Program-made: the position numbers and the translations under genes
The notes under the pieces: model-generated
Told to the model about the DNA's origin: nothing
The model's input: the letters and a program-made list of their open reading frames with translations, nothing else
Database searches by the model: none
Origin: Planctomycetia bacterium
GTDB taxonomy: Bacteria; Planctomycetota; Planctomycetia; Pirellulales; PNKZ01
Assembly: GCA_021413845.1 (NCBI GenBank)
Contig: JAIOPP010000149.1
Coordinates: 1 to 54,655 of the forward strand
DNA: 54,655 bases
Direction: 5' to 3'
In this document: positions 1-54,655 of the stretch, piece by piece
How positions within the stretch are numbered: the stretch's first letter is position 1
Layout: each line of letters opens with the position of its first letter

Positions 1-1
1 A

Positions 2-880
2 TTACTGATCGGCCCTTGGCTGCACGGCTCGACGAACAAAAGCGGCGTGAAGATCGGCGACCTGACGTATCCCGAGAATGCCTCCTTCGCGATGGACGAG
101 CACATGCTGCGCTGGTTCGATCATTATCTGAAGGGAGCTGATAACGGCATCGAGCGCGAGTCGCCCGTGCGCTATTACGTGATGGGAGCGCTCGGCGAGC
201 AGGATGCTCCCGGCAACAAGTGGCGTTCCGCGCGCGACTTTCCTCCTCCGGCCGTCGAGTCGGGCTACTACTTTCACTCCGGCGGCAAGCTTTCGACGGC
301 TCCTTCTTCGGTAGCCGCCGCACCGACGACCTTTCGGAGCGATCCCGCTCGTCCGGCACCGATCGTCGGCACCGCCTTTCCGGGTGCTCGCGATGCCGCG
401 GCGTATGAAGCGCATCCCGACGTGCGCACGTTTTCCACTTCGCTTCTAACCGCTCCGGTCGAATGGACCGGCTTGGTCAAGGCCGAGATCTTCGTCTCGT
501 CGACCGCGCCGGATGCCGACTTCATCGTGCGCGTGAGCGATGTGTATCCCGACGGCCGGTCGATCTTGCTGATCGACGGCGTGCGCCGCGCGCGCTATCG
601 CGAGGGCTTCGAGAAGGAAGTGCCGCTGCCGGCGGGCCAACCGGTGAAGCTCTCGTTCGAGATCGGCTGGCTGAGCCAAATCTTCAATCGCGGCCATCGC
701 ATCCGCGTGACCATCGGCAGCACCGGGGCCGACTTCTACGAAGTGAATCCGCAAACCGGCGGCGTCTTCACGATCGACCCTTCCAAGACCACGGTCGTGG
801 CCGAGAACGGGATCTATCACGATCGGCAGCGCGTTTCGCGAATCATTGCGCCGGTGGTTCGCGAAATCGCAAGTGAGTGA
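2..880 (+). CDS. CocE/NonD family hydrolase, C-terminal part (5' end outside window)
   Basis: The reading frame is open from base 2 and continues off the left edge, so only about 292 C-terminal residues are present. It begins with a GPWLHG motif, the typical position of the catalytic His in X-Pro dipeptidyl-peptidase/CocE-type alpha/beta hydrolases. A segment with FDHYLKG follows, then a jelly-roll C-terminal domain (PepX_C-like) containing a DADFIVRVSDVYPDGR segment. Family members cleave esters, amides or X-Pro peptides; the substrate cannot be told here. The catalytic Ser and Asp lie in the missing N-terminal part or cannot be assigned. A GTG at 47 is in frame but is not the real start, because the conserved motif lies before it. 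Confidence 0.85.
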   Translation, partial: LLIGPWLHGSTNKSGVKIGDLTYPENASFAMDEHMLRWFDHYLKGADNGIERESPVRYYVMGALGEQDAPGNKWRSARDFPPPAVESGYYFHSGGKLSTAPSSVAAAPTTFRSDPARPAPIVGTAFPGARDAAAYEAHPDVRTFSTSLLTAPVEWTGLVKAEIFVSSTAPDADFIVRVSDVYPDGRSILLIDGVRRARYREGFEKEVPLPAGQPVKLSFEIGWLSQIFNRGHRIRVTIGSTGADFYEVNPQTGGVFTIDPSKTTVVAENGIYHDRQRVSRIIAPVVREIASE

Positions 881-917
881 CCGTTCTCGTATTCGCCACG
901 ATGCTCGAAGGCGTCGA

Positions 918-1433
918 TTAGCCTGACGGGTTGACTCCGCCTAGTTCGCGGCGGAGTTCTTTGAGCCCTTCGACGCAAATCTCGAACTCGTCGCTGAGCC
1001 GTTCGAGGACGACGCCGGAGACCGCTTGTTCGCCCGACGCGGGGATTTCCGCCGCGATCGAATACGCCAGCTTCCCTTGCTCGCGGTAGTCGACGAACTT
1101 GTCGAAGCGGCTCTTCGTCAGCCGAACTTCGAGAATCTCCGGATACAGGCCGGTCCAAAAGAGGGTGAAGTCGCCGATGTGGCGATGGGCCTCGCGGCGA
1201 GCTTCGCCGATTCGCGCGTCGGCTTCGAGCTTCATCTCGCTCACTTCTTCGAGCCTTCGGCCGACGGGGCTCCGGAGCCGATAGATCGAGTCGAAATGAA
1301 TGAAGCGGCCGAGCAGGCCGGCGACGTAGTCGACCAACGGAGGGTCTGCGAAGCCGAGCCGTGTTTCGAACACGTACTCGGTCAGACCGGCGAAGAAACT
1401 TGCAGGCGAAAGCTGCGAACGAATCGGATCCAC
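918..1433 (-). CDS. conserved hypothetical protein, 171 aa
   Basis: I do not recognise a named family. The protein is soluble-looking and mostly helical, with no signal peptide or membrane segment. It has many charged residues, including a DARIGEARREAHRH stretch, and a Phe/Trp-rich core around FTLFWTGLYPEIL. The GTG start at 1433 is well supported: a GGAGGT Shine-Dalgarno lies six bases upstream, at 1440-1445. The gene lies between the hydrolase end and trpA and is on the same strand as trpBA, but about 230 bp separate it from trpA, so co-transcription is uncertain. Coding quality (frame-consistent GC-rich third positions) and the ribosome site make it a likely real gene. Confidence 0.7.
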   Translation of the reverse strand: MDPIRSQLSPASFFAGLTEYVFETRLGFADPPLVDYVAGLLGRFIHFDSIYRLRSPVGRRLEEVSEMKLEADARIGEARREAHRHIGDFTLFWTGLYPEILEVRLTKSRFDKFVDYREQGKLAYSIAAEIPASGEQAVSGVVLERLSDEFEICVEGLKELRRELGGVNPSG

Positions 1434-1439
1434 AAGTCG

Positions 1440-1445
1440 ACCTCC
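1440..1445 (-). promoter_or_regulatory. Shine-Dalgarno GGAGGT deciding a GTG start
   Basis: Read on the minus strand, GGAGGT is followed by six bases and then GTG. It is one of the few canonical Shine-Dalgarno sequences in this window, where most starts lack one. It fixes the start of the 171-residue hypothetical protein at 1433. Confidence 0.6.
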
Positions 1446-1666
1446 GGCGGGCGAGGGACGAAAGGGTCGGCGACTCCGAACATCGGGCCGTCGATAATCC
1501 TTATCGGCAAGACTCCCTACTTGAAGTTTAGGCAGCTATCCGAAATAGCTCAAGTTCGATCTTGCGAAGATCGCCGTTCCGATTGTGACGTCGAAAATAC
1601 CGACAAACGGCTGACATACGCCGCATGGCGTAAGACCGCCGCAGGGATGGACAGCCGGTCTCGGCC

Positions 1667-2479
1667 CTAGCGCGCGGCCTTCGGAAACGCTGCGGCGAGC
1701 TCTTGGATATAGGCCGTCGCGCTCTTCAGCACCTCTTCGCGCGAGCCGGTTTCGGCAGCCGCCAACCTCCGCACCAGCGCCGAGCCGACGATCAGTCCAT
1801 CGGCCGCCGGAGCGAGCAGCCGGACATGCTCGGGCGAGTTGATCCCGAAGCCGATGCAGATCGGCAGTTCGGTCTGAGTGCGCAGCCAAGCGACGTTTTC
1901 GACTAAGTCGGGGGGGAGTTGCGTCCGTTCGCCCGTGATGCCGGTGACGGAAACATAGTAGATGAAGCCGCTCGTTCGTTCGGCGATGCGCTTCGCACGG
2001 TCGCGCGGAGTCGTCGGCGTGACGAGTTGAATCAGGCTGAAATCTTCTTGCCGACAAAGCTTCGCAAACTCCGCCGATTCCTCGACGAGCAAGTCGGGCA
2101 CGATCGCGCCGGCGATTCCCGCCCGCTTCGCCGCGGCGACGAACTTCGCCGGGCCGTGGCGATGGATGATCGCGTAGCTGACCATCGTCACCACCGGGCC
2201 CGAGAGACTCGGCACGGTGCGCTCGGCCATCGCGAAGATGTCGGCGAGCTTCACTTTCTTGGCGAGTGCCCGCGTGTACGAGGCTTGAATCACCGGTCCG
2301 TCGGCGATCGGGTCGCTATAAGGAATGCCGAGCTCGCACAGCTGCGCGCCTCCGGCCGACAGCGCCTTGAGTACGGAGGCCGTGAACTCGAGGTCGGGAT
2401 CACCGGCCGTGACGAACGGCATGAGCGCCTTGCGGCCTTCGCTACGGAGACGGCGGAAAAGTTCGTCGACGGCAGACAT
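1667..2479 (-). CDS. trpA: tryptophan synthase alpha subunit
   Basis: This 270-residue subunit cleaves indole-3-glycerol phosphate to indole and glyceraldehyde-3-phosphate in the last steps of tryptophan synthesis, passing indole to TrpB through the complex tunnel. Signature segments are clear: FVTAGDPD near residue 22, ELGIPYSDPIADGP near residue 50 (with the catalytic Glu and Asp), SVTGITG near residue 180, and CIGFGI near residue 215 in the phosphate-binding region. Length is normal for the family. It follows trpB with a 69-bp gap that contains short A-rich repeats, so a trpBA operon is likely. No other trp genes are in the window. Confidence 0.97.
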   Translation of the reverse strand: MSAVDELFRRLRSEGRKALMPFVTAGDPDLEFTASVLKALSAGGAQLCELGIPYSDPIADGPVIQASYTRALAKKVKLADIFAMAERTVPSLSGPVVTMVSYAIIHRHGPAKFVAAAKRAGIAGAIVPDLLVEESAEFAKLCRQEDFSLIQLVTPTTPRDRAKRIAERTSGFIYYVSVTGITGERTQLPPDLVENVAWLRTQTELPICIGFGINSPEHVRLLAPAADGLIVGSALVRRLAAAETGSREEVLKSATAYIQELAAAFPKAAR

Positions 2480-2491
2480 AAGGGGAACTCA

Positions 2492-2514
2492 AAACCAGAA
2501 GTCAGAAACCAGAA
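2492..2514. repeat. short tandem repeat AAACCAGAA x2 between trpB and trpA
   Basis: AAACCAGAA occurs at 2492-2500 and again at 2506-2514, inside an A/C-rich low-complexity gap unlike the GC-rich surroundings. Function is unknown. It could be a slippage product in a non-coding spacer or a site that tunes expression of trpA. Confidence 0.4.
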
Positions 2515-2548
2515 CTCTTAACTACGAACCACGCACCAAGAACTTTTC

Positions 2549-3790
2549 TTACATCTGCTCGCCTTTAAGTCGTGCCACTTCGAAGGCGTCTTTATCGCCG
2601 CGGCCCGACAGGCACACGACCACGATCTCGTCCGGCGAGCGCTGCGCGGCGATCTCCATTCCCTTTGCCAAGGCATGCGAGCTTTCGAGCGCCGGAAGAA
2701 TTCCTTCGCTGCGGGCCATCGCGTCGAAGGCCTTGAGCGCTTCGTCGTCTTGGCAGTAGGTGTAGCGAACGCGCTGCGAGTCTTTCCAATAGCTATGCTC
2801 GGGCCCGACGCCCGGATAGTCGAGCCCGGCGGAGACGGAGTGAACGTCGGACGTTTGGCCGTCTTCGTCTTGCATGACGTAGCTGAAGCTGCCATGCAGC
2901 ACGCCTGGGCTGCCGAACGACAGCGGCGCGGCGTGGTCGCCGGCAGTCGAGCTTCTTCCGCCGGCTTCGACACCGACCAACTCGACTTCCTTATGCGCGA
3001 CGAACGGATAGAACATGCCGGCCGCATTGCTTCCGCCGCCGACGCACGCCACCACGGTGTTCGGCAACCGGCCGAACTGCGCGAGCGATTGCTCGATCGT
3101 TTCCCGGCCGATGACCGATTGGAAGTCGCGCACGATGACGGGAAACGGATGCGGCCCGACGACTGAGCCGATGATGTAGTGCGTGGTTTCGACCGACGAC
3201 ATCCAATCGCGCATCGCTTCGTTAATGGCGTCGCGCAACGTGCGCGAGCCGGTCGTGACCGGTCGGACTTCGGCCCCGAGCATCTTCATGTTGAAGACGT
3301 TAAGCTTCTGCCGGCGAATGTCTTCCTCGCCCATGTAGACGATGCATTCGAGCCCGAACCGCGCACAAGCGTTGGCCGTGGCGACGCCGTGCTGCCCGGC
3401 TCCGGTTTCCGCGATGACCCGCTTCTTTCCCATGCGGAGCGTGAGGAGCGTTTGGCCGAGCGTGTTGTTGATCTTATGTGCGCCGGTGTGATTCAGGTCT
3501 TCACGCTTGACGTAGATCTTCGCCCCGCCGCATTTCTTCGTGAGCCGTTCGAGAAAGTAGAGGGGGTTCGGCCGGCCGACGTAGTTCTTCAGCAGGTAGT
3601 CGAGTTCGGCGTGGAACTTCGGGTCGGCCTGCGCTTTCGCGTATTCGGCCGTGAGCTGGTCGAGGGCTTTCGTCAACGTCTCAGGCACATAGCGCCCGCC
3701 GAACGAACCGAATCGGCCCGCGGCATCGGGAACTTGAAGCGTCGACTCCAAAGCATCGACGGCTTCGGCGGCGTGTTCGGTGGCGGACAT
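2549..3790 (-). CDS. trpB: tryptophan synthase beta subunit
   Basis: This PLP-dependent enzyme condenses indole with serine to give tryptophan and pairs with TrpA. The PLP lysine motif HTGAHKINN and the phosphate-binding [10 protein letters not shown] are both present, as is [14 protein letters not shown], typical of the TrpB1 type. The protein is 413 residues, normal for the family. I chose ATG at 3790 over an in-frame GTG six bases upstream because an AGGG sequence lies about eight bases before the ATG but only two before the GTG. mutM is divergent, with a 125-bp spacer that should contain both promoters. It is followed by trpA. Confidence 0.97.
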
Positions 3791-3915
3791 AGGCACTACC
3801 CTAGACGAACGGCGAGAACGTGGGAAAATCTGATTGTTGACCGCCGACTTCCGATGGTCAAGCGACCGGCGTCCGTGAACGATGCCGATCTTCGTCTCTT
3901 GCCGGAGCGTTTGGC

Positions 3916-4770
3916 ATGCCCGAGCTACCTGAAGTCGAAACGATGCGGCGCGGCATTCTGTCGATCGTCGGGCGGAAAATCACGGCGATCGAGCGCACCC
4001 CTTGCCCGAGGAAGCCGATCAGCGTCGAGCCGGGCCTGCCGGCATTTCGCCGGCGCGCATTGGGGCGCAAAGTCGCGGCGATCGAGCGGATCGGCAAGCG
4101 TGTGGTCATTAAACTTGCGGGCGACAAGCAGAACGGCGGAGAGTCGATTATTCTCGAACCGCGCATGACGGGCCTCGTCCTCTTGGCCGATCCGCCGACG
4201 ACCGAGCACCTGCGCATTCGGATCGCGCTCGACGACGGACGGGACGTGTACTACTGGGACCGTCGCGGGCTCGGTTCGGTTCGCTTGCTGAACGAAAAAG
4301 AACTCGCCGCCCGCTATGCCGACGGCATCCTTGGGCCCGACGCGCTCGCGATCACGCCCGACGACTTTCGCCTCCGGCTCGGCAAAAGCAAGCGAGCGAT
4401 CAAAGTGGCGCTGCTCGATCAGAAAGCGGTCGCGGGGATCGGGAATCTTTATGCGTCGGAGATGTTGTTCGCGGCCGGCATCGATCCGCGCAAGCGTTGC
4501 ACGGCGGTCAATCGCGATGCCTGGAGCCGGCTGTTCGAGGCGATGCGCCAAGTGCTCGAGACGGCCGTACGTTACGAAGGCTCGACCTTAGGCGACGGCA
4601 CCTACCGCAACGCCTTGAACAAGGAAGGGGGCTATCAGAACCACCACCGCGTCTATGACAAAGAGGGAATCGCTTGCGTCCTCTGCCTGAAAACGCCGGT
4701 ACGCCGGATCGTGCAGGCGCAGCGCGCGACCTTCTTTTGCCCGACCTGCCAAGGCTCGAAACCGCGGTAG
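3916..4770 (+). CDS. mutM: formamidopyrimidine-DNA glycosylase (Fpg)
   Basis: This 284-residue bifunctional base-excision repair enzyme removes 8-oxoguanine and ring-opened purines and nicks the abasic site. It starts with the invariant PELPEVET: Pro2 is the nucleophile and Glu3 the general acid. The C terminus has the four-cysteine zinc finger, CVLC and then CPTC about 20 residues later, that grips the DNA. The lysine-bearing [11 protein letters not shown] helix-two-turn-helix motif is also clear. Length and architecture are normal. The gene stands alone on the plus strand, divergent from trpB. Confidence 0.97.
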
Positions 4771-4894
4771 ATTCGAGTGTCTGAAAAGATCGTGTAACGG
4801 TCGGCCGTTTGATTGTCGGCGGCTCTGTATGCCGTCTCCCGCCTGCATCGCCCCACGCCATCGCACGTTCCCTTCGCCCAATAGAGCACCGCTC

Positions 4895-5695
4895 ATGACC
4901 TCGATTCTTCGCTTGCTATTGCTGTCCGTTTCGGTCTTCGTGGCGACTTCTCCGGCGGCGGCGGATGAGAAGAACGTGGCGCAGGAAGAAGCGATCGCAG
5001 CCATTCGGAAAATGAAAGGGAACGTGAAGATCGACGACAAACGGCCCGGCAAGCCGGTCACCGAGGTCCACTTGTTCGGCGGCAAGACGAAAGGGATCGG
5101 CCTCGCACCTCTCACCAAGCTCCCCGAAGTCGAATGGATCGGCCTGCATCTCAGCGATATCACCGAAGACGATCTCGAATACCTCAAGCCGCTCAAGCTC
5201 CGCCGAGTCGGGCTCGCCGATATCAAGCTGACCGACTCCGGCCTCGCGCGGATCGAAGGAATCACTTCGATCGAGACGCTCTACCTAATGGAGAACCCGA
5301 TCACCGACGCGGGCTTAGTGCATCTGCGCGGCATGACCAAGCTCAAGCTCTTGGCGATCGGCACGAGCAAGATCACCGATGCCGGAGTCGTACACCTTGC
5401 ACCGTTGCAAAACCTCGAAGAGCTGCGATTGGATCGTACGGCGGTCACCGATGCCGGCCTGAAACACTTGACGAGTTTCACCAAGCTACAGCGGCTCAAC
5501 CTCGAGGGCCTACGCGGCGTGCGCGATCTCGCGCCGCTGGCCGAGTGTAAGAGCCTCGTTTCGCTCAGCGTGCGCGGCACGAAAGTCGATGCCGCGCAAG
5601 TGGCGTCGCTGCAGAAGGCCCTGCCGAACTGTAAGATCGAATGGGACGCACCGAAAGACGCTCCTCAGCCTACGACTGCGAAACCGAAGCCGTAG
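4895..5695 (+). CDS. exported leucine-rich-repeat protein, 266 aa
   Basis: A signal peptide (MTSILRLLLLSVSVFV, then an Ala-rich cleavage region) precedes about six leucine-rich repeats with the bacterial pattern 'L..L..L..T.ITDAGL'. I placed the start at the ATG directly before the signal peptide; an in-frame ATG at 4829 would add 22 polar residues in front. Such LRR proteins are abundant in planctomycetes and probably act outside the cytoplasm as binding scaffolds, but the partner is unknown. The C terminus ends in a short Pro/Lys-rich tail. The repeat pattern matches the LRR half of the fusion protein at 10727-12883. Confidence 0.85.
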   Translation: MTSILRLLLLSVSVFVATSPAAADEKNVAQEEAIAAIRKMKGNVKIDDKRPGKPVTEVHLFGGKTKGIGLAPLTKLPEVEWIGLHLSDITEDDLEYLKPLKLRRVGLADIKLTDSGLARIEGITSIETLYLMENPITDAGLVHLRGMTKLKLLAIGTSKITDAGVVHLAPLQNLEELRLDRTAVTDAGLKHLTSFTKLQRLNLEGLRGVRDLAPLAECKSLVSLSVRGTKVDAAQVASLQKALPNCKIEWDAPKDAPQPTTAKPKP

Positions 5696-5807
5696 GGTTC
5701 GGACCTCGCTGGAATCTCCCGTTTTCGCGTCGATTCGCGGCGGGCCAACCGTCGACGACCGGCCGATCGCCGCCTCGTTCGGCATTCCCCAATCTCGGGC
5801 GGCCGGC

Positions 5808-5813
5808 TACAAT
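5808..5813 (+). promoter_or_regulatory. possible -10 element TACAAT upstream of aspS
   Basis: The sequence CCGGCTACAAT lies 90 bp before the aspS start. The same CCGGCTACAAT occurs before the hydrolase gene at 34791. TACAAT is one mismatch from the sigma-70 -10 consensus, but I see no convincing -35 box at the usual distance, so this rests mainly on the repetition. Confidence 0.25.
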
Positions 5814-5903
5814 GCCGAATTCTTTCGCCGGGGGCTCGGCGAGCTAGTCGCGAGCCCGAACCGGCAAGCGTTTTCATTCCATTCGTAGCGAGATCCTCCG
5901 ACC

Positions 5904-7673
5904 GTGTTACGCACCCACACATGCGGCCAGCTCCGCGCCGCCGACGTCGGCCAAGAAGTCACTCTTTGCGGTTGGGTCGATAGCTACCGCGACCACGGCC
6001 TGGGCTTGTTCATCGACCTGCGCGATCGCTACGGCAAGACGCAAGTCGTGTTCTCGACGAACCTCGACCCTGCGCTGCTCGAACTCTCGAAAACATTGCG
6101 GCAAGAGTGGGTCGTGAAGGTTGTGGGCAAGGTCTCGCCTCGGCCGGAAGGAACGACGAACCCGAAGCTGCCGACGGGCGAAGTCGAAATCCGCTGCACG
6201 ACGATCACGGTGCTCAATCGGAGCTTGGTTCCGCCGTTTACGCCGGGCCAGCGAGACCTGCCGGGCGAAGACCTGCGCTTGAAGTATCGCTACCTCGATC
6301 TGCGCCGCGCAGAGATGCAGCAGACGCTCATCCTGCGGCATCGCATCGTGAAGACGATGCGCGACTACTTCGACGAGCACGACTTCCTCGAAATCGAAAC
6401 GCCGATGCTCGGCCGGAGCACGCCGGAAGGGGCCCGCGATTATCTCGTTCCTTCTCGCGTGCATCCGGGCAAGTTCTACGCGCTGCCGCAATCGCCGCAG
6501 CTCTACAAACAAATTCTGATGATGGCCGGCTACGATCGCTATGTGCAGGTCGCCCGTTGCTTCCGCGACGAAGACTTGCGGGCCGATCGGCAACCGGAGT
6601 TCACGCAGCTCGACGTCGAGATGGCGTTCATCACGCAAGACGACATCATGGGGATCATCGAAGGCTTGGTCGGGCGCGTGGCGAAAGACGTGCTCAAGCT
6701 CGACGTCAAGCTGCCGCTCGCGCGAATGACTTACGACGAAGCGATGGAACGCTTCGGCCACGACGCGCCGGACCTCCGCTTCGGGCTCGAGATCGTCGAC
6801 GCGACCGACTTGGCCGCGGCCTGCGACTTCCGCGTGTTCCGCGCTGCGGCCGATGCCGGCGAGAAGGTGCGTGGGCTCAATGCTAAGGGAGCCGCCGAAA
6901 AGTATTCTCGCAAAGCGATCGACGAAATCACGGAATGGGTGAAGCACGACTTCGGTTGCAAGGGAATGGCTTGGTTCAAGGTCGAAGCCGGCGGCACGCT
7001 CGCCTCGCCGATCGCGAAAAACTTCAAGCCGGAAGAGCTCGCCGCGATCGCCGCGCGCTTTCAAGCCGAGCCGGGCGACTTCATCGTCTTTATCGCCGAC
7101 AAGTTCGACGTCACTTGCAAGGCACTCTATTCGCTGCGCAAGAAGTTCGGCGTCGAGCTCAAACTCTACGATCCGAAGGCGATGCACTTCTCGTGGATCG
7201 TCGAGTTCCCGATGTTCGCCTGGGACGAAGAATCGAAAGTCTGGGGCGCGATGCACCATCCGTTCACGGCCCCACGCCCGCAAGACTTGGAGTTCCTCTC
7301 CACCGATCCGGGCCGGGCTCGCGCCGTCGCCTACGATCTCGTCATCAACGGCTCGGAGGCCGGCGGCGGCACGATCCGCATCCACGATCAAGAGACGCAA
7401 TCGAAAGTGTTCGGCCTCTTGGGCATCGACGAAGCGACGGCCAAGGAGCGCTTCGGCTTCTTGCTCGACGCGCTGCAGTTCGGCGCCCCGCCGCACGGTG
7501 GCATCGCCCTCGGGGTCGATCGCTGGATCATGCTCTTCGGCGGTCTCGACAACATCCGCGACTGCATCGCCTTCCCGAAAACGCAAAAAGCGGCCGACAT
7601 GATGACGGAAGCCCCCGGCAACGTCGACACGAAGCAACTTCGGGAACTGTCGATTAAGGTCAATCAGGGTTAA
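5904..7673 (+). CDS. aspS: aspartyl-tRNA synthetase
   Basis: This class II aminoacyl-tRNA synthetase (589 residues) charges tRNA-Asp. An OB-fold anticodon-binding domain fills roughly residues 1-110 (GWVDSYRDHGLGLFIDLRD). The catalytic core includes FLEIETPMLGRSTPEGARD, class II motif 2 as RCFRDEDLRADRQPEFTQLD and motif 3 as GIALGVDRWIML. The GAD insertion between roughly residues 300 and 420 marks the bacterial-type enzyme. The start is GTG at 5904, giving MLRTHTCGQL, which fits the family N terminus. A 208-bp spacer separates it from the upstream LRR gene. Confidence 0.97.
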   Translation: MLRTHTCGQLRAADVGQEVTLCGWVDSYRDHGLGLFIDLRDRYGKTQVVFSTNLDPALLELSKTLRQEWVVKVVGKVSPRPEGTTNPKLPTGEVEIRCTTITVLNRSLVPPFTPGQRDLPGEDLRLKYRYLDLRRAEMQQTLILRHRIVKTMRDYFDEHDFLEIETPMLGRSTPEGARDYLVPSRVHPGKFYALPQSPQLYKQILMMAGYDRYVQVARCFRDEDLRADRQPEFTQLDVEMAFITQDDIMGIIEGLVGRVAKDVLKLDVKLPLARMTYDEAMERFGHDAPDLRFGLEIVDATDLAAACDFRVFRAAADAGEKVRGLNAKGAAEKYSRKAIDEITEWVKHDFGCKGMAWFKVEAGGTLASPIAKNFKPEELAAIAARFQAEPGDFIVFIADKFDVTCKALYSLRKKFGVELKLYDPKAMHFSWIVEFPMFAWDEESKVWGAMHHPFTAPRPQDLEFLSTDPGRARAVAYDLVINGSEAGGGTIRIHDQETQSKVFGLLGIDEATAKERFGFLLDALQFGAPPHGGIALGVDRWIMLFGGLDNIRDCIAFPKTQKAADMMTEAPGNVDTKQLRELSIKVNQG

Positions 7674-7778
7674 TTCCCGAAATCTTCACGGCCGGAAGCG
7701 CAAGCTCGAATTAGACTAGCGGTAGTGTCGACTGGAAGTGTCGACTCGTTCTGCGATCGCCTATCGAGGACTTGAGAC

Positions 7779-8669
7779 GTGTTTCGCTTGCCGTGCCGTC
7801 GACCCGATTATCGCGATTATCTGCGCCGGCTTGCCGTAGCGTTCGCCGGCCTCGGTACCGTCGTGGCGATACCGCCTGCGCTCGCGGCGCAGGTGGCCGT
7901 AGGCCAAGCGACGGACGGCGCAGCGGCCGGCGAACCTAAGCCGACGCCGACGTTGAAGCCCGCCGATGCCGATGGCGACGGCAAGATCACGCGCGCCGAG
8001 TGGACTCGCTTCGCGCAAAGCTTTCGTCGCTTCGATGCGAATAAAGATAACAGCGTCGACCTGGCCGAGTTGTCGGCAGACGAGGCGGCGTCGAACGAAC
8101 GGAGCGGCGAGTCGATCGTGCTTGTTCCTGTCGATACCAACGGCGACGGCAAGCTGAGCCGCGCCGAGTGGACGGCGCTCGCGGCGAGCTTTAAGCGGAT
8201 CGATGCCGACGGCAACGGCGCGCTCGACCTTGCGGAGTTTCAAACGCTCGTCGACGCCAAGAACGCCGCGTCGAAACCAGGAGACGTCGCCGCGCTGCGA
8301 GCCGGGCTCTGGCGCGGAGCGATCGTCGAGAAGCGGGGGGAGAATCCGAACTCGGGCACACCGATCGAGCTGCTGATCGCCGGCAACCGAATCGCCGGTC
8401 GCGATCTGAGCAAAAGCAAGAAGGGGGACGAGCCGAACCTCGGCGTCGGCACGTTCGTCGCCTCGGGCAAAGCCGACATCGGCTACCTCGACGCGCAATA
8501 CCTCGACGGCACGGATCGGATCTGCCTCGGAATCTTTCGCATGCAAGGCGACACGCTTTATTGGTGCGTCTCGAACCGAACCGGCCAACGCCCGGAAGAT
8601 TTCGTCACCGCCAACGGCTTCTGGCTGATGATCTTGAAGCGCGTGCCCGACGAGAAATCGTCGGAATAA
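7779..8669 (+). CDS. EF-hand domain protein, exported
   Basis: The 296-residue protein starts at GTG 7779. After an Arg-rich N terminus comes a hydrophobic stretch (LAVAFAGLGTVVAIPPALAA) that looks like a signal peptide. Four calcium-binding loops follow in two pairs: DADGDGKITRAEW, DANKDNSVDLAEL, DTNGDGKLSRAEW and DADGNGALDLAEF. The second half (after about residue 170) forms a beta-rich domain seen in planctomycete exported proteins, with the pattern YLDGTDRICLGIFRMQGDTL; I do not know its role. Likely a calcium-responsive extracytoplasmic protein. It converges with the SGNH hydrolase gene 39 bp away. Confidence 0.8.
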   Translation: MFRLPCRRPDYRDYLRRLAVAFAGLGTVVAIPPALAAQVAVGQATDGAAAGEPKPTPTLKPADADGDGKITRAEWTRFAQSFRRFDANKDNSVDLAELSADEAASNERSGESIVLVPVDTNGDGKLSRAEWTALAASFKRIDADGNGALDLAEFQTLVDAKNAASKPGDVAALRAGLWRGAIVEKRGENPNSGTPIELLIAGNRIAGRDLSKSKKGDEPNLGVGTFVASGKADIGYLDAQYLDGTDRICLGIFRMQGDTLYWCVSNRTGQRPEDFVTANGFWLMILKRVPDEKSSE

Positions 8670-8708
8670 CGTTAAGCCGTATCTGTTGCCTTGGCTCTGC
8701 GTGCTCGC

Positions 8709-9512
8709 TTACTTCTTCAGCTCCGCTGCGGTGGCTTGGTACTGGGCCCAAGCGGCTTCTTGCAGACTCTTGGCAATGTCGGCCGGAATGGCCGTCGGCG
8801 CGGCCAGCCCGAGCGGGCTTCTGCCGGTGACGACGCTATAGATGCCGCACGAATAGAGATACGAGCCCTGCAAGCCGGGATGCGCTTTATCGGTTGCGAA
8901 CAGGCTTTCTATCTTTTCTTTCGCCGGATTCTCGCCGAGGTAGCGGAAGTAGGCTTGGCTCGCATCGACGATCGACACGTTCAATTCCTTGCCGATGTCG
9001 ACGTGCATCCGATGCAGCCGCTCAAACCCTTTCGGAAAATCGCTGATGATCGAAGCGGTGCCGAAGAACACGATTTGCGCTTTGTGTTCTTGGACAAGCT
9101 CATGAAACTGGCGCGCGTAGGGTTGAAACGCCGGTTGCTGGGCGTTGTAGATTTCTTGCACGACGACGAAGTCCCACGGCGCGCCCGCACCGGGACCGGC
9201 GGCGATCATGCCGCGCGCCGTCGTCGGGCCGGTGCCGGCTTCCCAATGCGACTTCAACGACGCGCCCCCTTTCACGCAGCCGACCACCTTGATCGGGCGC
9301 GCTCCCTGATCGGACGCGGCCAAGTTTTCGATCAAGCGCTGCCCGACGATCGTCGGACATTGGCTGTTGCCGATCAGCAGCAGCGTAATCGGCTTGGCAG
9401 CCTCGACCTTCGTCGCGTCGTCGGCTGCTAGGGAAACAGACGCTGACGAGAATGCAACCAACCCTGCGAACGCCGCCGCAACGACCGCTCGAAAACTCCA
9501 TCGGATGCCCAT
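8709..9512 (-). CDS. SGNH/GDSL-type hydrolase-like exported protein
   Basis: This 267-residue protein has a signal peptide (RAVVAAAFAGLVAFSSASVSLA). LLLIGNSQC follows, where Ser50 of GNS is the expected nucleophile of SGNH hydrolases. The closing motif is seen as DKAHPGLQGSYLYS, supplying the Asp and His. The GNS and DxxH spacing fits SGNH esterases with a DUF4886-like layout, acting on acyl or acetyl groups of carbohydrates or lipids; the substrate is unknown. The ATG at 9512 is immediately before the signal peptide. It lies between the EF-hand genes and may be co-transcribed with the gene upstream (9563-10441), which ends 50 bp away. Confidence 0.75.
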   Translation of the reverse strand: MGIRWSFRAVVAAAFAGLVAFSSASVSLAADDATKVEAAKPITLLLIGNSQCPTIVGQRLIENLAASDQGARPIKVVGCVKGGASLKSHWEAGTGPTTARGMIAAGPGAGAPWDFVVVQEIYNAQQPAFQPYARQFHELVQEHKAQIVFFGTASIISDFPKGFERLHRMHVDIGKELNVSIVDASQAYFRYLGENPAKEKIESLFATDKAHPGLQGSYLYSCGIYSVVTGRSPLGLAAPTAIPADIAKSLQEAAWAQYQATAAELKK

Positions 9513-9562
9513 CGTAAGACTCGCCTCAAAGGTTGTTGCCGGTTACATCGTCGACACGGATT

Positions 9563-10441
9563 CTAGTTGGCAGCCGTGACGGCTGCGACCGAACCGTTCG
9601 AAGAAAACTCCTTGCCGTACGATAGCTTCGCTTGTGCGACGACGTCGGGCAAGCCTTGCACCGTGACGCTTGGCGGCGAGCTATAACCCGAGCCGGCGCT
9701 GGTGATGACGAAGCCCGTCACTTTGCCGTCCTTGAGCTTGGCATATCCTTTGGCCGGCGTGATCGGCCACGATTCGCCTCGGCTGCCGACGTAGCGATAG
9801 TAGTTCGACACTTCATCGAGCCGTTCGTTCGAGATGCCGAACTTGCCGAGCGCTTGCATGAGGGCCGCCTTGTTCTGTCGAACCTGTTCGGGCGCCGGTT
9901 CCGAGCCCGCTCCGGCCGGCCGCACCCGGCTGAACGCCTCGCGAAACACTTCCGGCGTGACGCCGAGCGCGCCGGCGATGAGCACCACCGGCCGACCCCG
10001 ATCGCGCGGATCGGTCTCGTTGCCGCCCGAGAAGAGGAGCGGCGTTTGCGTGGCGCCGGGAGCAAGCGGCTCTGCGACGGCGGCATTCACGCGTGGTTGG
10101 CCTTGCGCCGGCGGAGCGCCTGCTTCGGGCGGTCGGCCTGCGCCGCGTCCTTGCCCCGGGCGAATTTCATCTTCGGTGAGGATACCGTCTTGGTTCTTGT
10201 CTAGCTGGGCGAGCGCAGCCGAAGCGTTCTTGATCTCTTCGGCCGAAAGCTTGCCGTCTTTATCGGCGTCGAGCGCTTCCATCAATTGCGAACGTCCCCC
10301 CGGCCCGCGCGGCGGCCCGTTGCGCTCCGATCCGTTGCGTTCCGGCGGACCCCCGGGCGGCCCGGCCGGTGGCTGAGCGACGAGCGTGGCCGCTGCGCCG
10401 GCGATAAGCAAAAGTCCGACGATCCATAACGGGCGTGGCAT
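9563..10441 (-). CDS. exported EF-hand protein, Pro/Gly-rich linker
   Basis: The open frame extends upstream to 11023, but that part lacks gene-like composition and runs across the start of the next gene. The start is therefore set at ATG 10441, directly before a signal peptide (MPRPLWIVGLLLIAGAAATLVA). A Pro/Gly/Arg-rich low-complexity linker follows. Then come two EF-hand loops, DADKDGKLSAEEI and DKNQDGILTEDEI, another Pro/Gly-rich stretch, and a C-terminal domain with GSGYSSPPSVTVQG. The product is 292 residues. Likely periplasmic or surface-exposed; role unknown. It is divergent from the SMP-30/LRR gene, with a 285-bp spacer. Confidence 0.78.
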   Translation of the reverse strand: MPRPLWIVGLLLIAGAAATLVAQPPAGPPGGPPERNGSERNGPPRGPGGRSQLMEALDADKDGKLSAEEIKNASAALAQLDKNQDGILTEDEIRPGQGRGAGRPPEAGAPPAQGQPRVNAAVAEPLAPGATQTPLLFSGGNETDPRDRGRPVVLIAGALGVTPEVFREAFSRVRPAGAGSEPAPEQVRQNKAALMQALGKFGISNERLDEVSNYYRYVGSRGESWPITPAKGYAKLKDGKVTGFVITSAGSGYSSPPSVTVQGLPDVVAQAKLSYGKEFSSNGSVAAVTAAN

Positions 10442-10726
10442 GAAAGCGTTCCTGAAAAGGCGAGGCGAGAAGTGCAAGGGAAGTGTGAGCATGAAACCCC
10501 GGCGGGCGAGCATCGTTCCGCCGGTATTACGAACTTCGGCGGAGTGAACTTCCGTTTTATACGTTGACCCGCCGAAGGTCGGAGCCGATATTGCTCTCCT
10601 ACTCGGATCTTTGCCGAAGCCCCACCTGGGTCGTTGAATCCAACCGTATCGAACCCGCCCGGTATCGTACCTCACCGCGGGTCGGTAACGCCAATCTATC
10701 CACTCCCCGTTTGTCGGAGAATGTCC

Positions 10727-12883
10727 ATGCCTCGTTTTGCCTCCGCATCGTTGCGAGCTTTGCTCGGTTGCCTCGCGCTCGCTCCCTGCTGGCTCGTAAG
10801 CATCGCCGGCGCGGCCGGGCCCGACACCCCTTTGGCGAAGAAGCTGGCCGGTGTGAAGTTCGACCACTATGCCGTCGGGCCGGGCTACTCGGAGGGGCCG
10901 ACCTGGCGCGCGGGCGAAGTCTTCTTCTGCAGCGGCGGCTTGTTGCGGGTCGACGCGAAGAAGCAGGTCTCGAAGTATCTCGACATCTCGCCGGCCGGCA
11001 CGGTGCTCAAAGCCGACGGCCATCTGCTGATCTGCGATAACAAAGCGAAGGCGATCGTCGATCTCTCGCCGGAAGGGAAGCTCGGCGTCGTCGCCGAGCG
11101 TTTCGAGACGAAAACCCTACGCGGCATGAACGACCTAACCGTCGACGCGCGCGGCAACGTCTACTGGACCGACCCGACCGATTCGACGCTGAAGAATCCG
11201 GTCGGCAACGTGTTTCGCGTTCGCCCCGACGGCCGCGTCGATCTGTTAACCACGGGCCTCGCCTTTCCGAACGGTTTGGAAGTCGATCCGGCGAGTAAGT
11301 ATCTCTACGTGATCGAATCGCAATCGAAAAAGATTCTGCGCTATGCCCTGCCTGCCGACGATGAATTGCTCGGCAAGCCCGAGACGTTCTACGACCTCGG
11401 CGGCTCCGGCGGCGACGGCTGCGTCTTCGACGCCGAAGGAAATCTTTGGGTTGCCGATTTTCATCGTCCCGAGACGGGGCACGGGCGCATTCTCGTCTTA
11501 AGCCCGAAAGCGGAAGTGCTCGCGATGCTGGACTTGCCGACGAAGCTGGTGAGCAACATCGCGTTCGGCGGGCCGAATCATGATGAAATCTTCTGCACGA
11601 CCGGCGACGCTCCGGGAGTGTTCCACGCCGCGGTCGGCGTGAAAGGTTTCGCCGGCCATCCGGGCAAAGCGATGCCGATCATCCGCTTGATCGACGTCGT
11701 GCCGCTGCGGGTGCATGCCGATGCCGAGACGCTCAAGAAGGTCGCCCTTACGGCTGCCGATGCGAAGCTCGTCGACGGCAAGTTCGACTCCGCGACGCGC
11801 GACGAATTGAAGTTGCTCGCCGCCGCCGGTCTGACCGATTCGCAAGTCCGCGCCGACTTGGAACAACTCATGGGCCCGCTCGAAACGGCAGCGGCTCGCT
11901 ACGCGCAAGACAAATCGCTGCTGGCCGAAGTCAAACGCTTGAAAGGCACCGCGACGCTCGAAAGCTCCGCCCCCGCGTGGCTGCGGAGCATCGCCGGCGA
12001 CGAAGCGCTGCCGGTCTTCGGACGGATCGTCGGCTTGGATTTGAACGAGCGGACCGACGGCCACAAAGCGGCGACGCCGAAAGCGCTCACCGAGCGCGTA
12101 CACGATGCGTGGCTGTCGCAACTCGCCGGGCAAGACAAGCTGCGCACGCTTGAACTCTCCGGCACCGCCGTGACGAGCGAGGGGCTCGTGCATCTCAAGG
12201 ATTTGAAAGCGCTGGAAGTGCTCAACATCTGCCTCACCGCTTGCAGCGACGCCGGCTTCGAGCATTTGGCCGAGCTCACGAAAATGAAGCGGATGGTGAT
12301 CTGCGCCTCGAAGATTACGGGGAGCGGCTTCGCCCACCTGCAAGGGATGACGCAGCTCGAATCGATCAACTTACACTCGACCCCGGCGAGCGATGCCGGG
12401 CTCGAAGCGATCGGCAAGCTGCCGAGCTTGCTGCGGCTCGAGATCGTGCATACGTCGGTAACCGATGCCGGAGTCGGCCGACTCGGCGGGCTGGCGAAAC
12501 TGCGGCAGTTCCATGTCGCGAGCCACGACACGACGGCCGCGGCCCTGGTCCCCGTCGTCGGGCAACTCAAGGAGTTGTACGAACTCGATGTGTATGAAAA
12601 GGCCGCGAGCAACGAAGCGATGAAGGAGATCGGCACGCTGCCGAAGCTGCGCATGCTCCGGCTCTTCGTCGGCACGTTCGACGACGTCGGGGTCGCACAC
12701 CTTAAGGGGCTGACCACGCTGGAAGAGCTGGTACTGAATTCGCCGAACGTCACCGATGCGGCGCTCGATAGCCTGGCCGGGCTCACGAATCTGCGCAAGC
12801 TTCGACTCGACGGCACGCGCACGACTCCGGCAGGTAAGACCAAGCTCGCCGCGAAGCTGCCGAACTTGGTGATTACTCCTTAG
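10727..12883 (+). CDS. SMP-30/gluconolactonase-like and leucine-rich-repeat fusion protein
   Basis: After a signal peptide (MPRFASASLRALLGCLALAP), residues about 30-330 form a six-bladed SMP-30/gluconolactonase-type propeller. Seen motifs include GPGYSEGPTWR, NDLTVDARGNVYWTDP, FPNGLEVD and DAEGNLWVADF, which supply the usual divalent-metal ligands. Residues about 460-718 are leucine-rich repeats of the LTDAG type. Of two nearby ATGs I chose 10727, six bases after a GGAGA; 10721 would sit directly on it. Gluconolactonase-type activity on a sugar lactone is plausible, with the LRR part for binding. It converges with the caspase-FGE gene, only 14 bp apart. Confidence 0.82.
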   Translation: MPRFASASLRALLGCLALAPCWLVSIAGAAGPDTPLAKKLAGVKFDHYAVGPGYSEGPTWRAGEVFFCSGGLLRVDAKKQVSKYLDISPAGTVLKADGHLLICDNKAKAIVDLSPEGKLGVVAERFETKTLRGMNDLTVDARGNVYWTDPTDSTLKNPVGNVFRVRPDGRVDLLTTGLAFPNGLEVDPASKYLYVIESQSKKILRYALPADDELLGKPETFYDLGGSGGDGCVFDAEGNLWVADFHRPETGHGRILVLSPKAEVLAMLDLPTKLVSNIAFGGPNHDEIFCTTGDAPGVFHAAVGVKGFAGHPGKAMPIIRLIDVVPLRVHADAETLKKVALTAADAKLVDGKFDSATRDELKLLAAAGLTDSQVRADLEQLMGPLETAAARYAQDKSLLAEVKRLKGTATLESSAPAWLRSIAGDEALPVFGRIVGLDLNERTDGHKAATPKALTERVHDAWLSQLAGQDKLRTLELSGTAVTSEGLVHLKDLKALEVLNICLTACSDAGFEHLAELTKMKRMVICASKITGSGFAHLQGMTQLESINLHSTPASDAGLEAIGKLPSLLRLEIVHTSVTDAGVGRLGGLAKLRQFHVASHDTTAAALVPVVGQLKELYELDVYEKAASNEAMKEIGTLPKLRMLRLFVGTFDDVGVAHLKGLTTLEELVLNSPNVTDAALDSLAGLTNLRKLRLDGTRTTPAGKTKLAAKLPNLVITP

Positions 12884-12897
12884 ACGCGTCGCGCCGC

Positions 12898-14418
12898 TTA
12901 GGGCTTCACGCTACGGATCATCAACCGATAGCCGACATGGTTCGGCATGGCGTTCTCGCTTGCGCTGAACGAGAAGTAGTTGCGCGCCGCCGAACGGCAG
13001 CTGCCGGGGCTGCTAAGCCAGCTGCCGCCCCGAATCACGCTGTTCGGATAGTTGTTCGGCTTGACGTTCGCCGCTTCATACGGCGTGTCGCAATGTTCCG
13101 AGAGGTTGCCGCAAATGTCGTGCAGGCCCCAAGCGTTCGGCCCGTAGCTGCCGACCTTCGCGATCATGGCGAAGCCGTCGTCGAGGGCTCGTTCGGCGTA
13201 GGCGTAATAGCCGCTCTCCAAGTCGTAGAGATTCACATCGGCGAAGTTCGCGTGTCGCACCAGCTCGCGCACATCGGCGCCGAAATAGTAAGGGGTCGTC
13301 GTGCCGGCGCGGGCCGCGTATTCCCATTCCTCTTCCTTCGGCACGGCGTAACGCCAACCGCCCGCGACGTTGCCGTTGAGGATCGTGAGCCATTGGCCGA
13401 CGTCGTCTTTGCGGGTCTTGTCGAGCGGTTGTAGTTTGTGCGTGCCGGTGGAAAGGTAAGTGTGCCGCTTCATCAACGTCATGATTTCGCGGCGCGTGAA
13501 CTCGTACTTCGCGATCCAAAAGCCTTGCTCGAAAGTCACGTTGCGCGGGCCTTCGTCATCGCCGCGCGATGGTTCGCCGGCGGGGCTTCCCATCGAGTAC
13601 ATGCCGGCAGGACACCAGCAGAAAACCATGCCCCACTCGTTGACCCATTCCTCACCGGGTTTCGTGCCGGGCTTCAGTTGCGAGGCGAGGCCGAGCGCGC
13701 TCGACGCCGGGCCGGCAAGAAACGTGAGGTTCTCCAGCGTCGACTCGCGCGTCGGAGCGAGGCCGGCGAAGATCTCCGCGAGGGGCTTGGCCGATTGCAG
13801 TTCGTCGGTCAAACGCTTTGCCAACGGCGACATGCCCGAAGCGGCCGGCTCGACGACGGTGCCGAACGGGGCCGCGTACACGGCCAGGCTTTCGGCCGGG
13901 AAGCGGGGCGTTTCGCGCAGCGTGTAGTCTTGCGTCTTGTTTTGTTTCGGATGCGCGTAGCAGCCGTCGACGAGCAGGATATTGGCTTCGCTGCCGCTGA
14001 GGGTGCGAAGTTGGTCGAGTACCCAACGAACGCCGAGCTTCGCTTGCTGCACGCTTGCAGTGTTCACGACGCCGGCGTCGAGCGGCAGCAAGAAATTGTC
14101 GGCGTAGTCTCCTTGGCCGCCGCGGAGCGCATAGCCGGAGAAGTACACCACGGCGGTTCCGCGCGTCGGCACCGAGCGCGTGAACCGCTCGACATCGGCC
14201 TGCATCGTTTTCAGGTCGACGTTTTCGGAAATCGAAACGACGAAACCTCGCTGCCGGAATGCCGCGGCCAGGGCGCGAACGTCTTGAGGCGGAGAAGCGA
14301 GCGGAGCGCCGGCGTAGGCGGAGTTGCCGATGAGCAAGACCGCGCGATGTTCGGCTTGCGCCGCGCTCCCGCTGCATAACGCGAGCCACGCCGCGGCGAG
14401 TAGCGGCAGCCGCCTCAT
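12898..14418 (-). CDS. caspase-like (C14) and formylglycine-generating-enzyme-like fusion, exported; catalytic His position is Tyr
   Basis: The 506-residue protein starts with a signal peptide (MRRLPLLAAAWLALCSG). A caspase p20-type domain covers about residues 25-260: VLLIGNSAYAGAPL, then YFSGYAL where the family has a Gly-His-Gly motif, then LLVDGCYAHP with Cys153 at the catalytic cysteine. Residue 96 is Tyr (TAT) instead of the catalytic His, so the usual dyad is broken. A C-terminal FGE/SUMF1-type domain follows (about 280-506), with PAGMYSMGSPAGEP, VPKEEEWEYAARAG, GNLSEHC and VIRGGSW. Its ATG overlaps the TGA of the upstream DUF1552 gene as ATGA, showing translational coupling. Longer upstream frames are not the real start. 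Confidence 0.82.
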   Translation of the reverse strand: MRRLPLLAAAWLALCSGSAAQAEHRAVLLIGNSAYAGAPLASPPQDVRALAAAFRQRGFVVSISENVDLKTMQADVERFTRSVPTRGTAVVYFSGYALRGGQGDYADNFLLPLDAGVVNTASVQQAKLGVRWVLDQLRTLSGSEANILLVDGCYAHPKQNKTQDYTLRETPRFPAESLAVYAAPFGTVVEPAASGMSPLAKRLTDELQSAKPLAEIFAGLAPTRESTLENLTFLAGPASSALGLASQLKPGTKPGEEWVNEWGMVFCWCPAGMYSMGSPAGEPSRGDDEGPRNVTFEQGFWIAKYEFTRREIMTLMKRHTYLSTGTHKLQPLDKTRKDDVGQWLTILNGNVAGGWRYAVPKEEEWEYAARAGTTTPYYFGADVRELVRHANFADVNLYDLESGYYAYAERALDDGFAMIAKVGSYGPNAWGLHDICGNLSEHCDTPYEAANVKPNNYPNSVIRGGSWLSSPGSCRSAARNYFSFSASENAMPNHVGYRLMIRSVKP

Positions 14419-15797
14419 GCGAGCAACTCTCCCAGCGGCCCGTCTTGATCGAGCGCCCCTTCGAGCTCGCGGTCTTTCTGGCCGAAGTGGTCTTTGCGGT
14501 CGCCGACCGTATTCAGCAGCGTCGTATACAGATTCGCCATCGTCCGATGGCCGGCGATGCCGTAGCGCGGGTAGTTCAAGAAGCGATTCCCGCTCTTCAA
14601 CCGGCCGCCGAGATTGCCGAGCAGCACGACGGGCCATTCGTAGCAGGTCGAATGGTGGTTCTCGGCGCTATCGCTCAAGTAGACGATCAACGTGTTGTCG
14701 AGCATCGTGCCGTTTCCCTCCGGAATCGCTTGCAGCTTTTGCATCAACTGCGCAACGAGCTCCGTGTGGAAACGGCGGATCTTGATCGACATTTCTTCGG
14801 CACCGGGCACTTGTTGGTGCCCGAGCACATGCTTGTCGGAATTGATGCCGAGCCCCGTAAACGCCACGGCGAAGTGCGGCCCACCGGCACCCGAGGCGAG
14901 CGTGACGACGTTCGTCATGCCGGTGATGAGCGCGGTCGCGGCCATTTCGAAGTGCGACTTCAAACGGTCGGTCTCGACCTTCGAGTCGTACTTCTCCGTC
15001 GCCGGATGAATCCGCCGCGGGTCGACGTCGCCGAGCTTCGATTGCCGGGACGCAATGGATTGAAACGCATCTCGATACTGTCGGAGCTTCTGTTGCTCTT
15101 CGCGCGGGAGTTGTTTTTCGACGCGGCGAATATCGTCGACCATATAGTCGAGCAACATCTGCTGCGTGCCGGCTTCGGCTTGCGGGTTGCCCCCGAGAAC
15201 TTTGCCGAAGAGCATGTCGTAAGCGAGGCGAGGGTTGGTATAGATCGGCACTTTCTGGTCGGGGCCCGAGGCCGAGCAACCGTAGATGACGTCCGACGCG
15301 GCGGTGGTCGAAATGCCGAGCGCCACTTGCTGAAACACGGCCGGAATCTTGCGGGCCACGGCGGCATCGATCGTGATGTCTTTCGCACCGGCCCGCGATG
15401 AGTAGGCGCCGAGCGCGCCGTATTCGTTGGAATGCCCGCCGCCGCAGACGCGGCCGGAAAGCCCTTGGATGATCGTCATCCGATCGCGAAACGCCGCCAA
15501 CGGCTCGAGGCTCGGCGGCAATTGATGCTTCGGGTCCGACAGCGGCAAGTCGATGAGTGCGTCTTCCGCGCTTTGCTCGACTTGCGGATTGCGAAGGTTC
15601 TTTTGCACCTTGCGAGGAATGCCGAGCGGCTGCACATGCGTGGCCGGCAAGCCGTTGCCTTCGACGACGAAGATGAACCGCTGCGGCAAGACGCCGCGGC
15701 TCTCCGCTTCCAAGCGGCCGACGAGCGGCGCCAGCAAAGGAGCGCTCGCACCGAGCGAGAGCGATTTCAGAAAGGAACGGCGCGGGAGGTGGGTCAT
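14415..15797 (-). CDS. DUF1552 domain protein with Tat-like signal
   Basis: This 460-residue protein opens with MTHLPRRSFLKSLSLGASAP, a twin-arginine type signal (RRSFLK), so it is probably exported folded. The body matches DUF1552: GLSGRVCGGGHSNEYGALG, HVLGHQQVPGAEE and YLSDSAENHHSTCYEWPVVL. The family resembles DUF1501/sulfatase-fold proteins, but the reaction is not established. In planctomycetes DUF1552 genes regularly follow a DUF1592/DUF1588/DUF1585 gene, as here, where 87 bp separate the two. Its stop overlaps the next gene's start. Confidence 0.88.
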   Translation of the reverse strand: MTHLPRRSFLKSLSLGASAPLLAPLVGRLEAESRGVLPQRFIFVVEGNGLPATHVQPLGIPRKVQKNLRNPQVEQSAEDALIDLPLSDPKHQLPPSLEPLAAFRDRMTIIQGLSGRVCGGGHSNEYGALGAYSSRAGAKDITIDAAVARKIPAVFQQVALGISTTAASDVIYGCSASGPDQKVPIYTNPRLAYDMLFGKVLGGNPQAEAGTQQMLLDYMVDDIRRVEKQLPREEQQKLRQYRDAFQSIASRQSKLGDVDPRRIHPATEKYDSKVETDRLKSHFEMAATALITGMTNVVTLASGAGGPHFAVAFTGLGINSDKHVLGHQQVPGAEEMSIKIRRFHTELVAQLMQKLQAIPEGNGTMLDNTLIVYLSDSAENHHSTCYEWPVVLLGNLGGRLKSGNRFLNYPRYGIAGHRTMANLYTTLLNTVGDRKDHFGQKDRELEGALDQDGPLGELLA

Positions 15798-15884
15798 CGG
15801 GCGGTACTCGTGCGGAGAGTCTTAGAATCTCTTGCAACTATTCGTCGGCAGGGGAGCGGTCGACCTTCATTCTATCCGATCGCG

Positions 15885-17843
15885 TCATAGTTCCGGAGCG
15901 CGATAAAGGAAGGAATCGGAACTGAGCAGCGAAACGACTAGGGCTTTCATGCTGCCGCCGCTTTCGGCATAGGCCCGATTCGCTTCTTGGAGCGTTTTAG
16001 CATCGCGCAGCGTTTCGTTGCGCCCCAGGAAAAAGCGGAACGCGTAGCGGACGAATACCTGTTGGGTTCGCTCCGACTTTGCCAAGCGGCGAATCAACTG
16101 CACGGCGTCGGCGACGTCGCCGTCCGACTTCGCATCGTCGGCGCCGGTGATCGCGCCGTGGGTATCGACCGGCCGCTGGAGTTCCTTCGTGCGGAAGCGC
16201 CCGAAGTGGTCGTAGGCCTCGAACGGCATCCCGAGCGGGTTCATCGCCTGATGACACTTCCAGCAGTAGGCATCGTTGCGAATGACCTCGAACCGCTCGC
16301 GCAAGGTCTTCGTTTTGTCGTCGGGCACGACCGCATCGACGCTGATCGGCAGATCGGGAATCACATCGCCGAGGAGATGCTCGCGAATCCATTTGCCGCG
16401 GCGGACCGGATCGTTGTCGAAGTTGCCCGAGTGCGCTACGAGCCAGGCCGGCTGCGTGAGCACGCCGGCTCGTTGATCTGCCGGAAGCTCGACGAGTTCG
16501 CCGTCGCGGGGTTTCCAATCGTAGGGGAGGCCGTAGATGCGCGGCGCACCCCGAACGTAGCCGTTGCCGTCGGTGGCGAAACTTTTCGTGGTCGTCAGCA
16601 GCGTGACCAGCACGTCGCGATCTTCATTCACGACATGCTGAATGAGCTTGCGCGTGTCGTAGACGAGCATGTTGGCGCTGAACGGGAGATCGCTCGTCGG
16701 CTCTTTAAAAACCCCGTTCGCTTTTTCGTAGTCGAAGTATTCGTCGAAGAACTTAAGCACGCGCGGCTTCGGCTCTCCTTCGAGCACTTGCGCGACGAAC
16801 GCCGCGACTCCGGCTTGCGTCGTGAGATCGGCCTTGGCGGCGAGCGAGCCGTTCGGCTGCACGTTGAAGAGGGTGTATTGCACGGCGAGGTTGATCTCGC
16901 GCGGCGTGAGCCTGCGCCGGCCCTGCGCGTCGAGTTCCCCCGCGCCGAGCTCAAGCCGGTAGATCGCCTCGGGCATGAGCAGCGGCACGGTCATCGCCGC
17001 GCGCACGCCGTTGAGCTTGCCGTGTTTTTCGGAAACGCGCGCGAGGAGCGTCGCGATGCGCGTTCGTTCCTCTTCCGTCGGCGCGCGAAGAATCGCCAGC
17101 CAGAACTGCCCTGCGATCGCGTTCTTGATCTCTTCCGGCGTCGCGATCTTCTCGGGATGCAGCAGCGGCAGCAACGTGGCCGGTGTTTTACCGCCGACGT
17201 CGTTGACGACTTTGCCCCCTTCGAGCTTCACGCGCGTCTGCGAGGCGACGAGTTGCTGGGCGTTGCGAAGTACGATTTCCGTCGACGATTCATCGGCGAC
17301 GTAGAGCCGGCTGAAGTCGCTCAGTTGATGGCCCGGCGCCATCGAAAACGGCTGAATACCTCGCCACGGCGCGGTTCGCTCATACACGTCCGGACGGAGA
17401 CGCCAAACGCGAACGAGAGTCGCCGGAGCAGGGTGCGGTGCGGCGTTGAAGAGCGCTTCGTGGTTCACGTAGTTGCCGTAGTTGGGCAACTCCAGCTTGT
17501 TCTCGACGTGTTCGCCGGCCGCGGCCAGCGCGTCGGCGATCCAGAGGACGAGCCGTTGCTTTTCTTCGTCGCTCGGCTGCGGCATGTCGCGCGGCGGCAT
17601 CTGCCCAAGCTGAATCTGCTCGCGGACGGCCGACCAGACGGCCGGCGTGGCGTCTTTGTAATTCTTCAAGTCGACGAGCGAGAGCCCGGCTTTCTTCTTC
17701 GCCGAGGCATCGTGGCAGTCGGCGCAGTACTTTTGCAGTAGCGCGCCGACCGCGGGGGCATCCCCTTCCGCAGCGACGACGGTTTGCGTCGACGTCGAAA
17801 CAGCGAAAGATAAGGCCGCGATGATAAGCGAAGTACGGAGCAT
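15885..17843 (-). CDS. DUF1592/DUF1588/DUF1585 protein with cytochrome c-like haem motifs
   Basis: A signal peptide (MLRTSLIIAALSFAVSTST) is followed by a planctomycete cytochrome-type domain with CADCH near residue 38. DUF1595/DUF1592-type sequence follows, then the DUF1588 region with a second CXXCH, CWKCHQAMNPLG, near residue 530. The C terminus is of DUF1585 type (SLLSSDSFLYRAPEL). Product 652 residues. Two CXXCH motifs point to covalently bound haem and an extracytoplasmic redox role, but the substrate is unknown for this family. I chose the ATG at 17843 next to the signal peptide rather than the longer frame up to 17969. First gene of a DUF1592-DUF1552-caspase/FGE operon. Confidence 0.88.
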   Translation of the reverse strand: MLRTSLIIAALSFAVSTSTQTVVAAEGDAPAVGALLQKYCADCHDASAKKKAGLSLVDLKNYKDATPAVWSAVREQIQLGQMPPRDMPQPSDEEKQRLVLWIADALAAAGEHVENKLELPNYGNYVNHEALFNAAPHPAPATLVRVWRLRPDVYERTAPWRGIQPFSMAPGHQLSDFSRLYVADESSTEIVLRNAQQLVASQTRVKLEGGKVVNDVGGKTPATLLPLLHPEKIATPEEIKNAIAGQFWLAILRAPTEEERTRIATLLARVSEKHGKLNGVRAAMTVPLLMPEAIYRLELGAGELDAQGRRRLTPREINLAVQYTLFNVQPNGSLAAKADLTTQAGVAAFVAQVLEGEPKPRVLKFFDEYFDYEKANGVFKEPTSDLPFSANMLVYDTRKLIQHVVNEDRDVLVTLLTTTKSFATDGNGYVRGAPRIYGLPYDWKPRDGELVELPADQRAGVLTQPAWLVAHSGNFDNDPVRRGKWIREHLLGDVIPDLPISVDAVVPDDKTKTLRERFEVIRNDAYCWKCHQAMNPLGMPFEAYDHFGRFRTKELQRPVDTHGAITGADDAKSDGDVADAVQLIRRLAKSERTQQVFVRYAFRFFLGRNETLRDAKTLQEANRAYAESGGSMKALVVSLLSSDSFLYRAPEL

Positions 17844-17898
17844 CGATGCCGGAGGTGGGGCTTGAGGCGAGACGCAACGAGGCGTTGCACGGGCCTTT

Positions 17899-17927
17899 AT
17901 TATGGCTTGCGTCGTTGCGTTTGTCTG
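17899..17927 (-). promoter_or_regulatory. candidate sigma-70 promoter of the DUF1592-DUF1552-caspase operon
   Basis: On the minus strand CAGACA (17922-17927) and CATAAT (17899-17904) are separated by exactly 17 bases. This matches four of six and five of six consensus positions. Transcription would begin near 17892 and leave a leader of about 50 bases before the ATG at 17843. Confidence 0.38.
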
Positions 17928-18058
17928 TAGGAAGAGAACCACGCGCCGGCTCGTTGCGCGAGGCCGCACGACGCTGCGTGAAACCGCTCGCCGGCTGTTA
18001 AGGCATGGAGTATTCTGGTCGCAATCGCCTTACGCCTTCGCCGAAACGAGAAAACCCG

Positions 18059-19705
18059 ATGAATCGCCGAGAATTCTGCTTAACGACCTTGGCCGGCGTA
18101 GCCGCTCTCGGAGGTTCCGAAACGGTTTTCGGCGCGGAGGCCGGTAAATCCGTCGCCGCCGCGGAAGGGGAACTGCTCTACAACGGCATCCGGCTCCCCG
18201 CCGCTTGGCCGCCGACCGGCAGCAATAGTACGCTGCATCTTCCGAGCACGCCGCCGTATCTCACGAGTCCGCCGGCGGTGATTAAGATCGACGTCGGGCG
18301 GCAGTTGTTCGTCGACGATTTTCTGATCGAGAAAAGTACGCTGACTCGGACGTTTCATCGGCCCGACTATCACCCGAGCGGGCCCGTAGTGCGACCGGAT
18401 CAGCCGTGGGAACGGCAGGGAGATTTTCCGATGGCGGCCGTCTTCAGCGACGGCGTGTGGTACGACCCGAAAGATCGGCTGTTCAAGATGTGGTACATGG
18501 GAGGCTATCGGGCCTGCACTTGCTACGCCGTGTCGCAAGACGGCATCGTGTGGGAGAAGCCGAAGCTCGACATTCAAGCCGGCACGAACATCGTCTCGAC
18601 CGGCGATCGCGACTCGGCCATCGTCTGGCTCGACCATGAAGAGCCGGATCCGGCGCGCAGGTACAAGTTGTTCCGCGCGCATCGGGAAGTGATCGACGGT
18701 CGCGGGAACTGGTTCTTTCAGATTCACGTCTCGGCCGACGGCATTCATTGGGGCGACGTAGTGGCGCGGAGCGCGTCGATCTATCCGCGCTCGACCGTGT
18801 TTCGCAATCCGTTTCGCAAGCGCTGGGAATACGGCATTCGAAAAGATTCGAGCACGCAAGTCGGTCGCTGCCGACGCTACTTCGAGTGCGACGACGCCGT
18901 CGGCCAAGCCGAATGGGATCCGAAAGATCGCTCGTGGTGGCTCGGGGCCGATACGCTCGACATTCCGCGCGAGGATACGAAGTTCCCGCCGCAGCTCACG
19001 AACCTCGACGGCGTCGCCTACGAGAGCTTGATCCTCGGCTTGTTCACGCTCTATCGGGGCACGGCTCCCGAAGCGAGCGGCCGGCCGGAGTTGAACGACG
19101 TGTGCCTCGGCTTCAGCCGCGATGGGTTCCACTTCGCGAGGCCGGATCGAAGACCGTTTCTGCCGATGTCGGAGACGAAGGGAGATTGGAATTGGGGGAA
19201 CGTGCAATCGGCCGGCGGCGGTTGCCTCGTCGTCGGCGATAAGCTGCATTTTTATTGCAGCGGCCGGAGCGGCACGCCGGAGAATCGCGAAGCCGGCGGC
19301 TCGACCGGGCTCGCTACCTTACGACGAGACGGCTTCGCGTCGCTCGATGCCGGTGCGGAGGAAGCTTCGGTGACGACCCGGCCGATGACGTTCACGGGGA
19401 AGCATCTGTTCGTGAACGTCGACGCACCGAAAGGGGAGCTCCGAGCCGAGTTGCTCGACGAGCGCGGCGCGCCGCTCATGCCGTTCGCCGCGGCCGATTG
19501 CCTCGCGACGTCAGTCGACTCGACGACGCACAGGATCGCGTGGAAGTCGACCGACGATCTCTCGCCACTCGTCGGCAAGCCGGTGCGGTTTCGCTTCACG
19601 CTCAAGAACGGCCGGCTGTTCGCGTTCTGGGTGAGCCCGGATACGACCGGCGCAAGCCGCGGATATGCCGCCGCCGGTGGGCCGGGAACGACGCAGCCGG
19701 CGTGA
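18059..19705 (+). CDS. exported five-bladed-propeller glycosidase-like protein
   Basis: The 548-residue protein starts at ATG 18059 with a Tat-like leader, MNRREFCLTTLAGVAALGG. The following domain resembles planctomycete proteins annotated as GH32/GH43/GH130-like propellers. It contains FVDDFLIEKSTLTRTFHRP, MAAVFSDGVWYDP, FKMWYMGGYRACTCYAVSQD and YKLFRAHREV. The C-terminal part (about residues 440-530) is a beta-sandwich, with HLFVNVDAPKGELRAELLDE. Acidic residues that might be catalytic cannot be assigned by eye. The gene is divergent from the DUF1592 operon and converges with the large mosaic protein gene 22 bp away. Confidence 0.72.
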   Translation: MNRREFCLTTLAGVAALGGSETVFGAEAGKSVAAAEGELLYNGIRLPAAWPPTGSNSTLHLPSTPPYLTSPPAVIKIDVGRQLFVDDFLIEKSTLTRTFHRPDYHPSGPVVRPDQPWERQGDFPMAAVFSDGVWYDPKDRLFKMWYMGGYRACTCYAVSQDGIVWEKPKLDIQAGTNIVSTGDRDSAIVWLDHEEPDPARRYKLFRAHREVIDGRGNWFFQIHVSADGIHWGDVVARSASIYPRSTVFRNPFRKRWEYGIRKDSSTQVGRCRRYFECDDAVGQAEWDPKDRSWWLGADTLDIPREDTKFPPQLTNLDGVAYESLILGLFTLYRGTAPEASGRPELNDVCLGFSRDGFHFARPDRRPFLPMSETKGDWNWGNVQSAGGGCLVVGDKLHFYCSGRSGTPENREAGGSTGLATLRRDGFASLDAGAEEASVTTRPMTFTGKHLFVNVDAPKGELRAELLDERGAPLMPFAAADCLATSVDSTTHRIAWKSTDDLSPLVGKPVRFRFTLKNGRLFAFWVSPDTTGASRGYAAAGGPGTTQPA

Positions 19706-19727
19706 TCGGACGCTCGGCGCCGGCTCG

Positions 19728-22700
19728 CTACTCCTGCGGAGCCGGGGTGTAGATGAGGTCGGCCGGCGGCAGGCGTGTTTTCACGTCGAGGAAGTCGAGG
19801 TAGCAGCCCCAGCCGCCGTTGCCTTGCATGATCTTGAACACGACTTCGTTGCGGCCGGCCTTGAGCTCGACGGGAATCAGCGTCGAGCCGGCCGAAGCCG
19901 GGTGTGAGCTGTCGTCGTTCATGATGAGCTTGCCGTTGAGCCACGCTTTGCCGCCGTCGTCGGTGCCGGTCGAGAAGATTGCGCTCCCCGCTTTCGGGCT
20001 CTCGACATACACGACCGCATACGCGCTCACGTTGTCGTGAGGGTTGATGTGCTTCGTCAGGTTGAGCATGCCGGAGCTTTCGCCGGCGACGACCTTCCAC
20101 TTCTGCTCGTTACCGAAGCCGTCGACGTGGCTCCGCTTCAGATCGATTCCCGTGGCGATCGACTGCTCGGGCCCGAAGATTTTTTCGATGTCTTTCTCGA
20201 ACGGTCCGATGATCGACCAGAGGCGAACGTTGAGCGGCTGCTCGACCCGGCTGCGAATGCGATTCGCCGTGGCGGCGTAGGTCGCCGTCCAAGGAGCGCG
20301 GGCGAGGTCGACGTTCGGCACCGCGAACGAAACGGTTTGCGATTCATTCGGCGCAACGGGGCCGAACGACTGCGTGATCGGCTCGACGTCGTGCGGCCCT
20401 TTCAGCCGGAGCTCGAGCGTGCCGGAGATCGGCGCATTGCTCAAGTTCTTCACCGCGGCGGCCAGCGGCTGCGCTTTCTTATCGAGCGCGCTCGGCGATT
20501 GCGGCTGCACTTGCACGGGCGAAACGAACTCGACGAACACCGAATCGGTTTCGACGACCGCGGTCTTGTCGGGTGCGCCGTACTTTTCGACGCCGATGAA
20601 GTAGGCGTCGATCGGCAGCCGGCCGGCATCCAAGATCGACGACGGCTCGACCTCGAGCATGGTCTCGAACTTTGCGCCGGCCGCGATCCCGAACAGGGTT
20701 TCCGGCACGGGCTTCCACCCCTCAGGAACACCGATGCGGAGCTGCGCCGCCAGCGGTTTCGCGAGGTGGTTGTGAATCGAGACTTGCAACTTTCGCGGAG
20801 CCGGGGCCGATTGCGGATCGGCCGGCGAGATCGAAGCGGCGACTTGCACATCGCCGGCCGGTCCGTAGAGCTCGACTTCGCGGACCATCACCTTCATCGG
20901 CATGCCTTTGCCGCCCCAGGTCTGCCGCAAGATCGTCGTCGCGGCGTCGTCGGGGGCGAAGCCTTGCGTTGCGCGGAGGACGACGAGCCGCAGCTTCGAC
21001 GTCTCCACAGGCTCGAAACGATGCACGAACAGATGGCCGCCGTCGTACCAACTGTTGCCGTTATTCTGACCATGTACGGCCGTGTCGGTCGGCGTGAGAG
21101 GAGTGCGCACTTCGGCAAGCGTTTTCCACTGGCCGGCAACTTCGGCCTGGAGATCGTAATCGAGCAAGGCGCAGAAGTTGTTATCGGCCTGCACGCCGTG
21201 AACCACGGCGGTGTTCACGCGCCGCGGCGTGGGGAGCGCGAGTTCGAGCGTCGGATTGCCTTCGCTCGGCCAATCCCCTTGCCAGATCTTCTTGCCGTCG
21301 GTGCCGCCGTGCGGATGGCCGGCGTTGTAGGTTTCGACGATGCCGTTGTTCAGCAAGGCTAAGCCGTTGGAAGAGGTGCTCGAGTAGGCGACTTGAGCCC
21401 GCAGCGCGATGTTGCGGCCGAAGTCGAGCGGGACCGCCGTGATCGAGCGCTCTTTCTTCGCGCGCAGGTAGACCGGCAATTGCGCGGCCTCGACGACGAC
21501 CTTCCCACCGACCACGGAGACCTGTCCGACATTGCCGAACGGGTCGACAAGTTCCAGCGCATCGGTCCCCGCGGCAGTGAATTCGACCGGCAAGCTCGCA
21601 GCGCCGAGCGTTTGCAGAACGATCGTCTCGGTGTCGCCGGCGACGTAGCGCAGCCCGAGGACTAAGCTGTTGCCGCTCGGGCCGAAGTCCACCGGGCCCA
21701 CGTAGGATTGGCCGGGGGCTTCCGTCATCGCGGAGCGCGTGCGGAGGGCCAGCGCGGCGGGATAAGGACCGCTGCGCGACCAGACGTACGACGGGACGGT
21801 GTTGTAGCCCCCTTCGTTGAGATAGTAATGGTTGTTGAACTTCGGCGGCACTCCGAGCGACTCCAGCAGACTGCGATGCAGCGTCGTCCGCTCGGCTTGC
21901 ACGAGGCCGGTGAAGTTGCCGCCGCGCGAGGCCGAGATGGCCCGCTCGGTTTGCCAAACGGGCTTGTCGCCGATGCCGTACTTCGCGAGCAACTCACGGA
22001 GCGCCCAATATTTCCAGCGCCAGTGTGTCGCGTCGACGCTTTCGTGCCCTTCGTAGTCGTGGATGCTGACGATGTCTAAATACTTCCCACCGCCAGCCTT
22101 CAAAAAGATCTCGATCCACGGCAGCGAGATGCCGCAATGCGAAGGGCCGAGCACCAGCGCCTCGGGATCGGCCGACTTGATGACGGCGTACGAGTTCTTG
22201 AGGAGCGTCGCGTAGTCTTCGGCCGACATCGAGAAGTTCGGCTCGTTCATCACCTCCCAATACTTCACGCGCCCTTTGAGCCGTTCGACGTAGCGGCGAA
22301 TGTTGTCCGGCGTGCAATCCTTCTTGTCGGAGAATTGCAACACGACGGTCGCGCCGAGCTTGACCGCCTCGACGGCGTCGTGCTCGAGCTTGTTCAGGTT
22401 GTCGGACTTGCCCGGCTGGTCGAGCTTCGGGTGCAATCGCATGTTCGACAGGCCGCAAAACATCTGCCGCGGCGCATCGTCCCAACTGCCATTCGCCTCG
22501 CCGGCCGCGAGTCGCGACTTCATCTGCGCGTAAGCCGGCGTAACACCGAGATGTTCGCCGACCGAAAGAAGCTTCTTGCCGTCGATGCTGCAATCGCAGG
22601 TGATCGTGTACCAACCGAACTTCGGCGGGGTGAACGAGAACGTATGCTCGACATCTTTCCCTTGCGGCAGCGCAAGGTCGAATTTCCCCTGGTCGACGAT

Positions 22701-23954
22701 CTTGCCCCACGCGTCTTGAAACCGGTAACCGACCTCGACCGCGCCGATCTGCCGATTCGCCGCGGCGACCTGAAACTTGAGCCCGATCGGCTGGAGATCG
22801 TAAGCGGTGTTGTAGGGTAGCGGCACGACGATCGAGGGCTTGAAGCCCAGCAGCAGGGCGTTCCGTTCGCGCACCCCTTTGCCGCCGGAATGCAGGAAGT
22901 CGGCCTTCGCGCGGATGAGGGCCGGCGTCGGGCGATAGAACTTATAGTGGACGTGCTGCGGATCGCGCGATTCCGGAAACGCGGCCCACAGCCGATCGTG
23001 TGGGTCGATCGCCAGCGGCACGAACGAGCTATGAATGCTCCAAGGGTCGGCCCATTTGAATTGTCCGTCGCGCTGCCGGACGACGGTGAACGAGGCGTCG
23101 TATTTCGTCACCAAGCCGGGATTACCCCAGGTCATCGTGTAGACGTTTCCTTCCGAATCGGTCGCGACCGAATGCAGCGGCTCGCTCCCGTCGTCGTTGC
23201 GCGTGCTGCTTCCCGCGCCGGCCGTGCGGAGCAGCTTGCCCGTCGGGCTGAAGACGTAGATCTGATTGAGATCGGCCAAGAAGATGAAGTTCCCTTTCGG
23301 ATCAATCGCAAGATCGACGATGTTGTCCAACTTCTTTTCGAGCTGGATGCCGATGCCGGACGAGCCGTCGGATTTGATCGTCTCGATCCGCTCGCCGCCG
23401 AGCCACGACTTCCCCTTGCCGCGCCGCGACTCGATCACGTATGTCGGGCCGTCTTTACCGTAAGCGGGAACCGCGATCGCGGCGGCCCCTGCGACCGGAA
23501 TGCTGCGGAAGCCTCGGCCGTCGGAATGGATTTGCCACACGCGATCCGCTTCCGGTTGCGTGACGAAGATCTCGCCGGCGTGGTTGACGACGATTCTTTG
23601 CGGGACGTTCTTCTCGCCGAGCGCGGCGGAGCCGACGGCCGCATCGTCGAGCGAGCGCTCGCTGAGAAAGCGCCCGTCGTTGTCGAACTTTTGGATGCGC
23701 CGGTTGCCGGAGTAAGTCTTCGTTTTCTGATCGTACTTCGGACCATCGAGCACGTAGAGATTGCCGGCCCGATCGAAGGCGAAATCGTAGACGACGGTGA
23801 ACTGCCCCGGCCCCGTGCCGGGCCCGCCGAACTCCAGATCGCAGCCGTCGCTGATGGCCTGCACCGGCTGCGCGCCGGAAAGAGAGATTGCGACGAAGAG
23901 AGGTAACGATACGCCGAGCCGCACGGCTCGCAAAAACAGAGGGACGATGGGCAT
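19728..23954 (-). CDS. large exported NHL-propeller / glycoside hydrolase / discoidin-like mosaic protein
   Basis: This 1408-residue protein has a signal peptide after ATG 23954 (MPIVPLFLRAVRLGVSLPLF). Residues about 40-330 are NHL-type propeller repeats (GNLYVLDG, GEIFVTQPEADRVWQI, GNVYTMTW). From about 500 to 720 there is a TIM-barrel glycosidase of clan GH-A/GH39 type: WEVMNEPNF carries the acid/base Glu after Asn, and VWQTERA the likely nucleophile Glu. About 850-1060 is an F5/8-type discoidin-like carbohydrate-binding domain. Ig-like modules and a C-terminal domain (STGTDDGGKAWLNGKL) follow. It probably degrades a polysaccharide outside the cell. The in-frame ATG at 24005 is less likely because it precedes a polar stretch. 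Confidence 0.8.
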   Translation of the reverse strand: MPIVPLFLRAVRLGVSLPLFVAISLSGAQPVQAISDGCDLEFGGPGTGPGQFTVVYDFAFDRAGNLYVLDGPKYDQKTKTYSGNRRIQKFDNDGRFLSERSLDDAAVGSAALGEKNVPQRIVVNHAGEIFVTQPEADRVWQIHSDGRGFRSIPVAGAAAIAVPAYGKDGPTYVIESRRGKGKSWLGGERIETIKSDGSSGIGIQLEKKLDNIVDLAIDPKGNFIFLADLNQIYVFSPTGKLLRTAGAGSSTRNDDGSEPLHSVATDSEGNVYTMTWGNPGLVTKYDASFTVVRQRDGQFKWADPWSIHSSFVPLAIDPHDRLWAAFPESRDPQHVHYKFYRPTPALIRAKADFLHSGGKGVRERNALLLGFKPSIVVPLPYNTAYDLQPIGLKFQVAAANRQIGAVEVGYRFQDAWGKIVDQGKFDLALPQGKDVEHTFSFTPPKFGWYTITCDCSIDGKKLLSVGEHLGVTPAYAQMKSRLAAGEANGSWDDAPRQMFCGLSNMRLHPKLDQPGKSDNLNKLEHDAVEAVKLGATVVLQFSDKKDCTPDNIRRYVERLKGRVKYWEVMNEPNFSMSAEDYATLLKNSYAVIKSADPEALVLGPSHCGISLPWIEIFLKAGGGKYLDIVSIHDYEGHESVDATHWRWKYWALRELLAKYGIGDKPVWQTERAISASRGGNFTGLVQAERTTLHRSLLESLGVPPKFNNHYYLNEGGYNTVPSYVWSRSGPYPAALALRTRSAMTEAPGQSYVGPVDFGPSGNSLVLGLRYVAGDTETIVLQTLGAASLPVEFTAAGTDALELVDPFGNVGQVSVVGGKVVVEAAQLPVYLRAKKERSITAVPLDFGRNIALRAQVAYSSTSSNGLALLNNGIVETYNAGHPHGGTDGKKIWQGDWPSEGNPTLELALPTPRRVNTAVVHGVQADNNFCALLDYDLQAEVAGQWKTLAEVRTPLTPTDTAVHGQNNGNSWYDGGHLFVHRFEPVETSKLRLVVLRATQGFAPDDAATTILRQTWGGKGMPMKVMVREVELYGPAGDVQVAASISPADPQSAPAPRKLQVSIHNHLAKPLAAQLRIGVPEGWKPVPETLFGIAAGAKFETMLEVEPSSILDAGRLPIDAYFIGVEKYGAPDKTAVVETDSVFVEFVSPVQVQPQSPSALDKKAQPLAAAVKNLSNAPISGTLELRLKGPHDVEPITQSFGPVAPNESQTVSFAVPNVDLARAPWTATYAATANRIRSRVEQPLNVRLWSIIGPFEKDIEKIFGPEQSIATGIDLKRSHVDGFGNEQKWKVVAGESSGMLNLTKHINPHDNVSAYAVVYVESPKAGSAIFSTGTDDGGKAWLNGKLIMNDDSSHPASAGSTLIPVELKAGRNEVVFKIMQGNGGWGCYLDFLDVKTRLPPADLIYTPAPQE

Positions 23955-24207
23955 CGGTCTGTGCTTAGGGCTTGGTGATGGAACGGCTAATGAAAACCGA
24001 TCCATCGTATCCTAAGAAAGTGGAGGCGTCCAAACGTCACGCAGCGGACGATCCGCAACGAAATCCGGATATCGCAGGACGAATTAGGGTTGCTGGATCG
24101 CGCTGCGCGAGGTAAGAATTCGAGCTGGTCGCGTAAGATGCGGCTTGCGGCAGCAAGGCGGTTAGAGAAAGACCGCTAGAGGTTGCGGCCTATATGGAGC
24201 GCATGTC

Positions 24208-24747
24208 GTGGATAGCCGCAGCTTTATCAAGTCGAAGGAGACGAACCACGCTAAGCCTCCGATTCTCGATGCGTTAAATGCCGAGAGTGATCGTGGCTGT
24301 GCTCTAGTTGCCGCCGAATATATCGACGATCAGTTAGGCGAGGTCCTGCTTTTCAGCCTTGTGAAGATGGCGAGTAAGGGTGGCGATCGCGATGCCGTTT
24401 CCAATGTAATACGTCAGTTTTCCGTTGATCTAAAAGCAAAGTCCGGGCTTTGTTTGGCAATCGGTTTGATTAGTTGCGAACTATATCAGTCGATCCAATA
24501 TCTCAAAGACGTGCGCAACTTCATGGCGCATTTCTCCGGCTCGGGCGAACTCAGCGACGATCTAGTACATACTTTCGTAACTACGCTCGCGCCCGAGCTT
24601 CGATCACTGCGAGATTTAAGCCAACAAACAAAGCGAATCTTTGATCAAGCGACCGGACCAGTTATGGCCCGTGAAAATTTCATTGACTCGGTTGCGTGTA
24701 TTTCGGTTTGGCTCAACAAACTTTATACCGAAGCATTGTCGGCGTGA
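24208..24747 (+). CDS. MltR-like helical protein, 179 aa
   Basis: The protein resembles the mannitol operon repressor (MltR) family: NAESDRGCALVAAEYIDDQL matches its opening motif. A central LCLAIGLISCELYQSI and a later DVRNFMAHFSG match the 'IRN.FAH' core. MltR family proteins are helical and cytoplasmic; in most genomes their target is unknown, and no mannitol genes are here. The start is GTG at 24208. Base composition is clearly lower in GC than the neighbours and codon choice is less biased, suggesting recent acquisition or a different origin. It stands alone, with 253 bp of non-coding DNA upstream and 222 bp downstream in which I see nothing recognisable. Confidence 0.72.
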   Translation: MDSRSFIKSKETNHAKPPILDALNAESDRGCALVAAEYIDDQLGEVLLFSLVKMASKGGDRDAVSNVIRQFSVDLKAKSGLCLAIGLISCELYQSIQYLKDVRNFMAHFSGSGELSDDLVHTFVTTLAPELRSLRDLSQQTKRIFDQATGPVMARENFIDSVACISVWLNKLYTEALSA

Positions 24748-24969
24748 TCGCTCCACCTCGACTTGCTGAGTTGCAAACGATGAATGCTTCAACTCGCGAC
24801 GTTAAGGGCATGTTCAGCCATGCGGCAGCCATTTTATCCGGAATGTAAGAGTACCAATCCATACCGTTTGCGAACTTTTCGCAACCCTTACCTGCTGCGG
24901 CTCTTTCCGCGCGCGATCATGCAGCGCAACCGCACGTGGCAGACTTCAAATTAGGGCACTACCGCAGCG

Positions 24970-26010
24970 CTACTTCGCAATCCGAGCGAGCGGCACCATC
25001 AGGAAATGAACCCCTTGGCGGTTCATGAACACCGTGCCGACGTGGTCGGGATCGAGTTGGATCGTGCGGGCGGAGTAGTAGCGCGCGGCGACGTTCGTTT
25101 CCGGCAGCAGTGTGACCGTGCGGTCGCCGTTCCAGGTGAGGCCGTCGTCGGCGGAGAAGTTGTAGCGCAGCCCTTTGTTGTCGTTACCGACGCCCCAGGT
25201 GACGAGCAGCCGGCCGTCTTTCACGACCGTCAGGTATCGGCCTTCCTCGGTGTCTCCCTCGGGGAGGGCCGCGAAGTTTTCGATCGAGGTCCAGGTCTTG
25301 CCGTCGTCCTGCGAGCGAAGCAACACCGGGCCCATCGCCAAGAGGGAGCCGGCGGCCGTGCGCACGATCTGCCTAAACGCATGTTGCTTGCCGCCGGCAA
25401 CCGCAACCGGAAAGACGGTCAACGCGCCCGACTTCGGGTCATACAAGCGGGGCGGTCCTACGCGGAGCGGCAAGAGCCAACGCCCGCCGTCCATCGGCAG
25501 CACGTTGTGCCGCACTGCGCCGAGATGCGTACCATCGACCGGGCCGATCAGCGTTTGCTCGGTCCAAGTGACCCCTTTGTCGGAGCTGAGCGAGTAGAGG
25601 AGGGCCCGTTCGTAGTAGTTGTCTTTCTTCTTGTCGTCGGCGATGTAGTTCCAGGTGACGAGAATACGATCGTCGGGCAGGACGTCGGCCGTGCCGGGAT
25701 AGATCTCGAAGACCTTGACTTCGCGAATCGCGTCGGGCCGTTTGGCCGAAGTCGCAATCGGCTCGGCCGTCGTCCAGGTCGTTCCGCCGTCGGTCGAGCG
25801 CGAACACATCAGGACGTTCGCCCCTTTGAAGACGACGACTAACGTGCCGTCTTTCGTTCGGCAGATCGAAGGATGAACGTGTCCGCCGACCGTTTTATCG
25901 ATGATCGTGATCGGCTTGTCGTCATCGGCGGCATGGCTGATGCCGGTAGGCGCGAACAGCGACGCGAAAACGAAACCGATCGCGGCGGCAAGTCGGGTGT
26001 GCGACATCAT
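24970..26010 (-). CDS. BNR/Asp-box sialidase-like exported protein
   Basis: A 346-residue protein with a signal peptide (RLAAAIGFVFASLFAP). Four Asp-box motifs of the S.D.G.TW type are visible: SRSTDGGTTW, SSDKGVTW, SQDDGKTW and SADDGLTW. This marks a six-bladed sialidase-type propeller. Exo-alpha-sialidase activity is possible, but Asp boxes also occur in other propeller proteins and I cannot confirm the arginine triad. ATG 26010 is chosen because GGAG lies six bases upstream at 26017-26020. It follows the triple beta-helix gene by 62 bp in the same direction, so the two are probably co-transcribed and act together on an external glycan. Confidence 0.82.
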   Translation of the reverse strand: MMSHTRLAAAIGFVFASLFAPTGISHAADDDKPITIIDKTVGGHVHPSICRTKDGTLVVVFKGANVLMCSRSTDGGTTWTTAEPIATSAKRPDAIREVKVFEIYPGTADVLPDDRILVTWNYIADDKKKDNYYERALLYSLSSDKGVTWTEQTLIGPVDGTHLGAVRHNVLPMDGGRWLLPLRVGPPRLYDPKSGALTVFPVAVAGGKQHAFRQIVRTAAGSLLAMGPVLLRSQDDGKTWTSIENFAALPEGDTEEGRYLTVVKDGRLLVTWGVGNDNKGLRYNFSADDGLTWNGDRTVTLLPETNVAARYYSARTIQLDPDHVGTVFMNRQGVHFLMVPLARIAK

Positions 26011-26072
26011 ACATAGCTCCAGGCGGGCGTATGGGAGAGTGCGGTGGCGATAGTGAGCGGCGGCGGGCGCGG

Positions 26073-29000
26073 TTACTTCGCCTTTGCCTGCGTCTTCACC
26101 GGCGTGCTTACTTGGAAGCGGAATTCCTTGAAGGCGTCCGGTTGCAGGCCGATGTCGCGCTTCAAGAGTTCCGGGTTCGTGGCGAAGAACGTATTGAAGT
26201 CGACCTTCACGGCGGCGTCCATCAGCCGATCGGGCGCGAAACCGGGTTTAACTTTCGCATTGGGAGCCGGCCCGGGATCGCCGGCGAAGAGCGGGTCGGC
26301 GAAGAGCGGATCGATGATGTGCTTGCCGAGCTTAGCGACCGGGAAGTCTCTCACCAACGCTCTTTCGCTGAGCGGGAAGATATCGCGGAGCAGATAACAA
26401 TTGTTGTGCTGCCGAAACGCCTCGATCTCGCCGTCGACGCAGAGCAAGCCGAGATTCAGCCGGGCCTTCTTGTCGAACATGTCGGTGAAGATATTGTTGT
26501 CCATCGTCGAAGGCTGCGTCTTCGTGTTGCGCAACACCATGGCGAAGATCATCGGCGCGGCGAACACATTGTTGCGAGCGACGAAGTTGGGGCAACGATA
26601 GATGTAGATCGCTCCCCCCATCTTGTTCGTATTTACGCAGTTGGTGATGGTGAGGTTCTCGGTGAAGTAAGCGTCGACCGATTCGGCCGAGTAGCCGCCG
26701 CGACCGTCGGAGAGGCAGCGGCTGATTTCGATATCGCTCCCTTCATAGAGATGAAACTCGGCCCCTTTCCCGAGCGGCCAACGGCTATCGGGGAACATAT
26801 TGAAATTGGCGAGGTAGAAGCCGTCGAAGCGAAGATAGCTTTTTCGGCCGACGACGAAAGCGTTGTTGAGAGCCTGCTGAGCCCCATCGAGCTCGACCCG
26901 TTCTCCGGGAATCGAGCGGAACGTGATCGGGGCTCCCTTCGCGCCGGTAGCGCGCATGCGGACCCGCTCCGAGTATTTGCCGCCGGCGATCATGACGGTA
27001 TCCCCGACGTTGACCTTCTCCGACGCACGGCGGATCGTCTTCCACGCTTGCTCGCGCGACAGGCCGGTTCGCGCATCGTCGCCGTCGCCGGCGACGTAGT
27101 AGGTCGCCGGGGGGGCGTCTTGCGCGGCCGTGGTGAATTCGAGCAGATCGTCGGCGAGCGCGACCGGCTGGGCGTCGTACTTCGCGACCATTTCCGTCGG
27201 GATCGAGAGCTTCTTCATGCGAAAGTAATACTTCCGGCCCGGCGTTAGGCCGGTGAAGCTATAGGTGCCGAAGCAGTTGACGTCGTACAGCCCTTTCTTC
27301 TCGCAGGCGGGAGTCTCGCCCCAGGCGAATTCGCAAGTCGCGGGGAGCGAAGTCGTCCATTCGAGGTTGGCCGTCGTCGCACTCACGGAGTGCAGCTTCG
27401 GCTTGTTGACCAGTTGCAGCTCGCGGCGATAGGCCTCGTCGCGATAAGGCCCGATCGCTTTGCCGAGCGGCCCGCCGGCGGTAAACAACTCGGGGTTCTT
27501 CAAAGCAGCGACCCCGTCGACCATGGCGAATTGCGGCGCGAGCTCTTGCGACTTCTGATCGTAGCTCTTGTGCAGATCCGTCAGGCTTCGCTTCGCGCCG
27601 TCGACTTCCCACGCGGCCGCTGCACCGGCGTAGCTGTTGTAGTTCGAATAGGCCACGGAATCGGCCCCGGCGAGCTTAATCGCCGGCGACTGCGCGTTGT
27701 CGTAGAGATTGCCGCTGAGCTGCACTCCGGAACAACGAGCGAGATCCAGCGCGGCTTGTTGAAAGCCGGTGAACGTACAGTGACTCACGGTCAGCGCCCG
27801 AACGTTCGCCGCTTGAATCGCAGTGTTCTTCGCCGAGAACACGCATTGCTGAAACCCGATCGCGCTGCCGTTTTCCAGTTGCACCTGATCGGCAAAGCGA
27901 ACTCGCGCGAATTGCAACGAACTGGCCCCCTTGATGCGAACCGCACCTTCGACGACGGCCGCGCCGGTGCCGCGCCCGCGCACGATGATCGGAGCTTTCG
28001 CACTTCCCGAGGCTTGCAGCTCGAAGCCGCCGGCGTAGGTGCCCGGCTCTAGGTAGAGCGTGTCGCCCGGTTCGAGAGTCTTTACGGCACGCGCGATGGT
28101 CTTCCACGCTTTACCGATCGAGAGCCCGTCGGCTCCGTCGTCGCCGGTAGGCTTCACGTAGAAGATGTTCTCGGCATACTGCACCGGGCCTCGATCTACT
28201 CCCTTAGGGCCGGTCTTGCGGAAGCGCGAGGTCGCTTGCAGGCGATAGTCGTAATTGTCAGGGTCGGCGAACTCGTTGCGCGGCTCGAGCTCGGTCTCTT
28301 TTTCCAAGATGATGTAGTCGGTCGACGGATGCTCGACGTGAGCCGAACGGCCCACGATGCTGCGTAGCAGATTCGTCGAGTGGACGTTCCCCCTCGTCGT
28401 GCAGTTCTCGACGACATGAAAGTATTCGTAGCCGGTCTTGATCTTGAAGTCGGCCGTTTGATTCCCCCACGCGAGATTGTTCGTCAGGCGGCTCATCTTC
28501 TCGGGCACGTTTCCGCCGTCGTCGGCTCCCGGCGGTGCGCCGCCGGTGCCGTAAATGTTGATGCCGTACATGCCGTTGAGAAACGCCGTTGAATCCCGGA
28601 TCGTGTCGCGTCGAGCGCCGAAGATCGAGATCCCGCCCATGTCGCCGAAAGCGAACGCGGAATTGTTTCCCCAAGCCGTGCAACGCTCGACGACGTTTTC
28701 GCCGCTGCCCGGCTCACCGGAATTCATGCCGATGCCCCAGCCGTTCAAATACGCTCGGCAATCGCGGATCGTACATTGGTGGCCCGACAGCAGGAACATG
28801 CCCCACACGCTGCCGGCCGTTCCCATGGTGTAGTGAATGACTTTCATCGAGCTGAAGCCCGTCACGGTGATTCCCTCGATCACGACGCGCTTCGCGCCGA
28901 CCAAGTAGATGCCGTTGTTGGGATTGATCGCCACGCTATAGCGATGCGTCTCGATCGGCTTCATGTCCGACGTCGAAACGTAGAGCTTGCCGCCGGCGAT

Positions 29001-29477
29001 GTCGTGAAAGAACGTGCCGGGAATGAATTCCAACTCAGTGCTGTTCGGCATCCGATTCAAGATCGACAGCGTGTCGATTTCGTTGACGACCGGAACTTCT
29101 CCCTTGAAGTCGAAGTCGGCGACGTAGACGAACTGCTTGCCGGGCACCGCGCGGAACTTCGGTGCGGGCACATCGCCCCGGAGCAGCACCGTGCCGGAGA
29201 TCTCGGCACGAATCACGGTCTCTTTGTCCGCGCTGCCGAGATTCTTTCGTTCGATCGACTCCGTATACTCGCCCGGGCCGATGCTCAAGGTGTCGCCGGG
29301 TTGCAACGCCGCGACTCCCTTCTGCACAGTGAGAAATGCCGCGTCGCGCGATGTGCCCGCGTGGGCGTCGTTGCCTTGCTTGTTGACGAATAGCTCGGCG
29401 GCGTTCGCTTGCGCACTCGCCATCGTTAAGAGAGCGATCAGGGCGCAACAACGGAACGATTGAAAAATCTTCATCAT
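26073..29477 (-). CDS. exported triple parallel-beta-helix protein (DUF1565-like repeats)
   Basis: The 1134-residue protein has a signal peptide (KIFQSFRCCALIALLTMAS). It contains three copies of a module that begins like DUF1565: FVNKQGNDAHAGTSRDAAF at about residue 26, FYVKPTGDDGADGLSIGKAW at about 439, and YYVAGDGDDARTGLSREQAW at about 792. Each continues into a PGDT/VGDT(L/V) segment and a right-handed beta-helix. Such folds occur in polysaccharide lyases and epimerases, but no catalytic residues can be assigned by eye. Before the third module is a fibronectin-III-like stretch (TTANLEWTTSLPATCEFAWG). It precedes the sialidase-like gene and is likely its operon partner. Confidence 0.82.
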   Translation of the reverse strand: MMKIFQSFRCCALIALLTMASAQANAAELFVNKQGNDAHAGTSRDAAFLTVQKGVAALQPGDTLSIGPGEYTESIERKNLGSADKETVIRAEISGTVLLRGDVPAPKFRAVPGKQFVYVADFDFKGEVPVVNEIDTLSILNRMPNSTELEFIPGTFFHDIAGGKLYVSTSDMKPIETHRYSVAINPNNGIYLVGAKRVVIEGITVTGFSSMKVIHYTMGTAGSVWGMFLLSGHQCTIRDCRAYLNGWGIGMNSGEPGSGENVVERCTAWGNNSAFAFGDMGGISIFGARRDTIRDSTAFLNGMYGINIYGTGGAPPGADDGGNVPEKMSRLTNNLAWGNQTADFKIKTGYEYFHVVENCTTRGNVHSTNLLRSIVGRSAHVEHPSTDYIILEKETELEPRNEFADPDNYDYRLQATSRFRKTGPKGVDRGPVQYAENIFYVKPTGDDGADGLSIGKAWKTIARAVKTLEPGDTLYLEPGTYAGGFELQASGSAKAPIIVRGRGTGAAVVEGAVRIKGASSLQFARVRFADQVQLENGSAIGFQQCVFSAKNTAIQAANVRALTVSHCTFTGFQQAALDLARCSGVQLSGNLYDNAQSPAIKLAGADSVAYSNYNSYAGAAAAWEVDGAKRSLTDLHKSYDQKSQELAPQFAMVDGVAALKNPELFTAGGPLGKAIGPYRDEAYRRELQLVNKPKLHSVSATTANLEWTTSLPATCEFAWGETPACEKKGLYDVNCFGTYSFTGLTPGRKYYFRMKKLSIPTEMVAKYDAQPVALADDLLEFTTAAQDAPPATYYVAGDGDDARTGLSREQAWKTIRRASEKVNVGDTVMIAGGKYSERVRMRATGAKGAPITFRSIPGERVELDGAQQALNNAFVVGRKSYLRFDGFYLANFNMFPDSRWPLGKGAEFHLYEGSDIEISRCLSDGRGGYSAESVDAYFTENLTITNCVNTNKMGGAIYIYRCPNFVARNNVFAAPMIFAMVLRNTKTQPSTMDNNIFTDMFDKKARLNLGLLCVDGEIEAFRQHNNCYLLRDIFPLSERALVRDFPVAKLGKHIIDPLFADPLFAGDPGPAPNAKVKPGFAPDRLMDAAVKVDFNTFFATNPELLKRDIGLQPDAFKEFRFQVSTPVKTQAKAK

Positions 29478-29636
29478 GAAGGTCTCACCGGAATAGGCGG
29501 CAGGTGTATCAAGACACGAAGCAACGATCACGATCGTCGCATGTCGAAGCAGACAGCAGGCGGGAGCAAGCGGAGTGTGTGTAGTGTGGGGGGTGATGCG
29601 GGCGGGGATTCGTAGCAGCTTGGGAACCGGCGGCGA

Positions 29637-31736
29637 TCAGCCGAGGCCGTCGCCGGCGCCCCAAGGTTCTAACAGTTTTAATTGTTTTCCGGCAAGCGCT
29701 TGATAGCAATCCGGTAAATCGAAATGCAGCAGCACATCCGGCAATAGCGTGTGGTAAGGCCAGCGATAGTCTTCCGTCTCAGCCACTTCGGCAAACGACC
29801 GCAACGAGTTTTTCAGCGTCGTTTGCACCACTGCCGGGCTCAATAACGCCGCGAAGACGCCGGCCAGCGCGCCCCAGCCCTTTGCTGCCAAATGGATTTC
29901 CGTGTGCCCTTGATCTTGGAGCCAGCCGAGCACACGCAGCACATCGAACGTCTTTTGGCCCAGGTACGGCTTGTCGAGCATGATGCCGTTGGCGGCGTAA
30001 AAGTAATCGGCGTCGAATGCATACGTCCGATCGCGCGGGCCGCCGATATCGGCGCGCGACTCTCCGATACCGCGCACGTCGCACCCGTAGATCGCCGCAT
30101 CTTTCTCAGCGTTCAGCAACTCCGCGAACAACGGCTCTTTGCGCATTTCGGCGTCGGCCGAAAGATGGGCGACATACAACAAGGCTCGCTTCGCGCCGCG
30201 CGGCGGGCGGGCCACGTGCGGCTCTGCGGTCAAGCGCGTGACGATGGCTTGTATGCCGGGCTCCGTCGTCACGGCATACGTGCAATAGTTCTTCGTCGAA
30301 TAGCGGTTCTTTCCGGCGCTGCGCAGGATCGAATAGTCGGGCATGCCGTCGACTTCCGGCATTTTCAGCAGCGCGCGCGCCGCGTTGCGCAGGGCTTCGT
30401 CGTCGAGCTTCGGTCGCGTTTTCTTGAGGCTTGCGCTTCGTTCGCGCGTAAACGAAAACACGGTGCGCGAGTTCTCATATAGAACTTGACCGCGCGGCGT
30501 ACACCACAACGTCTCATCCTGTTCGACCATGATCGGCGGTTCTTCCGATGAACCGGTAACGCCGGCCGCGGCGTTGAACACGCGGTACGTTACTTCTCGA
30601 TTCGCCTTCGGATACGAATGCGTGTGCGGCCCGGTCTTCAGATGAATGTCGTTCGGCTTGCCGAGCAACGCATACAAATGCTTCAGACGCGCAAACGTCT
30701 CTTGGCTGCCGCGGATATCGAAGAAGTCTTTTTCTTGCGTTTGGATGACGATCGGCTTCGGCGCGAACGCCGCGAGCATGTCGCTCTGATCGAGGCCGAG
30801 CGCAAGTACGCGCCGCAGGCATTGCTCGGTGTCTTGCGTCAGTTCGTTCTCCGCATTCCGACGGAGCGTCGTAATCCAACCCGACGGCGCCGCCATCGTG
30901 AAGCGTGGCTCTAAAGCGCAAAGATAGGCGGTCTCCATGCCGCCGCCGGAATTGCCGGTGATGCCGACCCGCTGCGGATCGATCTCGGGGCGCGAGAGAA
31001 GGTAGTCGAGCGCGCGAATGCCGTCCCAAGCAAACCACGCGCTGCCGGACTCGCCGACGAGTACCTGCTGGTTGCAAGTTTGCGCATGCTCGAAGGTCGA
31101 GTATTTGTAGCGCGAGCCGATGCCGTCGTTCAAGTATTGGTAGCGCTCTCCTTGACCGGTAGGGTCGTAGATGAGCACGGCATAGCCTTGCAACACGAAC
31201 CCCTGCACGATCGAATATTCCGCTATGGCGCTCTTGCTGTTCTCGGAATGACCGCACGCGACGACCACTGCGGGGAGCGGGCCCGAGCGATTCTTCGGCA
31301 GATATAAATTGCTGGCGACTTGCAGGCCCGGGCGGCTCTCGAAGATGATCTTTTCGATGCGATAACGCTCGCGCTCGACGACGCCGGTCGTGCGTGGGAG
31401 CAGCGGCGTCTTTTCCGGAGCGGGCCCGAAGCAGTTGCGCAACCGTTCGCGCACCGACAGCACGTAGGCTTCGGCATCGGCGCGGGTTTTCAAAGCGGCG
31501 CGACGCGCGTCTCCCGCGGCTTCGATCTCGCGCACTTGCCGCACGAGCCATTCCTGCATCATCCGCGGAAAGCGATTCAGCGGCTCGATCGCCGGCTTGG
31601 GAGCATTTACTTCCTTCGGCTCTGCGGCTGCGAGGCGGCCGTGCGAAGCGGCCTGAAATAGCGGAGCCCCCAACAGTCCTATGCCGGCCGCAGACAGCAT
31701 CTCACGTCGACCGATACGGAGCGGGACAGGCGTCAT
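29637..31736 (-). CDS. exported alpha/beta-hydrolase (acetyl xylan esterase/dienelactone hydrolase type), two-domain
   Basis: The 699-residue protein starts at ATG 31736 with a Tat-like leader containing GRREMLSAAGIGLLGAP. The first hydrolase domain (about residues 100-420) has VVVACGHSENS, YDPTGQGERYQYL and the nucleophile elbow GNSGGGMETAY, as in acetyl xylan esterase-type enzymes. The second half (about 470-690) again looks like an alpha/beta fold, with GCDVRGIGESRAD, but its elbow reads AAKGWGALAG, without a serine, so it is probably non-catalytic. Likely a carbohydrate esterase in the periplasm. A 133-bp gap separates it from the M14-like gene upstream on the same strand. Confidence 0.8.
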   Translation of the reverse strand: MTPVPLRIGRREMLSAAGIGLLGAPLFQAASHGRLAAAEPKEVNAPKPAIEPLNRFPRMMQEWLVRQVREIEAAGDARRAALKTRADAEAYVLSVRERLRNCFGPAPEKTPLLPRTTGVVERERYRIEKIIFESRPGLQVASNLYLPKNRSGPLPAVVVACGHSENSKSAIAEYSIVQGFVLQGYAVLIYDPTGQGERYQYLNDGIGSRYKYSTFEHAQTCNQQVLVGESGSAWFAWDGIRALDYLLSRPEIDPQRVGITGNSGGGMETAYLCALEPRFTMAAPSGWITTLRRNAENELTQDTEQCLRRVLALGLDQSDMLAAFAPKPIVIQTQEKDFFDIRGSQETFARLKHLYALLGKPNDIHLKTGPHTHSYPKANREVTYRVFNAAAGVTGSSEEPPIMVEQDETLWCTPRGQVLYENSRTVFSFTRERSASLKKTRPKLDDEALRNAARALLKMPEVDGMPDYSILRSAGKNRYSTKNYCTYAVTTEPGIQAIVTRLTAEPHVARPPRGAKRALLYVAHLSADAEMRKEPLFAELLNAEKDAAIYGCDVRGIGESRADIGGPRDRTYAFDADYFYAANGIMLDKPYLGQKTFDVLRVLGWLQDQGHTEIHLAAKGWGALAGVFAALLSPAVVQTTLKNSLRSFAEVAETEDYRWPYHTLLPDVLLHFDLPDCYQALAGKQLKLLEPWGAGDGLG

Positions 31737-31869
31737 GATGGGGTTCACAGGTGCTCGGTCTTGGGCGTCGACGGTAGTCGAACATACGCCGTAGCATGAG
31801 AACCTAGCCGTAACGCGAATGCAACAGGATTCACCTCGCGTCCGTGGGCAGCGCGGCCGCGTCTCTACT

Positions 31870-33855
31870 TCACTGCTTCTCAAGCTCGGCGAGAGTCTTA
31901 CGGACCTTGTCCTTATACATCGCCGCGACCACTTCATGGTCGAGCACGAGCTTCGCGGCGGCTTGCTTCTCCGCCAACGTCGAAGTGGGAATGCCGCACA
32001 CCGCGTCGAACAAATCCAAAGTCATCATCGCCGCGAAGATGCTCCGCTGCGGCACCGGCCCGAGCCGCTTACGCAACAGCTCGACCGCTTCGCGCCGCAC
32101 TACGATGGCTTCCGCCGGCCGCTTCGCTAGATCGTAAAGCGAGGCGATCCGGTTCATGACCTTCCCCGTTTCATAGGGCGCGGCGACCGTCGCTTGTTGG
32201 TGGGCAAGTTCGATGGCCCGCTCGTAGCTTTGCTTGGATGTAAAAAACTGGACCGCGCTCTCGAAAGCCTTCGCCTGGCGGTCTTTCGCGGGATACGGCA
32301 ATTGGAGAAACGACCGTAGCTCGCTTTCGATTTGCTCGCTCGTCGAGCGTGGATCGTCGGCCATGATCTGCAATCGCAAGACCCCGGCCGCGCTCCGCTG
32401 ATACATCGTGGCCTGCGGATCGTTCGCCGCCGTAGCTGCGAACTCCAAGGCTTCCGCATAGCGTCGTTGAGTCCAGCGGAGCAGTGCCAATTGGCTATTC
32501 GCTTCGACGCGGTAGACCGGCAACGATTCTTTTTCGAGGTATGCTCGCGCGGCCGCTTCGGCTTCGTCGGGCTTGCTTCGATAAAGCTTGCCGAAAGTGG
32601 TGCGATACGCGAGGAGCTCGGCGTTGCCGGCCGCGCCGCGAGCGCTTGCGGCATCATCGACGATGAACTTCGTGCGCGTCCAGGCCCGCAGCATTCCGGC
32701 ACCGTAGCTCCGTGCCATCGCGGGATCTAGCGCAGGCTCCGGCTGCGTATAAGGGACTTCAAGCGTCGCCGCGATCACCGCCCCGTCGCGTAGCGCGAAG
32801 TGATGCGAGTTCATCTTCGGATTCACGGCGTTCGGCTTCTGCGGATCGGTCAATAAGTTGAGCGGCGTCATTACCGCTTGCGGCCGCTCTTCTTTGATCC
32901 AGGCGATGTACTCGTCGAGATTCTCTTTTACGCGCGGCACGCCGAGCCCGAGAAAGTGAAACGCTTCATGAATGTCCCCCCGAAGCGCAGGGCAATGAAA
33001 ATCGAGCGCATACTTCACTTGCTGCGCTGCGCCCAACTCTTGAATCGCTTGAATCTCGGGATAGATCGGCAGCGGGCCGTAATCGCGATTGTGGTCGTGC
33101 GGCGGACGGTTCTTTCCCTGATCGCCGGCTTGCACGCCGTCGCGATCGACCAGCGGCACGGCGAACAGAACGTAACGCTTACGAAACTCAATGCCGGCCG
33201 GCGAGTCCGACATCGCTTCTTGCAGGAAACCTTCGAGGACATAGCTTGCCATCGACTCACAAGCATGGTGCCGCGCCGTGACGAGCAGGGCGCTGCGCAT
33301 CGCGCCGGCTTCGCCGATTTGAAGCAGCTCGACGGGAGTGCCGTTGCGCGTCTTCGTGAGAAATTGTTGCTTCAGATTCGGGTTGCTCGCGTGCTTGGCG
33401 AGAAACGTCTTTAAGTCGTCCGGGAGATAAGGAATGGCGACGGCGAAGCGGACTTTCGGATGTTCGGCAGTGAAGTCGTAAGTAAAGGTCTCCCGTTTGT
33501 CTTGCGCCGGCACGCCGGTAAGCGGTGCGTAGACGACCTGCTCGGCCCCGAGCCAGCGCCACGACTTTCCTTCGTCGACGCTATAAGCAGGCCCTCGAAC
33601 GCCGATCTGTTGCGTCCCTACGAACGAGAACGTGACGCGCCCCGGCTGCGAAGCCGAGGCTTCGAAGTTCCAATAGAACCACGGCAGCCCGCCGCGCAGA
33701 TCAGGCACGACTTGCACGGCGCCGGCTTCGTTTTTCACGACGATTACGTTGCCGCCCGGGTAATCCGAACGGATCGTGAGCTTCATCTCCGCGGCCGATG
33801 TCGGCGAAGCCACGATGAGCAAGCCGAAGACAAGTCCGAGTTTTACGATCGGCAT
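31870..33855 (-). CDS. M14-type zinc carboxypeptidase-like exported protein
   Basis: A 661-residue protein with a signal peptide (KLGLVFGLLIVASPTSAA). An N-terminal beta-sandwich (about residues 25-140) precedes an M14 peptidase-like domain. The zinc motif HxxE is seen as His197 and Glu200 in ARHHACESM, DYGPLP and NRDYG lie in the substrate region, and LDFHCPALRGD supplies the third zinc ligand. The C-terminal 230 residues are helical and TPR-like. The family removes C-terminal residues from peptides or peptidoglycan stems; the actual substrate is unknown. It is 37 bp downstream of the esterase gene and probably co-transcribed with it. Confidence 0.8.
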   Translation of the reverse strand: MPIVKLGLVFGLLIVASPTSAAEMKLTIRSDYPGGNVIVVKNEAGAVQVVPDLRGGLPWFYWNFEASASQPGRVTFSFVGTQQIGVRGPAYSVDEGKSWRWLGAEQVVYAPLTGVPAQDKRETFTYDFTAEHPKVRFAVAIPYLPDDLKTFLAKHASNPNLKQQFLTKTRNGTPVELLQIGEAGAMRSALLVTARHHACESMASYVLEGFLQEAMSDSPAGIEFRKRYVLFAVPLVDRDGVQAGDQGKNRPPHDHNRDYGPLPIYPEIQAIQELGAAQQVKYALDFHCPALRGDIHEAFHFLGLGVPRVKENLDEYIAWIKEERPQAVMTPLNLLTDPQKPNAVNPKMNSHHFALRDGAVIAATLEVPYTQPEPALDPAMARSYGAGMLRAWTRTKFIVDDAASARGAAGNAELLAYRTTFGKLYRSKPDEAEAAARAYLEKESLPVYRVEANSQLALLRWTQRRYAEALEFAATAANDPQATMYQRSAAGVLRLQIMADDPRSTSEQIESELRSFLQLPYPAKDRQAKAFESAVQFFTSKQSYERAIELAHQQATVAAPYETGKVMNRIASLYDLAKRPAEAIVVRREAVELLRKRLGPVPQRSIFAAMMTLDLFDAVCGIPTSTLAEKQAAAKLVLDHEVVAAMYKDKVRKTLAELEKQ

Positions 33856-33892
33856 CCAGCACCATCTCTGAGAGTGTGGAACTCGGAACCGT

Positions 33893-34648
33893 CTACTTCT
33901 TCTCGCTCGGCTTCGGGGCGACCGGTTTCTGATCGCTCAGCTTTTGCGCAAGAAGCCATTCGTAGAACTTCGGATCGTCGTACGTCATGGTCCAAGAGTC
34001 GTGTGCGGCGTCGGGATAGATCGTCAGCTTCGGTTCTCCACCGACTTTCTTGAGCGCGTCGATCATCTGCTGCGAGCGCTCGAGCGAAACCGCGGTATCC
34101 TTCGCGCCGTGAAAAGCCCAGGTCGGAATCTGCACGATCTGCTTGGCCCAATAGGTTTCGCCGCCGCCGCAGATCGGCGCGATCGCAGCGAACCGGCTCG
34201 GCTTGTAAGCCGCCAGCCGCCAAGAGCCGAAGCCTCCCATGCTTAGGCCGGTCACGTATACGCGGTCGGGATCGACGTGGTACTTGCTTTCGATGTCGTC
34301 GAGCAAAGCCATCAGCTCGATCGGTTCCCACAACATTCCCTTCGGGCATTGCGGCGAGACGACGATGAACGGGAAGTCTTTGCCGGCGGCGATCAACTTC
34401 GGCGGGCCGTGCTTCTTCACCATTTCGAGATCGGCCCCACGTTCCCCTGCGCCATGTAAGAACAACACGACCGGCCACGCCTTCTGCTTGTCGTACTCTT
34501 TCGGCAGATAGAGCAGGTAGTCCATCTGCACTTTCACCTGCACATCCAACTTGGCGGCGCTTTGCCGAGCCGACGGTTCCTCGGCAAACGAACGGACGGT
34601 AACGGTCGAAAACAAAATCGCCGTAGCGACGAGCAGACTGTTTTTCAT
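33893..34648 (-). CDS. exported prolyl-oligopeptidase/phospholipase-type esterase
   Basis: This 251-residue alpha/beta hydrolase has a signal peptide (MKNSLLVATAILFSTVTVRS) and starts at ATG 34648. Visible motifs are VVLFLHGAGERGADL (oxyanion hole region), the nucleophile elbow GLSMGGFGSW, and a late His in YPDAAHDSW that would complete the triad, with Asp in HGAKD. This layout is typical of secreted carbohydrate esterases related to the LpqC/feruloyl esterase group. It is the first gene of the minus-strand run continuing with the M14-like gene, and is divergent from another hydrolase at 34791. Confidence 0.85.
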   Translation of the reverse strand: MKNSLLVATAILFSTVTVRSFAEEPSARQSAAKLDVQVKVQMDYLLYLPKEYDKQKAWPVVLFLHGAGERGADLEMVKKHGPPKLIAAGKDFPFIVVSPQCPKGMLWEPIELMALLDDIESKYHVDPDRVYVTGLSMGGFGSWRLAAYKPSRFAAIAPICGGGETYWAKQIVQIPTWAFHGAKDTAVSLERSQQMIDALKKVGGEPKLTIYPDAAHDSWTMTYDDPKFYEWLLAQKLSDQKPVAPKPSEKK

Positions 34649-34741
34649 CGGATCACCGGAGGGTTGCGTGCGGAATGCCGGGTCCGATTCTAGCCGCGGA
34701 GTCGGCGCGAGGAAAGATTCCCCTCTGCAACTCCGACCGGC

Positions 34742-34747
34742 TACAAT
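34742..34747 (+). promoter_or_regulatory. possible -10 element TACAAT
   Basis: CCGGCTACAAT precedes the hydrolase gene start at 34791 by about 45 bp. The same eleven bases occur before aspS. No clear -35 box is seen at the expected distance. Confidence 0.25.
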
Positions 34748-34790
34748 CGCCCCGACGACTTCCTTCTCCTGCTGCAAGGATCACGCCGCC

Positions 34791-35621
34791 ATGCGACGAA
34801 CCGTTCTCTTACTCTCGTGCTTGGCGCTTCTTTCGCTTTCGACGCCGGTTCGGCACGTCGAGGCAACCGAACCTGCGGCTCCGGTGAAGAGCCTGATCTT
34901 GCCGGGCGAGTCGTTTCTCGTCGACGGTCGGCCGGCGTTCATCCTGTGGCCGGCTGCCGAGAATCGAAAGCAGCCGCAGCCGTGGATCATGTACGCGCCG
35001 ACGTTGCCGGGCCTGCCCGACACTCACGAGAAATGGATGCACGAGCAATTTCTCGCCGCGGGCGTGGCCGTGGCCGGCATCGATGCCGGAGAGGCGTACG
35101 GTAGTCCTCGCGGGCGGAAGTCGATGTCGGCGATGTACGATGAACTGACCGAAAAGCGTGGCTTCGCGAAGAGGGTTTGTCTGTTGGGTCGCAGTCGCGG
35201 CGGCTTGTTCGTTAGTAGTTGGGCGAGCGAAAACGGCAGCAAAGTCGCCGGCCTCGCGGGCATCTATCCGGTGTTCGATCTACAAACCTATCCGGGCCTA
35301 GCACGAGCGGCACCGGCGTATGAGTTGACTGTCGAACAATTGAAGTCGCAGCTGGCGGAGCACAACCCGATCGCGAAGCTCGACGTGCTGGCGAAGTCGA
35401 AGATTCCCGTCTGCATCATCCACGGCGATGTGGACAAGGTGGTGCCGCTGGAAAAAAACTCGGCAGTGCTAGCCGAGCGCTACAAGCAAGCCGGCGCTGC
35501 GGAAAGCGTGCAGTTGATCGTGGCCGCAGGGCAGGGGCACAATTACTGGGAAGGCTTCTTTCGTTGTCGCGAACTGATCGACTTCGCCATCCGCCAGGCG
35601 AAGGCCGGCGCAGCCCCTTAA
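34791..35621 (+). CDS. exported alpha/beta hydrolase, 276 aa
   Basis: A signal peptide (RRTVLLLSCLALLSLS) begins at ATG 34791. The alpha/beta fold shows the nucleophile elbow LLGRSRGGLFV (GxSxG), a strand-loop carrying the acidic residue in CIIHGDVDKVVP, and a late His in GQGHNYWEG, giving a full Ser-Asp-His triad. The substrate is unknown; its neighbours suggest ester-decorated sugars. A longer in-frame ORF to 34551 overlaps the divergent esterase gene and lacks a signal, so I rejected it. It converges with the LysR gene, with a four-base overlap of the 3' ends. Confidence 0.8.
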   Translation: MRRTVLLLSCLALLSLSTPVRHVEATEPAAPVKSLILPGESFLVDGRPAFILWPAAENRKQPQPWIMYAPTLPGLPDTHEKWMHEQFLAAGVAVAGIDAGEAYGSPRGRKSMSAMYDELTEKRGFAKRVCLLGRSRGGLFVSSWASENGSKVAGLAGIYPVFDLQTYPGLARAAPAYELTVEQLKSQLAEHNPIAKLDVLAKSKIPVCIIHGDVDKVVPLEKNSAVLAERYKQAGAAESVQLIVAAGQGHNYWEGFFRCRELIDFAIRQAKAGAAP

Positions 35622-36565
35622 GAGCGCGATTTGCTTGGGTTGCACTTCTTAATGATGCCGGCGAACGTGCGCGCGAGTTCTTCGTTCGCCGTTCCCACGC
35701 GAATGAAAAAGCGCACGGGCACGCGGCCGAAGTAGCGACTCATCGAGCGTTCGTGCAAGGTGGTGGTTCGGCCGCGCGGCAGGCGACCGTAGAGCAGCGC
35801 GATGCCGTGGTTGCGCTCGACATAAGTCCGAATCGTCGCCGCGAGCACCGGTTCGACGTGCGGCGCCGGGCCGTCGAATACACGGCTTCGGTCGAGCACT
35901 TCCGTAATTTCGGGCTCGTCGGAAAAAGTATGCAGCGATGAGATCAGCGAATACCGGCGCAAGTCGGAAGGATCGACGCTCCGTTTTTTCGCAAGCGGGT
36001 GCTTCTTCGACGTGACTAATAGCGTTTCCAACTCATAGCCCGGCTCTTGTTCGACTCCCGGCGCTACGGGATCGGCGATCCGTTGCGTCGTCAGGCCGAA
36101 GTCGGCGGCGCCCGCCTCGACCGCTTGCGCGATCTGGCCGTCGCGCAGTTCGAGGAACGCGAGGCGAACCCGCGGCCGTAGCTTAAGCAAGGCATCGACG
36201 GCCGCAGGGAGGTCTTCCTGAAAGATCCGCGGAGTTCCGGCAACGACCAGCCGCTCTTCGGCCGCGCCGCGCGCAACCTCGAAGCGCTTGCGCAACGACG
36301 CGGTTGACGTGATGATCGGCGCGACCATTTCGGCCAGCATTCGACCTTCGGGCGTGAGATGGCAGCCCCGGCCGTGCGGTTCGATCAGCTTGACACGAAA
36401 CTCGGCCTGTAGCGCGAGAACTTGTTCGCGCACCGTCGGATGCGTGAGCCCGATCGCGTGGGCGGCTGCCGCCAGGCTTCCCAAGCGGGCGGTTTCGCTG
36501 AAGCTGCGCAATTGCTGGAACGTGAGTTCCTTGTAGGTTCGGCGCTTCGCCGGAGGCCGTGGCAT
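35618..36565 (-). CDS. LysR-family transcriptional regulator
   Basis: The 315-residue protein has the N-terminal winged helix of LysR regulators: LTFQQLRSFSETARLGSLAA and then HPTVREQVLALQAEFRVKL (about residues 15-70). The effector domain (about 95-310) includes GTPRIFQEDLPAAV and the recognisable DFGLTTQRI. It starts at ATG 36565; the longer frame uses TTG 36592. LysR proteins respond to a small co-inducer and usually control the divergent gene. Here that gene is the first DUF4838 gene at 36748. A perfect palindrome lies 25 bases upstream of the start codon (36590-36603). Confidence 0.92.
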   Translation of the reverse strand: MPRPPAKRRTYKELTFQQLRSFSETARLGSLAAAAHAIGLTHPTVREQVLALQAEFRVKLIEPHGRGCHLTPEGRMLAEMVAPIITSTASLRKRFEVARGAAEERLVVAGTPRIFQEDLPAAVDALLKLRPRVRLAFLELRDGQIAQAVEAGAADFGLTTQRIADPVAPGVEQEPGYELETLLVTSKKHPLAKKRSVDPSDLRRYSLISSLHTFSDEPEITEVLDRSRVFDGPAPHVEPVLAATIRTYVERNHGIALLYGRLPRGRTTTLHERSMSRYFGRVPVRFFIRVGTANEELARTFAGIIKKCNPSKSRS

Positions 36566-36589
36566 GGGGTGCCGATCGCGATAAAGGTT

Positions 36590-36603
36590 CAACCTGTAGG
36601 TTG
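36590..36603. promoter_or_regulatory. palindrome CAACCT-GT-AGGTTG, candidate LysR operator
   Basis: Two perfect six-base arms flank a two-base centre. It lies in the 182-bp spacer between the LysR gene and the divergent DUF4838 operon, near the LysR start. A LysR-type T-N11-A core also fits here. Binding by this regulator is inferred from position only. Confidence 0.5.
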
Positions 36604-36747
36604 TAACGAGAAAACGTCGTCTAATTTACACTTGTATCGAGCGTGGTTCCAGCAGAGACTCGCCCATAGCGAATCGCAGCTCTCGAGCGATTCCCCCGCC
36701 CTCCGCTACCCGCCTCTTCCGCTACCGCGCACTCGCGAGCCCGTCCC

Positions 36748-39375
36748 ATGCTTAAATCGTTCCTCGCCGTTCTCCTGCTTGCGGCACCCGCGACGGCTGC
36801 GGAGGTCGTGTTGTTTCGCGACGGCAAGTCCGATTATGAAATCGTGTTGCCGGATGCCTCGCCGACCCCGGAGTTCGCGGCTTGCTTAAAGCAAACAGCG
36901 AGGCTCGTGCAGTCGGCGTTCAAGGCCAACGGCGTCGAGATCGGTATCGTCGCCGAGAAGGAGCACGACGCCGCGAAGCCGGCGATCTTTCTCGGATCGA
37001 CGAACTTCGCCCTGAAGAACGGCGTCGACACCGAAAAGCTCGTCGATTGGAGCTATGTGCTCAGAGTCGTCGGACGCGATGTGATCGTCGCCGGCCACGA
37101 TCAACCGACGCCGCTGCCGATCGATCCGAGAACGAAGCAAGGGGAAGGTTGGGATCGCGTCGGCACGGCGAAGGCCGCCGTGGATTTTCTGCGGCAGTAC
37201 CTGGGAGTTCGGTTTCTCTATCCGGACCTTCCGGTTCGCACTCCGATCAGCGGCGCGGCCGGCATCGACTTGGTGAAGTCGCCGGCGATCGAGTATCTGC
37301 CGCTTAAGGCTGCCGTCTTGCCTGGCGATCTCAATGTCGCGAAAACTCCGGTGATGCGCGGCAACATGTCGTATCCGGCGAGCGCCAACTTCTACGACTT
37401 GGCGCACAACCGGTTCCCGCGCGTCGACGAACCGTTCGGCGCGCACACTTGGGAAACCGCGATTCCGGCCGCAAAGTACAACGCCGAGCATCCCGAATAC
37501 TTCGCGCTGCTGAGCGGCAAACGTTGGAAGGCCGGCGACGGAAATGCGCAATACTGCCTCTCGAATCCCGACGTGCAGGAGTTGATTTACCGGCACATGG
37601 CGAAGCAGTTCGATGAAGGGAGCGCGGCGGTCGACCTCGGCCAGCCCGACGGCTTCCGCGAGTGCCAATGCGAGGAGTGCGCGAAGCTTTACGACACCGG
37701 CAAGGATTGGAGCGAGAAGATTTGGATCTTCGATCGGATCATCGCGGAACGGCTGTTGAAATCGCACCCGACGAAATACGTCACGCTGGTGTCGTATATT
37801 CTCACGGAGAATCCCCCGAAGACCTACTCGAAGTTTCCCGCCAACGTGCGCGTGATGTTGACCGGCACGAATGAGGAAGACATCGCGCCGTGGCGCAAGG
37901 CGGAAGTGCCGGCCGGCTTCTACGGTTACATTTACAATTCTTGCCCGAACTTGGCCACGCGCTACACGCCGATGCGCACGCCGACCTATGTGGAAGCGCA
38001 AGTCAAACGGCTCACCGCGAACAAAATCGACTCGATCTATCGCGACGGCAACGGCTTCCTCTTCGGCACGGAAGGGCCCGTGTATTACACGATGGGGCGG
38101 ATGTTCGACGACCCGCAGCGGAACTCCGCGAAAGAGCTGCTGCCCGAGTTTTACGAGGCGGCGTTCGGCAAAGCGGCGACGAGCATGCGCTCGTTCTACG
38201 AGCAGCTCTATCACGCCATCAATCTCTACTCCGACCATATCGGCACGCGGAACGATGCTTGGACCTATCGCACGGTCGAAGGGCGCGGCCGGAAGTCGGT
38301 GACCGATCCGTTTCAATTCATCGCGTTCCTCTATCCGCCGAACGTCCTTTCCTCGCTCGATGCCGATCTCTCGCAAGCCGAGCGCTCGGCCGATACGGTT
38401 AAGGTGAAGACGCGGCTGGCGCTGGTCCGTCGCGAGTTCGAGTGGATTCGCAATCTGGCTCGCGTGGTGCATCTGTATCATGCGTTCGAGCTGCAACCGG
38501 ACGGGCCGTCGCGCGAGCGGTTGCTCGACGCGATCGACCGACGCAACGCCGCGGTCGATGCGCTCTACGGCGACCGCGGAAGCCCGAAGTCCGACGGCGA
38601 CTGGGCACAGGTTTTGTTTCCCATCATCGGACACGACGCGCACCACCTGCGATTAAAATACGACGGCTATCAAGAGCCCTATTCGCGCACGTGCCTCAAC
38701 TGGGACACGAAGGCGATGCGCAGCGCTCCGCTGCCGGGCAAGAAACGCCTGACCGTGGCCGCGGCGCAATCGGAGGTAACGTTCGATAGCCCGATCTGGA
38801 AGGATGCCGCTGCGAATGAGTTGACACTCGTAACCCCGCTGATCGGGCTGCCGCGCAAGACGACGGTGCGTCTGCTTTACGACAAGACGAACCTCTACTT
38901 GCGGGCCGAATGCGATTTGGAGCCGGCGGCCGCGACCGAGTTTCCCGTCTATGGCCGCGACACCGACCTACGGGGGCAAGAAGCGATTGATCTCTACCTT
39001 GCGCCGCAAGCCGGGAGCGACGTCGCGTATCGATTTATGTCCGGCGCGGATGCCAAGAGCCGGTGGGATGCCGCGGCCGGTTTTATTACCGATGCGATCG
39101 ATCCTCGGTACGGGCAAGACGATCCAACCTGGAACGGCGAGTGGCGAAACGAAACGCGGGTCGATGCGAAAGCCGCTCGCTGGGAGGCCTTGATCACGAT
39201 TCCTTTCAAGAGCCTCGGCGTGCAACCACCGAGCGCGGGAACGACCTGGCGCGGCAACATCGCTCGTTACCATCCTCTACGTCCGTACAAGGTCGATCGC
39301 TCGATCTGGTCGTCGACGCTCGGGAATGCGAGCATGGACGACAGAAGCGTGTTCGGCGAGATCGTGTTCGAGTAG
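36748..39375 (+). CDS. DUF4838 protein with CBM9-like C-terminal domain (copy 1)
   Basis: This 875-residue exported protein (signal MLKSFLAVLLLAAPATAA) has a GH20b/GH67-N-like N-terminal domain, visible as LKQTARLVQSAFKANG. DUF4838 follows (about residues 150-450), with HTWETAIPAAKYNAEHPEYF, SNPDVQELIY and a CxCxxC cluster (Cys306, Cys308, Cys311) that may bind metal. The C-terminal part from about 675 is a carbohydrate-binding CBM9-like domain, with VRLLYDKTNLYLRAECDLEP. DUF4838 proteins are considered putative glycosidases, but the substrate is not known. The start ATG at 36748 follows the LysR intergenic region. Paralogue of the next gene, 59 bp downstream. Confidence 0.85.
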   Translation: MLKSFLAVLLLAAPATAAEVVLFRDGKSDYEIVLPDASPTPEFAACLKQTARLVQSAFKANGVEIGIVAEKEHDAAKPAIFLGSTNFALKNGVDTEKLVDWSYVLRVVGRDVIVAGHDQPTPLPIDPRTKQGEGWDRVGTAKAAVDFLRQYLGVRFLYPDLPVRTPISGAAGIDLVKSPAIEYLPLKAAVLPGDLNVAKTPVMRGNMSYPASANFYDLAHNRFPRVDEPFGAHTWETAIPAAKYNAEHPEYFALLSGKRWKAGDGNAQYCLSNPDVQELIYRHMAKQFDEGSAAVDLGQPDGFRECQCEECAKLYDTGKDWSEKIWIFDRIIAERLLKSHPTKYVTLVSYILTENPPKTYSKFPANVRVMLTGTNEEDIAPWRKAEVPAGFYGYIYNSCPNLATRYTPMRTPTYVEAQVKRLTANKIDSIYRDGNGFLFGTEGPVYYTMGRMFDDPQRNSAKELLPEFYEAAFGKAATSMRSFYEQLYHAINLYSDHIGTRNDAWTYRTVEGRGRKSVTDPFQFIAFLYPPNVLSSLDADLSQAERSADTVKVKTRLALVRREFEWIRNLARVVHLYHAFELQPDGPSRERLLDAIDRRNAAVDALYGDRGSPKSDGDWAQVLFPIIGHDAHHLRLKYDGYQEPYSRTCLNWDTKAMRSAPLPGKKRLTVAAAQSEVTFDSPIWKDAAANELTLVTPLIGLPRKTTVRLLYDKTNLYLRAECDLEPAAATEFPVYGRDTDLRGQEAIDLYLAPQAGSDVAYRFMSGADAKSRWDAAAGFITDAIDPRYGQDDPTWNGEWRNETRVDAKAARWEALITIPFKSLGVQPPSAGTTWRGNIARYHPLRPYKVDRSIWSSTLGNASMDDRSVFGEIVFE

Positions 39376-39434
39376 GCTGGGAAATCGGTTTCGTTTTCGG
39401 GGCGCGACACACAGACGGAGAGCGAGCGTTCGCC

Positions 39435-41888
39435 ATGTTGAATCGCATCCTCATCGTGCCGATCGCGATCGTGTCGCTGCAATTCGTAGCGCTGCAAGCG
39501 GCGGACGTACCGCTTGTCGCCGAAGGAAAGCCGCGCGCGGCGATCGTCATCGCCGAAAAGCCGGCGCGATTGGTCAAGCTCGCGGCGGAAGAACTCCAAA
39601 GCTATCTGTTCAAGATTTCCGGCGCTACGTTGCCGATCGTGCATGCGCCTCCGAATAACGGCGACACGGCGATCTACATCGGCCGGAGCACGGCAACGGA
39701 CGCGCTGAAGATCGGCGACGAAGGATTGAAGTACGGCGCGTTTCGCATAGTCGCCGGCGAGAACCACGTCGTATTGTTGGGGCACGACCTCGACTTCATT
39801 CCTAAAGAGCCCTGGGCGCCGCATTACGGACACACTCCGAAGATGCTCGCCGACTGGGACAAGCTCACCGGGGAAAAGTGGGGCAATCCGATCGGGGCGA
39901 GTTTGATGCGCGGCTACAACAAGCCGCTCGGTTTGTGGCATGCCGATCGAGGAGGATCGCTGCAGGCCGTGTATGAATTGCTTCGGCGACTCGGTGTGCG
40001 GTGGTATATGCCGGGCGAACTGGGAGAGATCGTGCCGAAGACGGCGACGGTCAAGCTCGCGCCAACCGACGAAACCATTCGCCCGGACTTCGCGCAACGA
40101 GAATTTCATTTCACGTTCTACTGGGGTGCGACGAAAGACGACATTCTCTGGACACTCCGCCTGGGCCTCAACCACGGCGACGAAGTGCGCGGGCTCGGCG
40201 AACCCGGCCACGGCATGAGCGCCGTCACGATGCGCGACGAAACGAAGCAAGCGCATCCCGAATACTACGCCCTTTGGAACGGCAAGCGAGCGGTGGCGCA
40301 CTACGGAGGGGCGCAATGCTTGTCGTCGGAGGGACTGCTGCAGCAGAACGTGAAATACGTGCGCGCGATGTTCGATCTCTACGACGAGCCGATGGTTTCC
40401 GTCATGCCGGAAGATGGCTACAGCAATGCCTGCGAGTGCGAGCTTTGCCGCGGCAAAGAAACGCCGGCGCGTGGCTTCAGCGGCAAGATCTCCGACTATG
40501 TGTGGGACTACGTGAACCGCGTTGCCGTCGAAGTTTACAAGACGCACCCGCACAAGAAGGTGAGTTGCTTCGCGTACGGCACCTACACCCAGCCGCCGGG
40601 GAAGATCGCGAAGCTGAGCCCGAACTTAGTCGTCGGCATCGTGCAGCCGCGGCGGTTTTTCAACGATCCGGCGAAACGAAAGGAATTCGTCGACCTACGG
40701 CAAGCGTGGATCAAGAAACTGCCCTCGGCCGAGCCGCTGATGATCTGGGAGCATTATCCCTTCACGGCGCCGGGCAAGCCGTCGTACGGAGTTCCCGCTT
40801 ACTTTCCGCATCTGATCGCCGAAGACCTCCGGTCGTTGAAGGGAATCTCGCAAGGGGAAGTGATCGAGGTAATGTTCGACGAGAAGAAGTCGTATGGACT
40901 GCACGCGCCGGCGTTCAATCATTTGAATCTTTACGTGACGACGCGCCTCTATTGGGACGCCGAGCAAAACATCGACGCCTTGCTCGCCGAATACTATCGC
41001 AACTTCTACGGCCCTGCGGCCGCGGAGATGCAGGCCTTCATCGAATACTCCGAAGCGAGCTGGCGCGACCTTGCCAAAAGCGGGGATAAGAAGAGCGTCG
41101 AAAAGATCGAGCGGATGTTCGTCTTGCTCGCTAAGGCCAAGGAAAAGGCTCCGCCTGATTCCGCTTACGGACAACGCATCGCGCTGCTTGCGGATTACCT
41201 TCGCCCGATGGCCGAGCTGCGCGAGCAACTGGCGAAAGGCCGCGGCAACGTCCCTTCGGCACGAGCCACGAAGCTCTCGAAGGTCGGCATCAAGATCGAC
41301 GGCAAACTCGATGAGCCGGCCTGGAAGGGGCTCGCCGCTTACGGTTTCGGCGAGCTAGAGACGGGCCGCGTACCGGCGTTCAAAAGCTCGTTTCGCACCT
41401 GCTGGGCCGACGGCAATCTCTACTTCGGCATCACTTGTTCCGACCGCGACACGAAGACCCTCAACATCGGCACGCGAAAGAACGAAGATGGCCGCATCTG
41501 GAACGGCGACTGCGTCGAGCTGTTGCTGGAAACGCAGATCCACTCCTATTATCAACTCGTCGTGAATCCGGCCGGCGCGATCATCGATCTCGATCGCAAA
41601 GGAGGACTCAACGAAAGTTGGTCGTCTGAAGCCGAGGTTGCCGCTCACATCAGCGAGGATTCATGGACCGTCGAGATTCGCATTCCCATGGCCGGCGACG
41701 GTAAGACGGAGAATATCGATCCGCTGCATGGGGTGTCGGGCCGCGAGCCGACGGAGCTTTATCCCTGGTATATCAACGTCTGCCGACAACGAGTACGCGA
41801 CAACGGCTCGGAACTCTCGGCCTTCTCGCCGACCTCGAAAAACGACTTTCACGACATGCTGAAATTCGGATCGCTCTATGCCAAATAA
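39435..41888 (+). CDS. DUF4838 protein with CBM9-like C-terminal domain (copy 2)
   Basis: An 817-residue paralogue of the preceding gene. The signal peptide is MLNRILIVPIAIVSLQFVAL. A GH67-N-like domain follows (KLAAEELQSYLFKISGATLP), then DUF4838 with HPEYYALWNGKRAV and a CxCxxC cluster (Cys333, Cys335, Cys338). A C-terminal CBM9-like module begins near residue 615: IDGKLDEPAWKGL, then NLYFGITCSDRD. The N-terminal half has an unusually large insert, LLGHDLDFIPKEPWAPHYGH. The longer frame starting at 39063 overlaps the previous gene and is rejected. The product shares its layout but differs in detail from copy 1, so the pair probably splits substrates or acts in sequence. Confidence 0.84.
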   Translation: MLNRILIVPIAIVSLQFVALQAADVPLVAEGKPRAAIVIAEKPARLVKLAAEELQSYLFKISGATLPIVHAPPNNGDTAIYIGRSTATDALKIGDEGLKYGAFRIVAGENHVVLLGHDLDFIPKEPWAPHYGHTPKMLADWDKLTGEKWGNPIGASLMRGYNKPLGLWHADRGGSLQAVYELLRRLGVRWYMPGELGEIVPKTATVKLAPTDETIRPDFAQREFHFTFYWGATKDDILWTLRLGLNHGDEVRGLGEPGHGMSAVTMRDETKQAHPEYYALWNGKRAVAHYGGAQCLSSEGLLQQNVKYVRAMFDLYDEPMVSVMPEDGYSNACECELCRGKETPARGFSGKISDYVWDYVNRVAVEVYKTHPHKKVSCFAYGTYTQPPGKIAKLSPNLVVGIVQPRRFFNDPAKRKEFVDLRQAWIKKLPSAEPLMIWEHYPFTAPGKPSYGVPAYFPHLIAEDLRSLKGISQGEVIEVMFDEKKSYGLHAPAFNHLNLYVTTRLYWDAEQNIDALLAEYYRNFYGPAAAEMQAFIEYSEASWRDLAKSGDKKSVEKIERMFVLLAKAKEKAPPDSAYGQRIALLADYLRPMAELREQLAKGRGNVPSARATKLSKVGIKIDGKLDEPAWKGLAAYGFGELETGRVPAFKSSFRTCWADGNLYFGITCSDRDTKTLNIGTRKNEDGRIWNGDCVELLLETQIHSYYQLVVNPAGAIIDLDRKGGLNESWSSEAEVAAHISEDSWTVEIRIPMAGDGKTENIDPLHGVSGREPTELYPWYINVCRQRVRDNGSELSAFSPTSKNDFHDMLKFGSLYAK

Positions 41889-42663
41889 ACTTTACGCACG
41901 CCAGCAGCGCACGCTCTTCCTACTGTTCGCGAGCCTCGTTGCGCCGGCATCGTCGGCCGTGGCCGACTACGTGGAAGATCGCCAAGCGGCGATGAAGCTC
42001 ACGGCTGCCGGGAAGCACGAAGAAGCTTTCGCTGCATTCCGGAAGCTGGCCCAAGGCAAGGTGACGCCGTTTCAGCAGACCGATGCACTCGAACACGCTT
42101 CGCAATGCGCGCTGCGCTTGAAGCGCCTCGAAGAAGCGATGGAGGTCGCGAAGCAGATCCCGCTGCCGGCGCATGCCAAGCTCGCCCAGATGCGCGTGCT
42201 CGGAGACAGCTACGGGTCGAATGAAATCGTCAAGCAGTTCGGCGACGAAGATTTATTGCGCTGGCCCGACGGCATCATCGCCGACGGGGCATTTGCACGC
42301 GGCAGTGCGTGGTTCGTCGTGAAGGATGGATCACGAGCGGAGCAAGACCTTCTCTTGGCGGCCTCCTATGCCACGGAAGAAAACCTGCGCGGACAAATCT
42401 GGCTCAGCCTCGGCGCGACCTATCGGCAATACTTGAAAGACGACGCGAAAGCGATCGCGGCGTATCGCCGAACGTACGAGACGGCGAACGAATTCAAGCA
42501 TTGCAGCGCCGCAGTTGCGATCGCCGGAATCCTTCGCAGCCAAAGCCGTGAGGCCGAGGCCCAGGCCGAGTTGCAGCGCATCGATGAGCGCAAGATGACG
42601 ATTCCCGTTTACCGCGATATGCTACTCAAGGCCAAGGCCGCGACCGTTCCGAATCACCAATAA
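41878..42663 (+). CDS. small exported TPR-like protein
   Basis: This 261-residue protein overlaps the DUF4838 gene by 11 bases, so translation is probably coupled. After a short hydrophobic N terminus (TLFLLFASLVAPASSAVA) it is built of helical hairpins with TPR/SEL1-like spacing: AAGKHEEAFAAFRKLAQG, LKRLEEAMEVAKQIP and YLKDDAKAIAAYRRTYETA. No catalytic motif is seen. A scaffold or adaptor in the envelope is the simplest reading, serving the enzymes encoded around it. It is not a recognised family beyond TPR-like repeats. Confidence 0.72.
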   Translation: MPNKLYARQQRTLFLLFASLVAPASSAVADYVEDRQAAMKLTAAGKHEEAFAAFRKLAQGKVTPFQQTDALEHASQCALRLKRLEEAMEVAKQIPLPAHAKLAQMRVLGDSYGSNEIVKQFGDEDLLRWPDGIIADGAFARGSAWFVVKDGSRAEQDLLLAASYATEENLRGQIWLSLGATYRQYLKDDAKAIAAYRRTYETANEFKHCSAAVAIAGILRSQSREAEAQAELQRIDERKMTIPVYRDMLLKAKAATVPNHQ

Positions 42664-42682
42664 CTTTCGCTCGAATAACACG

Positions 42683-44296
42683 ATGCCTCGAATCATGCCG
42701 AACATTCGCTTCCGAATTCTCAGTGCGTTGCTATGCGGAGCTTTCGCCGTGCTGCTTGCCGCCGAGCCGCTGCGTGCCGAAGTCACGGTCGTTGAGCGAG
42801 ACGACTGCATTCGCATCACCGTCGATGGCCAGGTCTTCACAGAATGGCGGTATAAGGATTGGGTCGCGCCGTTTCTGTATCCGGTCGTCGGGCCGAACGG
42901 TGAGAACGTCACGCGGCACTATCCGATGAAGTCGGGCATGCCGGGCGAAGAGCAAGATCACCCGTGGCACCGCTCGATTCGCTTTTCGCATAGCGACGTA
43001 AACGGCTTCAACTTTTGGTGGGCGCCCGGCAAAGAGAGGGCAGGGCACACAGCCGAGATCAAGCTCGAAAAAATCGAGCGACTCACCTCGGGCAAGACCG
43101 GCGAAGCGATTTTTTGGAATCAATGGCTCGGCGACGGCAAGCTTGTCTTGCGCGAGAAGGTGCGACTCGCGGTCACACCGCTCGCCGGCCATCAGACATT
43201 GCTGGACTACGACATCGAACTCCATGCCGGAGCTGCGCCGGTCGTGTTCGGCGATAAGCGCGACGGTGGCTTGCTCGTACGCGTGGCGGGAACGATGAAG
43301 GTCGAAGACGAGAAGGGAAATAAATTCCAAGGGACGATCGTCAACAGCCGCGGCGACCGCAACGCCGACGCTTGGGGAAAACAAGCCGAATGGACCGACT
43401 ACTTCGGGCCCGACGCTACCGGCAAGACGGTCGGCATCGCGATATTCGATCATCCTTCGAACTTGCGATTCCCTACGCATTGGCATGCTCGAACCTACGG
43501 CCTGATGACGGCCAATCGCTTCGGAACGGATCACTTTCTCGGAAAGTACGGCGACCACAAGACGTTGATCTGCGCGCCGGCTAAGAACTGCAATTGCCCC
43601 GCCTGCGAGTCGCACTCGGGCGACTACACGATTCCCGCCGGCGGGAGCTTGAAGCTCCGAAATCGATTCTATATCCACCACGGCGACGCAACGACGGCCG
43701 ACGTCGCGCAGCAGTATCGCGATTACACGTCCGATCCGGAATCGACGTTGGCCCTCATGCAAGCGTTGATGCGGCAATTCAAGTCGAGCACTCTGGTCGA
43801 GCAATATGCGAACACCGATTTTACCGCTTGGCCGGCCGAGTTCGCGGCGCAAAGAAGCGAAGCGCTGCGACTGCGCGCTTTGGCATATTCCGTCGTGAAG
43901 AAGGGGAAGAAATCGGAAGAAGACTACAAGTCGGCGATCAAGCTCGACCCGGAAAACGGCGGGCTATGGATGGGCCTCGCCGACAACTACGCGAATGCGC
44001 TCGACGATTCGCCACAAGCCGAGGCCGCATATCGGCGCGTGTTGGAGCTCACCGGAAAAACGTACGGCTGGATGCCTATTCAAGCGACCATCTCCTTGGC
44101 GCGAAGTTTCATCGATCGGGCCAAGCCCGACGAGGCGTTGAAGCTGCTCAAGGAGCTCGACGCCGTAACCACGATGGCCCCGGCGTGGCGCATCAAGATC
44201 TTGCGAACCTACGGCCATGCCTACGCCGCGCAAGGCAAAGAAGAAGCCTCGCTCGCCAAGTTTCGCGAGGCATTGAAACTGGAAGCGACGAAGTAG
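42683..44296 (+). CDS. DUF6807 (PmoA-like) protein with TPR C-terminal half
   Basis: A 537-residue exported protein (signal RILSALLCGAFAVLLAA). Its first half matches the DUF6807/PmoA-like family: TEWRYKDWVAPFLYPVVGP, DHPWHRSIRFSHSDVNGF, FDHPSNLRFPTHWHARTYG. These supply His-rich metal- or carbohydrate-binding positions. A cysteine pair lies in NCNCPACESHSGDYT. The second half is TPR-like (about residues 360-537), ending LLKELDAV and AQGKEEASLAKFREALKLE. DUF6807 has no firmly established function. Gaps to the neighbours are about 20 bp on both sides, so it is part of one transcript. Confidence 0.83.
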   Translation: MPRIMPNIRFRILSALLCGAFAVLLAAEPLRAEVTVVERDDCIRITVDGQVFTEWRYKDWVAPFLYPVVGPNGENVTRHYPMKSGMPGEEQDHPWHRSIRFSHSDVNGFNFWWAPGKERAGHTAEIKLEKIERLTSGKTGEAIFWNQWLGDGKLVLREKVRLAVTPLAGHQTLLDYDIELHAGAAPVVFGDKRDGGLLVRVAGTMKVEDEKGNKFQGTIVNSRGDRNADAWGKQAEWTDYFGPDATGKTVGIAIFDHPSNLRFPTHWHARTYGLMTANRFGTDHFLGKYGDHKTLICAPAKNCNCPACESHSGDYTIPAGGSLKLRNRFYIHHGDATTADVAQQYRDYTSDPESTLALMQALMRQFKSSTLVEQYANTDFTAWPAEFAAQRSEALRLRALAYSVVKKGKKSEEDYKSAIKLDPENGGLWMGLADNYANALDDSPQAEAAYRRVLELTGKTYGWMPIQATISLARSFIDRAKPDEALKLLKELDAVTTMAPAWRIKILRTYGHAYAAQGKEEASLAKFREALKLEATK

Positions 44297-44317
44297 GCAG
44301 CAGCATCGACTGGCGAC

Positions 44318-45700
44318 ATGAATCGAAAACCTAACGTGCATCGGATCGAATTCTTGAACATCACTCACATACTCAAAAGACTCCTGACGGCGCTGATCCT
44401 GTCGGGCTTCGCGAACATCGCCGCAGCGGAAGGGCCCTTCATGGCCGGCACGGCGAAAGTCGACATCACGCCGACCCCGGAAACCGCCGTCGATCTCTCC
44501 GGCCGGCATCTTGCGCCGCGCGACTCGCTCTATGCGCGCGTGCTCGTGCTCAAAGACGGCGACACATCGCTGGCGATCGTCTCGCTCGACTTGATCGTGT
44601 TCGCCTCGCCGAAGGTCGTCGCCGAAGCGAAAGCGAAATGGGGCGTCGATCATGTCATCCTCAGCGCCACGCACACGCATGCGGGCATGAACCCGCGCGG
44701 CATGCTCATTAAGCCTCCCGCGATGCCCGATTGGACGCGCAGCAACAAGGCTCCGGCCGACACGATCGATTGGCCCGGGCTTTCGGCGGACCCTTGGTAT
44801 GCCGCGACGGAAGAGAAGGTCGTCGCCGCGATCGGCACGGCGATGCAAAACCTTTTCCCGGCGCGCATTGCGTCCGGTAAAGGATCGTTCGACAGTGCCT
44901 ACATGGCGCACAACCGACGGCTGGTACGCAACGGCCGCGCGAGCCCGATGTGGGAAAATCCCGATCGCAAACCCACTTCGCCGATCGATCCTACGGTCGG
45001 CGTGATTCGCGTCGAAGATCTGGCGGGCAAGACTCGAGCGCTGGCCGTGCAATACGCTTGCCATCCGGTCGCGACGATGGGGGCCGGTGAAATGTCGCGA
45101 GATTTTCCGGGCGGGATGGTCGATTACGTCGAAGAGCAACTCGGCCCTGAGTGCCTCGCCATGTATCTGCAAGGCGCGCAGGGCGATATCGATCCGTACG
45201 ACTTGCACAATCTGCGGGGTGAGAATCGGTTCAATATCCCGAAGCAGGCCGGCATTTCGCTCGGCAAAGGAGCTTTGCGCATCGCGGCCGATCTGAAGAC
45301 TCGGCCTGAGAGCGATCGGGCCGCTCTCGAGATCAAAGAAAGCCTCCTCACGATCCCGAACCGCAGCGGCAACGGAACCACCGACGTAGGATTGCTCACC
45401 GTCGTCGTCGATCGGAATCTGGCGTTGATCGCGATTCCGGGCGAGCCGTTCATACAACATCAACTCGATCTCACGGCGCGCTCGCCGATCGCGAACACTT
45501 TCATCTTGGGAGTCGCCTACCCAGGCAAAGGGTCGCCGTTCGTCGTCTACATTCCGACGGTGCAAGCCGTGAAGGAAGGGGGCTACGGCGCCACGGAGTG
45601 CAGCTTCCTTGCCGCCGACGCGGGCGAACGGATCGTGGCCGAATGCCTCGGCAAGATCCAAGAACTTCTCGACGCGAAATCTACGGAGAAAAAGCAATGA
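44318..45700 (+). CDS. neutral ceramidase-like exported protein
   Basis: This 460-residue protein has the motif SATHTHAGM (His119, His121), typical of zinc-dependent neutral/alkaline ceramidases, followed by YACHPVATMGAGEMSRDFPG and LQGAQGDIDPYD. A hydrophobic leader is present after MNRKPN (KRLLTALILSGFANIAAAEG). Family members hydrolyse ceramide or, in bacteria, related acyl-amide glycolipids; planctomycetes encode many such proteins with unproven substrates. The C-terminal beta-domain of eukaryotic ceramidases is short here. It starts 22 bp after the DUF6807 gene and ends with an ATGA overlap with the dipeptidase. Confidence 0.82.
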   Translation: MNRKPNVHRIEFLNITHILKRLLTALILSGFANIAAAEGPFMAGTAKVDITPTPETAVDLSGRHLAPRDSLYARVLVLKDGDTSLAIVSLDLIVFASPKVVAEAKAKWGVDHVILSATHTHAGMNPRGMLIKPPAMPDWTRSNKAPADTIDWPGLSADPWYAATEEKVVAAIGTAMQNLFPARIASGKGSFDSAYMAHNRRLVRNGRASPMWENPDRKPTSPIDPTVGVIRVEDLAGKTRALAVQYACHPVATMGAGEMSRDFPGGMVDYVEEQLGPECLAMYLQGAQGDIDPYDLHNLRGENRFNIPKQAGISLGKGALRIAADLKTRPESDRAALEIKESLLTIPNRSGNGTTDVGLLTVVVDRNLALIAIPGEPFIQHQLDLTARSPIANTFILGVAYPGKGSPFVVYIPTVQAVKEGGYGATECSFLAADAGERIVAECLGKIQELLDAKSTEKKQ

Positions 45701-46584
45701 CGATGCTGCGCAACGCAGAGCCCGCCGCGACAGCCGGCACCGACGACGCAGCTCGCCGCGCCTATTGGGCCGAGCAAATGGAGCTCGGCTACGAACTGAT
45801 CGAACGAGTTCTCCCGTTCGAGGTGCAAGAGTGCGGCGAAGGTTTCGCTTCGCTCCGCGATGCGGCAGACTCGGCCGGCGTGGAGATGCAGTTCTCGTCG
45901 ACGAAGATCGCCGGTGAATTGGAGCGAGTTTATTTCATGCGCTCGAGCCTCGTCGACGACGTCGTCGCAGTCGGCCGAAAGATGAACGAGCGGGGTTGGA
46001 TTCTGAAGATCGAAGACGGCTACCGCTCGCTCGAAATGCAAGGCCAACTCGTGCGGAAGCCCGAGTTGTTCGACGTGATCCTGAAGAAATGTATCTGGGA
46101 GAACGGCGGTCAGGTTCCTTCGGTCGAAATGATGTTTCGCCGCGCGCTGGTGTTGATCGCCAACATCCCTAAGATCGGCACCCACATGTCGGGCTCGGCG
46201 ATCGACGTCTCGGTGTTTCGTCGCGACGACGGCAGCGAAGTCTCGCGCGGCTACCCTTATCTGGAAATGAGCGAACGGACCCCGATGCGCTCGCCATTCG
46301 TCGCAGCGGAACACTTGAAGAATCGCCTCGAAATCACGGCGATGCTCGAAGCCGAAGGGTTCGTGCATTTCCCTTTCGAGTTTTGGCACTTCAACAAAGA
46401 CGACGCGATGGGGCACATCCTCCGCGACAAACCCGCCCCGGCACGCTTCGGGCCCGTGCATTGGGACCCCCAAACCAATCGGGTCGTCCGAGTGGAGGAG
46501 CCGCTGACGCCGCTCAATCCGCTGCCGGTGATCGAACGAGAAATCGCGGCAGCCCTGAAGCGGAGCACGGGCGGCGCCGAATAG
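45697..46584 (+). CDS. M15 family D-Ala-D-Ala dipeptidase-like protein (VanX-like)
   Basis: This 295-residue protein overlaps the preceding gene by four bases (ATGA), so it is translated from the same message. The zinc and catalytic set is intact: KIEDGYRSLEMQ (Arg110), GTHMSGSAIDVSV (His163, Asp170) and FEFWHFNKDD (Glu228, His231). This matches VanX/Ddp-type peptidases that cleave D-alanyl-D-alanine. No signal peptide is visible, unlike the genes before it, so it would act in the cytoplasm. Family members recycle cell-wall dipeptides or give glycopeptide resistance; pairing with a ceramidase-like enzyme suggests a catabolic role for an imported amide. Confidence 0.86.
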   Translation: MTMLRNAEPAATAGTDDAARRAYWAEQMELGYELIERVLPFEVQECGEGFASLRDAADSAGVEMQFSSTKIAGELERVYFMRSSLVDDVVAVGRKMNERGWILKIEDGYRSLEMQGQLVRKPELFDVILKKCIWENGGQVPSVEMMFRRALVLIANIPKIGTHMSGSAIDVSVFRRDDGSEVSRGYPYLEMSERTPMRSPFVAAEHLKNRLEITAMLEAEGFVHFPFEFWHFNKDDAMGHILRDKPAPARFGPVHWDPQTNRVVRVEEPLTPLNPLPVIEREIAAALKRSTGGAE

Positions 46585-46773
46585 GCGGCATTCCGTCTAC
46601 CGCTTTGCGTGCCGCACGATGATCACACCCCGTTCGACGAATGCCGGCCGATTTGCGAACGGTGGCATCCGAAGACCGGTCGACTTGCAGCCAGCCGTTT
46701 TTTCTGTAAACTGATGCACGGTTGTGATCACCCGAGAGCCGGCTGCGGTGTCTGATTGGGTGCGTTACGGTTT

Positions 46774-48396
<1,623 letters not shown>

Positions 48397-48423
48397 GTTT
48401 CACCTTTTGCCGATCGCTCGGAT

Positions 48424-48651
48424 TTAGACGTTTGGACCGTGGCAAACCACTTCAAAATTCAAAACCGCCCCCAGCCTATCGAGGGCCTTGGCCGAGATTC
48501 CCCGCTCGCCCGATAGAAACCTCGACAACGTCGCTTCGTCGATTTCGGCTAGCTTCGAGAGGGCATAGCAACTCAACCCGCACTCGCGCACATGCCGGCG
48601 TACTTGGTCGGTCACGGCTACCCGTTTCGCATTCTTTGATTTCTTTGCCAT
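48424..48651 (-). CDS. XRE-type helix-turn-helix regulator, 75 aa
   Basis: This small protein has a Lys-rich N terminus (MAKKSKNAKRVAV) and a complete HTH_3-like domain: LSCYALSKLAEIDEATLSRF, with recognition helix EATLSRFLSGERG and SAKALDRLGAVLNFEV. Such Cro/CI-like proteins control lysogeny or excision genes in integrated elements. It starts at ATG 48651 (a TTG two codons upstream is possible) and lies 28 bp upstream of int, so it probably shares a transcript with it. Confidence 0.85.
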   Translation of the reverse strand: MAKKSKNAKRVAVTDQVRRHVRECGLSCYALSKLAEIDEATLSRFLSGERGISAKALDRLGAVLNFEVVCHGPNV

Positions 48652-48694
48652 GTTCAAGCTATCGGATATACTTGTCTAAATGTCAAGCATTGAA

Positions 48695-49951
48695 TTATAG
48701 GCTGCCGAGGTAGCGATACCTGCTAGCCTGACCTGTCGCAACGCTACCCTTCGAGACTTCGTCCAAGAGCCCCTCGATACGGAGCAATCTCAGCCAGCGC
48801 GAGACTTGTACGTGCGAGCTATCGAGCAAGCCGCCGGCCGCTCGGGTCGAGAGATAGAACGGGCCTCGGCCCGCGACTATCTGCAACTCTCGACAAAGCC
48901 CGACAAGCAATCGCACCTCCGGTGTTTCAAATTGCGCCGCTTCGGGAGGCGGTTCCATCTTTGCGACTTTGGCAAACATCATGGTAAGCGGTTCCTCTCC
49001 CTTAGGGTTACGGACCTTGGGCCACCCCTCGACGAAATCGAGCCACGTCTCGTCAAAAGCTTTGGTGCGCATGTTCGGCAACGCGCGTCGATGCCATTCC
49101 TTTACTATGGGCCGCATCGCTTTGGGAGAGTTTTCTCGAAACTCCGGGACAGCCTTCAATTCCCGACAGAGTTCAAACAGCTTGCGATGTCGGAAGCCAT
49201 CTTTGGTCGGAGTTGTCCGTTCAAGCGCCAACTCGACTCGCCTTTGTAACAGAGAGGGCAGAGAGTCCAGAGAATACTCAAGACATAAGGGCGGTTCAGG
49301 CGGGGAAGCTATTGCATCCGATGGAGCAGCGGATAGTTCTAGGTCGCTTACGTCGTTCCCATCAAACCCCTCCCCATCCTCCAATGTCTTAGGTTCTCTC
49401 TGTACCTCTCTGTTACATGGCCCAAAACCAGAATCGAACAAATCGACCCGCGGGAAGTTTGCCGTCGAGGTCAACCACTTGTATTTGTGGCCCGAGGGGT
49501 GCAAGCTTGGCGGAAGGACCGAATAGCTACCGACGCCGATTCGGAGTTCCCCTCCTACGCAATTCAGCGCGCCGATGCCGGCCGGTTTGCCGATCGCAGC
49601 GCGATAACGCCGTTCGCAATCAACCTCGACCGTAAAATAGACGTGTCGCCCGCGGCTCGTTTCGACCGTCGGCAGCGTCGCGGCGAGTTCCGGCCGCTCC
49701 GCGCTCCAGCAGAGATACTCTTCCATATCGTCGAAGTCGCGCGATCCGAGGCCCCCGGAAATGCTTCCGAAGATCACGGCGACGCCGGGAAACCCCTTCC
49801 CATCGAACCATTTCGTTAGTTTCGCCTCGTTCGCCGGTTTCGTTTGAAAAGGCTTCCAGCGTCGAAGGGCAGGCTTTTTGTTCGCTCCCAACGGGATCAA
49901 GCTCCAGCCTCGCCGACGATAGCCGAGGGCCGCTTCGAAAATCTCGCTCAT
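48695..49951 (-). CDS. bifunctional DNA primase/polymerase (Prim-Pol) domain protein
   Basis: The 418-residue protein has an N-terminal Prim-Pol (AEP superfamily) domain. It contains LGYRRRGWSLIPLGANKKPA, the metal-binding acidic pair in SRDFDDMEEY, ETSRGRHVYF, and GSYSVLPPSLHPSGHKYKWL. These proteins prime and copy DNA and are typical of plasmids, phages and satellites. A primase C-terminal-like helical region follows (about 240-330), then a winged helix (LLDSSHVQVSRWLRLLRIEG) at the end, but no helicase domain. The ATG at 49951 overlaps the TGA of the AlpA-like gene. It probably initiates replication of the excised element. Confidence 0.87.
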   Translation of the reverse strand: MSEIFEAALGYRRRGWSLIPLGANKKPALRRWKPFQTKPANEAKLTKWFDGKGFPGVAVIFGSISGGLGSRDFDDMEEYLCWSAERPELAATLPTVETSRGRHVYFTVEVDCERRYRAAIGKPAGIGALNCVGGELRIGVGSYSVLPPSLHPSGHKYKWLTSTANFPRVDLFDSGFGPCNREVQREPKTLEDGEGFDGNDVSDLELSAAPSDAIASPPEPPLCLEYSLDSLPSLLQRRVELALERTTPTKDGFRHRKLFELCRELKAVPEFRENSPKAMRPIVKEWHRRALPNMRTKAFDETWLDFVEGWPKVRNPKGEEPLTMMFAKVAKMEPPPEAAQFETPEVRLLVGLCRELQIVAGRGPFYLSTRAAGGLLDSSHVQVSRWLRLLRIEGLLDEVSKGSVATGQASRYRYLGSL

Positions 49952-50190
49952 GCCGCACCCCCGCGGCGTATGACCTCCCAGCGGTCGCGAGGGGGCGAGC
50001 CGGCGGCAAGCCAGGCCCGCAACTCGTCGAGGGGCCAACGGGTCGCACGGCCGAGCCGTACGGGCCTCGGGATGCGTCCTTGCGAGTGAAGCGCCCAGAG
50101 GTGCCGCTCGCTGATTCCTAGTTGCTCGGCCGTCTCAGCGGCATTCAGGGCCAAGCGTTCCGACGCGGTTTGATTCGTTTTAGTGCTCAT
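49948..50190 (-). CDS. AlpA/excisionase-type helix-turn-helix protein, 80 aa
   Basis: The protein matches the AlpA/MerR-like winged-HTH excisionase group: LNAAETAEQLGISERHLWAL is the HTH, followed by RIPRPVRLGRATRWPLDELR, the wing with the W-x-x-(D/E) motif. AlpA-type proteins activate integrase or act as recombination directionality factors. It starts at ATG 50190; a longer frame to 50211 adds seven residues. Its stop overlaps the Prim-Pol start (ATGA), so both are translated together. Upstream is the repeat cluster at 50214-50288. Confidence 0.88.
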   Translation of the reverse strand: MSTKTNQTASERLALNAAETAEQLGISERHLWALHSQGRIPRPVRLGRATRWPLDELRAWLAAGSPPRDRWEVIRRGGAA

Positions 50191-50213
50191 GAACCGAAAA
50201 ATACGGCTCACGG

Positions 50214-50288
50214 AGCGGTAGGTCTAAGCCCGGTGCGTGGGCGGTCGAAATATAGGTGAGCGGTAGGTCACCTATCACGGACCTACCG
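50214..50288. repeat. iteron-like cluster: AGCGGTAGGTC x2, inverted CGGTAGGTC copy, and 8-bp inverted repeat
   Basis: AGCGGTAGGTC occurs at 50214-50224 and 50259-50269, 45 bp apart. A reverse-complement copy, GACCTACCG, lies at 50280-50288. ATAGGTGA (50252-50259) and TCACCTAT (50268-50275) form a perfect inverted repeat with an eight-base spacer overlapping the second copy. The cluster sits between the AlpA-like gene and the stop of the unknown gene at 50275-51315. It could be a binding site for AlpA or XRE, an origin for the primase, or in part a terminator for the unknown gene. Confidence 0.6.
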
Positions 50289-51315
50289 GCCCAGCTTCCG
50301 AGGCTTGTTCGACTCGTTTCCAGCGGATTCCTTCTCCACTCCCGTCGGCTTCGAATTGGATCAAGCCAAGGCCGTCGTTCAATGATCGCACGGCGCTCCT
50401 TAGCCGTTCGTCGTCGCGGCCGCCGGGCAACGGGTCGTCGATTCGTGTCGGCCATCCGTCTTCCTCGAATGCGGTGAGAATAGCAATTACGTTCTTTGCT
50501 AAGGGCCGAACTCGTCGAGCCAACTTGTCACCGAAGCGAAGTTCGCCATCCGTCGGCCGCCAATCCGGCCGCACTGCGATTGGGGCCACTTCGGTTGGGG
50601 AATCTTCCTCGTCTTCGTCGTCGAATTCTGTCTCGTCATCGCCCGACGACTTAGGACGCGGGAGTTTTCTGAGTTGCAAGAGCCGGTCGACAAGCGCGTT
50701 ACTTCGAGCTGTCGCCCATTCCTCAAACTCGGTCAGGTCGTTCTGCTTGGTGCGCTTTTCTAAGTCTTCCCACTCAATAGAGAGGCGAAGCCAAAGCCCG
50801 TGATCACCGCGTGCGGAAAATTCGTCGAACCGTTCATAGCATCCGCCTTGCTGATGAACTTCGTCATCAAGAACGCTGTCGAGTCCGCACTGCTCATCTT
50901 CGCTTAGGCTATCGATCCGGTTAAAGACCTCTTGAATACCGCTTCCGAAATCTGCCGTAAGGTATGAGACAACGCGCTCGTCCGCTCTTATTTCGATGAG
51001 CGTCGTCTCGTGTTCGCAAGCTATGTCATAGAGTGACCCTCGGGTGTTGTCGTCCCAACTACCGAGTTCGTGCTCTTCGTATAATTTCCACGAGTGCGCC
51101 AGGTCGAGAAACCTTGCGGGCTCGCTCACCGCCGACACGGCCTCGATAGTGACATCTTCGTCCTTGTGATACTCGCCGAGGTAGATCCGCAGAGCGGAAA
51201 GCAACGTATCGCACTCCGCAGCCGACAATCTATCGGTGCGAAAGAACACGCGCCACGGATGCTCGTCCGAAGCGCATGCGAAATAATGAACCGCTAGACG
51301 GTTGGCGTCCGGCAT
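50275..51315 (-). CDS. unknown acidic protein with C-terminal winged-helix-like region
   Basis: I recognise no named family. The protein is 346 residues, cytoplasmic and highly acidic, with a low-complexity DDETEFDDEDEEDSP stretch near residue 240 that probably separates two domains. The last 80 residues (AKNVIAILTAFEEDGWPTRI, then ERLRSAVRSLNDGLGLIQFE) have the spacing of a winged helix. I chose ATG 51315, preceded by AAAGGG six bases upstream; ATG 51333 and a GTG at 51426 are in frame. Gene position between the replication block and the R-M cargo suggests an element-specific function. Confidence 0.7.
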   Translation of the reverse strand: MPDANRLAVHYFACASDEHPWRVFFRTDRLSAAECDTLLSALRIYLGEYHKDEDVTIEAVSAVSEPARFLDLAHSWKLYEEHELGSWDDNTRGSLYDIACEHETTLIEIRADERVVSYLTADFGSGIQEVFNRIDSLSEDEQCGLDSVLDDEVHQQGGCYERFDEFSARGDHGLWLRLSIEWEDLEKRTKQNDLTEFEEWATARSNALVDRLLQLRKLPRPKSSGDDETEFDDEDEEDSPTEVAPIAVRPDWRPTDGELRFGDKLARRVRPLAKNVIAILTAFEEDGWPTRIDDPLPGGRDDERLRSAVRSLNDGLGLIQFEADGSGEGIRWKRVEQASEAGPVGP

Positions 51316-51816
51316 GAATGACCCTTTGAACATCGGGCCGGGCCGCGCGGCGAAGCGCAAAGGGTGAAAGAAACGCAAGCGCCGCACGGTCCGCACGCCG
51401 CGGCGTTTGCAATCGCCGTGGCTCACCCGATAAGAGGTAGCATCCTATCGCGGCGGCCGGCCTAATTTCCAGCGGTGAAAATCGAGTCGCGCGGCGGGAT
51501 CGCAATTCCGCTTGTATTTCGCACAAAAGTCTGCACGGTGCGGCTTTGGTCTTTGGGGCCGGTGCATCAGGGATTTGCCCCACCCCCGGGCTCCTCGACG
51601 AAAAAGTTCCCAATTCTGCGATTTCTCGCGCACTCCGGCCAGATCGTTTCGAGGGGGCGATTGCCCTAGATATTCGAGGCCCCTATCCAGCTTGCCGAGG
51701 CTACGATCCGTGGTCGCGCGCCGCTTACTCGGTGGCCGGCCGATAGGCATCGCTCGGCATGCGCATTATCATGCCCGGTCTATCGGGTCGAACAGCCGAC
51801 GGCAGTGAGAGGCAAC
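51316..51816. other. 501-bp region between unknown gene and mod
   Basis: No convincing gene is seen here. Several overlapping Arg/Pro-rich frames exist on both strands. The best of them is 51445-51750 on the minus strand. The region near 51740-51780 is rich in short palindromic bits (GGCATGCGCATTATCATGCC) and could hold promoters for the divergent genes; I cannot place them reliably. No hairpin plus T-run was found. Confidence 0.5.
51445..51750 (-). CDS. possible small Arg/Pro-rich protein, 101 aa
   Basis: This open frame starts at ATG 51750 and ends 51445. Its C-terminal part carries DFCAKYKRNCDPAARLDFHR, with two cysteines eight apart and many basic residues, so a small nucleic-acid-binding protein is imaginable. 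There is no known family match in my reading, no ribosome site, and competing frames overlap it. I include it because the gap would otherwise be empty in the same direction as the neighbouring gene. Confidence 0.22.
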   Translation of the reverse strand: MPIGRPPSKRRATTDRSLGKLDRGLEYLGQSPPRNDLAGVREKSQNWELFRRGARGWGKSLMHRPQRPKPHRADFCAKYKRNCDPAARLDFHRWKLGRPPR

Positions 51817-53457
51817 ATGGCTCGGAAGAAGTACGACGATCTCGGCAAAGAGGATTTGATTCGCTTGCTGGAAGCGCGCGATCGGCGCGATGCTACGCGC
51901 TTCGGCCTCGTTTGGGAGGCTAACGAAATCGAGCGAGACAAGGCGCTGAATCAAGATTTTGTCGCCCTCGACCTCGACCGCACGCTGAGTTGTCCAGCCG
52001 ATGCTCCGGCATGGAAGAATCTGATTATCGAGGGAGACAACTTCGACGCGCTGCGTTATCTCCGCATGACATTCGCCGGCCGAGTGAAATGCATCTACAT
52101 CGATCCGCCGTACAACACCGGCAATAAGGACTTCGTTTACAACGACCACTACGTTGACAAAGAAGACCTTTGGCGGCACTCAAAGTGGTGCGAGTTTATG
52201 TTCCAGCGGCTGACGTTGGCGAAAGACTTGCTGCGAGAGGATGGATCTATTTTTGTCTCGATCGGAGATGACGAAGTCTTCCAGCTTGGTCAGTTAATGC
52301 AACGCGTCTTTGGACAGCAAAATTTCGTTGCAAACGTGATTTGGGAGAAGGCATATGCTCCTAAGAACACCGCCCGCCATTTTTCCGAAAATCATGATTT
52401 CATCCTCGTTTATGCGAGAAATGGCGCTACTTGGAAGCCAAATCTCGTAGCGCGATCGGAGAAGCAAGACAAAGCCTACAAAAATCCCGACGACGACCCG
52501 CGCGGCTTATGGCGAACAGACGGAATGTCGGCGCGCAATTACTACAGTAAGGGGACCTATCAGGTTGTTTGTCCCTCTGGTCGTATCGTGGAACGTCCAC
52601 CGACCGGGCGCTATTGGATCTATTCCGAAGAAACATTTAAGGAAATGGACAAAGACGGTCGCATTTGGTGGGGGAAGGACGGAAACAATGCCCCGGCAGT
52701 CAAACGATTCCTCACGGAAGTGAAGCAGGGCGTCGTACCGCAAACTATCTGGCCGTATTCTGAAGTCGGGCACACTCAAGAGGCAAAAAAAGAGATCGTT
52801 CAAATCGTCGATTTTGCCGATTCCGGAAGTGTATTTTCGACCCCGAAGCCCGTCCGATTGATGGAGCGAGTTCTTCAGTTAGCGACGAGCGATGACGATC
52901 TAGTTTTGGACTTTTTTGCTGGGAGCGGAACATTTGCCCACGCCGTTCATAACCTGAACAAAAATGATGGGGGACGTCGCAGGGTCATTCTTGTTTCCAG
53001 CACGGAGGCCACTGTCGATGAGCCGACGAAAAACATCTGTCGTGATATCTGCGCTAGGCGCGTTCGCCGAGTCGTCGAGGGCTATGGCAATATGCTGGGA
53101 CTTGGCGGCGACTTTGCCTATCTCCGTTGCCGTCGAATCGCTCCGGGCCGGCTTACCGAGATTGAACACGCTCAAGTGTGGACGGCCTTGCAACTCACTC
53201 ACATGCCAACGATCACAGAATTCGAAGAAGCCTTGCCGTTCGTGAGCGCCGCGCACGACGACCAACAGTTGATTTACGTGCCGCACTTCCGCGCTAAAGA
53301 CGCAAAGGCCTTGGCAAAAGCCGTCGGACGTTTGCCGGCTTGCATCGTCTACACGTGGCAACCGGACGCCGTGAAATCACGTTTGAAAGAGGCTGACAAC
53401 GTACAAGTCGAGGCCGTGCCGGAAAGTCTCGCACGCCGATTCGGAATGAGGATTTAG
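51817..53457 (+). CDS. mod: type III restriction-modification DNA methyltransferase (Mod), N6-adenine
   Basis: The 546-residue enzyme has the DPPY catalytic motif IV (Asp96-Tyr99, in YIDPPYNTGNKDFVYNDHYV) before the S-adenosylmethionine motif I FAGSGT (Phe367-Thr372). That is the beta-class order of type III Mod subunits. The middle segment (about residues 150-330), probably the target-recognition domain, has lower GC than the ends. It methylates adenine in an asymmetric site and pairs with Res for cleavage. I chose ATG 51817, preceded by GAGAGG at 51807-51812; GTG 51805 is upstream. Res starts four bases after the stop. Confidence 0.93.
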   Translation: MARKKYDDLGKEDLIRLLEARDRRDATRFGLVWEANEIERDKALNQDFVALDLDRTLSCPADAPAWKNLIIEGDNFDALRYLRMTFAGRVKCIYIDPPYNTGNKDFVYNDHYVDKEDLWRHSKWCEFMFQRLTLAKDLLREDGSIFVSIGDDEVFQLGQLMQRVFGQQNFVANVIWEKAYAPKNTARHFSENHDFILVYARNGATWKPNLVARSEKQDKAYKNPDDDPRGLWRTDGMSARNYYSKGTYQVVCPSGRIVERPPTGRYWIYSEETFKEMDKDGRIWWGKDGNNAPAVKRFLTEVKQGVVPQTIWPYSEVGHTQEAKKEIVQIVDFADSGSVFSTPKPVRLMERVLQLATSDDDLVLDFFAGSGTFAHAVHNLNKNDGGRRRVILVSSTEATVDEPTKNICRDICARRVRRVVEGYGNMLGLGGDFAYLRCRRIAPGRLTEIEHAQVWTALQLTHMPTITEFEEALPFVSAAHDDQQLIYVPHFRAKDAKALAKAVGRLPACIVYTWQPDAVKSRLKEADNVQVEAVPESLARRFGMRI

Positions 53458-53460
53458 CCG

Positions 53461-54655
53461 ATGGCATTGATTACGCTCAAGCCGTTTCAGCAGCAAGCCG
53501 TCGATAGCGCAGTCGCGGTATTCGCCCATATGCGATCGATTCTCGATGCCGCAGGCGCAAGCGAGGACAATCGCGCAACTGCGATTTTCGATAACGGCTA
53601 TCTGCTCATTGAAGCGCCCACCGGCTCGGGCAAGACGTTGATGGCCGGAAACATCGTCGAGCGTATAAGCGCGGCCGACCGGGTGGTCTGGTTTTGGTTC
53701 GCGCCGTTTAAGGGAGTCGTCGACCAAACGGCGGCGGTTCTGCGCGAGCAGTTCCAAGGCTTGCGACTGCGCACGATGGCTGACGACCGCAACCCTATCG
53801 GAACTCAGAGCGGCGACGTGTTCGTGACGACTTGGGGCCTTGTCGCAACACGTGTTCGCGACCGACGCAGCGTGAGGCAGAATAGCGAGCTGACCGATAG
53901 CATCGACGACTTGGTCGTTTCGCTGCGCGAGCAAGGGTATCGAATCGGCGTCGTCGTCGATGAGGCGCATCACGGATTCCACGCCGATACTCAAGCCGCC
54001 GTGTTTTTTCGCACGGTACTTCCGGACGATGCCGACTTGCGCGACCTCAAAGACCGGATGCAAATCGGCAAGATCCATCGAATCGGCGTGAGCCGCGCCG
54101 ACGCCGTCGGCCCCGGGCCGCACGAAGGGTTGATTAAGCGCGGAATCAAAACGATTGCATGGCGTCTGGAGGAAGGATCGGATGCCGCGGCCGATTTTGA
54201 GGATACGGCGCTTCGCCACGGCGCGGAGTTGCATCGGTTCCTAAAAGACGAACTGAAGCGAGCCGATATCAATTTGACGCCCCTCATGCTGGTACAAGTC
54301 GATAGCAAGCCGAAGTCGGTCGAGCGAGTCAGAGAGAAGCTCTTAAAGCTTGGGTTCACCGAGGCGCAAGTCGCGACGCATACCTCGGCCGAGCCGGATG
54401 CGAACTTGCTTGCTCTTGCGAACGACGAAACCCGAGAGGTACTGATCTTCAAGATGGCGGTCGCCCTCGGCTTCGATGCGCCGCGCGCGTGGACTCTGGT
54501 TTCAACTCGGCCGGCGCAAGACGAGGATTTTGGCGTGCAACTCGTCGGACGCATCTTGCGCGTGCATCGGCGACTTCAAGGCAAGATCGTTCCCGACGCT
54601 TTGCGTTACGGATATGTGATGCTTGCCGATATCGATGCGCAAACGGGCCTCGACG
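53461..54655 (+). CDS. res: type III restriction endonuclease subunit (Res), 5' part; 3' end outside window
   Basis: The frame runs to the window edge (398 residues visible). SF2 helicase motifs are present: Walker A EAPTGSGKT (Lys58), DEAH box VVDEAHH (Asp167-His170) and motif VI QLVGRILRVHR. The usual motif III (S/T-A-T) after the DEAH box is not seen: the chain runs FFRTVLPDDADLRDLKD (from residue 182), where relatives normally carry a TATPDD segment. The nuclease domain would be beyond the edge. Res translocates on DNA with ATP and cuts between two unmodified sites together with Mod. ATG 53461 follows mod by three bases. Confidence 0.9.
   Translation, partial: MALITLKPFQQQAVDSAVAVFAHMRSILDAAGASEDNRATAIFDNGYLLIEAPTGSGKTLMAGNIVERISAADRVVWFWFAPFKGVVDQTAAVLREQFQGLRLRTMADDRNPIGTQSGDVFVTTWGLVATRVRDRRSVRQNSELTDSIDDLVVSLREQGYRIGVVVDEAHHGFHADTQAAVFFRTVLPDDADLRDLKDRMQIGKIHRIGVSRADAVGPGPHEGLIKRGIKTIAWRLEEGSDAAADFEDTALRHGAELHRFLKDELKRADINLTPLMLVQVDSKPKSVERVREKLLKLGFTEAQVATHTSAEPDANLLALANDETREVLIFKMAVALGFDAPRAWTLVSTRPAQDEDFGVQLVGRILRVHRRLQGKIVPDALRYGYVMLADIDAQTGLD

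What the first reader, a model, noticed from the sequence alone, without database searches (positions are those of the whole stretch)
36748..46584. Six-gene DUF4838-DUF4838-TPR-DUF6807-ceramidase-M15 locus, a possible undescribed degradation system
All six genes point the same way with gaps of 59 bp or less, or overlaps (11 and 4 bases). Five appear exported, and the last, a VanX-like dipeptidase, appears cytoplasmic. The mix of putative glycosidases with carbohydrate-binding domains, an amidase of ceramidase type and a D-Ala-D-Ala-type peptidase suggests stepwise breakdown of a compound having sugar, acyl-amide and peptide parts, such as a glycolipid or peptidoglycan-like polymer. The pairing of DUF4838 with ceramidase-like and M15 genes in one regulated operon is not one I know.
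Basis: partly seen in the sequence, partly recalled or inferred. Interest (0 to 1): 0.62.

Follow-up and report, generated by a model that had tools for sequence, protein, structure and literature searches.

The report
Planctomycete glycan-and-amide degradation gene cluster
Six neighbouring bacterial genes for a sugar-cutting enzyme pair, helper proteins, a ceramidase-like amide-cutting enzyme and an intracellular peptide-cutting enzyme belong to a larger set that recurs in distant bacteria, so they probably work together to break down an unknown decorated sugar compound.

Summary
Observation confirmed: six same-strand genes at 36748-46584, gaps of 59 bp or less, overlaps of 11 and 4 bases; five have signal-peptide-like starts, the M15 gene none. 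Interpretation partly supported. I found the exact six-gene order nowhere else, but its pieces recur in Planctomycetota and Verrucomicrobiota: DUF4838 with DUF6807-TPR and ceramidase-like; DUF4838-CBM9 fused to the TPR protein; ceramidase-like or DUF4838 next to M15. The set extends left of the divergent LysR gene: a beta-helix gene and an esterase are syntenic elsewhere, and the beta-helix gene also sits in a long same-strand cluster that ends in M15. Ceramidase-like genes lie at 25 of 50 M15 loci (2.0 expected), DUF4838 at 6 of 80 (0.57 expected). The ceramidase-like protein keeps the zinc ligands but has Asp where ceramidases have their catalytic Ser, is shorter and misses the Pfam cut-off, so 'ceramidase' is probably a misnomer. 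DUF4838 has a GH115/GH84/GH67-like fold; one paper annotates a DUF4838 protein as GH163. Most likely this is a catabolic cluster for an extracellular glycan with amide-linked amino-acid or peptide groups; the substrate is unproven. My searches of the open paper library found no description of it.

The parts
36748..39375 (+). g1: probably exported DUF4838 protein (glycosidase-like; one published DUF4838 protein is annotated GH163)
   Evidence: Pfam DUF4838 115 bits; relatives 58% (L201), 53% (L202), 44% (L206), each beside a DUF6807-TPR gene
39435..41888 (+). g2: probably exported DUF4838 protein with C-terminal CBM9-like domain
   Evidence: Pfam; model matches GH115/GH84/GH67/GH20; fused to the g3 TPR domain in other genomes
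41878..42663 (+). g3: probably exported TPR protein, 11-base overlap with g2; counterpart of the TPR tail of DUF4838-CBM9-TPR proteins
   Evidence: phmmer of g3 hits the C-terminal end of DUF4838 proteins in L066, L067, L068, L071, L039, L073, L111, L138, L180 and shorter pieces in L075, L144
42683..44296 (+). g4: probably exported DUF6807 domain plus TPRs
   Evidence: Pfam; full-length relatives of 58-67% in 7 of 50 M15-bearing genomes
44318..45700 (+). g5: probably exported ceramidase-like zinc hydrolase (GDIDP type)
   Evidence: structure match only to neutral ceramidases; zinc ligands kept, Asp292 at the catalytic Ser position; relatives 68-73% in L002, L003, L087, L201
45697..46584 (+). 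g6: VanX-like M15 peptidase without signal peptide
   Evidence: Pfam M15; H163, D170, E228, H231 and R110 invariant in the 5 rows of A1; H-x6-D plus E-x-W-H found in 85 of 86 rows
35618..36592 (-). divergent LysR regulator, probable regulator of both arms (inference)
   Evidence: Pfam HTH_1 and LysR_substrate
29637..31937 (-). left arm: AXE1/S9-type esterase-like protein
   Evidence: Pfam; 63-66% relative directly before the beta-helix gene in G004 (L193/L194) and 68% in L205
26073..29531 (-). left arm: right-handed beta-helix protein, distantly PL6/pectate-lyase-like
   Evidence: Pfam Beta_helix, Chondroitinas_B; 53-60% relatives in L087/L191, L193, L205; at E up to 1e-60 in 3 of 97 relatives, G000, G004, G006
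24970..26010 (-). BNR_2 (propeller) protein, possible member of the left arm
   Evidence: Pfam BNR_2; no match to the BNR gene of L191 at E 1e-8
31870..33855 (-). M14 carboxypeptidase-like protein between the arms; membership not shown
   Evidence: Pfam Peptidase_M14 29 bits; no relative in the loci compared
8709..9512 (-). short protein matching the C-terminal domain (not the GDSL domain) of a GDSL-type protein; 27 kb from g1, membership doubtful
   Evidence: 63.6% to L087 protein residues 260-482; a similar stretch lies between g4 and g5 relatives in L031 and L201

Best explanation
The six genes are the right arm of a larger catabolic cluster, of the polysaccharide-utilisation kind, for an extracellular glycan or glycoconjugate that carries amide-linked amino-acid or short peptide groups. 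Shown: gene order, families, conserved zinc sites, recurrence of the blocks in two phyla. Inferred: LysR senses a breakdown product; the exported beta-helix protein and the two DUF4838 proteins cut the glycan, esterases strip acyl groups, DUF6807 and the TPR and CBM9 parts bind or position it; the exported ceramidase-like zinc enzyme (g5) cuts an amide bond; a transporter encoded elsewhere imports the product; the cytoplasmic M15 enzyme (g6) cuts a small (di)peptide-like product, which goes into amino-acid metabolism.
For: Conserved blocks: DUF4838, DUF6807-TPR, GDSL-C-terminal-domain protein, ceramidase-like (L201); DUF4838, DUF6807-TPR (L202; other order in L206); DUF6807-TPR, ceramidase-like (L203, L204); DUF6807-TPR, esterase, beta-helix (L205). 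One contig of a Verrucomicrobiota MAG (L191 and L087): DUF6807-TPR, BNR, beta-helix, S9/GCE, GDSL, ceramidase-like, another gene, M15 on one strand. L138: DUF4838-CBM9-TPR, sodium symporter, ceramidase-like, LysR, M15, a 31% relative of the window esterase, an M20-type hydrolase, DUF4838. Enrichment: ceramidase-like at 25 of 50 M15 loci, 2.0 genes expected, P about 2e-19; DUF4838 at 6 of 80, 0.57 expected, P about 3e-5; in the 47 rank-chosen loci alone 3 against 0.36, P 0.006. Other M15 clusters add a galactonate-type MFS, RidA, class III aminotransferase or MlrC-like genes. Zinc sites kept.
Against: No transporter is among the six genes. 52 of 80 M15 loci have no ceramidase-like gene in the stretch held (many stretches end at contig ends), and M15 also sits beside GH57-like, AGE or other genes. 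The ceramidase-like subfamily linked to M15 in most such loci (GDIRP) is only about 30% identical to g5. The relatives G004 and G006, which have g5 and g4-like TPR pieces, lack M15 at E 1e-10 (G006 is 75% complete). Two M15-linked ceramidase-like proteins, L112 and L161, keep the Ser. No promoter or transcript evidence. The substrate class is a guess from family names.
Confidence: 0.5

Rival explanations
1. Glycoprotein-type substrate: DUF4838 works like GH163 (releases GlcNAc-containing arms), BNR proteins trim terminal sugars, the ceramidase-like enzyme cuts a sugar-asparagine or N-acyl amide, and M14, M15 and M20 peptidases finish the peptide.
For: One DUF4838 protein is annotated GH163 (PMC9870897, passage) and a GH163 enzyme cuts GlcNAc-beta-1,2-Man in complex N-glycans (PMC10154615, passages). 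Fold search ranks GH84 and GH20 enzymes after GH115. BNR_2 gene beside the DUF6807-TPR gene in L191, and a like stretch in one open frame with the ceramidase-like part in G006. PIG-L gene beside ceramidase-like and M15 in G005.
Against: Best fold matches are GH115 alpha-glucuronidases; the beta-helix and heparinase-like genes fit acidic polysaccharides better. The DHDPS-family gene of L191 has no NCBIfam match at 1e-5, so a sialic-acid route is not shown.
Confidence: 0.18
2. Uronic-acid polysaccharide bearing amide-linked amino acids: beta-helix (PL6/pectate-lyase-like) and heparinase-like enzymes cut the chain, DUF4838 acts on uronosyl groups, g5 cuts the uronamide. A narrower form of the best explanation.
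For: Chondroitinas_B and PelN-like matches of 26073-29531, heparinase II/III-like gene in L191, GH115/GH67 fold of DUF4838, galactonate-type MFS in an M15 cluster (L132).
Against: All these matches are distant (PelN 85 bits vs cut-off 740; MFS 226 vs 395); lyase catalytic residues were not tested.
Confidence: 0.2
3. Glycolipid or sphingolipid breakdown with g5 as a true ceramidase.
For: The g5 model matches only neutral ceramidases among solved structures at E under 0.001; zinc ligands are kept.
Against: The catalytic Ser position is Asp in g5 and Arg in the GDIRP subfamily (16 of 22 rows of A2), though L112 and L161 keep Ser; g5 has 460 residues against 646-688; below the Pfam cut-off; no sphingolipid gene was named in the proteins scanned.
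Confidence: 0.06
4. Peptidoglycan fragment use: M15 is a D-Ala-D-Ala dipeptidase and the exported enzymes work on muropeptides.
For: VanX-type H-x6-D and E-x-x-H motif and Arg110.
Against: Below the VanX and D-Ala-D-Ala dipeptidase equivalog cut-offs (34 vs 320, 39 vs 176); VanX Asp142 (substrate contact, recalled) aligns with Leu189; no lysozyme-like, amidase_2/3 or NagZ-like name came up in the proteins scanned.
Confidence: 0.12
5. Loose neighbourhood: these genomes gather exported enzymes and M15 is a passenger without a shared role.
For: M15 has several other neighbourhoods; the exact block was not seen again; a tRNA-Arg and an integrase lie right after M15, so the right end is a rearrangement point.
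Against: Enrichment and same-strand, often closely spaced pairs across two phyla. M15 and the GDIRP subfamily occur together: 35 of 50 M15-bearing genomes against 15 of 392 in the phylum sample, although the 50 include Verrucomicrobiota and the two sets are not matched by lineage.
Confidence: 0.14

Closest known systems
Polysaccharide utilisation loci and CAZyme gene clusters
   Same: Co-directional exported carbohydrate-active and esterase genes with a regulator, shared between genomes in blocks
   Different: With a ceramidase-like protein and a cytoplasmic VanX-like peptidase and no transporter among the six; no SusC/SusD-type name in the window proteins scanned, which is not a full test
GH163, known from a Bacteroides thetaiotaomicron enzyme (PMC10154615)
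   Same: Pfam domain DUF4838 (link by one published row); glycosidase fold
   Different: Substrate unknown here; CBM9 and TPR parts; CAZy assignment not tested
Neutral ceramidase (2zws, 2zxc, 4wgk)
   Same: Fold and four zinc ligands
   Different: Asp (g5) or Arg (GDIRP subfamily) at the catalytic Ser position; 460 instead of 646-688 residues
VanX and DdpX-type D-Ala-D-Ala dipeptidase (1r44)
   Same: M15 zinc site and catalytic Glu, no signal peptide
   Different: 295 against 202 residues, Leu at VanX Asp142, far under the equivalog cut-offs
Microcystin degradation genes (MlrC)
   Same: An MlrC-like M81 gene lies between ceramidase-like and M15 in L086 and L099
   Different: MlrC score 165 vs cut-off 999 (L099); not in the window; MlrA not looked for

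Membership tests
Neutral ceramidase | Fold of the zinc-containing domain | tested here: met
   g5 model (mean pLDDT 78) matches 2zws E 2e-22 and 4wgk E 1e-20; the only 4 chains under 0.001 are neutral ceramidases
Neutral ceramidase | Zinc ligands His97, His204, Glu411, Tyr448 (roles recalled) | tested here: met
   align with window H119, H249, E376, Y411; invariant in the 22 rows of A2
Neutral ceramidase | Catalytic Ser (Ser274 of the Pseudomonas precursor, role recalled) | tested here: not met
   window has Asp292 of GDIDP. In A2: 16 rows Arg, 2 Asp, 2 Ser (L112, L161), 1 Gly, 1 Asn
Neutral ceramidase | Pfam Ceramidase_alk gathering score | tested here: not met
   18.2 bits against 32.1
Neutral ceramidase | Hydrolysis of ceramide | not testable with these tools
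   needs an assay
Peptidase M15 (VanX-like) | Zinc ligands and catalytic Glu, E-x-x-H type | tested here: met
   H163, D170, E228, H231; 85 of 86 rows by pattern; motif as in PMC3927764 (passages)
VanX/DdpX D-Ala-D-Ala dipeptidase | NCBIfam equivalog cut-off | tested here: not met
   34.4 vs 320 and 39.2 vs 176 bits
VanX/DdpX D-Ala-D-Ala dipeptidase | Asp142 substrate contact (recalled) | tested here: inconclusive
   aligns with Leu189, Glu190 next to it (one pairwise alignment)
DUF4838 / GH163 | Pfam DUF4838 over its cut-off | tested here: met
   115 and 131 bits against 26.6
DUF4838 / GH163 | CAZy GH163 sequence membership and GlcNAc-releasing activity | not testable with these tools
   no GH163 sequence at hand; one published row equates a DUF4838 protein with GH163
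GH115 / GH67 / GH84 | Same fold over N-terminal and barrel domains | tested here: met
   Z 19.0 to 4zmh, 467 aligned, rmsd 4.4; GH84 2v5c Z 15.7, rmsd 6.5, 418 aligned; GH67 1l8n Z 13.9, rmsd 4.8, 436 aligned; model mean pLDDT 69
GH115 / GH67 / GH84 | Catalytic residues | not tested
   D327 is invariant in the 9 rows of A3; not mapped onto solved active sites
Polysaccharide utilisation locus (Bacteroidota type) | SusC/SusD pair | tested here: inconclusive
   no such Pfam name among the window proteins scanned; not all ORFs were scanned

The most novel reading that the evidence does not exclude
The M15-linked ceramidase-like proteins, in two subfamilies with Arg or Asp in place of the catalytic Ser, are a new kind of exported zinc amidase that frees amino acids or dipeptides from decorated glycans, and the associated M15 family is a cytoplasmic dipeptidase of new specificity; together with DUF4838 they form an undescribed pathway shared by Planctomycetota and Verrucomicrobiota for amide-decorated glycans.
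Probability: 0.25. Interest if true: 0.75.

Novelty: new variant of a known kind. Interest (0 to 1): 0.5.

Why it matters
It names a set of genes (DUF4838, DUF6807-TPR, ceramidase-like, M15, beta-helix) whose blocks recur between phyla, so that they can be tested as one pathway. It also suggests that a good part of the ceramidase-like proteins in these bacteria may not be ceramidases: the 50 M15-bearing genomes counted hold 851 of them (about 17 each), and 20 of the 22 aligned here lack the catalytic Ser (the 22 were chosen for lying near M15, so this is not a sample of the 851).

Tried and rejected
Looked for the six-gene block in 97 relatives: g5 relatives of 68% or more only in G004 and G006 besides the own genome, M15 only in the own genome and G005, so no relative searched has the block. 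M15 in the phylum sample: 4 of 392.

Considered the LysR gene as a marker of one conserved regulon and dropped it: 23-30% to the LysR proteins of five other M15 clusters, which are 50-93% to each other. Considered DUF6807 alone as a marker and dropped it: 87 of 97 relatives have a match; only full-length DUF6807-TPR relatives were used (7 of 50). The promoter and terminator scan gave nothing above shuffles. MlrC-, AGE- and dehydrogenase-like neighbours elsewhere score far under their NCBIfam cut-offs; the one clear enzyme name is a 4-aminobutyrate transaminase after the GDIRP gene of L176 (582 bits vs 506.65), in a genome (G165) not among the four with M15.

Labels and counts corrected: one search counted ceramidase-like genes within 8 genes at 26 of 80 loci; the profile search gave 27, and L088 makes 28. 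In one search the label D4838a for cluster 16 is wrong (its window member is a planctomycete cytochrome-type protein), so L139 and L148 are not DUF4838 loci. In one search the DUF4838 rows of L092 and of L132 at -2 are CBM9 matches of the GSDH protein (for L132; L092 by its cluster) and were dropped; L105 is a partial gene 9 kb away and was left out of the 6 of 80. In one search the 21 GDIRP loci include one fragment (L103). In my notes the GDSL match of window 8709-9512 is to the C-terminal part only. One search scored at most 34 candidates a genome, so ceramidase-like density is a lower bound and the 2.0 expected too. Of 80 M15 loci, 50 genomes were counted: 47 by rank (L086-L132) plus L138, L144 and L155, added because they have DUF4838; the DUF4838 density uses the 47. 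Gene calls in the loci were made by my own ORF script, not by a trained gene finder.

No SusD, lysozyme-like or sphingolipid gene name came up, but not every ORF was scanned.
Full report
What is there. Six + strand genes lie at 36748-46584 with spacings +59, -11, +19, +21 and -4 bases. Pfam names are DUF4838; DUF4838 plus CBM9; TPR (below cut-off); DUF6807 plus TPR; ceramidase-like (below cut-off); M15. By eye g1-g5 start with signal-like stretches and g6 does not (printed). A LysR gene (35618-36592, -) is divergent. To the right come a tRNA-Arg, an integrase overlapping it and a Prim-Pol gene, so the cluster ends at an integrated element.

The exact block is rare. Among 97 relatives, g5 has relatives of 68-73% only in G004 and G006, M15 only in G005 (72%), g1 at E up to 1e-40 only in G004 (54%) besides an own paralog. 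In G004 the end of a DUF6807-TPR gene, and in G006 a TPR gene alone, precedes g5. In a phylum sample M15 is in 4 of 392 genomes.

M15 neighbourhoods. A pattern scan of one genome for each of 84,980 species gave 92 M15 relatives, of which the best 80 loci were kept, by record title mostly Planctomycetota and Verrucomicrobiota MAGs. A ceramidase-like gene lies in 28 of 80: 27 plus L088. Of the 31 genes, 28 are on the M15 strand, and in 10 of 80 loci one lies directly upstream by 4-89 bases (L089, L090, L091, L093, L094, L096, L098, L106, L150, L161). In the 50 genomes counted, 851 ceramidase-like genes in 318 Mb give 2.0 expected in the 50 loci; 25 loci have one (P about 2e-19). DUF4838: 183 genes in the 50 genomes; with the density of the 47 rank-chosen genomes 0.57 are expected in the 80 loci and 6 loci have one by the profile (L111, L121, L132, L138, L144, L155; P about 3e-5); in the 47 loci alone 3 against 0.36 (P 0.006). 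These Poisson values ignore the relatedness of the loci. On the M15 tree the label 'ceramidase-like nearby' (31 of 86 rows) needs 13 changes against 25.5 in shuffles: clustered, but not one origin.

Ceramidase-like types. Of the 22 aligned proteins, 16 carry Arg at the Ser position (GDIRP type), window g5 and L087 carry Asp, L112 and L161 keep Ser, one each has Gly and Asn; the zinc ligands are invariant. 35 of 50 M15-bearing genomes have a GDIRP-type gene at 480 bits or more, linked or not, against 15 of 392 in the phylum sample, 2 of them among the 4 with M15 (the sets are not matched by lineage). The own genome has one too, unlinked, at G000:C56:61059-62393. The g5 type has relatives in L087 and L088, where M15 also follows. 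The g5 model matches only neutral ceramidases.

DUF4838 links. DUF4838-CBM9 is fused to the g3-like TPR domain in L066, L067, L068, L071, L039, L073, L111, L138 and L180, with pieces in L075 and L144: g2 and g3 are two halves of one protein elsewhere. In L180 this fusion overlaps a GDIRP gene by 4 bases in a genome, G359, that is not among the four with M15. In L132 a DUF4838-CBM9 gene overlaps M15 by 4 bases in a cluster with ceramidase-like, MFS, RidA, class III aminotransferase, GSDH and SMP-30 genes. L138 holds both DUF4838 types, ceramidase-like, LysR and M15. The g2 model (mean pLDDT 69) is closest to GH115 (Z 19), then GH84 and GH67. One paper lists a DUF4838 protein as GH163 (PMC9870897, passage); a GH163 enzyme cuts GlcNAc-beta-1,2-Man (PMC10154615, passages).

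The set is wider than six genes. Window 26073-29531 (beta-helix) and 29637-31937 (esterase) are syntenic with G004 (53% and 63-66%) and with L205, where they follow a DUF6807-TPR relative (60%, 68%, 64%). Among 97 relatives the beta-helix gene occurs at E up to 1e-60 in G000, G004 and G006, the same three that have g5; all three are of one family and the G006 match is only 35% identical, so this is weak. One contig of a Verrucomicrobiota MAG (L191 and L087) has on one strand a Gfo/Idh, an epimerase, a DHDPS-family and a heparinase-like gene, two long overlapping ORFs without a name, DUF6807-TPR (62%), BNR, beta-helix (58%), S9/GCE (27% to the window esterase, so not its counterpart), GDSL, ceramidase-like (68%), an unnamed gene and M15 (79%). 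L201 has DUF4838 (58%), DUF6807-TPR (65%), the GDSL-C-terminal-domain protein (64%), ceramidase-like (68%) and a second ceramidase-like gene, in window order but without g2, g3 and M15; its genome has M15 on another contig (L095). Seven of 50 M15-bearing genomes have the full-length DUF6807-TPR protein.

Reading. These blocks make a shared function likely. Family names point to an extracellular glycan with ester and amide decorations and to a small amide or dipeptide that reaches the cytoplasm. Which glycan is open; GH163-like, uronic-acid and peptidoglycan readings are kept as rivals. M15 has the VanX-type site but is far under the VanX and D-Ala-D-Ala dipeptidase cut-offs.

In print. The library holds open PMC papers only. 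Searches: DUF4838 (1 paper); ceramidase with Planctomycetes and gene cluster (0); DUF6807, DUF1080 or planctomycet (9,328 holding at least one, 15 listed, none of these with DUF6807); neutral ceramidase catalysis (3); VanX or M15 with Verrucomicrobia (65, 10 listed); DUF6807, PF14100 or PF16126 (3); ceramidase with planctomycet (3); GH163 (43, 25 listed); BT1044 with N-glycan (3). By listings none describes this cluster. Passages were read in PMC9870897, PMC10154615, PMC3927764, and, without use for the argument, PMC8374693, PMC10710508 and PMC10971088. Subscription journals are not held, so absence there is not shown.

Noticed in passing
window 46774-54655: tRNA-Arg (acg) with a tyrosine recombinase overlapping it on the other strand, a Prim-Pol gene, a type III-like DNA methyltransferase and an ORF with weak type III restriction and Cas3 matches: an integrated element at a tRNA gene.
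   Followed up: partly
window 12898-14637: A protein with caspase (Peptidase_C14) and FGE-sulfatase domains.
   Followed up: no
window 42683-44296 and DUF4838 proteins: The DUF6807 protein of the window and the DUF4838 proteins each carry a C-x-C-x-x-C motif; in DUF4838 it follows the conserved Asp. A shared metal or disulfide role is possible.
   Followed up: no
L032:1798-4269: In G006 the g5 relative is one open frame of about 823 codons whose C-terminal stretch resembles the BNR protein of L191, a possible ceramidase-like/BNR fusion.
   Followed up: partly
L104, L107, L108, L110, L114, L121, L132: Verrucomicrobiota share a cluster of ceramidase-like, MFS and M15 genes, usually with a GSDH protein, some with RidA, LysR or lactonase: a second, more uniform system around the same pair.
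   Followed up: partly
L086 and L099: An MlrC-like M81 gene sits between the ceramidase-like gene and M15.
   Followed up: no
L129, L130, L134, L136, L142, L143: M15 relatives without a ceramidase-like gene in the stretch held sit next to phosphoglycerate-mutase-like or GH57-like genes (names of these two clusters are from the sequence by eye).
   Followed up: no
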